Counted from the first letter of the stretch, positions 1 to 64,000 are shown. The stretch is 64,000 bases of DNA from Geoalkalibacter subterraneus (GCF_000827125.1 NZ_CP010311.1:1984001-2048000); one strand, 5' to 3'. Notes: generated from the letters alone by a model not told the origin. Program-made: numbers and translations.

Positions 1-1366
1 AGAGGGTCAGAGACAGGGTTCGTGGGATTGGCGTAGCGGTCATGACGAGGATGTCGGGGTTATCCCCTTTATGGCGCAAAACGCCCCTCTGAACGACCCC
101 GAAGCGGTGTTGTTCATCAATAATGCCGAGACCGAGGCGCTTGAAATCCACACCTTCCTGAAGCACGGCATGAGTACCGACCACCAGATGGGCCCGCCCT
201 TCCCTGATTTCTTCGTAAACGGCCTGTTTTTCCTTTGCCGACAGCGAACCGGACAGCAGAACCGCTTTCAGACCGAGTTTGTCGAGCCATTGATGAAACT
301 GAATGTAATGCTGCTCAGCCAGGATTTCGGTAGGCGCTATCAGCGCAACCTGGGTATCGTTTTCAATGGCGACCAGTGCGGCCATGAGCGCAACGATGGT
401 CTTTCCGCAGCCGACATCCCCCTGTACGAGGCGGTGCATGGGGTGGATCGCCATCATGTCGTGTTTGATCTCGCCCAGCACCCTGCGCTGGGCTTCCGTC
501 AGTCGAAACGGCAGCATGGCGGCCAGAGGCTTGGTGTAGACGTGATTGACTTCAAATGCCATGCCGCGCTCGAGGATAATGCCGCGGCGCTTAAGCGCGA
601 GTCCGAGTTCGAGAAAGAAAAATTCATCGAACACCAGGGAGGATCGAGCCTGCTGCGGGCCCCGTTCTTCATCGAAAGGTTCGTCTTCACCGACCTCAGG
701 CCAATGGCATTCCCGCAGCGCGGTATCAAGGGGGAGCAGATTGTTTTTTTTGAGGATTTCAGGGGGGACAGGTGAAACAGCCAGTGGAGCGTAGGCGTCG
801 ACCACCTGCTTGAAAATTTTTCGGGCAACTTTCTGCGAGAGCCCCTCGGTCAGGGGATAAACAGGCAGGACGCGACCAAAACTCAGCGGATCGGCAGCCA
901 TCACCTCTTCAAGGCTTCGGCTGCCGAGAAGTTCGACGTCGGGATGATGAACCTCGCGTGCCGCACCGAACCGCTTGACTTCACCGGTAAAAACCGCCCG
1001 TGTTCCAACCGCAAACCTTTTGCTCAGCCAGGCTTTGTGGTAGCGGAACCATTTAAGGCTGACCTGCCCCGTCCCATCCCCGACTATGACTTCGAAGAGG
1101 CGTTTGCGGGCCCGGGGCGTCGTTGTTTCTCCGGCAGCGAGAACCTCACCAACAAAGACTTCGCGGTGCCCGTCGCGAAGCTGGGAGATACGACGTATCT
1201 GGCGACGGTCTTCATAGCGAAGCGGCAGGGTGTAAAGGACATCCTCGACCGTTGCAAGCCCGGCCTTCGCCAGGTTTTTCTCAAGTTTTGGCCCAACGCC
1301 CTTGATGCCGGCAAGTGAGGTTGCCAGCAATTCCCGGCTGCGGGCGTAGTTCGGTTTCGGGGGCAT
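1..1366 (-). CDS. recG: ATP-dependent DNA helicase RecG (3' end outside window)
   Basis: The first ~455 residues of RecG, the helicase that remodels stalled replication forks and Holliday junctions. The N-terminal wedge/OB region (from about KNLAKAG to the GxGxGQVSLKWF stretch) is followed by the helicase core: motif I reads QGDVGCGKT, the DEXH box is IDEQHRFG, and MTATPIPRTL lies close to the window edge. The ATG at 1366 is the first in-frame start after a stop 15 codons upstream, and it places the wedge domain at the usual distance from the N-terminus. The C-terminal half lies beyond position 1. It is the last visible gene of the minus-strand pyr-car-greA run, 23 bp after the DUF1858 gene. 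No frameshift is seen in the visible part. Confidence 0.93.
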   Translation of the reverse strand, partial: MPPKPNYARSRELLATSLAGIKGVGPKLEKNLAKAGLATVEDVLYTLPLRYEDRRQIRRISQLRDGHREVFVGEVLAAGETTTPRARKRLFEVIVGDGTGQVSLKWFRYHKAWLSKRFAVGTRAVFTGEVKRFGAAREVHHPDVELLGSRSLEEVMAADPLSFGRVLPVYPLTEGLSQKVARKIFKQVVDAYAPLAVSPVPPEILKKNNLLPLDTALRECHWPEVGEDEPFDEERGPQQARSSLVFDEFFFLELGLALKRRGIILERGMAFEVNHVYTKPLAAMLPFRLTEAQRRVLGEIKHDMMAIHPMHRLVQGDVGCGKTIVALMAALVAIENDTQVALIAPTEILAEQHYIQFHQWLDKLGLKAVLLSGSLSAKEKQAVYEEIREGRAHLVVGTHAVLQEGVDFKRLGLGIIDEQHRFGVVQRGVLRHKGDNPDILVMTATPIPRTLSLTL

Positions 1367-1389
1367 CTGCCCTGCCCTTGATCAGAGGG

Positions 1390-1599
1390 TTATTTCTGGG
1401 GCTCGAAAATCGCGTTGAGGTCCCGCTGCAATTCCTTGATGTCCACGCCATGTGCCAGGGCCCCTTGTCGGAGACGTTCATGACGGGCGCCGCCGCAGCC
1501 GGCACAGCCCATGTTGTATCTGGCGAGAACCTTGGCCACGGCCGGGTCCATTTTAAGGATTTCCTGGAAGGTCATCTCTTCGTTGATTCTGGGTGACAT
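1390..1599 (-). CDS. DUF1858 domain small protein
   Basis: A 69-residue protein matching the DUF1858 family (hybrid-cluster-protein-associated redox disulfide domain). The pattern is an N-terminal TFQEILKMDPAVAKVL helix followed by YNMGCAGC. The CxxC pair fits a redox or metal-binding role, but no reaction is established for such stand-alone proteins. It lies between greA and recG on the same strand, after a terminator-like hairpin at 1651-1674, so it may have its own promoter. Length is normal for the family. Confidence 0.8.
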   Translation of the reverse strand: MSPRINEEMTFQEILKMDPAVAKVLARYNMGCAGCGGARHERLRQGALAHGVDIKELQRDLNAIFEPQK

Positions 1600-1650
1600 A
1601 TCTATGTGTTCCTCTGTAGATGTGAAACTGCTGCTCCTGATACCCTACGC

Positions 1651-1674
1651 AAAAAGGCCCGCAGAACGGGCCTT
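1651..1674 (-). terminator. Intrinsic terminator after greA
   Basis: On the minus strand an AAGGCCCG...CGGGCCTT stem with a short loop is followed by a run of five T. It lies 34 bp past the greA stop and before the DUF1858 start, so it probably ends most pyr-car-greA transcripts. Confidence 0.75.
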
Positions 1675-1707
1675 CGTATCGTATTTTATTCAGCCGGGAG
1701 ACGCAAC

Positions 1708-2184
1708 CTATTCATATTTGATATCGATGATTTCGTAGGTCTTAAGCCCCGAAGGAATCTTGATGGTGACTTCTTCATCGAGTCGGTGGCCGATAAGCGC
1801 CTTGGCCACGGGAGAATTGATCGAGATCTTGCCGAACTTCAGATCCGCTTCATCCTCGCCTACGATCATATAGGTGACTTCATTGCCGGAATCGACATCG
1901 AACAAGGTGACTTTTGCACCAAAAACCACTTTGTCGGTATCAAGCTCTGCGGGATCAATCACCTGGGCACGGGCCAGTTTATCGTTGATCTCCTGAATAC
2001 GTCCTTCAACCCACGCCTGGCGTTCTTTTGCGGCATCGTACTCCGCATTTTCGGAAAGGTCGCCATGGCTGCGAGCTTCAGCGATATCCTGAACGACTTT
2101 GGGGCGCTCCACGCGAATGAGGTTCTTAAGCTCCTCTTTTAGACGAATCTGGCCTTCACGCGTCATGGGGATGGTCTGGCTCAT
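1708..2184 (-). CDS. greA: Transcription elongation factor GreA
   Basis: GreA rescues backtracked RNA polymerase by stimulating transcript cleavage. The 158-residue protein shows the usual order: an N-terminal coiled coil containing [18 protein letters not shown] (the acidic tip with DLSENAEY), then the FKBP-like C-terminal domain ending [20 protein letters not shown]. Length is normal. It lies downstream of carB on the same strand with about 100 bp between them, and a GC hairpin at 2223-2241 separates the two, so greA may be only partly cotranscribed with carB. Confidence 0.96.
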
Positions 2185-2222
2185 GGTACTGAAATTCCTC
2201 GCTCGATGATAAAAATTAATAA

Positions 2223-2241
2223 GGGCGGGGATTACCCGCCC
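2223..2241 (-). terminator. Hairpin between carB and greA
   Basis: A perfect GGGCGGG/CCCGCCC 7-bp stem with a 5-nt loop lies 43 bp past the carB stop. The following minus-strand bases are only moderately T-rich (TTATTAATTTTT), so it may be a leaky terminator or a processing hairpin. Confidence 0.5.
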
Positions 2242-2284
2242 GTAAAGTTAACGATTATTCTGACCCGAGGGCCTTATCGGTTGC

Positions 2285-5534
<3,250 letters not shown>

Positions 5535-5542
<8 letters not shown>

Positions 5543-6662
5543 GTTTTTTCTCTTTTTCCATCATGGCGATAAACCGCTCGAAAAGATAAGCCGCATCGTG
5601 GGGACCGGGGGACGCTTCCGGATGATACTGCACCGAGAACGCCGGGATGTCACGACAGGCCAAACCCTCCACCGTGTTGTCATTGAGATTGGTATGAGTC
5701 TGGATGGCGTCATCGCTGAAAGAGTCGGCATCGACGGCAAACCCGTGATTCTGCGCGGTGATTTCCACCCGCCGATCGTCGCTGCGTTGGACCGGCTGAT
5801 TGCCGCCACGATGACCGAACTTGAGCTTGAACGTTTTTCCGCCCAACGCCAACGCCAGCAGCTGGTGGCCGAGACAGATACCGAACAAGGGAACTTTTCC
5901 GAGCAGCTCACGGATGTTTTCCTGGGCATACACAATCGGTTCAGGGTCGCCCGGCCCGTTGCTGAGAAAGACCCCGTCAGGGTTCATCGCCAGCACATCC
6001 TTGGCAGGCGTGGTGGCCGGAACAACCGTGACATCGCAGCCGGCTGCGACCAGGTTGCGCAGAATGTTGCGCTTGATTCCAAAATCATAGGCCACTACAC
6101 GGAATCGAGAAGGCTTGTCATTCTTCACGTACCCCTCTCCCAGCTTCCATGGACCTTCATCCCAATGGTAGGGTTTGTCGCAGGTCACCTCCTTGACCAG
6201 GTCGCGTCCCACCAGCGGCGGCGCCTTACGTGCTTTGGCGACGACGCTTTCAGGGTCGAGATCGAGAGAGCTGATAATCCCGTTCTGCGCCCCCTGGTCG
6301 CGGATATGGCGCACAAGAGCGCGTGTATCGATCCCCTGGATGCCGACGATGCCGTTTTCCTTGAGATAGGCATCGAGACTCATGGTGGAGCGCCAGTTGC
6401 TGGGGAAATCACATGCCTCTTTGACGACAAAACCGGACAGAAACGGCTGTCGGGATTCAACGTCCTCGAGATTGATGCCGTAATTTCCGATCTGGGGATA
6501 CGTCATGGTGACGATCTCCCCGCAGTAGGACGGGTCGGTCAGGATCTCCTGATACCCCGTCATACTGGTATTGAAAACGACCTCGCCGGTCATCTCTCCC
6601 GTCGCGCCAAGCGCGGTGCCATGGAACACCCGGCCGTCGGCCAGCGCCAGAATGGCTTTCAT
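5535..6662 (-). CDS. carA: Carbamoyl-phosphate synthase small subunit
   Basis: The glutaminase subunit: it hydrolyses glutamine and channels ammonia to CarB. The 375-residue protein has the N-terminal CPSase small-chain domain ([20 protein letters not shown]) and a C-terminal class I glutamine amidotransferase domain with the nucleophile in [18 protein letters not shown] and a catalytic [10 protein letters not shown] segment. It overlaps carB by 8 bp. A 213-bp gap holding a large hairpin separates it from pyrC upstream. Confidence 0.98.
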
Positions 6663-6738
6663 AAGCTGCTATGCTCCTTCAAGTCGTTTCGAGAAAAACC
6701 CATTTAACATGTTGTTTGATAATAAGAGTTCACAGATA

Positions 6739-6850
6739 GCCGAAGGGGCGGAAGGTTTGTGCCAAGGGTGTTTGTCGCCAGGGATGGCGACAATCAAGCC
6801 CCAAGGATGGGTTCATGCGTCCCTTGGCATGAACCTTCCGCCCCTTCGGC
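6739..6850 (-). repeat. Long inverted repeat between pyrC and carA
   Basis: Two 30-bp arms (6739-6768 and 6821-6850) are inverted copies with 28 of 30 positions matching. The 52-bp loop contains a second perfect 8-bp stem (6772-6779 with 6786-6793). No T-run follows on either strand, so it is not an ordinary intrinsic terminator. It could be an RNA-processing or stabilising structure within the operon, or a small palindromic repeat element. Confidence 0.8.
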
Positions 6851-6875
6851 GGCACCAGGCGTCTGTTAACAATAA

Positions 6876-8153
6876 TCAACCTTTGCGATAAGCGATCTTT
6901 CCGTCAACAATGGTATGTGTCGCAATCCCCTTGAGCTTCCACCCGTCAAAAGGCGTGTTCTTGCTCTTGGACACGAGGTTTGCTGCGGAAACCGTCCAGC
7001 TGTGGTTGAGATCAATCACAGTCACGTCGGCCGGTCGTCCAGCCTCCAGGGTGCCCCCCGGAAGATTCAAGGCCCGCGCAGGATTGATGGTCAACTTGGC
7101 GATGGCATCCCTAAGGGAAAGCACCCCATCCTCCACCAGGCGCAGAGTCAAAGGCAGGGCCGTTTCAAGCCCGACGACACCGTAGAGCGCGATGTTGAAT
7201 TCAACATTTTTTTCATCGATATGATGGGGAGCATGATCTGTCGCAATGGTGTCGATGGTTCCATCGGCCAGCCCCTCACGCACCGCCTCCAGATCATCCG
7301 CATCGCGCAGCGGCGGATTCATCTTTGCGTTGGTGTCGTAACCGCGCACCGCTTCCTCGGTCAGCGTGAAATGATGCGGCGTCGCCTCGCAGGTCACCCG
7401 CACGCCGCGCTTTTTCGCCTGACGCACGATATCAATCGCCGCCCGGGTCGAAACATGAGCCACATGCAGATGCGCGCCGGTGAATTCGGCCAGCATCACT
7501 TCGCGGGCCACGGCCGCCGCTTCAGCCACCCAGGGAATCCCCTTGAGTCCAAGCTCCGTCGCGACAAAACCTTCATTCATGACCCCCTGCCCCACCAGGT
7601 CGAGATCTTCCGAGTGGGAGATGATCGGCAGATTGAACGGTTTGGCATATTCCAGCGCTCGCCGCATCAGCTCGCCGCTGCCGACAGGGTGCCCATCGTC
7701 GGAGAAAGCCACGCACCCCGCATCGCGCATATCGCCCATCTCCGTCAGGGATTCGCCCTTGGATCCTTTGGTGATGGCGCCGACCGGGTAGACTCGGCAG
7801 ACACCCTGCTCCACCGCACGGGTTTTGATATAGGTTGTAACCGTGTGATTGTCATTAACCGGCTTGGTGTTGGGCATGCAGGCAACCGCCGTGAATCCCC
7901 CCGCCACAGCAGCCCGTGTTCCGCTGGCGATATCCTCTTTGTACTCAAAGCCGGGATCACGCAGGTGGACGTGGATGTCGATCAGCCCCGGAGTCACCAA
8001 TTGACCTTTGGCTTCGATCATTTCGTCAACGCCCTGTTCCTGGATGTTCTTGTCGATTCGACTGATCGTGCCGTCCTCAATCAACAGATCGAGGCTGTCA
8101 TCGATATTGTGCGCCGGATCCAAAACTCTTCCACCTTTAATCAGTATCTTCAT
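6876..8153 (-). CDS. pyrC: Dihydroorotase
   Basis: This enzyme cyclises N-carbamoyl-aspartate to dihydroorotate, the third step of pyrimidine synthesis. The 425-residue protein is the long amidohydrolase type. The metal-binding [17 protein letters not shown] motif is near residue 60, followed by [12 protein letters not shown], the histidine-bearing [11 protein letters not shown], and the catalytic IATDHAPH. It lies 27 bp downstream of pyrB in the pyrR-led operon. Confidence 0.96.
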
Positions 8154-8180
8154 GGTATTTTTATCTCCTCAGAAATCGAC

Positions 8181-9116
8181 TTATGCGTTGTCGCCCTGCT
8201 CGCCGCCCAGAACCAGGTAGAGAGCCGCCATGCGAACGGCCACTCCGTTTTCCACCTGATCGAGAATGACGCTCTGCCCACCGTCTGCGACATAGCTCGA
8301 AAGCTCCACACCGCGATTGACCGGGCCGGGGTGCATCACCAGAGCGTCAGGTGCGGCCAGAGTCAGATTCCGCGGGTTGAGACCGTAAAACTTGGCGTAC
8401 TCGCGTAGAGTCGGAAGAAGCGTTTTCCCCTGCCGCTCAAGCTGAATGCGCAGCATCATGACAACGTCAGCACCCTTGATGGCTTCACGCATATCGGCAT
8501 AGACCTTAGCCCCCAGGCGCTCGATCCCGGGAGGAATCATGGTGCCGGGGCCGGCCAGGCGAACCTCAGCGCCCATGCGGGTCAGACCGTAGATATCTGA
8601 GCGTGCCACGCGGCTGTGGGTAATGTCGCCGATGATGGCCACCTTGAGCCCTTCAAGGCTCCCTTTGTGCTGGCGTATGGTGAGCATGTCGAGCAATGCC
8701 TGGGTCGGATGCTCATGCGCACCGTCTCCGGCGTTGATTATGGAGCAGTCAAGTCTATCCGCTAGGTAATGGGGAGCGCCCGAGGCACTGTGGCGCATGA
8801 CGATAATGTCGGGATGCATCGCCTCGATATTGCGCGCGGTATCTTCGAGAGTTTCCCCCTTGACCACCGAAGAACTTGAAGCCGTGATGTTGATGGTATC
8901 GGCGGAAAGGCGCTTACCCGCAATCTCAAAAGAGGTCCGGGTGCGCGTGCTGGCTTCGAAAAACAGGTTGATAATCGTTTTTCCGCGCAGTGTCGGAACT
9001 TTCTTGATGTCGCGGGTATTGATCTCCTTGAAGCTGTCCGCCGTATCAAGAATAAAGCCGATGTCCTCTTTGCTCAGCTGCTCGATTCCAAGAATATGTT
9101 TGTGCCGAAATGCCAT
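8181..9116 (-). CDS. pyrB: Aspartate carbamoyltransferase catalytic subunit
   Basis: It condenses carbamoyl phosphate with aspartate. The chosen ATG at 9116 is preceded by GGAGGG and gives a 311-residue protein starting [14 protein letters not shown], the usual length. The open frame extends 49 codons further upstream, but that stretch overlaps pyrR and has no family similarity. The carbamoyl-phosphate signature [13 protein letters not shown] is near residue 50, and [12 protein letters not shown] and [10 protein letters not shown] follow. No regulatory-subunit gene (pyrI) is next to it. Confidence 0.97.
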
Positions 9117-9177
9117 GAAACCCTCCATTCGAGAGGTCGAGGGCGGTTGCTCTCTGTTCCCGCCCCGTCGAAGATAG

Positions 9178-9762
<585 letters not shown>

Positions 9763-9777
9763 TTATACATCGGACAT

Positions 9778-9818
9778 AAAAAAAGTACCTTGGCGTACTG
9801 GACGCGAAGGTACTTTGA
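9778..9818 (-). terminator. pyr leader attenuator terminator
   Basis: On the minus strand a perfect 10-bp stem (AAAGTACCTT/AAGGTACTTT) is followed by a run of T, 62 bp before pyrR. With the PyrR loop just upstream it fits the classical pyr attenuation layout: UMP-bound PyrR favours this terminator. It would also end any readthrough from lepB. Confidence 0.8.
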
Positions 9819-9858
9819 TGCACGTGGATTGATTTTTTTGATTGATCATGGTGGGTCA

Positions 9859-9892
9859 TCCCTTGCTAACCTCTCGGATTAACTTAAAAGGA
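9859..9892 (-). promoter_or_regulatory. PyrR-binding loop (anti-antiterminator) in the pyr leader
   Basis: The minus-strand RNA contains AAUCCGAGAGGUU (9868-9880). This is the PyrR-binding consensus ARUCCNGNGAGGYU with one of its N positions absent. It is capped in a stem formed by UCCUUUU on the 5' side and AAGGGA on the 3' side. It lies between a sigma70 promoter and an intrinsic terminator ahead of pyrR. The consensus is known from Gram-positive bacteria and is also found in some delta-proteobacteria; function here is inferred. Confidence 0.8.
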
Positions 9893-9922
9893 GACAAAAA
9901 GTCGGTGAGTTAAATTTTTCGG

Positions 9923-9951
9923 ACTATATCAGCCCTGAAGATGGTCGTCAA
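9923..9951 (-). promoter_or_regulatory. pyr operon promoter
   Basis: On the minus strand TTGACG (-35, 9946-9951) and TATAGT (-10, 9923-9928) are separated by exactly 17 bp. This gives a leader of about 200 nt before pyrR that contains the PyrR loop and terminator. Confidence 0.75.
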
Positions 9952-9986
9952 GATAATCTGTGCAATTTCCCCCGCTGCATATAAGG

Positions 9987-10661
9987 TCAGTGTATCGGGC
10001 GACCTATGCGGTTGAATCGAGGCCAGTTGTTTTCACTGTCCCAGGACCAGTATTTGATGAAAGCCAGGCCTTTGATGTTCTCCTGCGGGACATACCCCCA
10101 GAAGCGACTGTCAAAGGAATGATCCCGGTTGTCCCCCATGACGAAATAATGCCCTTGCGGAACTCGCACCGGTCCGAAAAAGTCCCGTGGAGAGGCTTTC
10201 TCCGGCAATAGGTTCGGGTCTTTATGAATTTCTTCGGAAATTTGATAGTGCTCACCGTTGACATACACCTTTTTCGAACGGACTTCGATCTTATCGCCCG
10301 GCAGGCCTATGATCCGCTTGATAAAATCCTTGCGTTGAAAAAATGATTTATCCTTGTCGCCGGGAAATTCAAAAACTATTACGTCATTACGTTTGGGATC
10401 TCGAATCGGCAGAAAGGAGATGTCGGTAAAAGGGATCTCGGTCCCATAGAGAAACTTGTTGACCAGCAGGTGATCGCCGATCAGAAGCGTGTCTTCCATC
10501 GATCCGGACGGGATTTTGAATGCCTGCACCACGAAAGTGCGGATGATCAACGCCAGGATCAGCGCAACGAATAAGGCTTCGCCGTATTCGCGATACCAGG
10601 GGCGTTTGATCGATTTGGGGGACGGACTCTCAGGCGTCGGGGTTGGGGAAATATCGGACAT
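9987..10661 (-). CDS. lepB: Signal peptidase I
   Basis: A membrane-anchored peptidase that removes signal peptides on the outer face of the inner membrane. In the 224-residue protein a proline-rich cytoplasmic tail (TPTPESPSPK) is followed by one membrane segment (ALFVALILALIIRTFVVQAF, about residues 29-48). The catalytic dyad is Ser54 (PSGSMEDTL) and Lys115 (FIKRIIGLPGD), and GDNRDHSFDSRFWG is the conserved box E. It is separated from lepA by 3 bp and so is cotranscribed with it, an arrangement common in many Proteobacteria. Confidence 0.97.
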   Translation of the reverse strand: MSDISPTPTPESPSPKSIKRPWYREYGEALFVALILALIIRTFVVQAFKIPSGSMEDTLLIGDHLLVNKFLYGTEIPFTDISFLPIRDPKRNDVIVFEFPGDKDKSFFQRKDFIKRIIGLPGDKIEVRSKKVYVNGEHYQISEEIHKDPNLLPEKASPRDFFGPVRVPQGHYFVMGDNRDHSFDSRFWGYVPQENIKGLAFIKYWSWDSENNWPRFNRIGRPIH

Positions 10662-10664
10662 CGA

Positions 10665-12464
10665 TCATTCTTTCACTTTGAGTATGGCCATGAAGGCCTC
10701 CTGCGGCAACTCTACATTGCCGACCTGTTTCATGCGCTTTTTACCTTCCTTCTGCTTCTCGAGAAGTTTGCGCTTTCGCGAAATATCACCACCGTAGCAT
10801 TTAGCCGTAACGTCTTTACGCAATGCCTTAACCGTTTCGCGGGCGACCACCTTGTTGCCGATCGCAGCCTGCAGCGCCACTTCGAATTGCTGACGGGGAA
10901 TGAACTCCTTCATCTTGCTGACCAGTTCCTTGCCCCGATAATAGGCCTTGTCGCGATGAACGATCAACGAGAGGGCATCCACCGTCTCGCCGTTGACCAG
11001 AATGTTAAGCCGCACAAGGTCACTTTCCCTGTAATCAAGCGGCTCGTAATCGAACGAGGCATAGCCGCGGGTCAGGGTCTTGAGTCGATCATAGAAGTCG
11101 AGAACGATTTCGTTGAGAGGAAGTTCGTACACCACCATCACGCGGTTGGCCGTCAGGTATTTGATCTCGCGCTGAATGCCGCGCTTTTCTTCACAAAGGG
11201 CCAGAACCTGTCCGACATATTCGTTGGGCACATGAATCGAAGCGAGGATAAAAGGCTCTTCCATCTTTTCGATATACTGCAGCTCGGGCAGCATATTGGC
11301 GCTTTCAACCTTGATGGTCTCACCCTTGACCGTCTTCACATTGTAGACAACGGTCGGCGCGGTTGTAATAAGATCGACCCCGAACTCCCGTTCAAGGCGC
11401 TCCTGAATGATCTCCATGTGCAGCAGCCCCAGGAAGCCGCAACGGAAACCAAACCCTAGCGCCATCGAGTTTTCCGGCTCGAAAGAGAAGGAGGAATCGT
11501 TAAGCCGCAGCTTTTCAAGGGCATCGCGCAGGGTGTCGTAGTCGCCACTGTCGATGGGATAAAGCCCGGAGAACACCATCGGCTTGACCACCTGAAAGCC
11601 GGGCAGCGCCTTGTCGGTGGGCCGGTCGACATGCGTCATGGTGTCACCGACCTTGGCGTCGTGCACCACCTTGATGCTGGCGATCACAAACCCGACCTCC
11701 CCGGCACTCAATGTGGGCACAGCGAGCGGATGCGGGGCGAAAACCCCGACCTGGGTCACCTCGTAATTTTTGCCGGCCTGCATCAACCGGATGCGGTCGC
11801 CTTTTTTCAACGTTCCATCAATGATGCGCACCAGGGTAATAACCCCCTGGTAAGTATCGTACCAGCTGTCGAAGATCAGCGCCTTCAACGGCGCCTCCGG
11901 ATCTCCTTCGGGCGGTGGAACCTTGGCGACGATATTTTCAAGGATTTCGTGAATCCCGATGCCGTCCTTGGCGCTGGCTTCCACCGCATCGGCGGCATCC
12001 AGCCCGATAATCTCCTCAATTTCTTCCTTAACGCTCTTGGGATCGGCAGCGGGCAGATCGATTTTATTGAGAACCGGGAAGACCTCGAGATCCTGATCAA
12101 TCGCCATATATACGTTGGCCAGGGTCTGGGCTTCCACCCCCTGTGAGGCATCCACGACCAGCAATGCCCCTTCACAAGCTTTGAGAGAACGGCTCACCTC
12201 GTAGGAGAAATCAACATGGCCGGGCGTGTCGATAAGGTTAAGCAGATACTCCTTGCCGTCATCAGCCTTGTAGACCAGACGCACGGCCTGGGCCTTGATG
12301 GTAATCCCCCGCTCGCGTTCAAGCTCCATCTTGTCCAGAAACTGATCGGTTTTTTCCCGTGAGGTCAGCGTGCCGGTTTCTTCCAGCAGTCGGTCTGCCA
12401 GGGTGGACTTGCCGTGATCGATATGGGCGATAATCGAAAAATTGCGGATATGACTTCTTTTCAT
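10665..12464 (-). CDS. lepA: Elongation factor 4 (LepA)
   Basis: A ribosomal GTPase related to EF-G. The 599-residue protein is full length: G1 is [14 protein letters not shown] at the N-terminus, G3 is DTPGHVDF, G4 is NKIDLP, and the LepA-specific C-terminal domain ends [25 protein letters not shown]. It precedes lepB in a two-gene operon and has a good promoter at 12516-12544. An ISAs1 element ends about 20 bp upstream of that promoter, leaving it intact. Confidence 0.98.
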
Positions 12465-12515
12465 GGAGTTTTCAATGACTCTGCAGAGATATGGGTTTTT
12501 GAACTAAACCACTAG

Positions 12516-12544
12516 GATATACAGGATGGCGGGAATTTTGTAAA
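12516..12544 (-). promoter_or_regulatory. lepA-lepB promoter
   Basis: On the minus strand TTTACA (-35, 12539-12544) and TATATC (-10, 12516-12521) have a 17-bp spacer. The -10 lies 52 bp upstream of the lepA ATG. It is the last host sequence before the IS cluster. Confidence 0.65.
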
Positions 12545-12578
12545 GAACCGTCTCCCGGACACACAAGGCAAATTTGTT

Positions 12579-13319
12579 CTAATTGCATCCAGCAGCCGAG
12601 CGCCTGCTTCTTGTATTATCGGTCATTCGCAGGTAGTCGAAGACGGCGCGGGGGTTCATGGCGAGCATCCTCATTTTCTGCGCAACGCTGCCGACGCTTT
12701 TTGATTTAATCAGACCGACCGCGAAGCGTCGGAGCCGGGTGATGTTTTCCGGCCCATGGCCGGTGCGTATCCGGCTTCGGTCTTCGTCGTAATTCCAGTC
12801 AATGATGTAGTGGCAGCTGTTTTCTATGCACCAGTGGTTGCGATTAGTCTTGAGGATGCGCTGGGCGTCGGCCTGCTGCGGTGTGTGGCTGGTGATTCCG
12901 TAAACGGTTTCGGTTGAGACTTTCCCGCTCTTTTTGTTGACCCTTTCGCGTTCGACCATGAAAGCCTGACCGACGTGAGGAAAGTCGAGATAGTCGTTGA
13001 GCTCGGCGGTGACCCAGATCCTCCGCGTCTCGATTCGGCCATGGTCGGAGTCGACGGTGACAGCGTGAGGTTCTTGGCGGCCATGAAAATACAGGGTGAG
13101 GTCTTCGAGGAGCCGGGGCTGATTGCCTTTGACGGTGAAATGGTAATGGGCCTGCCTGTCTTCGACCAGGTAGCGGGCCAATCGGCGTTGCGTCAATAGG
13201 GCGTCGGCGCTGATGGTCTTGCCTTCGATGCTGATCGCCTCGAGCAAGGGGATGGCCATTTTGATTTCGTTCGTTTGCTTGACCTCGTCGCTGCCATCGT
13301 CTATCGGCAGGAGGCCGAC
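12579..13319 (-). CDS. ISAs1 transposase, catalytic part (entered by -1 frameshift)
   Basis: This is the downstream -1 frame; it is open from 13406, but family-matching sequence begins at codon GTC (13319). Read after the A-run it gives KKVGLLPIDDGSDEVKQTNE, the expected continuation of the ISAs1 DDE domain: TISADALLTQRRLA, HYHFTVKGNQPRLLEDL, RIETRRIWVTAELNDYLDFP, then WCIENSCHYIIDWNYDEDRS bearing the catalytic Glu. No start codon with a convincing ribosome site precedes this region. It is either expressed by ribosomal slippage from the upstream frame or is dead. A joined product would be 596 residues. Confidence 0.75.
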   Translation of the reverse strand, partial: VGLLPIDDGSDEVKQTNEIKMAIPLLEAISIEGKTISADALLTQRRLARYLVEDRQAHYHFTVKGNQPRLLEDLTLYFHGRQEPHAVTVDSDHGRIETRRIWVTAELNDYLDFPHVGQAFMVERERVNKKSGKVSTETVYGITSHTPQQADAQRILKTNRNHWCIENSCHYIIDWNYDEDRSRIRTGHGPENITRLRRFAVGLIKSKSVGSVAQKMRMLAMNPRAVFDYLRMTDNTRSRRSAAGCN

Positions 13320-14368
13320 TTTTTTTGGGTGTGGCAGGTTTTGGTCTCGTGGCCGATCGCGCTCATGATATGCGTCTTGCGGCCTTGCTCGTCGGTGGCG
13401 TTGCACATGGTCTTGCCGTCGATGGCGAGGCTTTCATCCGCGCCTGCGTAAGCCTCGTTCCAACGTTGAAAGCTGCGGTCGAGATGATCCGGATCGACCC
13501 TGATGAGGATATCGCGGATGATGTATTCGCTCGGGACAAGGTACTGCCCTTGTTTTTTACGGCATCCGAAGCGCTCGCGCGCCTTGGGGCCAAGACTTTT
13601 GGCCCAATCGGAAATCGCCTTGTACCCGCGCATCCCGCAAAGCGTCGCCCCGGCGGCAATGGCCAAAACGGTGGACAGCCGGTGGCGTTTCCCTGCGGCG
13701 CGGCGCGGGTCGGGGATGTCGGTGAAAAACTCTGGCAAGGATCGCATTTGATCGGCTGTCAACAACATTTTCACGTCTCCTGGACAATAGGGCGCCCCAA
13801 GCAGGGGGCGGGACAAGAGCGATTGGGCATTGGACTGCAGCGCACGAACAAACACCATCTTCGGGGACTGTGCGAGGTTGCTATAACCTTGACGGGTTCG
13901 GCGAAATCCCTTGGTCTGACCCAGGCATAGCCAATTGGCCGCCTTGTAAACCGTGCCTTGATAGCGCTGCGGATCGACAAAGGTCTCCATCAGCACAAGC
14001 GGATGGCCAAAGCGCTCCAGCCAGTCGCGCTGGATTCTTTGTTCGCACAGCGCCAAGACGCGCGAGCCCAGATTGGGCAAATGCCACTGCGGCAGGATCA
14101 GAAAACGGCTATTGTTGGCAACCAGCTTCAAGCGGTCATATTGGCGCCGATGATCCCAGCCAATCCACTGGTCGCGAACGGCGCACTTCAAGGCCGCAGC
14201 GGAAAAGCTCAGCAAAGCGACCCACTGCTGGCGCAATATGGCAACGTACCAGAGGGTTTCGCCGATCTTGGGCAGATCTCCCAGATAATGATGCGCTTGC
14301 ATTGTCTCCCGATATCGGTCCTCCTCGAGGGCTGAAACGGGTCGTACATGGATTTCTTTCAGATTCAC
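13301..14368 (-). CDS. DruA-like (DUF4338) domain fused to ISAs1 transposase N-terminus
   Basis: I take GTG 14368 as the start: GGAGA lies 7 nt upstream, and the open frame beyond it runs into the next IS. The 355-residue product begins NLKEIHVRPVSALEEDRY. About the first 215 residues match DUF4338/DruA (AHHYLGDLPKIG, NNSRFLILP, METFVDPQRY, KAANWLCLGQT). An ISAs1 transposase N-terminus follows (FFTDIPDPRRAAGKRHRLS, ATLCGMRGYKAISDWAKSLG, ESLAIDGKTM with the first DDE Asp). The frame stops six codons after an in-frame A_AAA_AAG heptamer at 13325-13319. A -1 slip there joins it exactly to the rest of the transposase. Confidence 0.75.
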   Translation of the reverse strand: MNLKEIHVRPVSALEEDRYRETMQAHHYLGDLPKIGETLWYVAILRQQWVALLSFSAAALKCAVRDQWIGWDHRRQYDRLKLVANNSRFLILPQWHLPNLGSRVLALCEQRIQRDWLERFGHPLVLMETFVDPQRYQGTVYKAANWLCLGQTKGFRRTRQGYSNLAQSPKMVFVRALQSNAQSLLSRPLLGAPYCPGDVKMLLTADQMRSLPEFFTDIPDPRRAAGKRHRLSTVLAIAAGATLCGMRGYKAISDWAKSLGPKARERFGCRKKQGQYLVPSEYIIRDILIRVDPDHLDRSFQRWNEAYAGADESLAIDGKTMCNATDEQGRKTHIMSAIGHETKTCHTQKKSASCR

Positions 14369-14686
14369 GACAGGGTCTCCAAGGGCAAAGGACGAACCCT
14401 TTATACCCCATCGGAGAACAAATGACCAGAACTTTATGCTGGGGCAAGGCTTAGAGCGTGTTCCCGGGAGGGAACAAATTCGCCCTGCCCGGACACAGTG
14501 CTGACGCATGAAGCGATGACCCGCGCCTGTGCTCAACGCCTCGGCGGGAAATTTGAGGCGTAATGCTGTCCGAATGACCCCAGAGACATCTGCCCCAGGG
14601 TGGGCGGAGCTTCTCACGTGCTGTTTCCCCTGATTCAGGGCGTACCTACCCCTTCGCCTGCGGCGATAGGTGTGGTTGACCCTCTT

Positions 14687-16216
14687 TTATGTCAGCCGTA
14701 ACTGGAAAGGGGCAGCAATCTGCTCGCGGATCCACGCCTGATTGAGCCACGGACTCGCTATCGTTTCGCGTACCAAGCGGATCAATCCCCGCACCCCGGT
14801 CTCCCGAATGATTCTGGCGATCTTTTCCGAATACCTCGCCATGATGTTGAACATGTGCCCCAATTGCATCAGATAATGGAAACCCTTCATCGCGTTCCAA
14901 TCATGGCTAAAACAGTGCTCGTATTGGTAGCCGTGGTGCTTCTCTACCAGGAAGCCTGTTTCGACCCCCCAGCGCGAGCGTGCGCCCAGATTGCACCGCT
15001 CGTGGAGGTTCCATCGGTCGAGGGGCTCACTCGATAGCCAGAGGTGCCGGCTGGTCTTTTCCACCACGTCGCACCCCTGGTTGCCAATCTCTTGCCAGCT
15101 CTCCAGACATTCGACGACGTTTACGATCTCCCGCTTCCTGCCGTTCGCCCCGAAGCTGTACTCTATCCTGTTTGCCCATCTGAAACGCTGCTGCCTGCCG
15201 CCCCAGGTTTGAAAATGCCGGTTCTTCGGCTCAAGCCGTGCCAGGGCCTGAAATTCCTTCACCGTGCTCGGCAAGGCGTCGTCCTTCAGCACGATCATGT
15301 ACTGCCATTTGTTCCGGCGGCACAGCTCCATGACTGGCCCGTTCGCATAGAGCCCGTCCAGCAACAACATGATCCGCAGCGCCGGAAACGCCTCTTTGAG
15401 CCTCGCAGCCAATCGATAAAAAGCTTTCAGCTCGCAGTCCTGCTTGCTCCTGTGCGAATCTCCTTGCGTATGGCACAGGAACTCGCTCATCAAGGGAATG
15501 CTCATCCCGCCGGAAAAGGCGAGATTCGCCTGCAGGACATAGACGTAGTACTGCGTCTGCTCCGCGCTCTGCCCTCTATTGAACGTGCGTTGCAGGCATT
15601 CTTCGTCCCAAAGCCAGCCGCGCGCCATCTTCTGCGTACCGTCTACCGCAACGGGATAGCAATTATTGACCAAGTATCGGGAAAACTTCTTGTTTCGTAT
15701 CCACTTCCGGATCAATTCCAGCTGTACCGACGCGATCTGGTCCACCTCGATTTGTGACAATACCCTCTTGAGGGTGTCATGGTGGGGGGTCTCTTCGAGT
15801 TCGGGAAACAGGGCCTTCAGGTTCTCCCAGAGCATCGGACGGCTCATTTCCCTGGTCACCTCCCGCGAGGATGCCATCTGCAGCACGAACGACAGAATTC
15901 CCAACATCAGCAGCACGGATAGCTTGTGCTTGGTCTTCTTCGCGGTTCTCGGATCCGGTATCGCCGACAATCGCCTCAAAAGCACCGGCAACTGGCCGCG
16001 AAACACCTTGAGCTGCTCCCAGGCCGCCTCGTTGCGGGCAAGACCCTCCTCCTCCACGCTTTTATAGCCGCTCTTGCGGTTGGCGATCGTGGCGTGGGAG
16101 GCCCTCTTCAACCCCTCTTCTTCCTGCTTGCGTCCGAGTTCCTTCTGCGCGCGTTTTCTCTGCCTTGCCTTCGCCTTGATCTCTTCGCGGTTCGCACGGC
16201 GGCTCGCTTTGCCCAT
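14687..16216 (-). CDS. DDE transposase (copy 1)
   Basis: A 509-residue transposase. A very basic N-terminus (MGKASRRANREEIKAKARQR) suggests DNA binding. An IPDPR...HKLSVLLMLGILSF region resembles the N-terminal domain of ISAs1/IS4-like transposases. The catalytic triad probably consists of Asp192 (YPVAVDGTQK), Asp287 (MLLLDGLYAN) and Glu419 (SRWGVETGFLVEKHH). It starts 18 bp after the DruA-like gene behind AGGGGG, so the two are one operon. I recognise the fold but cannot place the IS family with certainty. Confidence 0.85.
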   Translation of the reverse strand: MGKASRRANREEIKAKARQRKRAQKELGRKQEEEGLKRASHATIANRKSGYKSVEEEGLARNEAAWEQLKVFRGQLPVLLRRLSAIPDPRTAKKTKHKLSVLLMLGILSFVLQMASSREVTREMSRPMLWENLKALFPELEETPHHDTLKRVLSQIEVDQIASVQLELIRKWIRNKKFSRYLVNNCYPVAVDGTQKMARGWLWDEECLQRTFNRGQSAEQTQYYVYVLQANLAFSGGMSIPLMSEFLCHTQGDSHRSKQDCELKAFYRLAARLKEAFPALRIMLLLDGLYANGPVMELCRRNKWQYMIVLKDDALPSTVKEFQALARLEPKNRHFQTWGGRQQRFRWANRIEYSFGANGRKREIVNVVECLESWQEIGNQGCDVVEKTSRHLWLSSEPLDRWNLHERCNLGARSRWGVETGFLVEKHHGYQYEHCFSHDWNAMKGFHYLMQLGHMFNIMARYSEKIARIIRETGVRGLIRLVRETIASPWLNQAWIREQIAAPFQLRLT

Positions 16217-16234
16217 GGCGCCACCCCCTGCCTG

Positions 16235-17119
16235 CTACGAGCAAAGCGCGCCGCGGAAATCTCCCGCAAGCGGCTTCACGAAGATCTTCTTGGGGGTCGT
16301 GCTGTAGCTCTTTCCCCTGCGCGCCAGACCTTGGCCGGTCGTCATCCCCAGGTACTGCCAGTTCGCTGCCAGATAACAGGTCCCTGCATAAAGCTCAGGG
16401 TCCACGAACGTTTCCAACAGCAGCGGCCGATATCCCCAACGTTTGTGCCAATCGTCCCCGATGCGCCTTGCCGCCTTCCCTAAGGTGTGGCTTGCCAGGT
16501 TTTTCACCTGTACCCAGGGAAACACCAGAAAACGGCTGTTGTTGATGACGAACCCCAGGTTCCTCAGTCGCTCATCCTTGCTCCAGCCGATAAAGCGATC
16601 CCGCTCCTGCAACGACTTCGCCGCGCCGCAAAACAGCAGACACCCCAAAAGCCCCCTCTCGCTCTCGATGAAGTAGCGTTGGAAACAGCCGATGGGAGGC
16701 GTGTACCCCAGGTAGTGATAGCGGCTCACATACTCGTTCCATAGATCGGCCGCATCCTTGCTGTCCGCCCCTGCCAGCCGAACCGGTCCGATCTCTGCGA
16801 CGCTGCCTTTTACCGCCGTGGTCGCCTCCGTTCTGCGCGTCGGCTTCGGCTGCTTCTTCAGCCCCGCTCCCGGGGCGATGGTCCGCTTCCGCGGAAGCTT
16901 CAGCAATCCCTGCTGTTCGAGCTTCTCCAGTAGCTTCAGGCAGGCATCCCTCTTCAAACTCCCCGAAGCGGTGCGCCAATCCAGGTGCTCACAAATGGTA
17001 AATGCCAGTTCGAATCGGCTCAATCCTGAACATGTCGAAACCGTTTCCTGAATCGCCTCCACTTCTTCAGGACCGATGGTTCTCCCGCAGTGAACCAGTT
17101 GCTTCCTCTCGTCTCTCAT
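16235..17119 (-). CDS. DruA-like DUF4338 protein carried by the IS (copy 1)
   Basis: A 294-residue protein. Residues ~30-80 look like a winged helix (SRFELAFTICEHLDWRTASG) followed by a basic linker. The DUF4338 core spans ~115-290 with YHYLG (134-138), NNSRFLVFP (193-201), ETFVDPELY (236-244) and AANWQYLGMTTGQG (251-264). DruA of the Druantia anti-phage system belongs to this family. Here the gene is first in a two-gene IS operon, directly ahead of the transposase, and has a strong AGGAGG site. The role is unknown; an accessory DNA-binding or transposition protein is more likely than stand-alone defence, since no druB-E genes are present. Confidence 0.8.
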   Translation of the reverse strand: MRDERKQLVHCGRTIGPEEVEAIQETVSTCSGLSRFELAFTICEHLDWRTASGSLKRDACLKLLEKLEQQGLLKLPRKRTIAPGAGLKKQPKPTRRTEATTAVKGSVAEIGPVRLAGADSKDAADLWNEYVSRYHYLGYTPPIGCFQRYFIESERGLLGCLLFCGAAKSLQERDRFIGWSKDERLRNLGFVINNSRFLVFPWVQVKNLASHTLGKAARRIGDDWHKRWGYRPLLLETFVDPELYAGTCYLAANWQYLGMTTGQGLARRGKSYSTTPKKIFVKPLAGDFRGALCS

Positions 17120-17158
17120 GGCGCAGCCTCCTGGGTGAAATCACAGTCATGCCACGCT

Positions 17159-17187
17159 ACCTTAGCGAAAAGCCGAAGCGTTGTCTA
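17159..17187 (-). promoter_or_regulatory. Internal promoter of the two-gene IS (copy 1; repeated +2782 and +5564)
   Basis: On the minus strand TAGACA (17182-17187) and TAAGGT (17159-17164) are 17 bp apart, 40 bp upstream of the DruA-like start. Identical sites lie in copies 2 (19941-19969) and 3 (22723-22751). Confidence 0.55.
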
Positions 17188-17253
17188 GGGTTGTTTTGCG
17201 ACAAAATATTTTAGAGTCCCCCCGGAGTAGCGCTGTTTATCGGCGTAGGGAAT

Positions 17254-17294
17254 TTCATGCGTCAGCACTGTCCCGGACAGTGCTGACGCATGAA
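17254..17294. repeat. 41-bp perfect palindrome at IS copy 1/copy 2 junction
   Basis: Two 20-bp arms (17254-17273, 17275-17294) are perfect inverted copies around a single C. They arise because the abutting inverted repeats are separated by a spacer, TCCCGGA, that is itself palindromic. Confidence 0.95.
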
Positions 17295-17468
17295 GCGATG
17301 ACCCGCGCCTGTGCTCAACGCCTCGGCGGGAAATTTGAGGCGTAATGCTGTCCGAATGACCCCAGAGACATCTGCCCCAGGGTGGGCGGAGCTTCTCACG
17401 TGCTGTTTCCCCTGATTCAGGGCGTACCTACCCCTTCGCCTGCGGCGATAGGTGTGGTTGACCCTCTT

Positions 17469-18998
17469 TTATGTCAGCCGTAACTGGAAAGGGGCAGCAA
17501 TCTGCTCGCGGATCCACGCCTGATTGAGCCACGGACTCGCTATCGTTTCGCGTACCAAGCGGATCAATCCCCGCACCCCGGTCTCCCGAATGATTCTGGC
17601 GATCTTTTCCGAATACCTCGCCATGATGTTGAACATGTGCCCCAATTGCATCAGATAATGGAAACCCTTCATCGCGTTCCAATCATGGCTAAAACAGTGC
17701 TCGTATTGGTAGCCGTGGTGCTTCTCTACCAGGAAGCCTGTTTCGACCCCCCAGCGCGAGCGTGCGCCCAGATTGCACCGCTCGTGGAGGTTCCATCGGT
17801 CGAGGGGCTCACTCGATAGCCAGAGGTGCCGGCTGGTCTTTTCCACCACGTCGCACCCCTGGTTGCCAATCTCTTGCCAGCTCTCCAGACATTCGACGAC
17901 GTTTACGATCTCCCGCTTCCTGCCGTTCGCCCCGAAGCTGTACTCTATCCTGTTTGCCCATCTGAAACGCTGCTGCCTGCCGCCCCAGGTTTGAAAATGC
18001 CGGTTCTTCGGCTCAAGCCGTGCCAGGGCCTGAAATTCCTTCACCGTGCTCGGCAAGGCGTCGTCCTTCAGCACGATCATGTACTGCCATTTGTTCCGGC
18101 GGCACAGCTCCATGACTGGCCCGTTCGCATAGAGCCCGTCCAGCAACAACATGATCCGCAGCGCCGGAAACGCCTCTTTGAGCCTCGCAGCCAATCGATA
18201 AAAAGCTTTCAGCTCGCAGTCCTGCTTGCTCCTGTGCGAATCTCCTTGCGTATGGCACAGGAACTCGCTCATCAAGGGAATGCTCATCCCGCCGGAAAAG
18301 GCGAGATTCGCCTGCAGGACATAGACGTAGTACTGCGTCTGCTCCGCGCTCTGCCCTCTATTGAACGTGCGTTGCAGGCATTCTTCGTCCCAAAGCCAGC
18401 CGCGCGCCATCTTCTGCGTACCGTCTACCGCAACGGGATAGCAATTATTGACCAAGTATCGGGAAAACTTCTTGTTTCGTATCCACTTCCGGATCAATTC
18501 CAGCTGTACCGACGCGATCTGGTCCACCTCGATTTGTGACAATACCCTCTTGAGGGTGTCATGGTGGGGGGTCTCTTCGAGTTCGGGAAACAGGGCCTTC
18601 AGGTTCTCCCAGAGCATCGGACGGCTCATTTCCCTGGTCACCTCCCGCGAGGATGCCATCTGCAGCACGAACGACAGAATTCCCAACATCAGCAGCACGG
18701 ATAGCTTGTGCTTGGTCTTCTTCGCGGTTCTCGGATCCGGTATCGCCGACAATCGCCTCAAAAGCACCGGCAACTGGCCGCGAAACACCTTGAGCTGCTC
18801 CCAGGCCGCCTCGTTGCGGGCAAGACCCTCCTCCTCCACGCTTTTATAGCCGCTCTTGCGGTTGGCGATCGTGGCGTGGGAGGCCCTCTTCAACCCCTCT
18901 TCTTCCTGCTTGCGTCCGAGTTCCTTCTGCGCGCGTTTTCTCTGCCTTGCCTTCGCCTTGATCTCTTCGCGGTTCGCACGGCGGCTCGCTTTGCCCAT
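17469..18998 (-). CDS. DDE transposase (copy 2)
   Basis: Its translation is identical to that of the transposase at 14687-16216: 509 residues with the same putative D192/D287/E419 triad. It shares the operon arrangement with its DruA-like partner. Confidence 0.85.
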   Translation of the reverse strand: MGKASRRANREEIKAKARQRKRAQKELGRKQEEEGLKRASHATIANRKSGYKSVEEEGLARNEAAWEQLKVFRGQLPVLLRRLSAIPDPRTAKKTKHKLSVLLMLGILSFVLQMASSREVTREMSRPMLWENLKALFPELEETPHHDTLKRVLSQIEVDQIASVQLELIRKWIRNKKFSRYLVNNCYPVAVDGTQKMARGWLWDEECLQRTFNRGQSAEQTQYYVYVLQANLAFSGGMSIPLMSEFLCHTQGDSHRSKQDCELKAFYRLAARLKEAFPALRIMLLLDGLYANGPVMELCRRNKWQYMIVLKDDALPSTVKEFQALARLEPKNRHFQTWGGRQQRFRWANRIEYSFGANGRKREIVNVVECLESWQEIGNQGCDVVEKTSRHLWLSSEPLDRWNLHERCNLGARSRWGVETGFLVEKHHGYQYEHCFSHDWNAMKGFHYLMQLGHMFNIMARYSEKIARIIRETGVRGLIRLVRETIASPWLNQAWIREQIAAPFQLRLT

Positions 18999-19016
18999 GG
19001 CGCCACCCCCTGCCTG

Positions 19017-19901
19017 CTACGAGCAAAGCGCGCCGCGGAAATCTCCCGCAAGCGGCTTCACGAAGATCTTCTTGGGGGTCGTGCTGTAGCTCTTTCCCCT
19101 GCGCGCCAGACCTTGGCCGGTCGTCATCCCCAGGTACTGCCAGTTCGCTGCCAGATAACAGGTCCCTGCATAAAGCTCAGGGTCCACGAACGTTTCCAAC
19201 AGCAGCGGCCGATATCCCCAACGTTTGTGCCAATCGTCCCCGATGCGCCTTGCCGCCTTCCCTAAGGTGTGGCTTGCCAGGTTTTTCACCTGTACCCAGG
19301 GAAACACCAGAAAACGGCTGTTGTTGATGACGAACCCCAGGTTCCTCAGTCGCTCATCCTTGCTCCAGCCGATAAAGCGATCCCGCTCCTGCAACGACTT
19401 CGCCGCGCCGCAAAACAGCAGACACCCCAAAAGCCCCCTCTCGCTCTCGATGAAGTAGCGTTGGAAACAGCCGATGGGAGGCGTGTACCCCAGGTAGTGA
19501 TAGCGGCTCACATACTCGTTCCATAGATCGGCCGCATCCTTGCTGTCCGCCCCTGCCAGCCGAACCGGTCCGATCTCTGCGACGCTGCCTTTTACCGCCG
19601 TGGTCGCCTCCGTTCTGCGCGTCGGCTTCGGCTGCTTCTTCAGCCCCGCTCCCGGGGCGATGGTCCGCTTCCGCGGAAGCTTCAGCAATCCCTGCTGTTC
19701 GAGCTTCTCCAGTAGCTTCAGGCAGGCATCCCTCTTCAAACTCCCCGAAGCGGTGCGCCAATCCAGGTGCTCACAAATGGTAAATGCCAGTTCGAATCGG
19801 CTCAATCCTGAACATGTCGAAACCGTTTCCTGAATCGCCTCCACTTCTTCAGGACCGATGGTTCTCCCGCAGTGAACCAGTTGCTTCCTCTCGTCTCTCA
19901 T
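19017..19901 (-). CDS. DruA-like DUF4338 protein carried by the IS (copy 2)
   Basis: Identical in translation to the copy at 16235-17119, with the same ribosome site and upstream promoter (19941-19969). It is first in the IS operon. Confidence 0.8.
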   Translation of the reverse strand: MRDERKQLVHCGRTIGPEEVEAIQETVSTCSGLSRFELAFTICEHLDWRTASGSLKRDACLKLLEKLEQQGLLKLPRKRTIAPGAGLKKQPKPTRRTEATTAVKGSVAEIGPVRLAGADSKDAADLWNEYVSRYHYLGYTPPIGCFQRYFIESERGLLGCLLFCGAAKSLQERDRFIGWSKDERLRNLGFVINNSRFLVFPWVQVKNLASHTLGKAARRIGDDWHKRWGYRPLLLETFVDPELYAGTCYLAANWQYLGMTTGQGLARRGKSYSTTPKKIFVKPLAGDFRGALCS

Positions 19902-20035
19902 GGCGCAGCCTCCTGGGTGAAATCACAGTCATGCCACGCTACCTTAGCGAAAAGCCGAAGCGTTGTCTAGGGTTGTTTTGCGACAAAATATTTTAGAGTC
20001 CCCCCGGAGTAGCGCTGTTTATCGGCGTAGGGAAT

Positions 20036-20076
20036 TTCATGCGTCAGCACTGTCCCGGACAGTGCTGACGCATGAA
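20036..20076. repeat. 41-bp perfect palindrome at IS copy 2/copy 3 junction
   Basis: Identical to the palindrome at 17254-17294: two 20-bp arms with a single central C spanning the right end of copy 2, spacer TCCCGGA and the left end of copy 3. Confidence 0.95.
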
Positions 20077-20250
20077 GCGATGACCCGCGCCTGTGCTCAA
20101 CGCCTCGGCGGGAAATTTGAGGCGTAATGCTGTCCGAATGACCCCAGAGACATCTGCCCCAGGGTGGGCGGAGCTTCTCACGTGCTGTTTCCCCTGATTC
20201 AGGGCGTACCTACCCCTTCGCCTGCGGCGATAGGTGTGGTTGACCCTCTT

Positions 20251-21780
20251 TTATGTCAGCCGTAACTGGAAAGGGGCAGCAATCTGCTCGCGGATCCACG
20301 CCTGATTGAGCCACGGACTCGCTATCGTTTCGCGTACCAAGCGGATCAATCCCCGCACCCCGGTCTCCCGAATGATTCTGGCGATCTTTTCCGAATACCT
20401 CGCCATGATGTTGAACATGTGCCCCAATTGCATCAGATAATGGAAACCCTTCATCGCGTTCCAATCATGGCTAAAACAGTGCTCGTATTGGTAGCCGTGG
20501 TGCTTCTCTACCAGGAAGCCTGTTTCGACCCCCCAGCGCGAGCGTGCGCCCAGATTGCACCGCTCGTGGAGGTTCCATCGGTCGAGGGGCTCACTCGATA
20601 GCCAGAGGTGCCGGCTGGTCTTTTCCACCACGTCGCACCCCTGGTTGCCAATCTCTTGCCAGCTCTCCAGACATTCGACGACGTTTACGATCTCCCGCTT
20701 CCTGCCGTTCGCCCCGAAGCTGTACTCTATCCTGTTTGCCCATCTGAAACGCTGCTGCCTGCCGCCCCAGGTTTGAAAATGCCGGTTCTTCGGCTCAAGC
20801 CGTGCCAGGGCCTGAAATTCCTTCACCGTGCTCGGCAAGGCGTCGTCCTTCAGCACGATCATGTACTGCCATTTGTTCCGGCGGCACAGCTCCATGACTG
20901 GCCCGTTCGCATAGAGCCCGTCCAGCAACAACATGATCCGCAGCGCCGGAAACGCCTCTTTGAGCCTCGCAGCCAATCGATAAAAAGCTTTCAGCTCGCA
21001 GTCCTGCTTGCTCCTGTGCGAATCTCCTTGCGTATGGCACAGGAACTCGCTCATCAAGGGAATGCTCATCCCGCCGGAAAAGGCGAGATTCGCCTGCAGG
21101 ACATAGACGTAGTACTGCGTCTGCTCCGCGCTCTGCCCTCTATTGAACGTGCGTTGCAGGCATTCTTCGTCCCAAAGCCAGCCGCGCGCCATCTTCTGCG
21201 TACCGTCTACCGCAACGGGATAGCAATTATTGACCAAGTATCGGGAAAACTTCTTGTTTCGTATCCACTTCCGGATCAATTCCAGCTGTACCGACGCGAT
21301 CTGGTCCACCTCGATTTGTGACAATACCCTCTTGAGGGTGTCATGGTGGGGGGTCTCTTCGAGTTCGGGAAACAGGGCCTTCAGGTTCTCCCAGAGCATC
21401 GGACGGCTCATTTCCCTGGTCACCTCCCGCGAGGATGCCATCTGCAGCACGAACGACAGAATTCCCAACATCAGCAGCACGGATAGCTTGTGCTTGGTCT
21501 TCTTCGCGGTTCTCGGATCCGGTATCGCCGACAATCGCCTCAAAAGCACCGGCAACTGGCCGCGAAACACCTTGAGCTGCTCCCAGGCCGCCTCGTTGCG
21601 GGCAAGACCCTCCTCCTCCACGCTTTTATAGCCGCTCTTGCGGTTGGCGATCGTGGCGTGGGAGGCCCTCTTCAACCCCTCTTCTTCCTGCTTGCGTCCG
21701 AGTTCCTTCTGCGCGCGTTTTCTCTGCCTTGCCTTCGCCTTGATCTCTTCGCGGTTCGCACGGCGGCTCGCTTTGCCCAT
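20251..21780 (-). CDS. DDE transposase (copy 3)
   Basis: Third identical copy of the 509-residue transposase described at 14687-16216. Confidence 0.85.
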   Translation of the reverse strand: MGKASRRANREEIKAKARQRKRAQKELGRKQEEEGLKRASHATIANRKSGYKSVEEEGLARNEAAWEQLKVFRGQLPVLLRRLSAIPDPRTAKKTKHKLSVLLMLGILSFVLQMASSREVTREMSRPMLWENLKALFPELEETPHHDTLKRVLSQIEVDQIASVQLELIRKWIRNKKFSRYLVNNCYPVAVDGTQKMARGWLWDEECLQRTFNRGQSAEQTQYYVYVLQANLAFSGGMSIPLMSEFLCHTQGDSHRSKQDCELKAFYRLAARLKEAFPALRIMLLLDGLYANGPVMELCRRNKWQYMIVLKDDALPSTVKEFQALARLEPKNRHFQTWGGRQQRFRWANRIEYSFGANGRKREIVNVVECLESWQEIGNQGCDVVEKTSRHLWLSSEPLDRWNLHERCNLGARSRWGVETGFLVEKHHGYQYEHCFSHDWNAMKGFHYLMQLGHMFNIMARYSEKIARIIRETGVRGLIRLVRETIASPWLNQAWIREQIAAPFQLRLT

Positions 21781-21798
21781 GGCGCCACCCCCTGCCTG

Positions 21799-22683
21799 CT
21801 ACGAGCAAAGCGCGCCGCGGAAATCTCCCGCAAGCGGCTTCACGAAGATCTTCTTGGGGGTCGTGCTGTAGCTCTTTCCCCTGCGCGCCAGACCTTGGCC
21901 GGTCGTCATCCCCAGGTACTGCCAGTTCGCTGCCAGATAACAGGTCCCTGCATAAAGCTCAGGGTCCACGAACGTTTCCAACAGCAGCGGCCGATATCCC
22001 CAACGTTTGTGCCAATCGTCCCCGATGCGCCTTGCCGCCTTCCCTAAGGTGTGGCTTGCCAGGTTTTTCACCTGTACCCAGGGAAACACCAGAAAACGGC
22101 TGTTGTTGATGACGAACCCCAGGTTCCTCAGTCGCTCATCCTTGCTCCAGCCGATAAAGCGATCCCGCTCCTGCAACGACTTCGCCGCGCCGCAAAACAG
22201 CAGACACCCCAAAAGCCCCCTCTCGCTCTCGATGAAGTAGCGTTGGAAACAGCCGATGGGAGGCGTGTACCCCAGGTAGTGATAGCGGCTCACATACTCG
22301 TTCCATAGATCGGCCGCATCCTTGCTGTCCGCCCCTGCCAGCCGAACCGGTCCGATCTCTGCGACGCTGCCTTTTACCGCCGTGGTCGCCTCCGTTCTGC
22401 GCGTCGGCTTCGGCTGCTTCTTCAGCCCCGCTCCCGGGGCGATGGTCCGCTTCCGCGGAAGCTTCAGCAATCCCTGCTGTTCGAGCTTCTCCAGTAGCTT
22501 CAGGCAGGCATCCCTCTTCAAACTCCCCGAAGCGGTGCGCCAATCCAGGTGCTCACAAATGGTAAATGCCAGTTCGAATCGGCTCAATCCTGAACATGTC
22601 GAAACCGTTTCCTGAATCGCCTCCACTTCTTCAGGACCGATGGTTCTCCCGCAGTGAACCAGTTGCTTCCTCTCGTCTCTCAT
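21799..22683 (-). CDS. DruA-like DUF4338 protein carried by the IS (copy 3)
   Basis: Third identical copy of the 294-residue DUF4338 protein described at 16235-17119. It lies nearest to ppsA, 295 bp from that gene's 3' end. Confidence 0.8.
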   Translation of the reverse strand: MRDERKQLVHCGRTIGPEEVEAIQETVSTCSGLSRFELAFTICEHLDWRTASGSLKRDACLKLLEKLEQQGLLKLPRKRTIAPGAGLKKQPKPTRRTEATTAVKGSVAEIGPVRLAGADSKDAADLWNEYVSRYHYLGYTPPIGCFQRYFIESERGLLGCLLFCGAAKSLQERDRFIGWSKDERLRNLGFVINNSRFLVFPWVQVKNLASHTLGKAARRIGDDWHKRWGYRPLLLETFVDPELYAGTCYLAANWQYLGMTTGQGLARRGKSYSTTPKKIFVKPLAGDFRGALCS

Positions 22684-22925
22684 GGCGCAGCCTCCTGGGT
22701 GAAATCACAGTCATGCCACGCTACCTTAGCGAAAAGCCGAAGCGTTGTCTAGGGTTGTTTTGCGACAAAATATTTTAGAGTCCCCCCGGAGTAGCGCTGT
22801 TTATCGGCGTAGGGAATTTCATGCGTCAGCACTGCCTTTTACTGAACCACAGGATAGTCGTCTTCAGTGCCACAATACGTCACATTGGCGCCGGAAAGGA
22901 TTCTGATCAAGGCAAATAGCCATGT

Positions 22926-22962
22926 TATCCCCCCTCCCACCCCCCCCCGCTGGGGGGGGCTG
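22926..22962. repeat. C-run/G-run hairpin repeat downstream of ppsA
   Basis: A perfect CCCCCCCC-GCT-GGGGGGGG hairpin (22941-22948 with 22952-22959) preceded by TCCCCCCTCCCA. A closely similar element lies at 49098-49132, so this is a dispersed palindromic repeat. It lies 16 bp past the ppsA stop and may act as its transcript end, though no T-run follows. The remaining ~90 bp to the IS show nothing recognisable. Confidence 0.65.
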
Positions 22963-22977
22963 AATGGTCAGCGGAAA

Positions 22978-25365
22978 TTACAACCGTTTTTCTACTTCGG
23001 CCACCCGCCGGATCACTCCGATCACGCTGTCAGGATTCAGCGAAATTGAATCGATCCCCTCCTCAACCAGAAACGCGGCGAAATCGGGGTAGTCGCTTGG
23101 CGCCTGACCGCAGATGCCGATCTTGGTGCCGGTCTTGTTGGCGGCCCGGATCGCCTGGGCGATGGTTTTTTTCACGGCTTCATCACGCTCGTCGAACACC
23201 TCCTTGAGCACCGCGCTGTCGCGGTCGACGCCGAGAGTGAGCTGGGTCAGGTCGTTGGAACCGATGGAGAAGCCGTCGAAACGCTCGGCAAACTGCTCGG
23301 CCAGCACCACGTTGGAGGGGATCTCCACCATCACATAAACCTCGAGCCCCTTCTGCCCGCGCACCAGCCCCTCTTCGGCCATGACTTCAAGAACCCGGTC
23401 GGCCTCCTTGAGCGTGCGGCAGAAGGGAATCATCACAACCACGTTGCCAAGGCCGATCTTTTCGCGCACCCGCCTGATCGCGGCGCATTCGAGTGCAAAT
23501 CCGGCGCGGTAATGTTCGCTGTAGTAGCGCGATGCGCCCCGGAAGCCGAGCATCGGGTTCTCTTCGGAAAACTCGAACTGGCGCCCGCCGATGAGATCGG
23601 CGTACTCATTGGTCTTGAAGTCGCTCATGCGCACAATGACCGGATCGGGATACTGGCTCGCCGCAATCATCGCGATCCCCTGGGCGAGCTGGTCGATGAA
23701 ATACTCGCTCTTGTCGTCATAGTGACGGGTCAGCTCGCGAATCTGTCGTTTTGCGTCCTTGTCTTCCAGCTCATCGTATTTCAGCAATGCCATGGGATGA
23801 GCCTTGATCTGGTTGTTGATGATGAATTCCATCCGGGCCAGCCCGATCCCCCGGCAGGGCAGACGCCACCAGCGCGATGCCGCTGCAGGGCTTGCAATAT
23901 TCATCATGATCTGAGTTTTGGTTTCAGGCAGATCGTCGAGGTTCACCTCCGTCTCCTCGTACTCGAGAATCCCTTCGTAGATCTTGCCCTGATCCCCCTC
24001 GGCGCACGACAGCGTCACCTCCTGCCCATCCTTGAGTTCGCCCGTGCCATGCTCAGTGCCGATGACCGCCGCGATCCCCAGCTCGCGGCTGACGATGGCG
24101 GCATGAGAGGTGCGGCCGCCATGATCGGTGATAATGCCGGCCGCTTTTTTCATGATCGGCACCCAGTCGGGGTCGGTCATCCCGGTGACCAGGATGTTGC
24201 CGTCCTCGAAGCGTTCAATTTCGCTTGCGCTCTTGATCACCTGCACTTTGCCCGCTGCGACCGACTCACCGATCGCCATGCCTGTGAGCAGTACCTCGCC
24301 CTTCTGTTTGAGGTGATAGCTTTTCAGGACGCCCGCTTCTTTGCGCGATTGCACCGTTTCAGGGCGTGCCTGAACGATGAACAGCTCTCCGCTGTCGCCG
24401 TCCTTGGCCCATTCCATATCCATCGGCGTGCCGTAATGGCGCTCGATGACCGCCGCCCAGCGCGCAAGCTGCAGGATTTCATCATCGGAGAGCACAAAGG
24501 AATGTCTCTCTCTGGCTGAAGTCTCGACATTGCGGGTGGTGTTGCCAGCGCCGCGCGCGTACACCATCTTCTTCTCTTTTCCGCCGATGGTTTTATTCAG
24601 AATCGGTCTCAGGGTCTTGTCCTGCAGCAGCGGCTTGAACACCGTGTAATTGTCCGGCGTCACCGATCCCTGCACGACGTTTTCTCCCAGACCCCAGGCT
24701 GCATCGATCACCACCACATCGGGGAAGCCGGTATCGGTATCGATAGAGAACATCACTCCCGCACCGGCCTTGTCCGAGCGCACCATCTTCTGTACCCCCA
24801 CCGACAAGGCCACCTGCATGTGATCGAAGCCCTTGTTTTCACGGTAGCTGATGGCGCGGTCGGTAAAGAGCGAAGCGTAGCATTTGCGGCAGGCGTCGAG
24901 CAGTTCTTCCTCTCCGGTGATGTTGAGAAAGGTTTCCTGCTGCCCGGCAAAGCTGGCATCGGGGAGGTCTTCAGCGGTCGCGCTACTGCGAACCGCCACA
25001 TCGACCTCCTCTTCGCCACTGCGTCGGCAGAGTTCCCGGTAGGCATCGCGTATGGCGATGGCAGTCTCATCAGGCCATTTTCCTCTTCTGATCATGCGGC
25101 GGATCGTATCGCCCGTCTTGTGCAGCGTCTTGTCGCCTTTACGGTATTCCTCAAGTCGCTGACGGATCTTTTCCTCCAGATTATTTTCTGTGATATAGCG
25201 ACGATAGGCATCCGCAGTGGTCGCAAATCCGTCAGGCACACAGATCCCCTCGGACTTGAGCGTCCTGATCATTTCGCCCAGGGAGGCGTTCTTGCCTCCG
25301 ACAAGGGCAACGTCTTTATTGTTGAGAGTTTCGAACCAGCGGATCGAATCGTTGCGCTTCGTCAT
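22978..25365 (-). CDS. ppsA: Phosphoenolpyruvate synthase
   Basis: It converts pyruvate and ATP to phosphoenolpyruvate, AMP and phosphate, for gluconeogenesis. The 795-residue protein has the full order: an N-terminal ATP-binding domain (LVGGKNASLGEMI; VAVRSSATAEDLPDASFAGQ near residue 125), the phosphohistidine domain (GGRTSHAAIVSRELGIAAVIG near residue 420), and a C-terminal PEP-binding barrel ending with FSIGSNDLTQLTLGVDRDS and GICGQAPSDYP. It is monocistronic and divergent from the N-ATPase operon. The IS array ends about 140 bp past its stop and does not touch it. Confidence 0.96.
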   Translation of the reverse strand: MTKRNDSIRWFETLNNKDVALVGGKNASLGEMIRTLKSEGICVPDGFATTADAYRRYITENNLEEKIRQRLEEYRKGDKTLHKTGDTIRRMIRRGKWPDETAIAIRDAYRELCRRSGEEEVDVAVRSSATAEDLPDASFAGQQETFLNITGEEELLDACRKCYASLFTDRAISYRENKGFDHMQVALSVGVQKMVRSDKAGAGVMFSIDTDTGFPDVVVIDAAWGLGENVVQGSVTPDNYTVFKPLLQDKTLRPILNKTIGGKEKKMVYARGAGNTTRNVETSARERHSFVLSDDEILQLARWAAVIERHYGTPMDMEWAKDGDSGELFIVQARPETVQSRKEAGVLKSYHLKQKGEVLLTGMAIGESVAAGKVQVIKSASEIERFEDGNILVTGMTDPDWVPIMKKAAGIITDHGGRTSHAAIVSRELGIAAVIGTEHGTGELKDGQEVTLSCAEGDQGKIYEGILEYEETEVNLDDLPETKTQIMMNIASPAAASRWWRLPCRGIGLARMEFIINNQIKAHPMALLKYDELEDKDAKRQIRELTRHYDDKSEYFIDQLAQGIAMIAASQYPDPVIVRMSDFKTNEYADLIGGRQFEFSEENPMLGFRGASRYYSEHYRAGFALECAAIRRVREKIGLGNVVVMIPFCRTLKEADRVLEVMAEEGLVRGQKGLEVYVMVEIPSNVVLAEQFAERFDGFSIGSNDLTQLTLGVDRDSAVLKEVFDERDEAVKKTIAQAIRAANKTGTKIGICGQAPSDYPDFAAFLVEEGIDSISLNPDSVIGVIRRVAEVEKRL

Positions 25366-25490
25366 CTGTTTCCTCCTTTAATATCACCTGAACCCGTTAT
25401 ATTTCGTTGTATCAGTCAGATACACTCTGTCAAATCCAGAAACGGCGATTTCGGGGACGTTCTGGTTTTTCCGGCCGGCGCCGGCGGTTC

Positions 25491-25518
25491 TTGACAAACA
25501 CCCGACTCACGATAAGTT
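25491..25518 (+). promoter_or_regulatory. Candidate N-ATPase operon promoter
   Basis: TTGACA (25491-25496) and TAAGTT (25513-25518) are 16 bp apart, ~48 bp upstream of atpD. A GC-rich palindrome (GCCGGCGCCGGC) lies just upstream at about 25474-25485, between this promoter and ppsA. The -10 is weak, hence moderate confidence. Confidence 0.45.
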
Positions 25519-25541
25519 CTGATCATGTGCGAAATAACTGA

Positions 25542-27424
<1,883 letters not shown>

Positions 27425-27453
27425 ACCTTCCAACATAAATCAGGACAGAGATT

Positions 27454-27813
27454 TTGACTGAAGAGAAGAAAAACAGCGACCCCCACGAGGAGTTCCGGCG
27501 CAAGGTCAAAGAAACACAGAAGCGCAAGCTGCGCGCCCGGAGCCAGGGGGATCAGGGCGTATGGTTCGGGCTTGGCATGTTCGGGCTGGTGGGCTGGTCG
27601 GTGACGATCCCGGCCCTGATTGCCATCGCCGTAGGGGTCTGGATCGACGCCCGCTTCAAGAGTCAGTATTCGTGGACCCTGATGATGCTGGTTATCGGCA
27701 TCGGCGTCGGATGTTTCAACGCCTGGTACTGGATCTCCCGCGAGCGACAGAGCATCGAAGATCAATTTACCCATGATCAGAAAGAACCACCCAGGCAGGA
27801 AAAAAAGAAATGA
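27454..27813 (+). CDS. atpQ: N-ATPase subunit AtpQ (AtpI/AtpZ-like membrane protein)
   Basis: A 119-residue protein with a basic, charged N-terminus (EEFRRKVKETQKRKLRARSQ) and two membrane segments (WFGLGMFGLVGWSVTIPALIAIAVG and WTLMMLVIGIGVGCFNAWYW). It corresponds to the AtpQ/AtpI-like gene of N-ATPase operons, probably an assembly factor for the c ring. The start is TTG behind AGGACAG. It overlaps atpR by 4 bp. Confidence 0.85.
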   Translation: MTEEKKNSDPHEEFRRKVKETQKRKLRARSQGDQGVWFGLGMFGLVGWSVTIPALIAIAVGVWIDARFKSQYSWTLMMLVIGIGVGCFNAWYWISRERQSIEDQFTHDQKEPPRQEKKK

Positions 27814-28124
27814 AGATTGAATTGTGGCAACTGGCGGCCGCCCTTGCGGCGGGAAGCGCCATCGGCTTTTTCTATTTCGGCGGCCTGTGGCTGACAGTGA
27901 CGCGAATTCCCGTCAGCCGCAATCCGCACCTGCTGCTCATCGGTAGTTTCTTTCTGCGCCTAACCGTCACCCTGGCTGCTTTTTATGCCCTGGTTCCCTG
28001 GGGTTGGCAGGCCATGGCTGCCGCTCTGGTCGGTCTGCTGATGACCCGGCAGATACTGACCCGACTCAAGGGAAAGGCGACGGTGACGCGTAATGCGGGC
28101 TCTCAGGCAGCCGACAACTTTTAA
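27810..28124 (+). CDS. atpR: N-ATPase subunit AtpR
   Basis: AtpR is specific to N-ATPase operons: a small membrane protein with three predicted helices, proposed to contact the c ring during assembly or to carry charge near the ion path. This 104-residue protein shows the family style, with GSAIGFFYFGGLWLTVTRIP in the first helix region, then LLLIGSFFLRLTVTLAAFYAL with an arginine inside the second helix. Its position between atpQ and atpB is diagnostic. Confidence 0.88.
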   Translation: MKIELWQLAAALAAGSAIGFFYFGGLWLTVTRIPVSRNPHLLLIGSFFLRLTVTLAAFYALVPWGWQAMAAALVGLLMTRQILTRLKGKATVTRNAGSQAADNF

Positions 28125-28150
28125 ATCCTTCAATCTCGAGTCTTGATTTT

Positions 28151-28873
28151 ATGGAAATCACCCCGGATGCTTTCATTTACTGGCAGCATGGTTTTGCCAG
28201 GCTCAATTCCACCATTGTCGTGACCTGGCTCAATATGGTTCTGCTGGTCGGGGCCTCGGCGTTGGTGACCCTGCGCCTGACCTCCGGTGAAAAACTCGGA
28301 CGAGGCCAGAACCTGCTGGAAGTGGTGGTGAGCAACATCCGCCAACAAATCAGTGATATGGGACTTAAACCGGTCGATGAGTTCCTCCCCTTCATCGGCA
28401 CGCTCTTTCTTTTTATCCTGCTGCCGAACGTGCTCTCGGTGGTTCCCGGCTATCGCGCGCCAACGGGTTCACTGTCCACCACGGCCGCCCTGGCGATCTG
28501 CGTCTTTGTCGCTGTGCCGATCTGGGGCATCCGGCGTCGGGGGCTGATCGGCTACCTCAAACTCTATATCCAGCCCACCCCTTTCATGCTTCCATTCAAC
28601 CTCATGGGGGAGCTGTCACGCACTCTGGCCCTGGCAGTGCGCCTGTTCGGCAACATCATGAGCGGGGCCATGATTGCCGGCATTCTGCTGTCTCTCGCCC
28701 CCCTGTTCTTCCCCGTCCTGATGAATATCCTGGGTCTGATCACGGGGGTGATCCAGGCTTACATTTTTGCGGTTCTGGCTGCGGTTTACCTGGCAGCTGC
28801 CGCCCGGGCGCACCAGGACCAGGAAAAAAAGAGCGAGCAACAACAAGATAAAGGAGGATCATCCCATGGATAG
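28151..28873 (+). CDS. atpB: N-ATPase Fo subunit a
   Basis: The stator subunit that forms the ion half-channels. The 240-residue protein is hydrophobic with about five membrane helices. The essential arginine sits in SRTLALAVRLFGNIMSGAMI near residues 156-175, and the last helix is GVIQAYIFAVLAAVYLAAA. The C-terminal tail is charged (HQDQEKKSEQQQDKGGSS). It overlaps atpE by 8 bp. Confidence 0.95.
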   Translation: MEITPDAFIYWQHGFARLNSTIVVTWLNMVLLVGASALVTLRLTSGEKLGRGQNLLEVVVSNIRQQISDMGLKPVDEFLPFIGTLFLFILLPNVLSVVPGYRAPTGSLSTTAALAICVFVAVPIWGIRRRGLIGYLKLYIQPTPFMLPFNLMGELSRTLALAVRLFGNIMSGAMIAGILLSLAPLFFPVLMNILGLITGVIQAYIFAVLAAVYLAAAARAHQDQEKKSEQQQDKGGSSHG

Positions 28874-29147
28874 TCTTGGTTGGGTCGCAGTCGCCTCCAT
28901 CATCAGCAGCGGCTTGTGTATCGGAATCGGCGCCATCGGCCCCGCGCTCGGTGAAGGGCGTGCTCTTGCTCAGGCGCTCCAGGCCATGGCGCAGCAGCCC
29001 GATGAAACCAACACCATCACCCGCACCCTGTTCGTCGGCCTGGCGATGGTCGAATCGACAGCGATCTATGCATTTGTGGTGTCGATGATTCTGATCTTCG
29101 CCAATCCATTCTGGAACCATTTCCTGGAACAGGCCGGCGGAGGCTGA
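28866..29147 (+). CDS. atpE: N-ATPase Fo subunit c
   Basis: The rotor-ring subunit. I use ATG 28866 (AAAGGAGG 9 nt upstream), giving 93 residues in a two-helix hairpin; the open frame extends 33 codons upstream but overlaps atpB. Helix 1 carries GAIGPALGEGRALAQAL with Glu30, and helix 2 carries MVESTAIYAF with Glu63-Ser64-Thr65. The second carboxylate at position 30, where sodium-type F-ATPases have Gln, is the two-carboxylate signature of N-type c subunits. Ion preference (Na+ or H+) cannot be settled from sequence. Confidence 0.95.
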   Translation: MDSLGWVAVASIISSGLCIGIGAIGPALGEGRALAQALQAMAQQPDETNTITRTLFVGLAMVESTAIYAFVVSMILIFANPFWNHFLEQAGGG

Positions 29148-29148
29148 A

Positions 29149-30000
29149 ATGCTCATCAACTGGTTTACGGTTGTCGCGCAGATCGTCAACTTTCTCATCC
29201 TTGTTTTTCTGCTCAAGCGGTTTCTTTACAAGCCGATTGTCAAGCACATGAACGAGCGGGAGGAGAGGATCGCCGCCCGGCTGCAGGAAGCTTCGGAAAT
29301 GCGCGCCGAGGCCCAGCAGCAGATCGACGAGTTCCGTGAAAAGCAGGAAGAAATGGAGGAGCAGAGTCGGCAAAAGCTGGAAGAAGCAGAAAATGAGGCC
29401 CAGTTACGGCGGCAGGAACTCCTAGAACAGGCACGCGACCAGGTCCAAAGCAAGCGTCAGAGCTGGCTTCAGTCCCTGGAGAAAGAAAAGGAAGATTTTG
29501 CGCGCGGCCTGAAAAAACGCTCCGCCCAGGAAATTCTGCACTTTGTTCAGCGGGTTCTGCAGGACCTGGCTGATGAACCTCTGAACAACCGGCTGGCTGA
29601 AGTCCTGCTGGCACGGATGAAAAAACTCGACGATGAGGTTAAACAGAGACTTTCAAAGGCCGCCGAGGAAGGTGAAATCGAGGTTCGGTCCACCTTCGAA
29701 CTCGATACCTCCATGAAGGACAAGATCACAGCCGCTTTACGCGAATTCTATGAAAAAGACGCCGAGGTCGCTTACAAGGTAGATCACGAACAACCCCTGG
29801 GAGTCGAGGCAAATGCCGGCAGTGTTAAATTCTCTTGGAGCATCGCAGGCTACCTGGATGAACTTGAGAGCCAGGTACTGACCCTGTTCGAAGAAAAAAG
29901 TCAGCGAGAAAGCGACGAAAAAGAGGGAAAAGAGAAAACCACCGGCAATCAAGGCAACTCTGACAAGAACAATTCTCCCCAGCAACAGGGAAATGAATGA
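29149..30000 (+). CDS. atpF: N-ATPase Fo subunit b with delta-like C-terminal region
   Basis: The peripheral stalk. A single N-terminal membrane helix ([21 protein letters not shown]) is followed by a long coiled coil (about residues 40-125). At 283 residues it is much longer than the usual b (~160). The extra C-terminal region (about 120-265, including [22 protein letters not shown]) is typical of N-ATPases, which have no separate delta gene. No atpH is present in this operon. The C-terminus is a low-complexity charged tail. It starts 2 bp after atpE and overlaps atpA by 8 bp. Confidence 0.92.
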
Positions 30001-31558
30001 TCCTATGACTGATAAACCATCCCAGTCAGACCAGTGGCTGGATGACATATTCTCGACTCTGGAGCAGAGTCTCGATAATTTTTCGCCGCGTCTGGAACCT
30101 CGTATCGTCGGTCGGATAAGTTATGTGGGCAAAGGCATTGCCCGCGTGCGGGGCCTGGCAGGCGTCCAGGGCGAAGAACTCCTGTCATTCCCCGGCAACG
30201 CGCTTGGGCTGGCCTTCAATATCAACGTCCGCGAAATCGGCGTCGTCATGCTTGACGATTACGATCACCTGGGCGCGGGAGACGAGGTCCACCGCACCGG
30301 CCGTGTCCTCGATGTCCCGGTGGGGGAAGAGCTGATCGGCCGCGTGGTCGATCCCAGCGGCCGGGTCCGCGACAGCAAGGGTCCACTGCGCTTTCGCGAA
30401 CGACGTGCAGTGGAGCGGCCCGCCCCTGAAATCATGGACCGGGCCCCCGTGACTGTACCACTGATGACAGGCCTCAAGGCAATCGATGCGTTGATTCCCA
30501 TTGGACGCGGGCAGCGCGAGTTGATCCTCGGAGACCGCCAGACAGGAAAAACAGCCATCGCCATCGATACGATCATCAACCAGAAAGGCAAGGGGGTGCT
30601 CTGTGTCTACTGCGCCATCGGCCAGCGCGCTTCGAGCGTTGCGCGAGTCATCGCAGACCTTGAGCAACGAGGTGCCATGGACTATACCACTGTCGTGACC
30701 GTTGAGGGCGATGATGCCCCGGGCCTGCGGTTCATTGCACCTTATGCCGCGACCACCATGGCGGAATATTTCATGGAGCAGGGCGAGGACGTGCTGGTCG
30801 TCTACGACGACCTCACCCATCACGCCCGGTCCTACCGCGAACTCTCACTGCTGTTGCGCCGCCCGCCCGGACGGGAAGCCTTCCCTGGCGACATATTCTA
30901 TATTCATTCGCGCCTGCTTGAACGCTCGACCCATCTGCGCGACGAACTCGGCGGCGGGTCACTGACCGCCCTACCCATCATTGAAACCGAGGCCCAGAAT
31001 ATCTCCGCCTACATCCCGACCAACCTGATTTCCATCACCGACGGCCAGATCTATCTGTCGCCAGGGTTGTTCCGCAAAGGCGTTCTGCCGCCCATCGATA
31101 TCGGCATGTCGGTTTCGCGGGTCGGCGGCAAAACCCAGTTTCCTGCTTATCGGGCAGTCGCCGGCGATCTGCGCCTGACCTATTCGCAATTCGAGGAGCT
31201 TGAAGCTTTCTCCCGCTTTGGAACCCGGCTCGACGAGGATACCCGCAAGACACTGGAAAGAGGAAAGCGGATACGCTCTGTCCTGAAACAGCCGCAGTAT
31301 GCCCCCCTTCCCGCCGCAGAGCAGATCATCGTACTGCTTGCCGTCAACGAGGGAATTTTCGACTCCGTTCCGGATGACAAGCTGATGGAGGCTGAGACCC
31401 TGATACGCGACGGGCTGCAGCACATCCTAAAAATTGCAGACAAAATCGAGAACGGAGAAAAACTCACCGATGAAGACCTCGCGACCCTGCGACAGACAGC
31501 CTCCGAGGCGATCGCCGATCTTGTGATAGATTCTGAGAACCACAGCGAGGCTGAATAA
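29993..31558 (+). CDS. atpA: N-ATPase F1 subunit alpha
   Basis: The nucleotide-binding, non-catalytic alpha subunit. The 521-residue protein has the Walker [21 protein letters not shown] near residue 175. The alpha-specific [22 protein letters not shown] segment near residue 370 includes the conserved Arg that completes the beta catalytic site. Length is normal. It overlaps the end of atpF by 8 bp, so the chosen start is translationally coupled. Confidence 0.96.
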
Positions 31559-31579
31559 CGCCGCTGCCAGGGAGAGTGA

Positions 31580-32476
31580 TTGGACATGCAGACCCTTCAG
31601 GACATGGAACGCAAGCTCAAGAGCGCTGACGATCTGCATACCGTCGTGCGAACCATGAAATCTTTGGCGGCCGTGAGCATTCGCCAGTACGAGGACGCGA
31701 CCCGTTCCCTGGACCGGTATTTCGAGTCGGTGGAAATGGGACTCAGGGCGGCTTTGCGCACTCATCCGCTGGTAGGGAATCAGAAAGAACCGCATAAAAC
31801 CCTGATCATTGTCTTCGGATCGGATCAGGGTATGGCCGGCCGCTTTAACGAAGCGATTGTTGAATTCGTACAGGCCGCCCGCCATGAAATGAAAATCAAG
31901 GATGATCGCCTGCTGACCTGGGTGATCGGTGCCAAAGCCCATGGTCTGATGGAAGATACGATCGGTAAAGTCAACCAGTTTTTCTCCCTTCCTCCCTCGG
32001 CCGAAGGCATCTCACCCAAAGTCCAGCAGATCCTTCTGCTTCTCGCTGAAATTCGCAAAAAGCATGGGGAACTTCGACTGATTCTGTTTCATAATCATCC
32101 TGCCGGGGGATCGTCCTATACCCAGCATCGGGTCAATCTGCTGCCGCCTGATCAAAAGTGGCTTAAGGATCTTGGCGGCCGGCAATGGGTTGACCGTCAG
32201 ATCCCTCTCTACACCCTGCCCTGGGAGGAGCTGTTCGGCGCATTGATCGGCGAATACCTTTTTGTCGCCTTTTTTCGTGCCTTCGCATCATCAATGGCCG
32301 CTGAAAATGCCGCCCGCCTGGCGTCAATGCAGAGAGCCGAAAAAAATATCGAAGAGACCAAGGAAGAACTGACCCGGACCTTTCACACCCTGCGCCAGAA
32401 TACGATCTCCGAAGAACTCTTTGATGTTATTTCCGGGTTCGAGGCCTTGAGCGAAACTTCAGAAGATTCGAGGTGA
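31580..32476 (+). CDS. atpG: N-ATPase F1 subunit gamma
   Basis: The central rotor shaft. The 298-residue protein shows N- and C-terminal helices that pair into a coiled coil (DMERKLKSADDLHTVVRTMKSL at the start; AENAARLASMQRAEKNIEET near 240-265) around a Rossmann-like middle part (TLIIVFGSDQGMAGRFN). It is divergent from standard gamma but typical for N-ATPases. The start is TTG 31580 behind GGGAGAG; ATG 31586 (MQTLQDM) is an alternative. It is the last gene of the operon. Confidence 0.9.
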   Translation: MDMQTLQDMERKLKSADDLHTVVRTMKSLAAVSIRQYEDATRSLDRYFESVEMGLRAALRTHPLVGNQKEPHKTLIIVFGSDQGMAGRFNEAIVEFVQAARHEMKIKDDRLLTWVIGAKAHGLMEDTIGKVNQFFSLPPSAEGISPKVQQILLLLAEIRKKHGELRLILFHNHPAGGSSYTQHRVNLLPPDQKWLKDLGGRQWVDRQIPLYTLPWEELFGALIGEYLFVAFFRAFASSMAAENAARLASMQRAEKNIEETKEELTRTFHTLRQNTISEELFDVISGFEALSETSEDSR

Positions 32477-32532
32477 ATGCTTCCATCCAATCTATCGATA
32501 TCATCATGGAAAATCGCAACAGGAAGGATACC

Positions 32533-34125
32533 ATGAACAGTAATCGTCCTATTATCTCTGCCAGTCAGTTTGACGCCGTCATTTTCGATATGGACGGTGT
32601 TGTCACCCAAACCGCCCATGTTCATGCCGCCGCCTGGAAAAAGATGTTCGACAGCTATCTGCAGCAGCGCTCCGAGCGCACCGGAGAGCAGTACGAGCCG
32701 TTCAGTGTCGAAGCGGACTACACCCGTTACGTCGACGGCAAGCCCCGCTATGACGGTGTGCGCGATTTCCTCAAATCGCGGGGAATTGAATTACCTGAGG
32801 GCGAATCAGGGGACGGCCCCGAAAAAGAGACCATTTGCGGCCTGGGCAATCGCAAAAACAGCTTTTTCCAGGAAGTCCTTGAAGAACAGGGGGCTCAGCG
32901 GTACGAGACCACTGTCGAGCTGATTGAGAAGCTAAAACGGGCCGGCATCAAGACGGCCATCATATCTGCTAGTAAAAACGCCCGCAAGGTTCTCAAGGCG
33001 GCCAACGCACATGACCTGTTCGATGCTCGGGTGGACGGCCTCGACGCGGAGGAAATGGGACTGCCCGGCAAACCGGCGCCGGATGTTTTTGTTGCCGCAG
33101 CCGAAAAGCTCGGCGCCGCGCCTGCACGTTCAGTGGTGGTTGAAGACTCCCAATCGGGGGTGCAGGCTGGACGGGCTGGCGGTTTCGGGCTGGTCATCGG
33201 CGTCGACCGCTCCAATCAGCGAGAGGAGCTGGCCCGCTATGCCGATGTGGTTGTCGAGGATCTGGCGGAAGTGAAAGTAGAAAAAAACAACCAGAGCTCC
33301 GAAAAAACAACCGACGATCTCCCCTGCGCCCTCGATCGTTTTAATGACGTGACCTGCCGTCTCAAAAACAGGCAGCCGGCGGTCTTCCTCGACTATGACG
33401 GGACCCTCACTCCCATCGTTGATCGCCCTGAAGATGCGGTCATCACCGAAGAGATGCGCCAGACGGTGCAGGATCTCGCCGATTATTGCACCGTCGCCAT
33501 CGTCAGCGGCCGCGACCGCCGCGACGTGGAGCAGCTCGCCGGCGTCAAGCGGATTCATTATGCCGGAAGTCACGGGTTCGACATTGCCGACCCTGAGGGC
33601 CGAACCATGGAAAACCGCCAGGGCGAAGCCTTTCTGCCGGCCCTGGATCAGGCGGAAAAAGCTCTGCATGAGCGCCTCGATTCCCTTGAAGGCGCACAGG
33701 TGGAACGCAAAAAATTCGCCATCGCCGTCCATTTCCGGCGTGTGCCTGAATCACAGCATGCCCAGGTTGAACAGGCGGTGGACGAGGTGCTGGCGCAGAG
33801 CAAAGACCTGCGCAAAACCGGCGGCAAGATGATCCACGAGCTGCGCCCCGACATCGACTGGGATAAAGGTCGTGCGCTGCGCTGGCTGCTCGAAAAGCTC
33901 AATCTGAACCGCCGCGATGTGGTGCCGATCTACATCGGCGACGACCTCACTGATGAAGACGCGCTGCGCGAGATCGAGCAACAGGGGATCGGCATCCTGG
34001 TACGGGACGAGGAAGCGCGCCCCACCCATGCCCGCTACGCCCTGGAAGATACCGCTGAAGTGCGCATCTTTCTGCGCAAGCTCCATGATTTTCTCGAAGA
34101 ACGCGAAGAAGAGGATGAAGAATAA
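32533..34125 (+). CDS. Fused beta-phosphoglucomutase / trehalose-6-phosphate phosphatase
   Basis: Two HAD-family enzymes in one 530-residue chain. The first half (to about residue 235) is a beta-phosphoglucomutase-type HAD: nucleophile motif FDMDGVV, the family insert YVDGKPRYDGVRDFL, TICGLGNRKNSFF, and motif IV VVVEDSQSGVQAG. The second half (about 265-525) is an OtsB-type phosphatase: FLDYDGTLTPIV, VSGRDRRDVEQL, and IYIGDDLTDEDALR. I chose ATG 32533 because AGGAAGGA precedes it; a GTG at 32473 overlapping atpG is possible. It overlaps the GH65 phosphorylase gene by 1 bp, pointing to one pathway interconverting glucose-6-P, beta-glucose-1-P and trehalose(-6-P). Confidence 0.88.
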   Translation: MNSNRPIISASQFDAVIFDMDGVVTQTAHVHAAAWKKMFDSYLQQRSERTGEQYEPFSVEADYTRYVDGKPRYDGVRDFLKSRGIELPEGESGDGPEKETICGLGNRKNSFFQEVLEEQGAQRYETTVELIEKLKRAGIKTAIISASKNARKVLKAANAHDLFDARVDGLDAEEMGLPGKPAPDVFVAAAEKLGAAPARSVVVEDSQSGVQAGRAGGFGLVIGVDRSNQREELARYADVVVEDLAEVKVEKNNQSSEKTTDDLPCALDRFNDVTCRLKNRQPAVFLDYDGTLTPIVDRPEDAVITEEMRQTVQDLADYCTVAIVSGRDRRDVEQLAGVKRIHYAGSHGFDIADPEGRTMENRQGEAFLPALDQAEKALHERLDSLEGAQVERKKFAIAVHFRRVPESQHAQVEQAVDEVLAQSKDLRKTGGKMIHELRPDIDWDKGRALRWLLEKLNLNRRDVVPIYIGDDLTDEDALREIEQQGIGILVRDEEARPTHARYALEDTAEVRIFLRKLHDFLEEREEEDEE

Positions 34126-36533
34126 TGAACAGCTGGTCCCTGATCTACGAAGATTTCGATCCGGAACAGGAGAAGCTGCGAGAAGCCCTCTGCACCCTGG
34201 GCAACGGGTATTTCTGCACCCGGGGGGCCGCGCCGGAGTCTCAAGACGACGGCGTGCATTACCCCGGCACCTATCTGGCGGGAGGCTACAACCGACTCAA
34301 CACCGACATTGCCGGCCGGACCATTGAAAACGAAGACCTGGTCAACCTGCCCAACTGGCTGCCGCTGTCCTTTCGTCCGGACGGCGGCGAGTGGCTGGAC
34401 CTGGACCGGGTTGAAATACTCGATTTCCGTCAACAGCTTCACCTCAGGATCGGTGTCCTGCGCCGCAAAATCCGCTTCAAAGATTCTGAGGGGCGCCTCA
34501 CCTTTCTCGATCAACGCCGCTTCGTCCACATGGGGCATCGCCACCTGGCGGCCATGGAAACGACCCTGCGGCCGGAAAACTGGTCCGGAACCCTGGAAAT
34601 CCGCAGCGCACTGGACGGTCGCGTCATCAACAACAACGTCCCCCGCTATCGCGACCTGGCCAGCCGGCATCTGGAGCCGGTCGGAACGGAGCAGATCAAC
34701 CAGGAAACGATCTATCTCAAATCACGCACCCGCCAGTCGAGGATCGAGATCGCCCTAGCCGCACGAACCCGTTACGAAGTCGGCGGCGAAGCGCAGAAAC
34801 AGGCGCGCCACCTGGAACGAACCGACGACTATATCAGCCAGCTGATCCGGCTCGACGTAAAACAGGGTCAGCAGATCCGCATTGAGAAAACGGTGAGCCT
34901 GTTCACCTCGCGCGATGAAGCGATATCCGAATGCGGACTCGATGCCTGCAAGGCCATTTCGCGCGCACCGGGATTCAATGAACTGCTTGAGGAACATACC
35001 ATGCGCTGGCAGCACCTCTGGCGTCGTTACGGCATGGATCTCGAAGAGGATGACAGCGAAAAAGGCGCCCGCAACAAGATGATCCTGCGGCTGCATATCT
35101 TCCATCTGCTGCAGACCGTCAGCATGCAGACCATCAAGCTCGATGTCGGTGTTCCGTCCCGTGGATGGCACGGCGAAGCCTATCGGGGCCATATTTTCTG
35201 GGACGAACTGTTTATCTTTCCCCTGCTTAACCTGCGCACTCCGGAGATTACGCGGACCCTGCTCAACTACCGCTACCGGCGGCTCAACGAAGCACGCGCT
35301 GCCGCGCAGGCAGCGGGATACGCCGGCGCCATGTATCCCTGGCAAAGCGGCAGCGATGGTCGCGAAGAGAGCCAGAAGGTTCATCTCAACCCGAAATCGG
35401 ACAACTGGATCCCCGATAATTCTCGCCTGCAGCGTCATGTCAACTCAGCCATCGCCTGGAATGCCTGGCAGTATTACCAGGCCACCGGAGACCTGGAATT
35501 TCTCTGCTTCTACGGCGCGGAGATGATCCTGGAGATCGCCCGCTTCTGGGCCAGCCTCGCCACCTGGAGTGAAGAGCATCAACGCTATGAAATCCTCGGC
35601 GTCATGGGGCCCGACGAATACCATGACGCGTACCCCGACAGTGACAAACCGGGACTCGACAACAACGCCTACACTAACGTTATGGCGGTGTGGGTCTTTA
35701 TCTGCGCCCTTAAAGTGCTCGACACCCTGCCCCGCGATCGGCACCGGGAATTGACCGAAGGTCTCGATCTGCAGGATGAAGAAATCAGAAAATGGGATCA
35801 TATCAGCCGCAGAATGCGTCTGGTTTTTCACGACGACGGCATTATCAGCCAGTTTGAAGGATACGACCAGCTCGAGGAATTCGACTGGCAGAGCTATCAG
35901 GAGAAATACGGCAGGGTCATGCGTCTTGATCGAATTCTCGAAGCGGAGAACGACACGCCCAATCGCTATAAATGCTCCAAGCAGGGCGATGTCCTCATGC
36001 TTTTCTATCTCTTCTCCGCCGACGAGTTGGGCGAGATCTTCGAACGACTCGGCTACCCCTTTGAATATGAGACTATTCCCAAAAATATTGACTATTACCT
36101 GCAGCGCACCTCTCATGGCTCGACCCTCAGCCAAGTCGTTCACTCCTGGGTTCTCACCCGTTCGGATCGCGCCGAAAGCTGGGATCTCTACACCATGGCC
36201 CTGCGTTCCGACATCGACGACATCCAGGGGGGCACCACCCCAGAAGGCATTCACCTTGGCGCCATGGCCGGCACCGTGGACCTGATCCAGCGGGCCTATA
36301 CCGGCATCGAGACACGCGGAGAAGTGCTGCGGCTCAACCCCTGTCTGCCGAAGGAGATCAAAAGCCTGTGCCTGAGATTGCGCTACCGGGGCCAATCCCT
36401 CGATTTGTCGATCACTCCGAAGAAAATGACTCTGCAATGTCATGAGTGCCGTGTCGAGCCGATCAAGGTTGCTTACTGCGAGGATGAACGGCGACTCTGC
36501 GGTGGAGAAAAAGTTGAATTTGATCTGAAATGA
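34125..36533 (+). CDS. Glycoside hydrolase family 65 disaccharide phosphorylase
   Basis: An 802-residue GH65 enzyme of the inverting maltose/trehalose/kojibiose/trehalose-6-P phosphorylase family, using phosphate to split (or beta-glucose-1-P to build) an alpha-disaccharide. The N-terminal beta-sandwich (LGNGYFCTRGAAPES) is followed by the (alpha/alpha)6 barrel with YRGHIFWDELFIFPLL near residue 350 and the general acid Glu498 in VMGPDEYHD. The C-terminal part has HGSTLSQVVHSW and the short jelly roll. Substrate cannot be fixed from sequence. Coupling to a trehalose phosphatase favours trehalose or trehalose-6-P. Start ATG overlaps the preceding TAA. Confidence 0.9.
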   Translation: MNSWSLIYEDFDPEQEKLREALCTLGNGYFCTRGAAPESQDDGVHYPGTYLAGGYNRLNTDIAGRTIENEDLVNLPNWLPLSFRPDGGEWLDLDRVEILDFRQQLHLRIGVLRRKIRFKDSEGRLTFLDQRRFVHMGHRHLAAMETTLRPENWSGTLEIRSALDGRVINNNVPRYRDLASRHLEPVGTEQINQETIYLKSRTRQSRIEIALAARTRYEVGGEAQKQARHLERTDDYISQLIRLDVKQGQQIRIEKTVSLFTSRDEAISECGLDACKAISRAPGFNELLEEHTMRWQHLWRRYGMDLEEDDSEKGARNKMILRLHIFHLLQTVSMQTIKLDVGVPSRGWHGEAYRGHIFWDELFIFPLLNLRTPEITRTLLNYRYRRLNEARAAAQAAGYAGAMYPWQSGSDGREESQKVHLNPKSDNWIPDNSRLQRHVNSAIAWNAWQYYQATGDLEFLCFYGAEMILEIARFWASLATWSEEHQRYEILGVMGPDEYHDAYPDSDKPGLDNNAYTNVMAVWVFICALKVLDTLPRDRHRELTEGLDLQDEEIRKWDHISRRMRLVFHDDGIISQFEGYDQLEEFDWQSYQEKYGRVMRLDRILEAENDTPNRYKCSKQGDVLMLFYLFSADELGEIFERLGYPFEYETIPKNIDYYLQRTSHGSTLSQVVHSWVLTRSDRAESWDLYTMALRSDIDDIQGGTTPEGIHLGAMAGTVDLIQRAYTGIETRGEVLRLNPCLPKEIKSLCLRLRYRGQSLDLSITPKKMTLQCHECRVEPIKVAYCEDERRLCGGEKVEFDLK

Positions 36534-36560
36534 GCGTCAAGGACCAAGGCAGACGTTTGT

Positions 36561-36746
36561 GTGCAAACCGAGCAGGGACGCGACGTTTTTGTCCATAACC
36601 CGAAAACAAAAGAAGACGGCCGCGCCCTCTCCTGCTCGGGGGAAGGGATCGAAGTTGAAACTCCCACTGGAGAAAAACGCGTCTGGAACTATCATGAAGT
36701 CGAGGAAGTCACTCGTTCGAACGCTGAATGGCCTCGGCGCGACTGA
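36561..36746 (+). CDS. Putative small protein, C-terminal overlap with pncA
   Basis: A 61-residue frame starting at GTG, 27 bp after the GH65 stop. It has a protein-like composition, with a VETPTGEKRVWNYHEVEEV segment that looks like alternating beta-strands. Its last 54 bp overlap the 3' end of the convergent pncA gene. The ribosome site is poor (AAGG 13 nt upstream), and I do not recognise a family. It could be a real small protein cotranscribed with GH65, or chance. Confidence 0.4.
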   Translation: MQTEQGRDVFVHNPKTKEDGRALSCSGEGIEVETPTGEKRVWNYHEVEEVTRSNAEWPRRD

Positions 36747-37309
36747 ATAACAACGGCCCCAGCCTGCCTCATTTTTTCCAGCGACTCCTGCCCGCCTTCA
36801 GCCGTTACCGGCCGCGTTGCCGCCTGAAGCAGGTGCATTTCAAAGCCTTCCCGTCGGCCATCGAGCACGGTGGCCCGGACACAGACGTCCTGCGCCAATC
36901 CACCGACGAAGATGCGCTTTATATTCTGTTTATGCAGCCACTCAGCCAGGCCGGTCTTGTCGAATGCGGAATTCTGATCCTGATCAAAGCGCGTCCCCTT
37001 GGTGACAACCACGGCCTCGTCAGGCACCACGAGATCCGGATGAAAACGTGCGCCCTCGGTGTCCTGTACACAATGCGGCGGCCAGGGCCCGCCGTTTTCC
37101 TCAAAGCTGATATGATTTTTCGGGTGCCAGTCCCGTGAAAAATAAAGCCCGATTCCGGCATCTCGCGCCGTACGGATCCAATCATTGAGCACCGGCACGA
37201 CCTCATCGCCCCCTTCAATGGGCAAAGCCCCACCAGGACAGAAATCATTCTGAACATCCACCACCAGCAAAAGATCACCAGGTTCAAACTTCACAGACCC
37301 AATATCCAT
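36692..37309 (-). CDS. pncA: Nicotinamidase (isochorismatase-like hydrolase)
   Basis: Hydrolyses nicotinamide to nicotinate for NAD salvage. The 205-residue protein has the isochorismatase-fold triad: Asp18 (VVDVQNDF), Lys104 (VTKGT) and Cys143 (GLAQDVCVRAT). The metal-binding SRDWHPKNH stretch (59-66) and GPWPPHC are typical of PncA. It is convergent with, and overlaps, a putative small frame at 36561-36746. No partner gene adjoins it on its own strand. Confidence 0.93.
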   Translation of the reverse strand: MDIGSVKFEPGDLLLVVDVQNDFCPGGALPIEGGDEVVPVLNDWIRTARDAGIGLYFSRDWHPKNHISFEENGGPWPPHCVQDTEGARFHPDLVVPDEAVVVTKGTRFDQDQNSAFDKTGLAEWLHKQNIKRIFVGGLAQDVCVRATVLDGRREGFEMHLLQAATRPVTAEGGQESLEKMRQAGAVVIQSRRGHSAFERVTSSTS

Positions 37310-37310
37310 A

Positions 37311-37440
37311 CCACCTCCTCACTCCTCACTCCTCACTCCTCACTCCTCACTCCTCACTCCTCACTCCTCTCGCCTCACGCCTCACGCCCCAAGCCCCAAG
37401 CCCCAAGCCCCAAGCCCCAAGCCTTCACACCTCACGCCTT
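37311..37440. repeat. Heptamer tandem repeats between pncA and polX
   Basis: A block of about eight CACTCCT-type units passes through CTCACGC variants into about five CCCCAAG-type units. Both have a 7-bp period. It is not a CRISPR (no spacers). Shorter tracts of the same kind occur at about 46670-46695. The rest of this 211-bp gap holds only the polX ribosome site. Confidence 0.9.
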
Positions 37441-37520
37441 TCTCGTCCCTCGTCCCGCATTTGCATTCCCATCCAAATACAGTAAATTTCCAGTAGACTT
37501 GAAAGGAGCTTATCTCGCAG

Positions 37521-39251
37521 ATGCCCATTCAGAATACCGACATTTCACGCATTTTCAACCACATCGCCGACCTGCTCGAAATCAGCGGAGCCAATGCCTT
37601 TCGCGTCCGCGCCTATCGCAATGCGGCACGGACGGTGGAGGATCAGTCGCGGAGCATCGTCAAGATGCTCGAAGACGGGGAGGATCTCGCTGAGCTTCCT
37701 GATATCGGGAAGGATCTGGCCGAGAAAATTGCAGAGATTGCCGAAACCGGAACATTGGAAATGCTGGACGAACTGGAACAGAAGGTTCCCGGGGAGCTGT
37801 CCAAGTTGCTTGAAATCCAACAGCTCGGCCCGAAACGGGTGGCGACGCTTTATCATGAACTGGGCATCGAGAGCCTTGAGGATCTTAAAAAAGCTGCAGA
37901 AGATGAAAAAATTCGAGAACTGGAAGGATTCGGTAAGAAAACCGAACAGAAAATCCTCAAAGAACTGAAACGAGTTCAGGATTCCGCTAAACGCACAAAA
38001 CTGGCGGACGCCGAACAAATCGTCATTCCCCTGTGCGAATACCTCCAAAAAATCGATGGGGTCAAGCAGGTCACCATCGCCGGCAGCTATCGCCGACGGC
38101 GCGAAACCGTGGGGGACCTCGACATCCTCGTGACCTGCAAAAAGGACAGCACGGTCATGGAGCGCTTCACCGGCTACGAAGATGTGACCGAGGTGATCGC
38201 CCAGGGCAAAACCAAATCCTCGATTCGACTGCGCAGCGGGCTTCAAGTTGATCTGCGGGTAGTGCCCGAAGTCAGCTACGGTGCTGCTCTCTACTATTTC
38301 ACCGGGTCAAAAGCGCACAACGTTGCGGTACGCAAGATCGCTGTCAAAAAGAATCTCAAGATGAATGAATACGGTGTCTTCAAGGGCAAAGAAGACGATG
38401 AAGAACGCGTTGCAGGTTCCGATGAGGAGGAGGTCTTCGCCAGTGTGGGGCTGGCCTTTATCCCGCCGGAGCTGCGGGAAAACCGGGGCGAGATCGAGGC
38501 GGCGCAGGAAGGCTGCCTGCCTGTGTTGATCGATCGCTCCGATATCCGTGGCGAGCTGCACGCTCACACCCACGCGACTGACGGTCGTGCCTCACTTCAG
38601 GAGATGGTTGAAGCCGCACGCTCCCTCGGCTACAGCTATCTGGCCATCACCGAGCACAGCCAGGCGGTGACGGTGGCCAAAGGCCTGAACCGCAAGCGGC
38701 TGGAGAAGCAGATCGAAGAGATCGAGAAACTCACTAATGAGTACGGCGGCTTTCGTATCCTCAAAGGGATCGAAGTCGATATTCTCAAAGATGGTTCCCT
38801 CGACCTGCCTGACGAAGTTCTAGCCAAGCTCGATTTCACCATCTGCTCGGTTCACTCCCATTTCAATCTCTCGGCAGACAAACAGACCGAGCGCATTCTG
38901 CGGGCGATGGACAACCCTTATTTCAACATCCTGGGGCATCCCAGCGGCCGGCTCATCAATGAACGTGAGGCCTATCCGCTCAATATGGAAAAGATCATGA
39001 AAGGGGCGAAAGAGCGCGGCGTCATCCTCGAACTCAACGCCCACCCCGACCGACTGGACCTCAACGACCACCACTGCCGCATGGCCAAGGAGATGGGGAT
39101 TAAAATCGCCATCAACACCGACGCCCACTCCACCGACGGCCTCAACAACATGAAATACGGGATCTATCAGGCCCGACGCGGCTGGTTAAGCAAAGACGAT
39201 GTCATCAACACGCGGCGGGTGGCTGAGCTGCTGAAATTTTTCAAACGGTGA
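37521..39251 (+). CDS. polX: DNA polymerase/3'-5' exonuclease PolX
   Basis: A family X repair polymerase with a C-terminal PHP nuclease domain. In the 576-residue protein helix-hairpin-helix segments (ISGANAFRVRAYRNAAR; LPDIGKDLAEKI; IQQLGPKRVATLY) occupy residues ~20-150. The polymerase palm has AGSYRRRRETVGDLDILV with metal ligands Asp199 and Asp201. The PHP domain begins near residue 345 with RGELHAHTHATDG and continues to NTDAHSTDGLNNMKYG. AAGGAG precedes the ATG. It is the family's usual length and belongs to base-excision or gap repair. Confidence 0.95.
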   Translation: MPIQNTDISRIFNHIADLLEISGANAFRVRAYRNAARTVEDQSRSIVKMLEDGEDLAELPDIGKDLAEKIAEIAETGTLEMLDELEQKVPGELSKLLEIQQLGPKRVATLYHELGIESLEDLKKAAEDEKIRELEGFGKKTEQKILKELKRVQDSAKRTKLADAEQIVIPLCEYLQKIDGVKQVTIAGSYRRRRETVGDLDILVTCKKDSTVMERFTGYEDVTEVIAQGKTKSSIRLRSGLQVDLRVVPEVSYGAALYYFTGSKAHNVAVRKIAVKKNLKMNEYGVFKGKEDDEERVAGSDEEEVFASVGLAFIPPELRENRGEIEAAQEGCLPVLIDRSDIRGELHAHTHATDGRASLQEMVEAARSLGYSYLAITEHSQAVTVAKGLNRKRLEKQIEEIEKLTNEYGGFRILKGIEVDILKDGSLDLPDEVLAKLDFTICSVHSHFNLSADKQTERILRAMDNPYFNILGHPSGRLINEREAYPLNMEKIMKGAKERGVILELNAHPDRLDLNDHHCRMAKEMGIKIAINTDAHSTDGLNNMKYGIYQARRGWLSKDDVINTRRVAELLKFFKR

Positions 39252-39255
39252 GGAT

Positions 39256-39464
39256 GCCGCTAAGACTCTAAGACTCGAAGGAAAGCAAAATCTTTAACGG
39301 AGAGACGCAATGGTGATGAGACGGAGAGGCGCAGAGGAAAAACTATAATTTTTGTTTTTAACCAAAACCAATCTTTCAGGTTTTTTCAGTCTTCTTCTCT
39401 CCGCCTCTGCCCCTCTGCGCCTTTGCGTTAAGAGCCTTTCTTGGTGTCTTAGAGTCTTAGTGGC
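39256..39464. repeat. Long imperfect inverted repeat between polX and draG
   Basis: Outer arms 39256-39274 and 39446-39464 match at 18 of 19 positions. Inner purine/pyrimidine-rich segments (GGAGAGGCGCAGAGG against CCTCTGCGCC) extend the pairing imperfectly. It fills the 205-bp gap between two convergent genes and belongs to the 'cgcagaggcgcagag' class of intergenic repeats common in this bacterial group. A related element is at 59416-59505. Confidence 0.8.
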
Positions 39465-40236
39465 TTAAACCCATGAAACGCCGCGTTATCTCCGCAAGGG
39501 GCGGGTCGAGGATATTCAAGACGTTTTCGGCGATTTCTTCCGGCACGCCTCCATAAAAAGCCTCTGCAATTCCACCGGTGATACAAGCGATGGTATCGCT
39601 GTCGCCGCCCAGTGAGACGGCGTTGCGAATGGCGTCCTCGAAATCGTTGGATTCGAGAAAAGCGATGATCGCTTCGGGCACCGAACCCTGACAGGTCACA
39701 TCGAAGGAGTAGCCGGGGCGGATGTCGTCCAGGTTGCGCTGCAGGTCATAATTGAAGGTCTGTTGAATATAATCCTTGATTTCCTTTTTGCCGCAACCGC
39801 GGCGGGCCATGAAAATACTGGCGGCGGTTGCCTGCGCTCCCTTGATCCCTTCGGGGTGATTGTGAGTCGGTGCCGCGCTTTTCCGGGCCTCGTCCAGAAC
39901 ACGTCCCAGGTCATCGAAAAACCAGCCCACCGGACTGACGCGCATGGCGGAGCCGTTTCCGAAGCTGTTGTAGGGCCCCATCTGTGGTGAGCGCGCCCAT
40001 TGATGAAAGCGCCCGCCGTAACCGGCGTCGGGATAGCGGCGATAGTATCTCCGCAGGACAGCGGCATAATCCTCGCCGCTCATGAGACTGTCGGCCACCG
40101 CCACGGTCAGCACGCTGTCGTCGGTAAAGGTGCATTGCGGGACAAGCAGTTCGAATTGTTTGCTCTTGTGGTTGTTGAATTCGAAACGAGATCCGATGAT
40201 GTCCCCGGCCAGTGCTCCAAGCATAGTCATCCTCAC
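39457..40236 (-). CDS. ADP-ribosylglycohydrolase family protein
   Basis: A 259-residue enzyme of the DraG/ARH family, which removes ADP-ribose from proteins or nucleic acids using two Mg ions. Metal-site motifs are visible: GALAGDIIGSRFEF and FTDDSVLTVAVADSL near the N-terminus, AAPTHNHPEGIKGAQA in the middle, and AVSLGGDSDTIACITGGIAEAFYG near the C-terminus. It is not next to a draT or nif gene, so a nitrogenase role is unsupported; neighbours are repair genes (polX, a SMUG1-type glycosylase). Confidence 0.88.
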   Translation of the reverse strand: MRMTMLGALAGDIIGSRFEFNNHKSKQFELLVPQCTFTDDSVLTVAVADSLMSGEDYAAVLRRYYRRYPDAGYGGRFHQWARSPQMGPYNSFGNGSAMRVSPVGWFFDDLGRVLDEARKSAAPTHNHPEGIKGAQATAASIFMARRGCGKKEIKDYIQQTFNYDLQRNLDDIRPGYSFDVTCQGSVPEAIIAFLESNDFEDAIRNAVSLGGDSDTIACITGGIAEAFYGGVPEEIAENVLNILDPPLAEITRRFMGLSH

Positions 40237-40267
40237 CTGTTCAGGGTTCTCGATTTAACCTGATCAC

Positions 40268-41194
40268 TCAAGCGAACAGCTCCCCCTGCCCCTTTTTCCC
40301 GCGGAAGCTTCCGAAGAGCAGCGGGCTTTCGGGGTCGTGAACCGCAGCACCCAAAACCCTGTCCGTCGCAGCATAGCAATAAAGACAGCCATGGCGACAG
40401 GTGCCGTACATCCCGAGGTCGACGCTACGCATGCAGCAGCAGGCCGGGCGTTGGCCCGGATCCTTGCGCGGGTCGAGTCGCAAATTGAACAGTTTTTCAA
40501 ACAACTGAGGATCGAGGCAACGCCCCGGTGCGATTCCCCAGGGCGCGAGGTCGAATCGCTCGGCGCAGGAGAAGACTTTCAAACCATGCTTCTCGGCGAT
40601 TTCAGACAAGCCTGCCGCCGTATCGGAGACCACGTTTGGGATCTTGCCATGGCAAGCCAGTGCGTCGAGGTCATCGATCCCGGAAATATTCCGTAGACGC
40701 GCCGTCACCTGCGCATAGCGCTGCAGAAAACTGATCCGCACCGACTGCACTGCGCCTGCCAATTCAGCGGCGAGCCGTTCGAACCGGCCAAGCGTCTGTT
40801 CAACGCTGAAATCACGCCCCAGAACGATGGGATCAAAACGCCAGATGAGCTTTTCCGGCCCCAGGCGCTTCGCAAGCTGCCGTACTGCACTGCAAACCAC
40901 ATCCGATGCCGGAACATGGGGTTCAAGAAATTCGGGGAGAGCGGTGATCGTGGTGTGAAACAGCATGCGGAACCGTCGCTGAATCAGTTCATCCAGGTGC
41001 GGCAGCAGCGGCCGAGGATCTTTACTCCAGAAAACCAGGCAGGCGACCTTGTCGGGCTGCAGGATCACGGTCGAGATCTGACGTGGATTGAAGGGGTTGC
41101 GACTACAGGCATAACCGGCGCGGATCCGGTTGATCAGCCACTGGCTGTAAAAAGCCGGGATATCAGTGCGGCGGCTGACGGAGACGACCCGCAT
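40268..41194 (-). CDS. DUF1848 family protein
   Basis: A 308-residue member of DUF1848: VVSVSRRTDIPAFYSQWL at the N-terminus, FWSKDPRPLLPHLDEL, a TIM-barrel-like middle with LIWRFDPIVLG, and a cysteine-rich C-terminus (ACCCMRSVDLGMYGTCRHGCLYCYA) that resembles an iron-sulfur or radical-SAM-type site at the unusual end of the chain. The biochemical role is unknown. It begins 3 bp after the SMUG1-type glycosylase gene ends, suggesting cotranscription with a DNA-repair enzyme. Confidence 0.85.
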   Translation of the reverse strand: MRVVSVSRRTDIPAFYSQWLINRIRAGYACSRNPFNPRQISTVILQPDKVACLVFWSKDPRPLLPHLDELIQRRFRMLFHTTITALPEFLEPHVPASDVVCSAVRQLAKRLGPEKLIWRFDPIVLGRDFSVEQTLGRFERLAAELAGAVQSVRISFLQRYAQVTARLRNISGIDDLDALACHGKIPNVVSDTAAGLSEIAEKHGLKVFSCAERFDLAPWGIAPGRCLDPQLFEKLFNLRLDPRKDPGQRPACCCMRSVDLGMYGTCRHGCLYCYAATDRVLGAAVHDPESPLLFGSFRGKKGQGELFA

Positions 41195-41196
41195 GC

Positions 41197-41934
41197 TTAT
41201 CCAGCCCTCTTCTCAGGTTTTGCATCCAACCGGATGCCGAGCTCATCAAGCTGGCGCAGCGCGGTGCCGGCCCAGTCGCGATTGGCAGCCGGGCTGGCCG
41301 GGCTGGGGTGCAGAATGCGCCCGATCCGCAGATCCTTCCCGACCAGGGCTTCCTGCGCCCGGTCTTCAGCGTATTGACCAATCCCGATCACAATTTTCGC
41401 CCCCAGTGTCTCAACAAAGCGACGCAGCGCCTCATCGCAGATCGACATGATCTGCCTGTGTTCGGCCACGGGAAGCTGCGCAGGGGTTCGGTTGCGCCCC
41501 GTTTCTTCAAGAAAAAGCAGTGGACAGTAGTTGAGCACGAAGAACCGCGAAAAAAAAGTCTCGGGAGTCCCTGCCTTGTCGCGAAAAAGCCCCCACAGCC
41601 GACGGCCGCTGACTTCGCTGCGCGTACAGTCCATCCCGGTCACCGGTTTTGCGGGGTGTTCCTGCTCGGGTCGGCCGACCGGTTCGTTGATTTGAAGCCA
41701 GTCGCGAACAATGCCGACTTCACCAAAGGGCACCCCGGTCTGCGCCATGCCCCAGGGTCCCGGATTCATACCCAGGAAAACAACCTCCTTGCGCCCTTCC
41801 CCAAAACGTTTCAGAAAAGTTTCATGGCTTTGCCTTGCATATTCAAGAGGATTATAGACATGGGTCACCGGCGGACTGAATTCCAGTGATTTGAGATCCC
41901 GCGCAAGTTGGCGGGTAGTTTCGATCAAATCCAT
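41197..41934 (-). CDS. SMUG1-type uracil-DNA glycosylase
   Basis: Removes uracil and oxidised pyrimidines from DNA. The fold and active-site motifs are of family 3: VVFLGMNPGPWGMAQTGVPFG near residue 55, VLNYCPLLFLE, and the helix-wedge HPSPASPAANRDW near residue 218. ATG 41934 is chosen (GGAG 6 nt upstream), giving 245 residues; an ATG five codons earlier overlaps that ribosome site. SMUG1 is otherwise best known from animals. A few bacteria of this group, such as Geobacter, carry it. Confidence 0.9.
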   Translation of the reverse strand: MDLIETTRQLARDLKSLEFSPPVTHVYNPLEYARQSHETFLKRFGEGRKEVVFLGMNPGPWGMAQTGVPFGEVGIVRDWLQINEPVGRPEQEHPAKPVTGMDCTRSEVSGRRLWGLFRDKAGTPETFFSRFFVLNYCPLLFLEETGRNRTPAQLPVAEHRQIMSICDEALRRFVETLGAKIVIGIGQYAEDRAQEALVGKDLRIGRILHPSPASPAANRDWAGTALRQLDELGIRLDAKPEKRAG

Positions 41935-42123
41935 GGCGTCTCCTTTCATTCCGGTGAAATTCTGGCAGGATTAACTCAGGATTGCAAGCAGGAGGGGGAT
42001 TGCAAGAAAACGGGAAATGATAGCGCGGGACGTTGAGGCATGCGAATTGCACAGGTCAAGGTACTGAAACCGGTTAATCATAACCGGTCCCACTTCGAAT
42101 GCTCAATGTAATTCAAATCTGAA

Positions 42124-43180
42124 CCTGATTAGCGCTAATCTTCAGCCAGCCATCCGCAGGCAGGTTTCTGGTCGTTTGCCGGTGTTGGCGGCCGCATGAA
42201 GAAGACGCGGCAAGATACTTTGAAGATCAAAGCGCCGGTTAAACCGATATTGCACTTCTGCCAGATAACGATGGGCGTATTTCTCGAATTTGAATCCGTG
42301 ATATGTCCCATCAATGGCCGTTTTCAGATTGCCCAGGATGGTGTTGACCCAGTGAAAGCAGCCCATATCCGTGCTCTTGCGATTCGGCCCAACAATCTCA
42401 GGCAGGTGCAAACAGCCTGCGCTCTCGACGGATCTGAAACATGCCAATCCGTCCGAAATGATGGACGCCGTGGGAGCAAGGGACCGCTTGGCCCAGGCCT
42501 CGATTTCATTTCCGCTGAAACCCTGGATCGGAGAGAAGAGCACCCGCAAAGGGTGACCATCGGCATTGGTCTCAACAGCCGCGATAAAGGGGATCTTGTT
42601 CTCAGAGCCGCGCCCAACCTTGCCTCCACTACGCTCTCCACCGAGGTAAGCATCGTCAATTTCGACGCGTTGGGCTAAGACGGTGGTTTCCTCGCGCTCG
42701 TGCATTGTCTGCATGATTTTGTGCTTGAGCCGCCAGGCAGTTCGGTAGCAAACCCCGAGCAATCGCATGAGTTCCAAGGCCGAGGTGTTGTTTTTGCCCT
42801 GAGTCAGAAAGTAGATCGCTTGAAACCATGTCGTCAGGGGCAGCTTGCTGCCGTGAAAAATTGTTCCAGCTCGCAGAGTTATTTGTCGACGACAACAGCT
42901 ACACTGAAAGGTCTTGGCTCGCCCATGCCAAACCACACAATGGCGCGTACTATGGCATCCGGGGCAGATAAAACCTCTTGGCCAGCGCGCTTTTTCCAAA
43001 GCTGCCTCGCATTGAGGCTCAGTGCCGTATTTGTTAAGAAACTCGTTCAAACTCAAGCCCGGCTGAAACTGAATACGGTTTATTGCCATGGTAACCTCCT
43101 GGTGAATAAAGGAATCCATGGCAAGTTTCGCCTTCAGCCGTGACAGAATAGGTCATGGCTGAAGATTGACGCTAATCAGG
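42124..43180 (-). mobile_element. IS1595-family insertion sequence
   Basis: The 1057-bp element has inverted repeats CCTGATTAGCG (42124) and its complement ending at 43180, matching 23 of the first 25 positions (AATCTTCAGCCA follows on both sides). It holds one transposase gene. No 8-bp target duplication is visible (left flank AATCTGAA, right flank AAAAGATT), so a flank was altered after insertion. Its right end sits inside the 5' end of a lipoprotein gene. Confidence 0.85.
42142..43119 (-). CDS. IS1595-family transposase
   Basis: A 325-residue ISXO2-like DDE transposase. An N-terminal zinc-ribbon (FICPGCHSTRHCVVWHGRAKTFQCSCC) precedes the catalytic domain with VEIDDAYLGGERSGGKVGRG (first Asp), SIISDGLACF (second Asp) and CFHWVNTILGNLKTAIDGTYHG (the family has a modified third position). 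The alternative start at MAINRIQF, 10 codons in, is preceded by AGGAGG and is likely the true start. Length is typical; it appears intact. Confidence 0.9.
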   Translation of the reverse strand: MDSFIHQEVTMAINRIQFQPGLSLNEFLNKYGTEPQCEAALEKARWPRGFICPGCHSTRHCVVWHGRAKTFQCSCCRRQITLRAGTIFHGSKLPLTTWFQAIYFLTQGKNNTSALELMRLLGVCYRTAWRLKHKIMQTMHEREETTVLAQRVEIDDAYLGGERSGGKVGRGSENKIPFIAAVETNADGHPLRVLFSPIQGFSGNEIEAWAKRSLAPTASIISDGLACFRSVESAGCLHLPEIVGPNRKSTDMGCFHWVNTILGNLKTAIDGTYHGFKFEKYAHRYLAEVQYRFNRRFDLQSILPRLLHAAANTGKRPETCLRMAG

Positions 43181-43182
43181 AA

Positions 43183-44412
43183 AAGATTTTACGCAAATGG
43201 CCACTTCTCTTCCTGCTCCCCCTATGCGGCTTTATATTGGCCGGGTGCGGCGGTGGCGGCAGCAGTAGCAGCAGCAGCGCAACGCCATCCGGAGCAGGAA
43301 CCCTGAAGACATCTCTGACCGACGCAACGACAGAAGAATACCAGGCCGTCTATGTCACAATTGACCGGGTTGAAGTCCACCGCAGTGATGACGACGACCA
43401 AGGGAACAAAAACGGTGAAAACAGCGACTCCGGTTGGCAGACTGTCGCAGAACCGCGACAGACCTATAATCTCCTGGAACTGATCAACGGCGTTGAGGAA
43501 ACACTGGGAGAAGAGACCCTGGAAAGTGGGCATTACACCCAGATGCGCCTGATCATTGGTGATACCCCAGACTCAACCACGAATATTCTTGAAGAGGCTC
43601 ATCCTCACGCCAACTACATTATTGGCCCGGATGATGTTGACCATGAGTTGAAAGTCCCCAGCGGGCAGAATACCGGCCTGAAGCTGGTTAAGGGTTTTGA
43701 TATCCATGAGGGTGAAACAACGAAAATTATACTCGACTTTGATGCCAGACGCTCGGTGGTCAAGGCCGGCAAAAGTGGGAATTACAATCTGAAGCCGACG
43801 ATCAAGGTTCTCGATACCGTGGAAATGGCCAAAGTGACCGGGACGGTCATGGATGCAGATCTTGAGAAACCGGCGCTATTGCAGAAAGCCTATGTTTCTG
43901 CACAGACCCACACCAACGCTGCCGAAATCGACGAAAAAGACAAGGTCACCATTGAAGCGGGAACCCTGTCCAATGACAATGAGAATGGGAAAGATTACAA
44001 TTATGCCCTTCTCCTGTCGCCCGGCAATTACAATATCGTTGCCGTTAAAGAAGGCTATCAGGCGGAATGCACGGTTGTCAGCCTTGAATCAGGTGAAATT
44101 GCCAGCGATACGGATTTCGTCCTCGCCGAAGCACAAGAGACCGGCACTGTCAGCGGCAATGTAGAAGTAACCGACGGCGCCGAGGATGCTTCGGTCACCA
44201 TCGATTTCCGCCAGGAAATGATGTGTGCAGAGGCCGCAGAGCCGGCTATGGTTATCGTAAAATCAATCAACATCGGGAACGGCGGCGATTTTGAGGAACA
44301 ACTGCCGGTGGGCGATTATCGGATAGTCGCTTCGACGGAAGGAAAGGAAACTGTGGTCGCAGATGTGACCCTGGAAGCGGAGCAGATGGTTCAGCAGGAT
44401 TTCAACTTCTAA
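43183..44412 (+). pseudogene. DUF4382 lipoprotein lacking its start codon
   Basis: The frame reads [22 protein letters not shown]: a lipoprotein signal peptide with lipobox LAGC, then [10 protein letters not shown]. The IS1595 right end is at 43180, so no ATG/GTG start remains in frame; the only one, TTG 43237, would cut off the signal. The rest is intact: a DUF4382 domain ([44 protein letters not shown]) to about residue 190, then carboxypeptidase-regulatory-like beta repeats ([27 protein letters not shown]). The remaining frame is about 409 codons. It is either recently inactivated or expressed from a start I cannot recognise. Confidence 0.75.
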
Positions 44413-44463
44413 ACATCTAAGCCAAAATCATACGAAAACCAAGTTGACATCAACTTGAACCAA

Positions 44464-44508
44464 AGCCCCTCGACCCGGTCATTCATCTTCCGGATCGAGG
44501 GGCTTTTT
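44464..44508 (+). terminator. Terminator after the DUF4382 gene
   Basis: AGCCCCTCGA and TCGAGGGGCT form a perfect 10-bp stem around a 21-nt loop that itself has a short CCGG stem. TTTTT follows. It lies 52 bp past the lipoprotein stop. Confidence 0.8.
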
Positions 44509-44565
44509 ATGATTCTGATGTCTCGGAGGGCACGGAGGCACTCGACACTTGGGCAAGGTATTCCG

Positions 44566-44802
44566 TCAACCGACTTTCCACACGCGCCGTTTCCGCCAGC
44601 ACGTCCGGAAGAGGTCTTCCACACGGATCCAGCCGACACTGTGGACGGGTGAGTGGTGCACGTCTCCGCAGGCAGAACAAACCGGCCCGACAGGGTCGAC
44701 CAAGTCGATGTAAAGATGAAGGCTGTCATCATGATAATCAAGCACTTCGGCCACCTCAAAATTGGGCAAGTCGAGCAGTTTCGTGATAGTCTTTTTCTGC
44801 AT
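44566..44802 (-). pseudogene. ISL3-family transposase N-terminal remnant
   Basis: From ATG 44802 (GGAAGGAG upstream) the frame reads MQKKTITKLLDLPNFEV, then LHLYIDLVDPVGPVCSACGD, the start of an ISL3-type zinc-binding domain. It ends after RTCWRKRRVWKVG, 78 residues in, where intact members continue for over 300 residues. The remainder is absent nearby, so this is a degraded fragment or a rare stand-alone zinc-ribbon protein. Confidence 0.6.
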
Positions 44803-44904
44803 CGGGTTTCTCCTTCCGGATTGGTTTTTATCGGCAAACAAAACCTTACCAGAGTGGTTAAACCCGATGCACTTCTTTATCAGGCAGAAAGCAGCCTATT
44901 ATAG

Positions 44905-45192
44905 CGTTTCAACTTTTTTACGAATGAACCGGGAAAAATCATCGAAGATGCGGTTCTCGCCAATCCATACCGCAACGAAGAAAAAGGCAAAGGGATTAAA
45001 GCGGCAAAGTGGCTGATTGAGCAGGGGGTCGATTCGGTGGTGGTACAGAAAGATCTTCTGGGCAAGGGCCAGGGGTTCGTTCTGGGCAACGCCGGAATCG
45101 AAGTTCTCTTATGCGACGATCCGGAACTGGAGACCGCGTTCGCAAAAATTGGCGAAAATCTCTGTCGCGTCGAAATAAACTCTGAACTTTGA
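44905..45192 (+). pseudogene. 3' remnant of a gene ending in a NifX/NifB-like (dinitrogenase FeMo-cofactor) domain
   Basis: An open frame without a start codon reads RFNFFTNEPGKIIEDAVLANPY, then GIKAAKWLIEQGVDSVVVQK and GKGQGFVLGNAGIEVLLCDD. That is the C-terminal half of a dinitrogenase iron-molybdenum-cofactor domain, such as those fused to cation-efflux transporters in this group. The sequence before the in-frame stop at 44902-44904 does not continue it, so the 5' portion has been lost. Confidence 0.6.
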
Positions 45193-45201
45193 AATCAACT
45201 G

Positions 45202-45244
45202 AAAAAGGGGCAGGTCAAAACTTGAATTTCGACCTACCCCCTTT
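45202..45244 (-). terminator. Terminator downstream of tRNA-Val
   Basis: On the minus strand an AAAGGGGGTAGGTC/GACCTGCCCCTTT stem with one internal mismatch (14-nt loop) is followed by TTT. It lies 8 bp past the tRNA 3' end. Confidence 0.7.
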
Positions 45245-45251
45245 AATTTAT

Positions 45252-45326
45252 TGGTGGGCGCTACTGGATTTGAACCAGTGACCCCTGCCGTGTGAAGGCA
45301 GTGCTCTCCCGCTGAGCTAAGCGCCC
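45252..45326 (-). tRNA. tRNA-Val(CAC)
   Basis: The minus-strand cloverleaf: acceptor stem GGGCGCT with AGCGCCC, D arm AGCTCAGCGGGAGAGC, anticodon stem CTGCC/GGCAG with loop TTCACAC (anticodon CAC), T arm TGGTTCAAATCCA and an encoded CCA. Confidence 0.95.
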
Positions 45327-45428
45327 TATGTGGTTGTTCTTGTGTTGAAGTGACTCGGGTTTATAGCAGGTTGGCGCGCGCTTTGTCAACGCTTTTTATC
45401 CAGCCGGGCCCCTGTCCCAAAGGCATAC

Positions 45429-45842
45429 CTACAGGATGCGATCGACCCATTCAGAGGGCAGCGCGCAGGGTTTTCCTGCCGGGCCGATGACGATATGGGC
45501 GGTACGAGCAGTTGCAACCAGGCACCCGTCAGGACCCAGGGCACGGTAGGAGAATTCAAGGAACTTGCCCCGCATGCGTGCCAGCGTCGTTTCAATGGTG
45601 ATGACATCTTCATAGCGGGCAGGGTTCTTGTAGGTTACTTCTGCCTTGGCCACGACGACAAAAAATCCGGCCTTTTCAAAATCGGAATAATGCAGCCCCC
45701 TCTGGCGCAGAAAATCGGAACGCCCTTCCTCGAACCACACCAGGTAGCGGGAGTGGTGAACCACCCCCTGTCCGTCCGTTTCGGCGTAGCGCACCGTCAA
45801 TGTCATCCGGCTGGTGGTTTTTTCCTGATCCATATCCGTCAT
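45429..45842 (-). CDS. Acyl-CoA thioesterase, YbgC/4HBT family
   Basis: A 137-residue hotdog-fold thioesterase hydrolysing acyl-CoA (or related thioesters). The catalytic region is VRYAETDGQGVVHHSRYLVWFEEGR near residue 20, with the Asp of the 4-hydroxybenzoyl-CoA thioesterase family, and KAEVTYKNPARYEDVITIET follows. I use ATG 45842 (GAGG 7 nt upstream); a TTG two codons earlier also lies in frame. Its physiological substrate is unknown. Confidence 0.85.
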   Translation of the reverse strand: MTDMDQEKTTSRMTLTVRYAETDGQGVVHHSRYLVWFEEGRSDFLRQRGLHYSDFEKAGFFVVVAKAEVTYKNPARYEDVITIETTLARMRGKFLEFSYRALGPDGCLVATARTAHIVIGPAGKPCALPSEWVDRIL

Positions 45843-45907
45843 CAGCAATCCTCGTGAAATTCATGTCAATAAATGTCGAGGATAACTCCGCAGAAAGAAT
45901 GGGTCAA

Positions 45908-46636
45908 TCAGGATTCAAGCCGACCGTCGACACTGACGCGGATGGTTTTCAACTCGACATCCAGACCACTTTGCACAATAGCCTCCCGGGCGAGCATGAT
46001 AAGACCAGAGCAGCAGGGCACTTCCATATGTACAACGCTCAATCTCCGAATATCGTTATGTTTGAGAATGGCGATCAATTTATCGAGATAGGCTTTGCCG
46101 TCATCAAGCTTGGGGCAGCCGATAGCGAGTGCCTTGCCGCGCAGCAGATCCTGATGAAAATCACCGTAGGCAAACGCCGCACAGTCCGCTGCGAGAACCA
46201 GATCTTCCTGCTGGAAAAAGGGTGCGGTGGGCGGCAGCAGGTGCAGCTGAACCGGCCACTGGCGCAGCTGTGAAGGGCGCTGCGCGGGTTCTTCCTCCTT
46301 GTTTGCGCCTTTGTCTTCCGGCGCACCGAAAGACATGGCGCGAGCCGAAGGGCACCCTCCGCCCTGCCCCGCCGGGGAGGCTTTCTCCGCTAAAGGATTT
46401 TCGTCCAGGTGACGGTCTACGGCCTCTTCATCAAAGGCCTCGGTGTCCCGCTTCTCAATAGTGATGGCATCCCGGGGGCAGTCGCCCAGGCAGGCGCCCA
46501 GACCGTCACAGAGGTTGTCTGCGATCAGCCTGGCCTTTCCGTCAATGATCTGAATGGCCCCTTCGGCACAAGCCGGAACGCACAGTCCGCAGCCATCACA
46601 TTTATCTTCATCGATTTTGACGATTTCGCGAATCAT
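45908..46636 (-). CDS. Two-[4Fe-4S] ferredoxin-type protein with long C-terminal domain
   Basis: A 242-residue protein. Residues ~1-60 are a ferredoxin domain with two cysteine clusters (CDGCGLCVPAC and CDGLGACLGDCPRDAI). A low-complexity linker follows, and then a ~110-residue domain containing LVLAADCAAFAYGDFHQDLL, LAIGCPKLDD and VPCCSGL cysteines. Such proteins are annotated as 4Fe-4S binding or ATP-binding proteins in anaerobes; the function is not known to me. ATG 46636 follows AAAGGAG. The neighbouring Crp/Fnr regulator and cysteine-rich small protein suggest a redox-related set. Confidence 0.8.
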   Translation of the reverse strand: MIREIVKIDEDKCDGCGLCVPACAEGAIQIIDGKARLIADNLCDGLGACLGDCPRDAITIEKRDTEAFDEEAVDRHLDENPLAEKASPAGQGGGCPSARAMSFGAPEDKGANKEEEPAQRPSQLRQWPVQLHLLPPTAPFFQQEDLVLAADCAAFAYGDFHQDLLRGKALAIGCPKLDDGKAYLDKLIAILKHNDIRRLSVVHMEVPCCSGLIMLAREAIVQSGLDVELKTIRVSVDGRLES

Positions 46637-46698
46637 ATTTGTCTCCTTTGCGGTGTATCTCTTCACTCTTTCCGCCTCACGCCTCACTCCTCACGGAT

Positions 46699-47058
46699 TC
46701 AAGAGAAGTAGTGCCAGAGCAGATCGAGCCGTCCGCGCAGCATCAGACGACTGCCGGAAAAACGCATGATCTCCCTGACCTGTTCACGATGACCCGGCCG
46801 GTAGCAGTGGATCTCGCAGTGCTTGCAGCTCGGTTTCGGGTCAAGGGGGCAGCGCTGCCTGCGCTCGATCGCGTAGGCCAGAAATTCACGGCACTTTTCG
46901 CACAACGAGTGAGGCTCCAGGTTCAAGCCTTCTACATCGACCTCAGAGGGTTGCAGGGGTCGCTTGGCTCCCTGATGATGGGCGCGACAGTAAACTGCAG
47001 TAAACTGGGCCAGAACCTTGAAGTCCTTGATTTCCTGTTTATCCGATTGATCTTTCAC
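46699..47058 (-). CDS. Nitrous-oxide-stimulated-promoter family protein
   Basis: A 119-residue cysteine-rich protein matching PF11756: TAVYCRAHHQG, LCEKCREFLAYAIERRQRCP, PSCKHCEIHCYRPGHREQVREIMRFSGSRLM. The pattern suggests metal binding; the family name comes from promoter studies in Pseudomonas and gives no biochemical role. GTG 47058 is preceded by GGGAGG. The frame extends further upstream without similarity and would run into the regulator gene. Confidence 0.8.
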   Translation of the reverse strand: MKDQSDKQEIKDFKVLAQFTAVYCRAHHQGAKRPLQPSEVDVEGLNLEPHSLCEKCREFLAYAIERRQRCPLDPKPSCKHCEIHCYRPGHREQVREIMRFSGSRLMLRGRLDLLWHYFS

Positions 47059-47158
47059 CGCGCTGCCTCCCTTTTTATGAAGGCAGAATACCGGGCTGAG
47101 TTGTGAAAGGCATTGATCAAGGTCAAAAAACATGAGAAGTGAGGGGTGAGGAGAAAAA

Positions 47159-47839
47159 TCAAAGGGATTCGCGGGAGCTTTCCGCCAGGTCTTCGAGGCG
47201 GTCATGATCCAGAATGGTGATGGTTTTGCCCTGAACCTTGATCAGCTCATCTTCGGAGAGTTTGCGCAGGGTGCGCGACAGGGTTTCACTGACGGTGCCA
47301 AGCCGCGAGGCAAGCTGGGTTTTGGAGATGGGCAGTTCGACGACATCGCGTCCGTCCTCAGCCAGCTCGACCAGGTAGCGCGCAAGGCGGGCAGGAACAT
47401 CCTTGAAGGTCAGATCCTCGATCTGCCCGGCAAACTGGCGCAAAAACCGGGACAGCCCCGCGATCATGTTGAGGGGAATCCGGGTATGAGTCTGCAGCAG
47501 CTCGATAAAGGGCTGTTTGGGAAAGAAGAGGACGGTGGCTTTGCGCACAGGCTCGGCAAAGGCCGGATAGCAGCCGTCGGCGAACATGGCGGCTTCGGCG
47601 AAACTTTCTCCGGGATGAACGATGTGCAGAATCCGCTCCTTACCCTCGGACGACAGCTTGTAGACCTTGACATTGCCATCGACGACGACGTAAAAACCAT
47701 TGGCGGGTTCCTTTTCGGAAAAAAGCACCTCGCCTTTGTTATACTCTCTTCGACGGCAGACCGCGGCGAGCTGTTCAAGATCCTGATCGGTGACTCCGGC
47801 AAACAACGGACATTTTTTTATGGCGCTGCGATCATCCAT
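47159..47839 (-). CDS. Crp/Fnr family transcriptional regulator
   Basis: A 226-residue regulator. The N-terminal cyclic-nucleotide-binding-like domain (CPLFAGVTDQDLEQLAAVC; GEVLFSEKEPANGFYVVVDG; HPGESFAEAAMFADG) is followed by a winged helix with ISKTQLASRLGTVSETLSRT as the recognition region. It lacks an Fnr-type cysteine cluster, so the effector is not obvious. ATG 47839 is taken (AGGA 10 nt upstream); a TTG eight codons earlier is in frame. It is divergent from cheD with 32 bp between starts and lies upstream of the two redox-type genes. Confidence 0.88.
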   Translation of the reverse strand: MDDRSAIKKCPLFAGVTDQDLEQLAAVCRRREYNKGEVLFSEKEPANGFYVVVDGNVKVYKLSSEGKERILHIVHPGESFAEAAMFADGCYPAFAEPVRKATVLFFPKQPFIELLQTHTRIPLNMIAGLSRFLRQFAGQIEDLTFKDVPARLARYLVELAEDGRDVVELPISKTQLASRLGTVSETLSRTLRKLSEDELIKVQGKTITILDHDRLEDLAESSRESL

Positions 47840-47871
47840 GACAATGACATCCTGCAGATTCAAATCGATAT

Positions 47872-48462
47872 ATGAGTGATCAGTCCATCATCGGCCGGGA
47901 TTTTATTTCCATTCTACCCGGCAACTATCACGTCACCGACAAGGCCGAATGCCTCTCGACCCTGCTGGGCTCCTGCGTGGCAGCCTGCCTGTATGATCCG
48001 GTCAACCAGGTCATCGGCATGAACCACTTTCTTCTGAGCGGAACCATCAATCGCTACAATGTCCCTCTGCTGCTGACGGAATCGGCCCGCTACGGCATCC
48101 ACGCCATGGAGATGCTGATCAACGCTATGCTCAGACTGGGAGCAGAGCGTGAAAACTTACGCTGCAAGGCCTTCGGCGGCGCCACCATGTTCGGCCCGCA
48201 CGACCCTGCCGCTCCCGGGGTCGGGCAACTGAACTGCCTCTTTATTCGCGACTTCCTTCGCAAGGAAAAAATTCCCCTGGTGGCGCAGGATCTGGGCGGC
48301 ACTCATGGACGGGTCATTTATTTCATGCCGGAGGATTATTCCGTCATGATGCGGCCCATCAAAAAGAGCCGCTTACGGGATATCGCCCACCGCGAACAGC
48401 GGCTGCTACAACGCACACGGCAGCATCAAAAACCTGCAAATCGGGACGGAATCTGGGATTAA
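47872..48462 (+). CDS. cheD: Chemoreceptor glutamine deamidase CheD
   Basis: CheD deamidates glutamines of chemoreceptors. In the 196-residue protein the catalytic region is STLLGSCVAACLYD with Cys35 and Thr30, and His52 is in GMNHFLLSG. The GGATMFGP and GGTHGRVIYFMPEDYSVMMR segments follow. It stands alone here, without other che genes, so it is an orphan copy in this window; the basic C-terminal tail is longer than in most relatives. Confidence 0.92.
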   Translation: MSDQSIIGRDFISILPGNYHVTDKAECLSTLLGSCVAACLYDPVNQVIGMNHFLLSGTINRYNVPLLLTESARYGIHAMEMLINAMLRLGAERENLRCKAFGGATMFGPHDPAAPGVGQLNCLFIRDFLRKEKIPLVAQDLGGTHGRVIYFMPEDYSVMMRPIKKSRLRDIAHREQRLLQRTRQHQKPANRDGIWD

Positions 48463-48481
48463 GGCACGATTTTCCCGGAAA

Positions 48482-49039
48482 TCAACCAACAACCTGGGTC
48501 CGGGTGAACACCGCACGCAGTTGCTGTCCGGCACCTTCGATATTCTCCCGTGCACCCTCTTCACGGTCCACCAGCGTCACGATGCCGACCACTTCAAGCC
48601 CCTCTTCCTGGGCACGCTCCACGGCCTTCATGGACGAACCGCCGGTGGTGGTGACATCCTCGACAATGACCACCCGTGAACCGGGCGGCAGATTCTTGCG
48701 CCCTTCAAGCCACTGACCGGTCCCGTGCCCTTTGGGCTCCTTGCGGATGATGAAGGCATGCACCTGCTCACCTTCAAGGCAGGCGGCGATGGAGGTCGCG
48801 GTCGCAATCGGGTCGGCTCCCAGGGTCAGGCCGCCGACGCCATCGATTTTTCCGCCGAAAGCTTTGACTTCCTTCCAGAAAGCTTTACCCACCAGCAGTC
48901 CACCTTTGGCGTGCAGGGTGGTCTGCTTGCCGTCAAAGTAAAAATTACTCTTGCGCCCCGAAGCCAGCGTTACTTCGCGCTCCTCGTAAGAGAGTTCGCG
49001 AACGATATCCATCAGGTCCGTGCGTTCTTCCTGCGTCAT
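48482..49039 (-). CDS. pyrE: Orotate phosphoribosyltransferase
   Basis: Joins PRPP to orotate in pyrimidine synthesis. The 185-residue protein has SGRKSNFYFDGKQTTLH at the N-terminus and the PRPP loop VVIVEDVTTTGGSSMKAV near residue 125. ATG 49039 is preceded by AGGAGA; the 24 codons upstream in frame show no similarity. It is away from the pyrR operon and downstream of purF on the same strand, an arrangement that ties purine and pyrimidine steps. Confidence 0.95.
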   Translation of the reverse strand: MTQEERTDLMDIVRELSYEEREVTLASGRKSNFYFDGKQTTLHAKGGLLVGKAFWKEVKAFGGKIDGVGGLTLGADPIATATSIAACLEGEQVHAFIIRKEPKGHGTGQWLEGRKNLPPGSRVVIVEDVTTTGGSSMKAVERAQEEGLEVVGIVTLVDREEGARENIEGAGQQLRAVFTRTQVVG

Positions 49040-49097
49040 GGGTTGATCTCTCCTGTCGATATTGTCATCAAATAAAACTTTCGAACTGCGACCCAAA

Positions 49098-49132
49098 CTC
49101 CCCCCTCCCAACCTCCCCCCGCTGGGGAGGGG
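49098..49132. repeat. C/G hairpin repeat between purF and pyrE
   Basis: CCTCCCC (49112-49118) pairs with GGGGAGG (49124-49130), preceded by CTCCCCCCTCCCA. Similar to the element at 22926-22962. It may slow or end purF transcripts. Confidence 0.65.
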
Positions 49133-49155
49133 TTATCAGGGAAAGCTTTTCAACG

Positions 49156-50562
49156 TTAAAACAACCCAAGTTGGCTGTCGGCTTTGAGGCGCGGGAATTT
49201 GACCGGGTAGTAGCCGCTGAAGCAGGCATCGCAGAAATGACCGCCGCCTATACTCGGATCACCGACAGCTTCCCGCAGCCCCTCAAGGGAGAGGTATCCC
49301 AGGGAATCGGAGGTAATGTAGCGGTTGATCTCTTCCACCGTGTGAGATGAAGAAATCAGCTCCTTGCGGGTCGGCGTGTCGATGCCGTAATAACAGGGGA
49401 AGCTGGTCGGCGGGCTGGAGATGCGCATGTGAATCTCGCGCGCACCGGCGGCGCGAACCATCTTGATAATCTTGCGCGCGGTGGTGCCCCGCACGATGGA
49501 ATCGTCCACAACGACCACCCTCTTGCCCTCGATCACTTCCCGTACCGGGTTGAGCTTGATTTTAACGCCGAAGTGACGGATGGACTGCTGCGGCTCGATG
49601 AATGTCCGTCCAACGTAATGATTGCGGATCAGGCCGAGCTGGAACGGAATGCCGGACTCTTCAGCATAGCCGATGGCAGCGGGCACTCCAGAGTCGGGGA
49701 TGGGGATCACCACATCCGCATCGACTGCAAACTCGCGCGCCAGCACACGTCCGAACTCCTTGCGCACGCCGTACACCTGACGTCCGAAGATGATGCTGTC
49801 GGGGCGGGCAAAATAGATATGTTCAAAGACGCAGGGAGTGGGAGTGACCTTGCCGAAGGGGTGATAGGACTGCAAGCCATCCTTAGAGATCACGATCATC
49901 TCACCCGGTTCCACCTCGCGGATGAACTCGGCCTCGATCAGATCGAAAGCACAGGACTCACTCGCAAAAACATAAGCGCCGTCAAGCTTGCCCAGCACCA
50001 GGGGGCGAAAGCCGTTGGGGTCGCGCACCGCGACCAGCCGCGTTTCCGTCAGGAAAACCAGGCTGTATGCACCGCGTACGACCTTCAATACCTCGCTCAC
50101 CCGTTCGGCAAGCGAATCAGCCTGGACCCGGGCCAGCAGGTGAACCAGAACCTCGGTATCGGAAGTGGTCGAGAAGATCGATCCGGAGAGTTCCAACTCA
50201 TTGCGAACTTCCTGGGCATTGACCAGGTTGCCGTTATGAGCCACGGCGATGCTGCCGCGCAGGTAGTCGACCATGATTGGCTGGACGTTTTTCAGATCGC
50301 TGGTGCCGGCGGTGGAATAGCGCACATGGCCGATCGAGCTGCTGCCGCACAAACGTGAAAACAGGGATTCATCACGGAACACATCGGCAACCAGCCCCAT
50401 GCCGCGATGAGCGTGCAAATTGCCGCCGTCGGAGCTGACGATGCCGCAGCTTTCCTGGCCGCGATGCTGAAGCGCGTAAAGACCGAGATAGGTCAGGTTG
50501 GACGCTTCGGGGTGGCCGAAGATCCCGAAGACACCGCATTCATCCTGAAACTTGTCAAACAT
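49156..50562 (-). CDS. purF: Amidophosphoribosyltransferase
   Basis: First committed step of purine synthesis (PRPP plus glutamine to phosphoribosylamine). The 468-residue protein is the Bacillus-type enzyme: an 8-residue propeptide precedes Cys9 ([10 protein letters not shown]), the PRPP site is [18 protein letters not shown] near residue 350, and iron-sulfur-type cysteines include [11 protein letters not shown] near the C-terminus. An intrinsic terminator lies just upstream (50598-50622), so it is likely to have its own promoter or to be read through from purQ. Confidence 0.97.
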
Positions 50563-50597
50563 TAAGCGGAGTACTCCTCTGAGTCTGGAGAAAAGTC

Positions 50598-50622
50598 AAA
50601 AACCCGGGAACAAATCCCGGGT
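50598..50622 (-). terminator. Terminator between purQ and purF
   Basis: ACCCGGGA and TCCCGGGT form a perfect stem, followed on the minus strand by TTTTT; 11 bp past the purQ stop. Confidence 0.7.
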
Positions 50623-50632
50623 CGAACAAGGT

Positions 50633-51463
50633 TTAAAGAATATCCTCACGAATAAACTGAACGGCATTGCGATAGAGCCACAATCCCATCCCTTCTTCGG
50701 GCAGATTCTGCTCACGAGTCCAGCGCGGATGATGCACCCGGAAGAGGTAAGCCTCCGGATGGGGCATCAGCCCGAACAGACGGCCGCTTTCGTCGCAAAC
50801 GCCGGCGATGGCATTCATGGAGCCGTTGGGGTTGAGCGGATAACGGTCAGTCGGCTCACCTGTCACAGGATCAGCATACTTCATAACGGCAAGATGGCGC
50901 AACTCGATGGCCTTGAGCAGATCATCGGATTCGGCTACGAATTTGCCCTCACCGTGGCGAACGGGAAGATACATCTTGTCGATCCCACGGGTATAGACGC
51001 AGGGCGACTGGGGATCGACCTTCAGGTTGACCCAGCGGTCTTCGAAACGTCCGCAGTCGTTGAAGGTCAGGCTTGCTCTCTGGGTATGAACATCCCCATC
51101 GAGGGCCGGCAGCAGCCCCATTTTTACCATGAGCTGAAAACCGTTGCAGACGCCCATGATGAGCTTACCGTCCTGGATAAATCGAAGTACCTGGTCAATG
51201 AGGTGATTCTCGGTACCAGCGACACGGGCATGACGCAGACGGTTGGCCCCGGCCTTGGCGCTGCCCAGGTCGTCTCCATCCAGAAACCCGCCAGCCAGAT
51301 TCAGAAAGTGATAATCGTCAAGGCGGCAACGACCGGCCAGAAATTCCGCGATATGCACAATATCGACCACGTCGCAGCCGGCCATGCGGCAGGCAGTCGC
51401 CACTTCGCGCTCGCAGTTGGTGCCGTTACCGGCGATGACGACAGCGCGTACTTGTTCAGCCAT
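50633..51463 (-). CDS. purQ: Phosphoribosylformylglycinamidine synthase, glutaminase subunit
   Basis: Class I glutamine amidotransferase supplying ammonia to PurL. In the 276-residue protein the nucleophile is Cys106 (IMGVCNGFQLMVKMGLLP) and the late histidine/glutamate segment is LMPHPEAYLFRVHHP. It begins 4 bp after the purSL stop. Slightly longer than the ~230-residue Bacillus form. Confidence 0.96.
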   Translation of the reverse strand: MAEQVRAVVIAGNGTNCEREVATACRMAGCDVVDIVHIAEFLAGRCRLDDYHFLNLAGGFLDGDDLGSAKAGANRLRHARVAGTENHLIDQVLRFIQDGKLIMGVCNGFQLMVKMGLLPALDGDVHTQRASLTFNDCGRFEDRWVNLKVDPQSPCVYTRGIDKMYLPVRHGEGKFVAESDDLLKAIELRHLAVMKYADPVTGEPTDRYPLNPNGSMNAIAGVCDESGRLFGLMPHPEAYLFRVHHPRWTREQNLPEEGMGLWLYRNAVQFIREDIL

Positions 51464-51467
51464 ATTC

Positions 51468-54458
51468 TTACATCTCCTCCAGCGGGGCCTGCCAGGCCGC
51501 CTTCAATGCGTCGATGTTCTCATCCACCAGCAATTCGCCCTGCAAGCCGCTGATGCGCAGTACAGGCGCCTCGGTCACCTCGCCGATCAGGCCCAGGTTC
51601 TGCCCCGCAAAAATGCTTTCAAAGGATTCGCGCTGTTCAGGATGAACCGTCACCAGGAAGCGGCTCGGCGTTTCGCTGAACAGAATCTGGTCGGCACGCA
51701 GGGCTTCAGAGGTGGAGACGTTCCTGAGATCGGCCTGCACTCCATACCCACCGGCAAAAGCGGTTTCCGCCAGGGCGACGCCAAGGCCGCCGTCGGACAG
51801 GTCGTGGCAGGAAGCGAGCACTCCCTGCTTCTGGGCCTGGTTGATGGTCTGGAACAGCTCAAGGGCGGCCGCCGAATCCACCTTGGGGACATGAAATCCC
51901 ACTTCCCCATGCATGGTGTAGTATTCCGAAGCGCCGAGTTCGTTGCGGGTTTCGCCCAGCAGGTAGACCAGATCACCGGGCTGCTTGACATCCATGGTGA
52001 CCGCCTTGTGGATGTCATCCATACGCCCCATAACGGAGAACAGCACTGTCGGCGGGATCGAAATCTTGCGGTCGCCGATCATGTAATCATTTTTCATGGA
52101 ATCCTTGCCAGAAATCAACGGTACGCCGAAGGCCACGCAGTAATCGCGCAGGGCCTGGTTGGCTCGCACCAGCTGTGCGGCCTTGTAGGCGCCGTCCGGC
52201 GTCTTCTCACTCTCCACCGGGTCGCACCAGCAGAAGTTGTCAAGCCCGGAGACATGGCCGATATCGCCACCGACCGCAACATAATTGCGCAGGGCTTCGT
52301 CGATGGCGCAGGCCATCATGTGATAGGTGTCGATATCGCTGTAGCGGGGGCAAAGGCCGTGAGAGACGACGATTCCGGCATTGCTTTCGGGCAGCGGCCG
52401 GATAACGGCGGCATCGGACGGGCCGTCGTTGACCACCCCGGTCAGCGGCTTGACTACGGTTCCAGCCTGTACTTCATGGTCGTAGCGACGCACCACGCTC
52501 TCTTTGGAGCAGATGTTGAGGCGCCCCAACATCTGTTTGAGGGTGGCGTTATAATCGGCCGGCTCCGACAGTTCGGGCTCCTTGAGGCCGCGCTGGGTCG
52601 GATCCTGCCAGCGGGCGGGCAGCACCATGCGTGGAACGCCGTCATGAACGCAGGACATTTTGAGATAAGTAACGGGACGCCCCTCGTACAGACAGTGGAA
52701 GTAGCCCGAGTCGGTGAAATGCCCCAGGTCGGTGGCTTCCACATCCATCTCCTGTGCCAGGGAGAGAAAAGCGTCGATATGCTGCGGCGGCACCGCAAGG
52801 GTCATGCGCTCCTGCGCCTCGGAGATCAGAATCTCCCACGGCTGCAGGCCGGCATACTTAAGCGGGGCACGGTCCAGGTGCATCTCGAAGCCGCCGGTAT
52901 CCTCGGCCATCTCGCCGACAGAGGATGACAGGCCGCCGGCGCCGTTATCGGTAATCGAATTGTACAGTCCGCGGTCACGGGCGATCAGCAGAAAATCGAA
53001 CATGCGCTTCTGAGTAATGGGGTCGCCGATCTGCACCGCTGTCGCGGGAGACCCTTCGTGCAACTCTTCGGAAGAGAAGGTGGCTCCGTGAATGCCGTCC
53101 TTGCCGATGCGGCCGCCGACCATCACGATATGATCGCCCACCCGGGCCTTTTTCTCATGGCTGGGCTTGCCGTGCAGTGTTGCCGGCATGATGGAGCCGG
53201 TGCCGCAGTACACCAGGGGTTTGCCGGCAAAACGCTCATCGAACACGATGGAGCCATTGACGGTGGGAATGCCGCTCTTGTTGCCGCCGTGCTCGACCCC
53301 TTCGACCACGCCTTCAAAAATGCGGCGCGGATGAAGCAGACGCGGCGGCAGCGGCTTGTCGAAAAACGGCGAGGCGAAGCAGAAGACGTCCGTATTGAAC
53401 AGCAGGCGCGCCCCCATGCCGGTCCCGAAAGCATCGCGGTTGACACCGACGATCCCCGTCAGAGCGCCGCCGTAAGGATCAAGAGCGCTGGGCGAGTTGT
53501 GCGTTTCAACCTTGAAGGCAATGCTCCAGTCGTCGTCAAAGCGAATGACCCCGGCATTGTCCTTGAACACCGACAGGCAGAAATCCTTGTCGCCCAGGTT
53601 TTCACGCACACGGTGGGTCGTCTCGGCAATGTAATTCTTGAACAGGGAATCGATGGTCTGCTTTTCCCCCGAGCCGTCCTCGTATTCAATGCGGGCGGCG
53701 AAGATCTTGTGCTTGCAGTGCTCGCTCCAGCTCTGGGCCAGGGCCTCAAGTTCGGCGTCGGTGAGCTTTTCTCCCAACCCCGCCTTACGGCGTTGTTCGA
53801 CCACTTCAGGATCAGCGATATAGGACTGGATGGCCTTCATCTCTTCAAGATTGAGGGCCAGCATGCCTTCACGGCTGATGCGCATCAGGGCTTCGTCATC
53901 GACCTGCAGATCGATTTCAAGGATTTCGGGGCGGGCTTCGGATGTTACGCGGGGAACACTGACGGGAACGCCCTTCTGCGGGTCGAACTCATCGCGCGAC
54001 AGGATCGTCCAGTGCTGAATCAGTGCGTTGCCGAGAAAGTCGTGCGCGACCCGCTCCGCATCGTCACGGCTGAGCTTTCCTTTGAGAAGGTACTGCACCG
54101 AAGTGTACACCCCTTCCCCGTCACGGAATTTGCGTCCCACCAGGTACTGCAGCGCCTCTTTGGCGGTGCGGCCGGCGTTGTCGGTGACGCCGGGACGGAA
54201 TCCGACCTCGATGAGCATGTCGAAATCATGAGCCAGAGGACGGTTGATGGCGGATTCCTGAATCACCGGATCGCAGAAAGGCCCCGCTGCGGCTGACTCG
54301 ATCTCGGCATCGTTCAGATCCGCATCGACCGTATAGACATCTATGGTACGCACATCTTCAAGCTCAATGCCGAGATGGCGGCTGAGTTCACGCTTCACCC
54401 GCTCACCGCGCGCGTCGCGAACGCCGTCCTTAAGTCCGACGATAATTCTCCAGGGCAT
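51468..54458 (-). CDS. purL: Phosphoribosylformylglycinamidine synthase, PurS-PurL fusion
   Basis: Makes formylglycinamidine ribonucleotide from FGAR, ATP and ammonia. The 996-residue protein begins with an N-terminal ~220-residue region containing PurS-like segments (MPWRIIVGLKDGVRDARGER; FDMLIEVGFRPGVTDNAGRT). The PurL synthetase follows: LAQSWSEHCKHKIFAARIEY near residue 265, KVETHNSPSALDPYGGALTG, and a C-terminal SCHDLSDGGLGVALAET. The glutaminase is separate (purQ), so this is neither the short Bacillus PurL nor the giant PurL of E. coli. Confidence 0.95.
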   Translation of the reverse strand: MPWRIIVGLKDGVRDARGERVKRELSRHLGIELEDVRTIDVYTVDADLNDAEIESAAAGPFCDPVIQESAINRPLAHDFDMLIEVGFRPGVTDNAGRTAKEALQYLVGRKFRDGEGVYTSVQYLLKGKLSRDDAERVAHDFLGNALIQHWTILSRDEFDPQKGVPVSVPRVTSEARPEILEIDLQVDDEALMRISREGMLALNLEEMKAIQSYIADPEVVEQRRKAGLGEKLTDAELEALAQSWSEHCKHKIFAARIEYEDGSGEKQTIDSLFKNYIAETTHRVRENLGDKDFCLSVFKDNAGVIRFDDDWSIAFKVETHNSPSALDPYGGALTGIVGVNRDAFGTGMGARLLFNTDVFCFASPFFDKPLPPRLLHPRRIFEGVVEGVEHGGNKSGIPTVNGSIVFDERFAGKPLVYCGTGSIMPATLHGKPSHEKKARVGDHIVMVGGRIGKDGIHGATFSSEELHEGSPATAVQIGDPITQKRMFDFLLIARDRGLYNSITDNGAGGLSSSVGEMAEDTGGFEMHLDRAPLKYAGLQPWEILISEAQERMTLAVPPQHIDAFLSLAQEMDVEATDLGHFTDSGYFHCLYEGRPVTYLKMSCVHDGVPRMVLPARWQDPTQRGLKEPELSEPADYNATLKQMLGRLNICSKESVVRRYDHEVQAGTVVKPLTGVVNDGPSDAAVIRPLPESNAGIVVSHGLCPRYSDIDTYHMMACAIDEALRNYVAVGGDIGHVSGLDNFCWCDPVESEKTPDGAYKAAQLVRANQALRDYCVAFGVPLISGKDSMKNDYMIGDRKISIPPTVLFSVMGRMDDIHKAVTMDVKQPGDLVYLLGETRNELGASEYYTMHGEVGFHVPKVDSAAALELFQTINQAQKQGVLASCHDLSDGGLGVALAETAFAGGYGVQADLRNVSTSEALRADQILFSETPSRFLVTVHPEQRESFESIFAGQNLGLIGEVTEAPVLRISGLQGELLVDENIDALKAAWQAPLEEM

Positions 54459-54518
54459 GAATTCTCCTGTATGTTTCCGATTTAACCCATTAAATCAACG
54501 GGATGATAGACGGGATCA

Positions 54519-54538
54519 GGGCGCACGTCGGTGCGCCC
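54519..54538. repeat. GC hairpin between purB and purSL
   Basis: GGGCGCAC and GTGCGCCC pair perfectly around GTCG; 14 bp past the purB stop, with no T-run. The form is common in dispersed intergenic repeats. Confidence 0.6.
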
Positions 54539-54551
54539 CTACCTGATTTTC

Positions 54552-55850
54552 CTACGAATCGCCGAAGACCCGTTTGAAGATGGTGTCGACATGTTTGAGG
54601 TGGTAGCTGAGGTCAAAGGATTCGCGGATCTTATCTTCACCCAGCGCCTTGACGACGTCGGCATCCGCCAACAACTCTTCCTGAAAATCCTTGCCCTCTT
54701 CCCACACCTTCATGGCATTGCGCTGCACCATACTGTAGGCGTCTTCGCGGCTGACGCCGGACTGGGTCAGATCGAGCAGAATTTTTTGGGAGAAGACCAA
54801 CCCCTTCATCTGGTTGAGATTTCTCTCCATGTGCTCGGGGTAGACCACCAGGTTCTTGATCAGACCATTGAGGCGGCGCAGGGCGAAATCGAGGGTCACG
54901 GTGGCATCGGGGCCGATATTGCGTTCCACCGATGAATGGGAGATGTCGCGCTCATGCCACAGGGCCACGTTTTCCAGGGCGGGAACACAGTAGCCGCGCA
55001 CCAGGCGCGCCAGGCCGGTAAGGTTCTCCGACAGGATCGGGTTGCGCTTGTGCGGCATGGCGCTCGACCCTTTCTGCCCCTTGCTGAAGAACTCCTCAGC
55101 TTCCAGAACCTCGGTCCGCTGCAGGTGCCGCACCTCGACGGCGATACGTTCCATGGAAGAGGCGACCACAGCCAGGGTGCAGAAATATTCGGCATGACGG
55201 TCACGGGGGATCACCTGGGTCGACACCGGCTCGGCCGCAAGACCCATCTTATCGCAGACGTACTCTTCCACGGAAGGATCGATATTGGCGAAGGTGCCGA
55301 CAGCACCACTGATCGCCCCGGTCGCGATGCCTTTGCGCGCAGCCTGAAGGCGCTCGCGATTGCGCTGCATCTCGGCATACCAGCCGGCCAGCTTGAGCCC
55401 GAACGTGATCGGTTCGGCGTGAATGCCGTGAGAGCGCCCCATACACACGGTATCCTTATGCTCCAGGGCCCGCGTCTTGATCGATTCAAGCACCATATCA
55501 AGGTCGACCAGCAGCTCGTCGGCGGCCTGGGTGAGTTGAACGGACAGGCAGGTATCGAGCACATCGGAGCTGGTCATACCCTGATGAATGAAACGGGCTT
55601 CAGGGCCGACATATTCCGCAACCGAGGTCAGGAAAGCAATGACGTCGTGCTTGACTTCCGCCTCGATTTCGTCGATGCGGTCGATGTCGAAATTGCCCTT
55701 TTCCCGAATCACTTTGACGGCCTCGGCGGGAATAACGCCCAGTTCAGCCTGGCGTTCGCAAGCCAGGGTTTCGATTTCCAGCCAGATGCGGAAGCGGTTC
55801 TCGGGTTCCCAGATACGGGCCATCTCAGGTCGGGTATAGCGGGGGATCAT
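54552..55850 (-). CDS. purB: Adenylosuccinate lyase
   Basis: Acts twice in purine synthesis, splitting SAICAR and adenylosuccinate. The 432-residue protein is of the shorter fumarase-superfamily type. HQGMTSSDVLDTCLSVQL near residue 90 and the signature GSSAMPHKRNPILSENL near residue 260, with the flexible catalytic loop, are clear. It is first in the minus-strand set purB-purSL-purQ. Confidence 0.97.
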   Translation of the reverse strand: MIPRYTRPEMARIWEPENRFRIWLEIETLACERQAELGVIPAEAVKVIREKGNFDIDRIDEIEAEVKHDVIAFLTSVAEYVGPEARFIHQGMTSSDVLDTCLSVQLTQAADELLVDLDMVLESIKTRALEHKDTVCMGRSHGIHAEPITFGLKLAGWYAEMQRNRERLQAARKGIATGAISGAVGTFANIDPSVEEYVCDKMGLAAEPVSTQVIPRDRHAEYFCTLAVVASSMERIAVEVRHLQRTEVLEAEEFFSKGQKGSSAMPHKRNPILSENLTGLARLVRGYCVPALENVALWHERDISHSSVERNIGPDATVTLDFALRRLNGLIKNLVVYPEHMERNLNQMKGLVFSQKILLDLTQSGVSREDAYSMVQRNAMKVWEEGKDFQEELLADADVVKALGEDKIRESFDLSYHLKHVDTIFKRVFGDS

Positions 55851-55948
55851 CTCTGTTCAATCTCCTTATCATCAATTTATCATCAGTGAACCAATCAGGT
55901 CCGGTTATCAGGAAACGGCTGGTACGCCGTGCTTTGAAAAGTCGCACC

Positions 55949-56719
55949 TCACAAGGAAACGCAGATGCTCGACTCGGATTGTCGCCCCACTACGATCTGC
56001 GGTCGACACAGGTTTTGCTTTTCCAGCACCCGCTGCACGCATTCCAGGGCCAGTTCAGCACGATTGTTGGTTTCGCTCATATGAGCCAGAAAGACTGTCT
56101 CGAGCCCATCCCACAACAGATCGCCGAGAAGATCGGCGCAGTCTCCGTTGGACAGATGCCCGTGATTGCCGCGGATGCGGTGCTTGAGCGGCCAGGGATA
56201 GGGGCCGTCGCGCAGCATGGTCTCGTCGTGGTTGGCTTCCAGGATCAGCACACGGCAGCCCTTGAGCCGTTCACGTACCAGCCGGGTCGCGATACCGAGA
56301 TCAGTGGCGATGCCGATACGTCCCTCACGGGTTTCAACAACATAGGCCACCGGTCGCGCGGCATCATGAGTCAGCGGAATCGTTTCAACGTGCAGGTCGC
56401 GGCAGGTAAAGGCTGAACCGGTATCGAAATGATGCAGATCTGCGACACGTCCCAGGGACGGCAGGGCTTGAAAAGTTTCGGGGTTCATGTAGACAGGCAG
56501 TTGATAACGGCGTGCCAGCGGACCCAGGCCACGGCAATGATCGCCATGCTCATGGGAGACAAACACCGCATCAAGAGATTGGGCTTCAACGCCGATCAAC
56601 TCCAGGCGACGGGACAGTTCGCGTGCGGCAAACCCGGCATCAACCAGAATCCGGCTCTCGCCGCTCTGCAGATAAACAGCGTTCCCTTTGCTTCCGCTGG
56701 CAATCAGACAAACCCGCAA
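55949..56719 (-). CDS. MBL-fold metallo-hydrolase (WalJ/YycJ-like)
   Basis: A metallo-beta-lactamase-fold protein with the metal motif FVSHEHGDHCRGL and second-shell histidines in LILEANHDETML and GNHGHLSNGDCADLL. It starts LRVCLIASGSKGNAVYL. I take TTG 56719, with GGGAG 9 nt upstream; the frame extends 17 codons further to 56770 without similarity. About 256 residues, the usual length. WalJ-type proteins are linked to double-strand DNA exonuclease activity or cell-wall timing in other bacteria; the role here is unknown. Confidence 0.83.
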   Translation of the reverse strand: MRVCLIASGSKGNAVYLQSGESRILVDAGFAARELSRRLELIGVEAQSLDAVFVSHEHGDHCRGLGPLARRYQLPVYMNPETFQALPSLGRVADLHHFDTGSAFTCRDLHVETIPLTHDAARPVAYVVETREGRIGIATDLGIATRLVRERLKGCRVLILEANHDETMLRDGPYPWPLKHRIRGNHGHLSNGDCADLLGDLLWDGLETVFLAHMSETNNRAELALECVQRVLEKQNLCRPQIVVGRQSESSICVSL

Positions 56720-58104
<1,385 letters not shown>

Positions 58105-58126
58105 ATTCAATTTTCCATTTAACTTC

Positions 58127-58160
58127 AGGGGCGGGCGCCCGCAGCAGGGTGCCGGCCCCT
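58127..58160 (+). terminator. GC hairpin between gapA and pgk
   Basis: AGGGGCGGGC and GCCGGCCCCT form an imperfect 9-bp stem, followed by TTGTTCTTT. A weak terminator or processing site that would separate gapA from pgk message levels. Confidence 0.4.
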
Positions 58161-58209
58161 TGTTCTTTGTTGAGAGAATAAATCTGTGAACCAAGGAGGA
58201 AGAAGAGAA

Positions 58210-59400
58210 ATGTCGCGTAAAATGACCATCGAGGACATCGATGTCCGGGGCAGGAAAGTCTTCTGCCGGGTCGATTTCAACGTCCCTTTGAGCGAACAGG
58301 GCGAAATCGAGGATGACACCCGCATCCGTGCGGCCCTGCCCACCATCCGTCACATCGTCGAAAACGGCGGACGGTTGATCCTGGCCAGCCATCTTGGTCG
58401 CCCCAAGGGCAAGGCCAACCCCAAATACAGTTTGGCCCCGGTGGCGCCACATCTTTCACGCCTGCTCGACCGACCGGTCACCATGGCAGAGGACTGCATC
58501 GGCGACACAGTCAAAAACCAGATCGATTCGATGGCCGAAGGCGACATCCTCCTGCTCGAAAATGTCCGTTTCTATCCCGGCGAGGAAAAAAACGATCCCG
58601 AATTCTGCAGGCAACTCGCCGAAGGTATGGATCTCTATGTCAACGACGCCTTCGGCACCGCCCATCGCGCTCACGCCTCCACCGAGGGCGTTGCCCACCT
58701 GCTCAAGCCAGCGGTCGCCGGTTTCTTGATGAGCAAGGAACTCAAATACCTCGCTGGAGCTCTTGCCGATCCGAAGCGCCCCTTTGTTGCGATTCTCGGC
58801 GGCGCCAAGGTCAGCGACAAGATCCCGGTCATCGAAAACCTGATCGACAAGGTCGACACATTGATGATCGGCGGCGGCATGGCCTACACCTTTCTCAAGG
58901 CCCAGGGAATCGAGGTTGGCAAATCCCTGGTGGACCAGGAGCGGCTTGAACTTTCCGGGCAGCTCATGAAGCTGGCAGAGGAAAAAGGCGTCAAGTTCCT
59001 GCTCCCCACAGATCACGTCATCGCTGCCGAATTCAAAGCCGATGCCGAGCATAAGATCTGCGACAACCAAAACTTCGAGCCCGGCTGGATGGCTCTCGAC
59101 ATCGGTCCCAATACCATCGAAGCGTACAGCAAAGAACTGGCCAACGCCGGAACGGTAGTCTGGAACGGCCCCATGGGCGTTTTTGAGTTCGAATCCTTCG
59201 CCAAGGGCACCTTTGCCATCGCGCAGGCACTGGCCGATTCCGATGCCACCACCATCATCGGCGGCGGGGACTCAGTTTCGGCAGTCAACAAATCGGGACT
59301 GGACGACAAGATGACTCACATCTCCACCGGTGGGGGTGCTTCGCTGGAGCTGCTGGAAGGCAAAGAGCTTCCCGGGATTGCGGCTTTGAACGACAAATAG
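58210..59400 (+). CDS. pgk: Phosphoglycerate kinase
   Basis: Transfers phosphate from 1,3-bisphosphoglycerate to ADP. ATG 58210 is preceded by AAGGAGG; the 396-residue protein has the family signature [29 protein letters not shown], the hinge region and the nucleotide site [17 protein letters not shown] with [16 protein letters not shown] at the end. Length is normal. Confidence 0.97.
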
Positions 59401-59415
59401 AAAATCAAATCTGAA

Positions 59416-59505
59416 CCACAGAGGGCACAGAGAACACAGAGTAAAAAAGAAAAGAGAAAGTCCTTTTTCTCAGAACTATCTCTGCGCTCTCTGTGCCCTC
59501 TGGGG
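59416..59505. repeat. Inverted repeat between pgk and tpiA
   Basis: 27-bp arms (59416-59442, 59479-59505) match at 24 positions. The arms carry CACAGAGGGCACAGAG and its complement around an A/T-rich centre. A member of the same intergenic repeat class as 39256-39464. Confidence 0.85.
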
Positions 59506-59547
59506 TGAAATGCTTTTCAGTATTTTTGCCTATTGGAGGATAAAGAA

Positions 59548-60306
59548 ATGAGAAAACCGATGGTGGCCGGCAACTGGAAACTGCACAAAACCATTCCCGA
59601 AGCCCTGGAACTGGTGGAAGGACTGAAGAAGGACGTCGGCGACAAGCAGGATGTGGATATCGTTGTAGCGCCGGTTTTTACAGCGCTGAATGCCGTTGCC
59701 AAAGCCGTGAAAGGCAGCAACATCGCCATTGCCGCCCAGAACTGCTACTTCGAAAACAGCGGCGCCTTTACCGGTGAAGTGTCACCTGCTCTACTCAAGG
59801 ATGCGGGCTGCAGCCGTGTCATTCTCGGTCACTCGGAGCGCCGCCAGATCTTCGGAGAAAATGACGACCTGATCAACCGCAAGATCAAGGCAGTGCTCGC
59901 CGAAGGGCTCGATGTGATCTTCTGCATCGGCGAGACCCTTGAAGAACGCGACAGCGAACAGACTATGGAGGTGCTGCGCCGCCAGGTCGTTGAAGGGCTC
60001 AAGGGAGTTGCGGCTGAAGATATGCAGAAGGTCGTTATCGCCTACGAACCGGTTTGGGCCATCGGCACCGGAAAAACCGCCAGCGGCGACCAGGCCCAGG
60101 AGGCGCACTCGTTCGTGCGCGGCATGGTTTCCGGAATCTTCAACCCCGATATCGCAGCTCAGACCCGCATCCTTTACGGCGGCAGCGTCAAACCGGACAA
60201 TGTCGATGAACTTATGGCCCAGGACGACATCGACGGCACCCTGGTGGGAGGTGCAAGCCTCAAGGTTGCCGATTTCGCCCGAATCGTGCGTTTCGAAAAA
60301 ATTTAA
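59548..60306 (+). CDS. tpiA: Triosephosphate isomerase
   Basis: Interconverts dihydroxyacetone phosphate and glyceraldehyde-3-P. The 252-residue protein from ATG 59548 (GGAGG upstream) has MVAGNWKLHK with Lys11, VILGHSERR with the catalytic His, AYEPVWAIGTGK with the catalytic Glu, and LYGGSVKPDN. It follows pgk in the same direction. Confidence 0.97.
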   Translation: MRKPMVAGNWKLHKTIPEALELVEGLKKDVGDKQDVDIVVAPVFTALNAVAKAVKGSNIAIAAQNCYFENSGAFTGEVSPALLKDAGCSRVILGHSERRQIFGENDDLINRKIKAVLAEGLDVIFCIGETLEERDSEQTMEVLRRQVVEGLKGVAAEDMQKVVIAYEPVWAIGTGKTASGDQAQEAHSFVRGMVSGIFNPDIAAQTRILYGGSVKPDNVDELMAQDDIDGTLVGGASLKVADFARIVRFEKI

Positions 60307-60385
60307 TTTCTTTCTTTTCTCCACACGATAAATATGTTAATTTTTCCCGGTTTGACACCAACTGTCTTGGGAGAAGATTTTAAGC

Positions 60386-60763
60386 ATGGCCACATTCTTG
60401 ATTATTCTGCACGTACTTGTCTGTATCGCTCTGATCCTGATCGTCCTTCTTCAGGCCGGCAAAGGCGCTGAAGTGGGGGCCGCATTCGGCGCCGGAGCCA
60501 GCGGCACCGTTTTCGGCGCACGCGGCGCAGGAAGCTTCCTCGGCAAAATGACCGGCGCAGCCGCTGTCATCTTCATGCTGACCAGCCTGATTCTGAGCTA
60601 CTTTTCCGGCCAGCCGGGCTCCAGCAGCGTCATGCCTGACGTTGTCGCTCCGGCGCAGCAGGAAGCACCGGCACCGCCTCCGTCACAGGGAGCAACACCC
60701 GCTGCGACACCGGACCAGGCCCCTGCTCTTCCCGCTGAAGAAACAGCGCCTGCGGAAAAGTAA
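60386..60763 (+). CDS. secG: Preprotein translocase subunit SecG
   Basis: Small SecYEG component of the inner membrane. In the 125-residue protein the first helix is FLIILHVLVCIALILIVLLQ, then the conserved loop GAGASGTVFGARGAGSFLGKMT and a second helix VIFMLTSLILSYF. The C-terminal tail is rich in Ala/Pro and longer than in E. coli. The usual tpiA-secG-tRNA-Leu order is kept. Confidence 0.95.
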   Translation: MATFLIILHVLVCIALILIVLLQAGKGAEVGAAFGAGASGTVFGARGAGSFLGKMTGAAAVIFMLTSLILSYFSGQPGSSSVMPDVVAPAQQEAPAPPPSQGATPAATPDQAPALPAEETAPAEK

Positions 60764-60823
60764 AGATGAGCGCCAAAAGCTATTGACAAGTCAAAAGCAA
60801 ACCAGTATAAGAACAATCCGTTA

Positions 60824-60910
60824 GCCGAAGTGGTGGAACTGGTAGACACGCCATCTTGAGGGGGTGGTGACCGACAGGTCGTGCGAGTTCGAGTCTCGCC
60901 TTCGGCACCA
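60824..60910 (+). tRNA. tRNA-Leu(GAG)
   Basis: An 87-nt class II tRNA: acceptor GCCGAAG/CTTCGGC, anticodon stem CCATC/GGTGG with loop TTGAGGG (anticodon GAG), a variable arm, T arm GAGTTCGAGTCTC and encoded CCA. Confidence 0.95.
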
Positions 60911-60945
60911 GTTAACAATCCTGCACCAACCAGATATACCTAAAG

Positions 60946-60970
60946 AACCCGCCAAACAGGCGGGTTTTTT
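60946..60970 (+). terminator. Terminator after tRNA-Leu
   Basis: ACCCGCC and GGCGGGT pair around AAACA, followed by TTTTTT. It ends the gapA-secG-tRNA direction. Confidence 0.85.
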
Positions 60971-61247
60971 AGTATTCAGCGTCTGCATCCGTCCACGCCA
61001 GATCGTTGACAGTCAGGCATGCCCAGACGCGTGCCCCCACTGACCGATTTCCAGGTCAGCAAAGCCAAGCCTTAATCGAAGGTGAAAACTCTGGTCTATC
61101 GTCGGAGTTGGACATTGAAGCCTTTATTGCGGACAAGAAAAAGTCTCTTTCCCTATGAGCCCTTGGTAGCCGCTGCGCGACGTTGTTTCTTCCCCATCAA
61201 CATATCCTGACCCTGAGTCCGGAAGCCGAATGATCCCTTGAGGGCCA
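60971..61247. other. Intergenic region after tRNA-Leu
   Basis: About 280 bp without a gene I can support. No integrase, no repeated tRNA 3' end, and no clear repeat were seen, although this is where gene content changes to a possibly acquired set. Confidence 0.5.
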
Positions 61248-62063
61248 TTAAGGAGCCTGGAGGTCCCTCCAAGTCTCTTTCTGCAAAAAGCTCCCCTCAA
61301 CATCGTCTTCCATCTCCTCAAACATCCGCCAGGGGACGGCAAAGGAGAGCACATTCCTGTCAAGCTGTTTTTTGAGGTTCTTTCTTGCAGAAATGTCCGT
61401 AAGGCCGATAACCGCCCGGGGACGCTCTGATCTTGCCTCCCGGTAGGGGAGGATCCCGATCTGCTGGCACCCCGCGGCAAAGGGGGTGATCACGTTCAGG
61501 TTGTCCCCCCTGCCGTAATTGGCCAGCACCACCAGGGCGGAGAGTTGGTCCGGATCGCCCAGAAATACAATCACCTGGGGCTGTTCCCGGGTCGGGTCGA
61601 GATCGGTTAGGGGTTTAAAGACCACGTATTTTTCTGGCACCTCCATGATGGGCAGGCTGTCAATGAACCTTTTTAGCAGCTCCGGGGACTTCATATACCC
61701 TTCCCCGTGGCGGAATTTCTCCAAAAATTCCTTGCCTGCTGCAGATTCCAGCTTTTCAGCCATATCGCGGCCTTCCTGCCAATTCTCGTTGCCCGTGGAC
61801 AGGAAATGATAGAAACAGACAATGCCGCCGGGGAAGTTGAGATACTGATTCCCGAATCCTAATCCGACTCCGCCGCCCCAGCAGCCGTAGGTCCTTTCAT
61901 CGAAGGCCGCGGTTCTCCCTTTGGCCGCGGCCGCCAGCATCCACATGACACAGCCCCATTTGCCCTGTTTAAAGCCCATGGCCTTCTCGGGTCTATCATC
62001 ACTCCAGAGGATGGCCACAGGCTGGTATTTCAAGTTAAGCGATCGAGCTATCTTGCTTTCCAT
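61248..62063 (-). CDS. DUF169 domain protein
   Basis: A 271-residue DUF169 protein: LNLKYQPVAILWSDDRPEKA, a cysteine/glycine-rich CWGGGVGLGFG, VVFKPLTDLDP, FLGDPDQLSALVVLANYGRG and FAAGCQQIGILPY. The family is common in anaerobes and has conserved cysteines, but its reaction is unknown. GGAGG precedes the start. It follows the split flavoprotein gene by 33 bp and was probably cotranscribed with it. Confidence 0.88.
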   Translation of the reverse strand: MESKIARSLNLKYQPVAILWSDDRPEKAMGFKQGKWGCVMWMLAAAAKGRTAAFDERTYGCWGGGVGLGFGNQYLNFPGGIVCFYHFLSTGNENWQEGRDMAEKLESAAGKEFLEKFRHGEGYMKSPELLKRFIDSLPIMEVPEKYVVFKPLTDLDPTREQPQVIVFLGDPDQLSALVVLANYGRGDNLNVITPFAAGCQQIGILPYREARSERPRAVIGLTDISARKNLKKQLDRNVLSFAVPWRMFEEMEDDVEGSFLQKETWRDLQAP

Positions 62064-62096
62064 GCCTACACCTCCCTATTTGTTGAATTATTGGCT

Positions 62097-62249
62097 TTAG
62101 GCCCGCTCCTTCCAGTATGCATACTCATAGGGCCATTCTTCCTGATACCAGTTAATCAATTCCTGCATCCTTTTTCGATGCTCCTCCTGCACCTTTTCTA
62201 CCATAGCGAAACGCCGTTTCTCCTCCCAGGCCCTTACCAGGGTCCTGCC
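62097..62249 (-). pseudogene. C-terminal fragment of flavodoxin-fold reductase (interrupted by IS200/IS605)
   Basis: The frame GRTLVRAWEEKRRFAMVEKV ends EEWPYEYAYWKERA. This is the typical C-terminus of NADPH-dependent FMN reductase/flavodoxin-family proteins. It joins smoothly to the N-terminal part at 62932-63447 (AFSL followed by GRTLV) once the intervening IS is removed. Confidence 0.8.
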
Positions 62250-62931
62250 TGAAGTAAAGAATCCACGCCCACAGGACGTGGCTTTGTAGTTCGCCCCCCA
62301 TAGGGGGGCTGGCCCTGCCCCCAAGGGGGCGGGCTGGAGTTGTGCCGCGGTCCTGTCCTCAATCTCCCAACTGAAGTTGCTCCATTTGCCGCTCTTGCTT
62401 GTCCTGATAGCGGACATACTTGCGTATCATGTCCGCATCCATGCCGACGGTATCAACGCAATAGCCCTTGGCCCAAAAGTGGTTGCCCCAATAGGGTTTC
62501 TTCCGCAAATGCCGAAACTGCTGAAACAGTTTCATCGACGTCTGCCCTTTTAACCGCCCCAGAAAGTTCGAGATCGACACCTTGGGCGGGATCATCACAA
62601 CCAGATGGACATGATCGGGCTGAACATTCAACTCCACGACTTCACAACCGGAATAGCCACATATCGCATGAATACCTGATTCAACGGCCTCTTTCACTTT
62701 TCCCTGCAAAATCCGAAACCGGTACTTTGGGACCCAAACGATGTGATACTGGCAGTGCCATATCGAGTGTGATAACTTACGAAATCGGCTGCTCACTGTT
62801 TTCTCCTTTCTTTTCGATGTTGCGGCACAACTCGAAAGAAAGAATAACAGTGAGCGGCTTTCAGCCATACCCATTCGGGACCGGCGTAGCCAGTCCACAT
62901 CACCACACCCACAGGGTGTGGGTTTCTACTT
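62250..62931 (-). mobile_element. IS200/IS605-family element
   Basis: About 680 bp with a single-Tyr HUH transposase and subterminal hairpins instead of inverted repeats: CCACACCC/GGGTGTGG near 62902-62920 (left end on the minus strand) and CCACGCC/GGACGTGG near 62263-62281 (right end). No target duplication, as expected. A further CCCCCC hairpin follows the gene. It splits a flavoprotein gene; ends are approximate. Confidence 0.8.
62359..62796 (-). CDS. tnpA: IS200/IS605 transposase TnpA
   Basis: A 145-residue Y1 HUH transposase. SSRFRKLSHSIWHCQYHIVW leads, the HUH motif is QPDHVHLVV (His62, His64), the catalytic Tyr is probably Y127 (RKYVRYQ), and YWGNHFWAKGYCVDTVG is typical. GTG 62796 follows AAAGGAG; an open frame continues upstream without similarity. 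No TnpB is present, so this is the IS200-like minimal type. Confidence 0.93.
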   Translation of the reverse strand: MSSRFRKLSHSIWHCQYHIVWVPKYRFRILQGKVKEAVESGIHAICGYSGCEVVELNVQPDHVHLVVMIPPKVSISNFLGRLKGQTSMKLFQQFRHLRKKPYWGNHFWAKGYCVDTVGMDADMIRKYVRYQDKQERQMEQLQLGD

Positions 62932-63447
62932 CAAACTAAAGGCCTGCTCGCGGCTTTTCTCAGGCACCTGGGTGTCCGGCCCGGTGGGGCCCATGGCGGC
63001 CCAGACAGCATCAACCGGAACCGCACCGCTTACCATGATGAAATGATTAAGGTATTGGACAATGGGCCACTCATCTCCTCCACCGGAAGTCACCACGCAT
63101 GCCCCGTATTTGCCCTCAAGGGCCATGCAATGAATCAGACTGGAACAACGATCGATAAACATCTTTAATTGGCCACTCACGTTGAAGATATAATTGGGCG
63201 TGGCCAGGATGATCCCGTCTGCCGCCATCATCTTCTCCATTATGGACTCAAACTCGTCCTTTTGGGAGCAGCGGCCCTTTTTGTGGCATTGATCGCAACC
63301 CAGGCACGGCTTTACGGAATCGCCTCTAAGAACAATAGTCTCACATGCCGCCCCTTCACTTTCCGCACCTTTTAATACTTCTCCAAGCAGCTTTCCCGTG
63401 TTCCCCCTCTCCCCATGGGGGCTTCCGATGATGCTAAGAATTTTCAT
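62932..63447 (-). pseudogene. N-terminal part of flavodoxin-fold NAD(P)H-dependent oxidoreductase
   Basis: 172 residues of a flavodoxin-like iron-sulfur flavoprotein/reductase. It has the FMN loop SIIGSPHGERGNTGKLL, CLGCDQCHKKGRC (cysteines typical of iron-sulfur flavoproteins), and ATPNYIFNVSGQLKMFIDR. The frame runs two codons into the IS left end before its stop at 62926. AAGGAGG precedes the ATG. Whether the truncated protein keeps activity is unknown; the FMN site is complete but the C-terminal helix is lost. Confidence 0.82.
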
Positions 63448-63484
63448 GAGATTGCCTCCTTGTGCATCTAAATTAGTTAGTGAA

Positions 63485-63500
63485 AATCAATACATTGATT
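63485..63500. promoter_or_regulatory. Palindrome upstream of the flavoprotein gene
   Basis: AATCAAT and ATTGATT are perfect 7-bp arms around AC, 38 bp upstream of the flavoprotein start. The size and symmetry fit a repressor operator; no regulator gene is in view. Confidence 0.4.
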
Positions 63501-63624
63501 CTGTGTTTTAGGATTCAAGACTTTTTGCAGGCGAATCTTTACAGGTCGGTGTATAAAATACCGCCCCCTGCCTCTTTTCATAATCCGCCCCCCGGTCAAT
63601 GAAACGCGTCACTTCGTTTATCAG

Positions 63625-64000
63625 TTAATGTAAACTCAGGCCTCCCGACACGCTGATGTTCTGTCCCGTCACGAAAGCCGCATCATCTGAGGATAGCCAT
63701 GCTGCGGCACCTGCCAGGTCATCCGGGTATTCCAGCCTCGGGATTGCGGAACTGTTTGCAAGTACCTCGCTCATCTCTTTGAAATCATGTTCCTGAACCG
63801 TTTCGCTTTGAACAAGCCCCGGAGAGATTGCGTTTACAGTAATTCCGTAAGGACCCGCTTCAAACGCCAGTCCCCTGGTAATGCCCACAACCGCCGCCTT
63901 GGAGGTGATGTACTGAATACCGTTACCCCGTCCTATGAAAACGGTGTCTGAGGATATGTTGATAATACGGCCCCAATTTTGGGCACGCATGTCGGAAAAG
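63625..64000 (-). CDS. SDR-family oxidoreductase (5' end outside window)
   Basis: C-terminal ~125 residues of a short-chain dehydrogenase/reductase. Visible are GRIINISSDT (catalytic Ser region), the YITSK motif with catalytic Tyr and Lys, ITVNAISPGLVQSETV and the C-terminal AAFVTGQNISVSGGLSLH. The Rossmann N-terminus lies beyond position 64000. It is on the same strand as the flavoprotein and DUF169 genes, 177 bp upstream of them. Confidence 0.9.
   Translation of the reverse strand, partial: FSDMRAQNWGRIINISSDTVFIGRGNGIQYITSKAAVVGITRGLAFEAGPYGITVNAISPGLVQSETVQEHDFKEMSEVLANSSAIPRLEYPDDLAGAAAWLSSDDAAFVTGQNISVSGGLSLH

Follow-up and report, generated by a model that had tools for sequence, protein, structure and literature searches.

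The physiology of trehalose-6-phosphate phosphorylase (T6PP), as known, is catabolic (PMC12125463), and a 2025 review gives T6P phosphorylase as a degradation route only. In vitro, the L. lactis T6PP converted beta-glucose-1-phosphate and glucose 6-phosphate (G6P) into trehalose 6-phosphate (T6P) with a 93% yield (PMC13121652), the Caldithrix abyssi T6PP made T6P from the same two substrates (PMC8537180), and a TPS-free synthesis of T6P that was recently built in vitro has been called new to nature. Another closely related system is M. tuberculosis OtsB1, whose function was called unknown in a 2024 review, the protein being reported to lack T6P phosphatase activity and its deletion to give no obvious phenotype (PMC11046441).

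The locus described here lies in a 64,000-nucleotide stretch of the Geoalkalibacter subterraneus genome (the window), and comprises a gene for a beta-phosphoglucomutase (beta-PGM) fused to OtsB, followed by a GH65 gene. The relevant features are the following.

22978-25365, minus strand: phosphoenolpyruvate (PEP) synthase-like gene, upstream of the cassette; PEP synthase is found near the cassette in other phyla too
25566-32476, plus strand: F-type ATPase operon, Na+ N-ATPase-like, upstream of and codirectional with the cassette
32521-32527, plus strand: probable ribosome-binding site AGGAAGG, 5 bases 5' of the ATG at 32533, read directly from the sequence
32533-34125, plus strand: beta-phosphoglucomutase–OtsB fusion gene, 530 aa
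32572-33192, plus strand: beta-PGM-like HAD domain, placed by TIGR02009, the 8h5s match and motif positions
33370-34083, plus strand: trehalose-6-phosphate phosphatase (OtsB) domain, placed by TIGR00685, the 5gvx match and motif positions
34125-36533, plus strand: GH65 gene, 802 aa, a predicted T6PP
35160-35162, plus strand: GH65 Arg346, phosphate site, by alignment to CsKP K330
35616-35618, plus strand: GH65 general acid Glu498 (GPDE), position from the sequence and role according to PMC8626586
36120-36125, plus strand: GH65 Ser666-Thr667 (HGST), phosphate site, by alignment to CsKP S631/S632
36252-36254, plus strand: GH65 His710, phosphate site, by alignment to CsKP H675

Both open reading frames reported in the initial annotation are present, and its fusion and 1-bp gene overlap were confirmed by the domain profiles and by reading the sequence, in which the fusion stop codon TAA (34123-34125) and the GH65 ATG (34125-34127) overlap by exactly 1 bp. 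The ATG at 32533 is a better start for the fusion than the upstream GTG at 32473, since it is preceded by the AGGAAGG site while the GTG overlaps the stop codon of the gene for ATPase gamma. Chance can be excluded as the origin of this arrangement, given the profile scores and its recurrence in dozens of unrelated genomes. Only 56 bases separate the end of the ATPase operon from the cassette, with no convincing terminator between them (terminator-like sites are at chance level), and the cassette is possibly co-transcribed with the operon. Promoter and terminator scans likewise gave results at chance level, and a scan for inverted repeats found none.

The catalytic motifs of both HAD enzymes are intact. 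The N-terminal half scores 175 bits with the beta-PGM family profile TIGR02009 (cut-off 153), although it stays under the stricter TIGR01990 equivalog cut-off (113.7 versus 189.4). Its motifs FDMDGVV, TAHVHA, GKPRYDG, SASKN, GKPAPD and VEDSQSG match those of the L. lactis and M. tuberculosis beta-PGMs, and provide the DxD nucleophile and acid-base, the cap His/Arg, and the SASKN, GKPxPD and ED signatures of that family. The OtsB half reaches 200 bits with TIGR00685 (equivalog cut-off 68), and contains LDYDGTL and GDDLTDED, in agreement with the DxDGT and GDDxTDE patterns. The nearest solved structures are both mycobacterial, namely the M. tuberculosis Rv3400 beta-PGM (8h5s, 226 bits) for the N-terminal half and M. 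tuberculosis OtsB2 (5gvx, 239 bits) for the C-terminal half.

The GH65 protein carries all three Pfam domains, PF03636, PF03632 (436 bits) and PF03633. In GH65 phosphorylases, the phosphate site is made up of a Lys, a His and two Ser residues, which are lacking in the hydrolases of the family (PMC8626586); we infer that CsKP K330 and H675 are the Lys and His meant there. The window protein retains the basic and hydroxyl character of this site with conservative Ser-to-Thr and Lys-to-Arg changes, both of which are also found in 9lb6, and since this pattern is kept here and lost in the family hydrolases, the protein reads as a phosphorylase, probably of T6PP type. Its specificity points in the same direction. 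Six GH65 specificity positions have been defined, at which T6PPs carry DQGQDE (De Beul et al. 2021, PMC8537180). When the motif was read at CsKP positions 64/392/394/402/416/585, residues D71, Q407, G409, Q417 and E608 agreed in two independent alignments (phmmer and MAFFT), but position 416 corresponds to D431 by phmmer and to W428 by MAFFT, since the two alignments differ in where they set the loop gap. The DQGQDE motif is thus robust at five of the six positions and alignment-dependent at the sixth. The motif of the window protein, as MAFFT reads it, is shared by 78 of the 107 aligned sequences, and most of the others differ at one position.

The nearest solved structure is 9lb6 (485 bits), deposited with 9lb7 as 'Trehalose-6-phosphate hydrolase', which has the T6PP motif and the phosphate site in common with the window protein. 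A T6P-acting GH65 as nearest structure, together with the T6PP specificity motif, argues for the earlier proposal of a T6PP candidate. Identity as a kojibiose phosphorylase (345 versus 485 bits for 9lb6) or a maltose phosphorylase (207 versus 485 bits) was rejected, each having a different specificity motif. The alignment with FjGH65A stops short of the region of Glu616, the general base of that hydrolase, where spacing places the non-acidic residues I700/Q701. The AlphaFold model (mean pLDDT 69, active-site loops below 50) was left out of the reading.

From these domains, a nucleotide-sugar-free trehalose route can be proposed, running here in parallel to OtsA, for which we judge the case to be evenly balanced. 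The beta-PGM domain would interconvert G6P and beta-glucose-1-phosphate, the GH65 protein, as a T6PP working in reverse, would join beta-glucose-1-phosphate and G6P into T6P and Pi, and the OtsB domain would cut T6P irreversibly to trehalose and Pi, pulling the sequence forward. The net reaction would be 2 G6P + H2O -> trehalose + 2 Pi, with no need for UDP- or ADP-glucose; textbook hydrolysis energies give about -16 kJ/mol for it. We infer the catalytic activities of the fusion and GH65 proteins, and their direction in vivo; for GH65, the direction in cells is suggested by the linkage and by the absence of alternatives. Synthesis is favoured since OtsB would compete with a phosphorylase that degrades T6P, while it suits one that makes it.

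The pathway had been put forward as OtsA-independent, with a check for the absence of otsA, treS and treYZ, and this part fails for the host genome (3.7 Mb, 99.99% complete), in which otsA, treS and treY were all found. An intact otsA elsewhere was also the first half of the refutation named at the outset, the other half being no change in trehalose. The OtsA is intact (472 aa), although 9 bits below the OtsA equivalog cut-off, and is closest to mycobacterial OtsA; a role of this GT20 as glucosylglycerol-phosphate synthase was ruled out by the profile scores (556 bits for OtsA versus 360). TreS (908 bits) and TreY (933 bits) are present as well. Synthesis by the unit is hence not required in this host, which counts against the route, as do the catabolic physiology known for T6PP (PMC12125463) and the reported phosphatase inactivity of M. 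tuberculosis OtsB1 (PMC11046441). The presence of OtsA removes the necessity of the unit, but would leave room for parallel T6P synthesis by it. Genome search found the window fusion to hold the only OtsB and the only beta-PGM homologue, and, being the sole OtsB, its phosphatase domain must also serve OtsA; the unit would then stand beside OtsA, TreS and TreY.

The main rival reading starts from this same observation. OtsA would make T6P with OtsB as its phosphatase, while GH65 would phosphorolyse surplus T6P and beta-PGM would return beta-glucose-1-phosphate to G6P, so that the partition between trehalose and glycolysis would be governed by the unit. The intact OtsA and single OtsB of the host are in its favour, L. 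lactis T6PP works in this direction (cited in PMC12125463), and among the 20 genomes nearest to the host, all 11 that bear the GH65 also have GT20. We nevertheless consider it rather unlikely, since a fusion of enzymes competing for T6P is ill-suited to a purely catabolic unit, and since two groups of genomes described below, 15 with the unit's OtsB and neither GT20 nor trehalose PTS, and 22 with a second OtsB, are left unexplained by it.

Profile cut-offs applied to 297 genomes drawn evenly from the phylum gave GT20 in 120, OtsB in 126 and window-type GH65 in 18, of which two are fragments. OtsB occurred in 18/18 GH65-bearing genomes against 126/297 overall (Fisher p 9 × 10−8, ignoring shared ancestry), and GH65 in 6/10 genomes with OtsB but without GT20 against 12/116 with both (Fisher p 5.5 × 10−4, uncorrected for ancestry); these six genomes are spread over five families. 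In a second sample of 74 genomes, selected for carrying the GH65 (nearly all do), 18 are without GT20, and 15 of the 18 have exactly one OtsB plus a window-type GH65, including a closed genome (G214) and isolates of Kineobactrum, Marinobacter and Vreelandella. In the longer stretches that were read, this sole OtsB is the mutase fusion adjoining GH65, its OtsB motifs being found in all but Kineobactrum, whose first motif was unmatched by the search pattern; for G214 and G262 the fusion was read in the shorter loci. A trehalose PTS as T6P source was dropped, none being over cut-off in the 15 genomes. With neither a T6P synthase nor T6P import, a reversed T6PP would be the one known way of supplying their OtsB with T6P. 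No TreS or TreY was over cut-off in three of the 15 (G315, G337 and G339, all MAGs). A missing GT20 in MAGs may reflect incompleteness. Another 22 genomes of this sample bear GT20 and two OtsB genes, which means that OtsA often has a further OtsB partner besides the one in the unit.

The linkage of the three activities noted at the outset proved to be a recurrent, often fused unit across phyla. Among 104 GH65 loci classified by their linked mutase/OtsB arrangement, the mutase-OtsB fusion adjoins GH65 in 52, all three domains lie on a single chain in 11, OtsB is otherwise linked or fused in 10, and mutase-GH65 chains without OtsB account for 16; the remaining loci have no linked OtsB within the stretch read. 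The trio is found in Desulfobacterota, Pseudomonadota, Actinomycetota, Nitrospirota, Bacteroidota, Planctomycetota and one archaeal MAG, and the single-chain form requires four changes on the tree, at least two of them forced by supported branches. The biosynthetic unit as first proposed is plausible, although it is backed by other genomes more than by the host, in which it is not OtsA-independent. Three genomes (G331, G334 and G341) that have a mutase-GH65 chain and neither GT20 nor OtsB are unexplained by any model, and count against the route; a search of 80 loci for a substitute phosphatase serving such OtsB-less chains failed. A HAD-IIB gene beside such a chain in Nitrobacter was rejected for this role, having no relative in the 80 loci.

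Two further readings are improbable. The first takes beta-PGM as mainly serving a second GH65 in trehalose breakdown, with the OtsB link incidental. This second host GH65 (L022:6789-9260; C1:3.45 Mb) is closest to maltose/kojibiose phosphorylases, its specificity motif starts with TR and it has an SAY loop, a trehalose phosphorylase feature (PMC8537180), so that it looks like a trehalose phosphorylase; the fusion is the only beta-PGM homologue available in the host, and genes of this second type in other genomes have their own adjoining beta-PGM. Against this, the beta-PGM domain shares a chain with OtsB and accompanies the T6PP-type GH65 in different phyla, in most cases with no GH65 of the second type in the vicinity. 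Similarly little probability attaches to the window GH65 being a T6P hydrolase or other alpha-glucoside enzyme, with beta-glucose-1-phosphate neither made nor used, for which the deposited name of 9lb6/9lb7 would speak, but 9lb6 itself has the T6PP motif and phosphate site, the site lost in hydrolases is kept here with conservative changes (PMC8626586), and the beta-PGM linkage implies beta-glucose-1-phosphate.

Genes recurring near the unit (raw counts, 80 loci) encode P-type cation ATPase (17), PfkB kinase (11), PEP synthase (7), phosphoketolase (5) and aldolase (5), and two Marinobacter isolates have several of them together. Near the 'otsB' of a Rhodococcus plasmid lie universal stress, GAF, response-regulator and wax-ester-synthase genes, which call to mind the mycobacterial DosR set. 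We take a role of the unit in energy-poor or oxygen-poor conditions as no more than a lead.

More broadly, and tentatively, T6PP may be used biosynthetically in nature in many phyla, with mycobacterial OtsB1 as the single-chain version, possibly for energy-poor or oxygen-limited conditions. If true, a TPS-free T6P route that saves the nucleotide sugar exists in nature already, and the OtsB1-type proteins gain a testable role. The split genes make each activity assayable on its own, and the trio in genomes without a standard trehalose-6-phosphate synthase makes the synthesis idea testable.

Compared with known systems, the window GH65 is like T6PP (EC 2.4.1.216; L. lactis TrePP and Caldithrix abyssi CaGP) in fold, motif and phosphate site, but TrePP as characterised is catabolic and paired with a trehalose PTS, whereas the window enzyme has a linked OtsB and no trehalose PTS. 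With the OtsA-OtsB pathway, whose OtsA occurs in the host, the proposed route would share the last step from T6P to trehalose, and it would differ in the first, which uses UDP-glucose there and beta-glucose-1-phosphate here. Rv3400 and OtsB2 are separate proteins whose homologous halves are joined in the fusion, and what precedes OtsB in the 5gvx alignment is a mutase-like region reduced to its C-terminal part, while the mutase domain here is complete. The closest relatives are proteins of the OtsB1 type, namely M. tuberculosis Rv2006 (1327 aa) and the Rhodococcus plasmid 'otsB', the latter being the one compared by sequence; they have the three domains in the order of the window genes. The Rhodococcus protein is a 1211-aa chain with a partial mutase domain followed by OtsB (43%) and GH65 (54%) parts. 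OtsB1 has HAD, OtsB and GH65 on one polypeptide, whereas here they are divided between two genes overlapping by 1 bp, and the mutase domain is complete with intact motifs. The window cassette is the split form of the known, database-annotated and uncharacterised OtsB1-type kind, and is not unique to this locus.

Proximity of the ATPase operon to mutase-GH65 genes, as seen in the window, may be recurrent, since ATPase beta subunit genes also lie close to mutase-GH65 chains (both domains on one polypeptide) in two other lineages (loci L082 and L098). Both of these beta subunits share about 70% identity with that of the window. Single-chain mutase-GH65 proteins are likewise encoded at L064, L068 and L078, and the genomes concerned (G331, G334 and G341) carry neither GT20, the OtsA family, nor OtsB. 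Two further loci carry GH65 genes:

L149:5239-10392, mutase-GH65 chain on plasmid 2 of Nitrobacter hamburgensis
L022:6789-9260, second GH65 of the host genome (G000 C1, about 3.452 Mb)

The Nitrobacter chain lies in a run with genes for glucokinase, a HAD-IIB hydrolase, a glycosidase, acetate kinase and phosphoketolase. The second host GH65 has a loop (TR..., SAY) resembling that of trehalose phosphorylase. No beta-PGM gene adjoins it; in other genomes, this GH65 type has its own beta-PGM as a neighbour.

The GT20 matches in G249, G291, G154 and G311 are diverged, split in two pieces and score about 120 bits within frames of 583-611 aa, and possibly represent a separate GT20 subfamily.

Elsewhere in the window, a 2782-bp unit is repeated three times head-to-tail (14495-22834), each encoding a 509-aa transposase-associated protein and a 294-aa DruA-like protein. 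The first two copies match at every one of the 2782 bases, copy 3 has 142 differences, and a related ORF, fused in appearance, occupies 13301-14617.

The nearest solved structure to the window GH65, PDB 9lb6, was deposited as a T6P hydrolase; its sequence carries the same T6PP motif and phosphate site as the window enzyme, and the deposited name may be worth checking.
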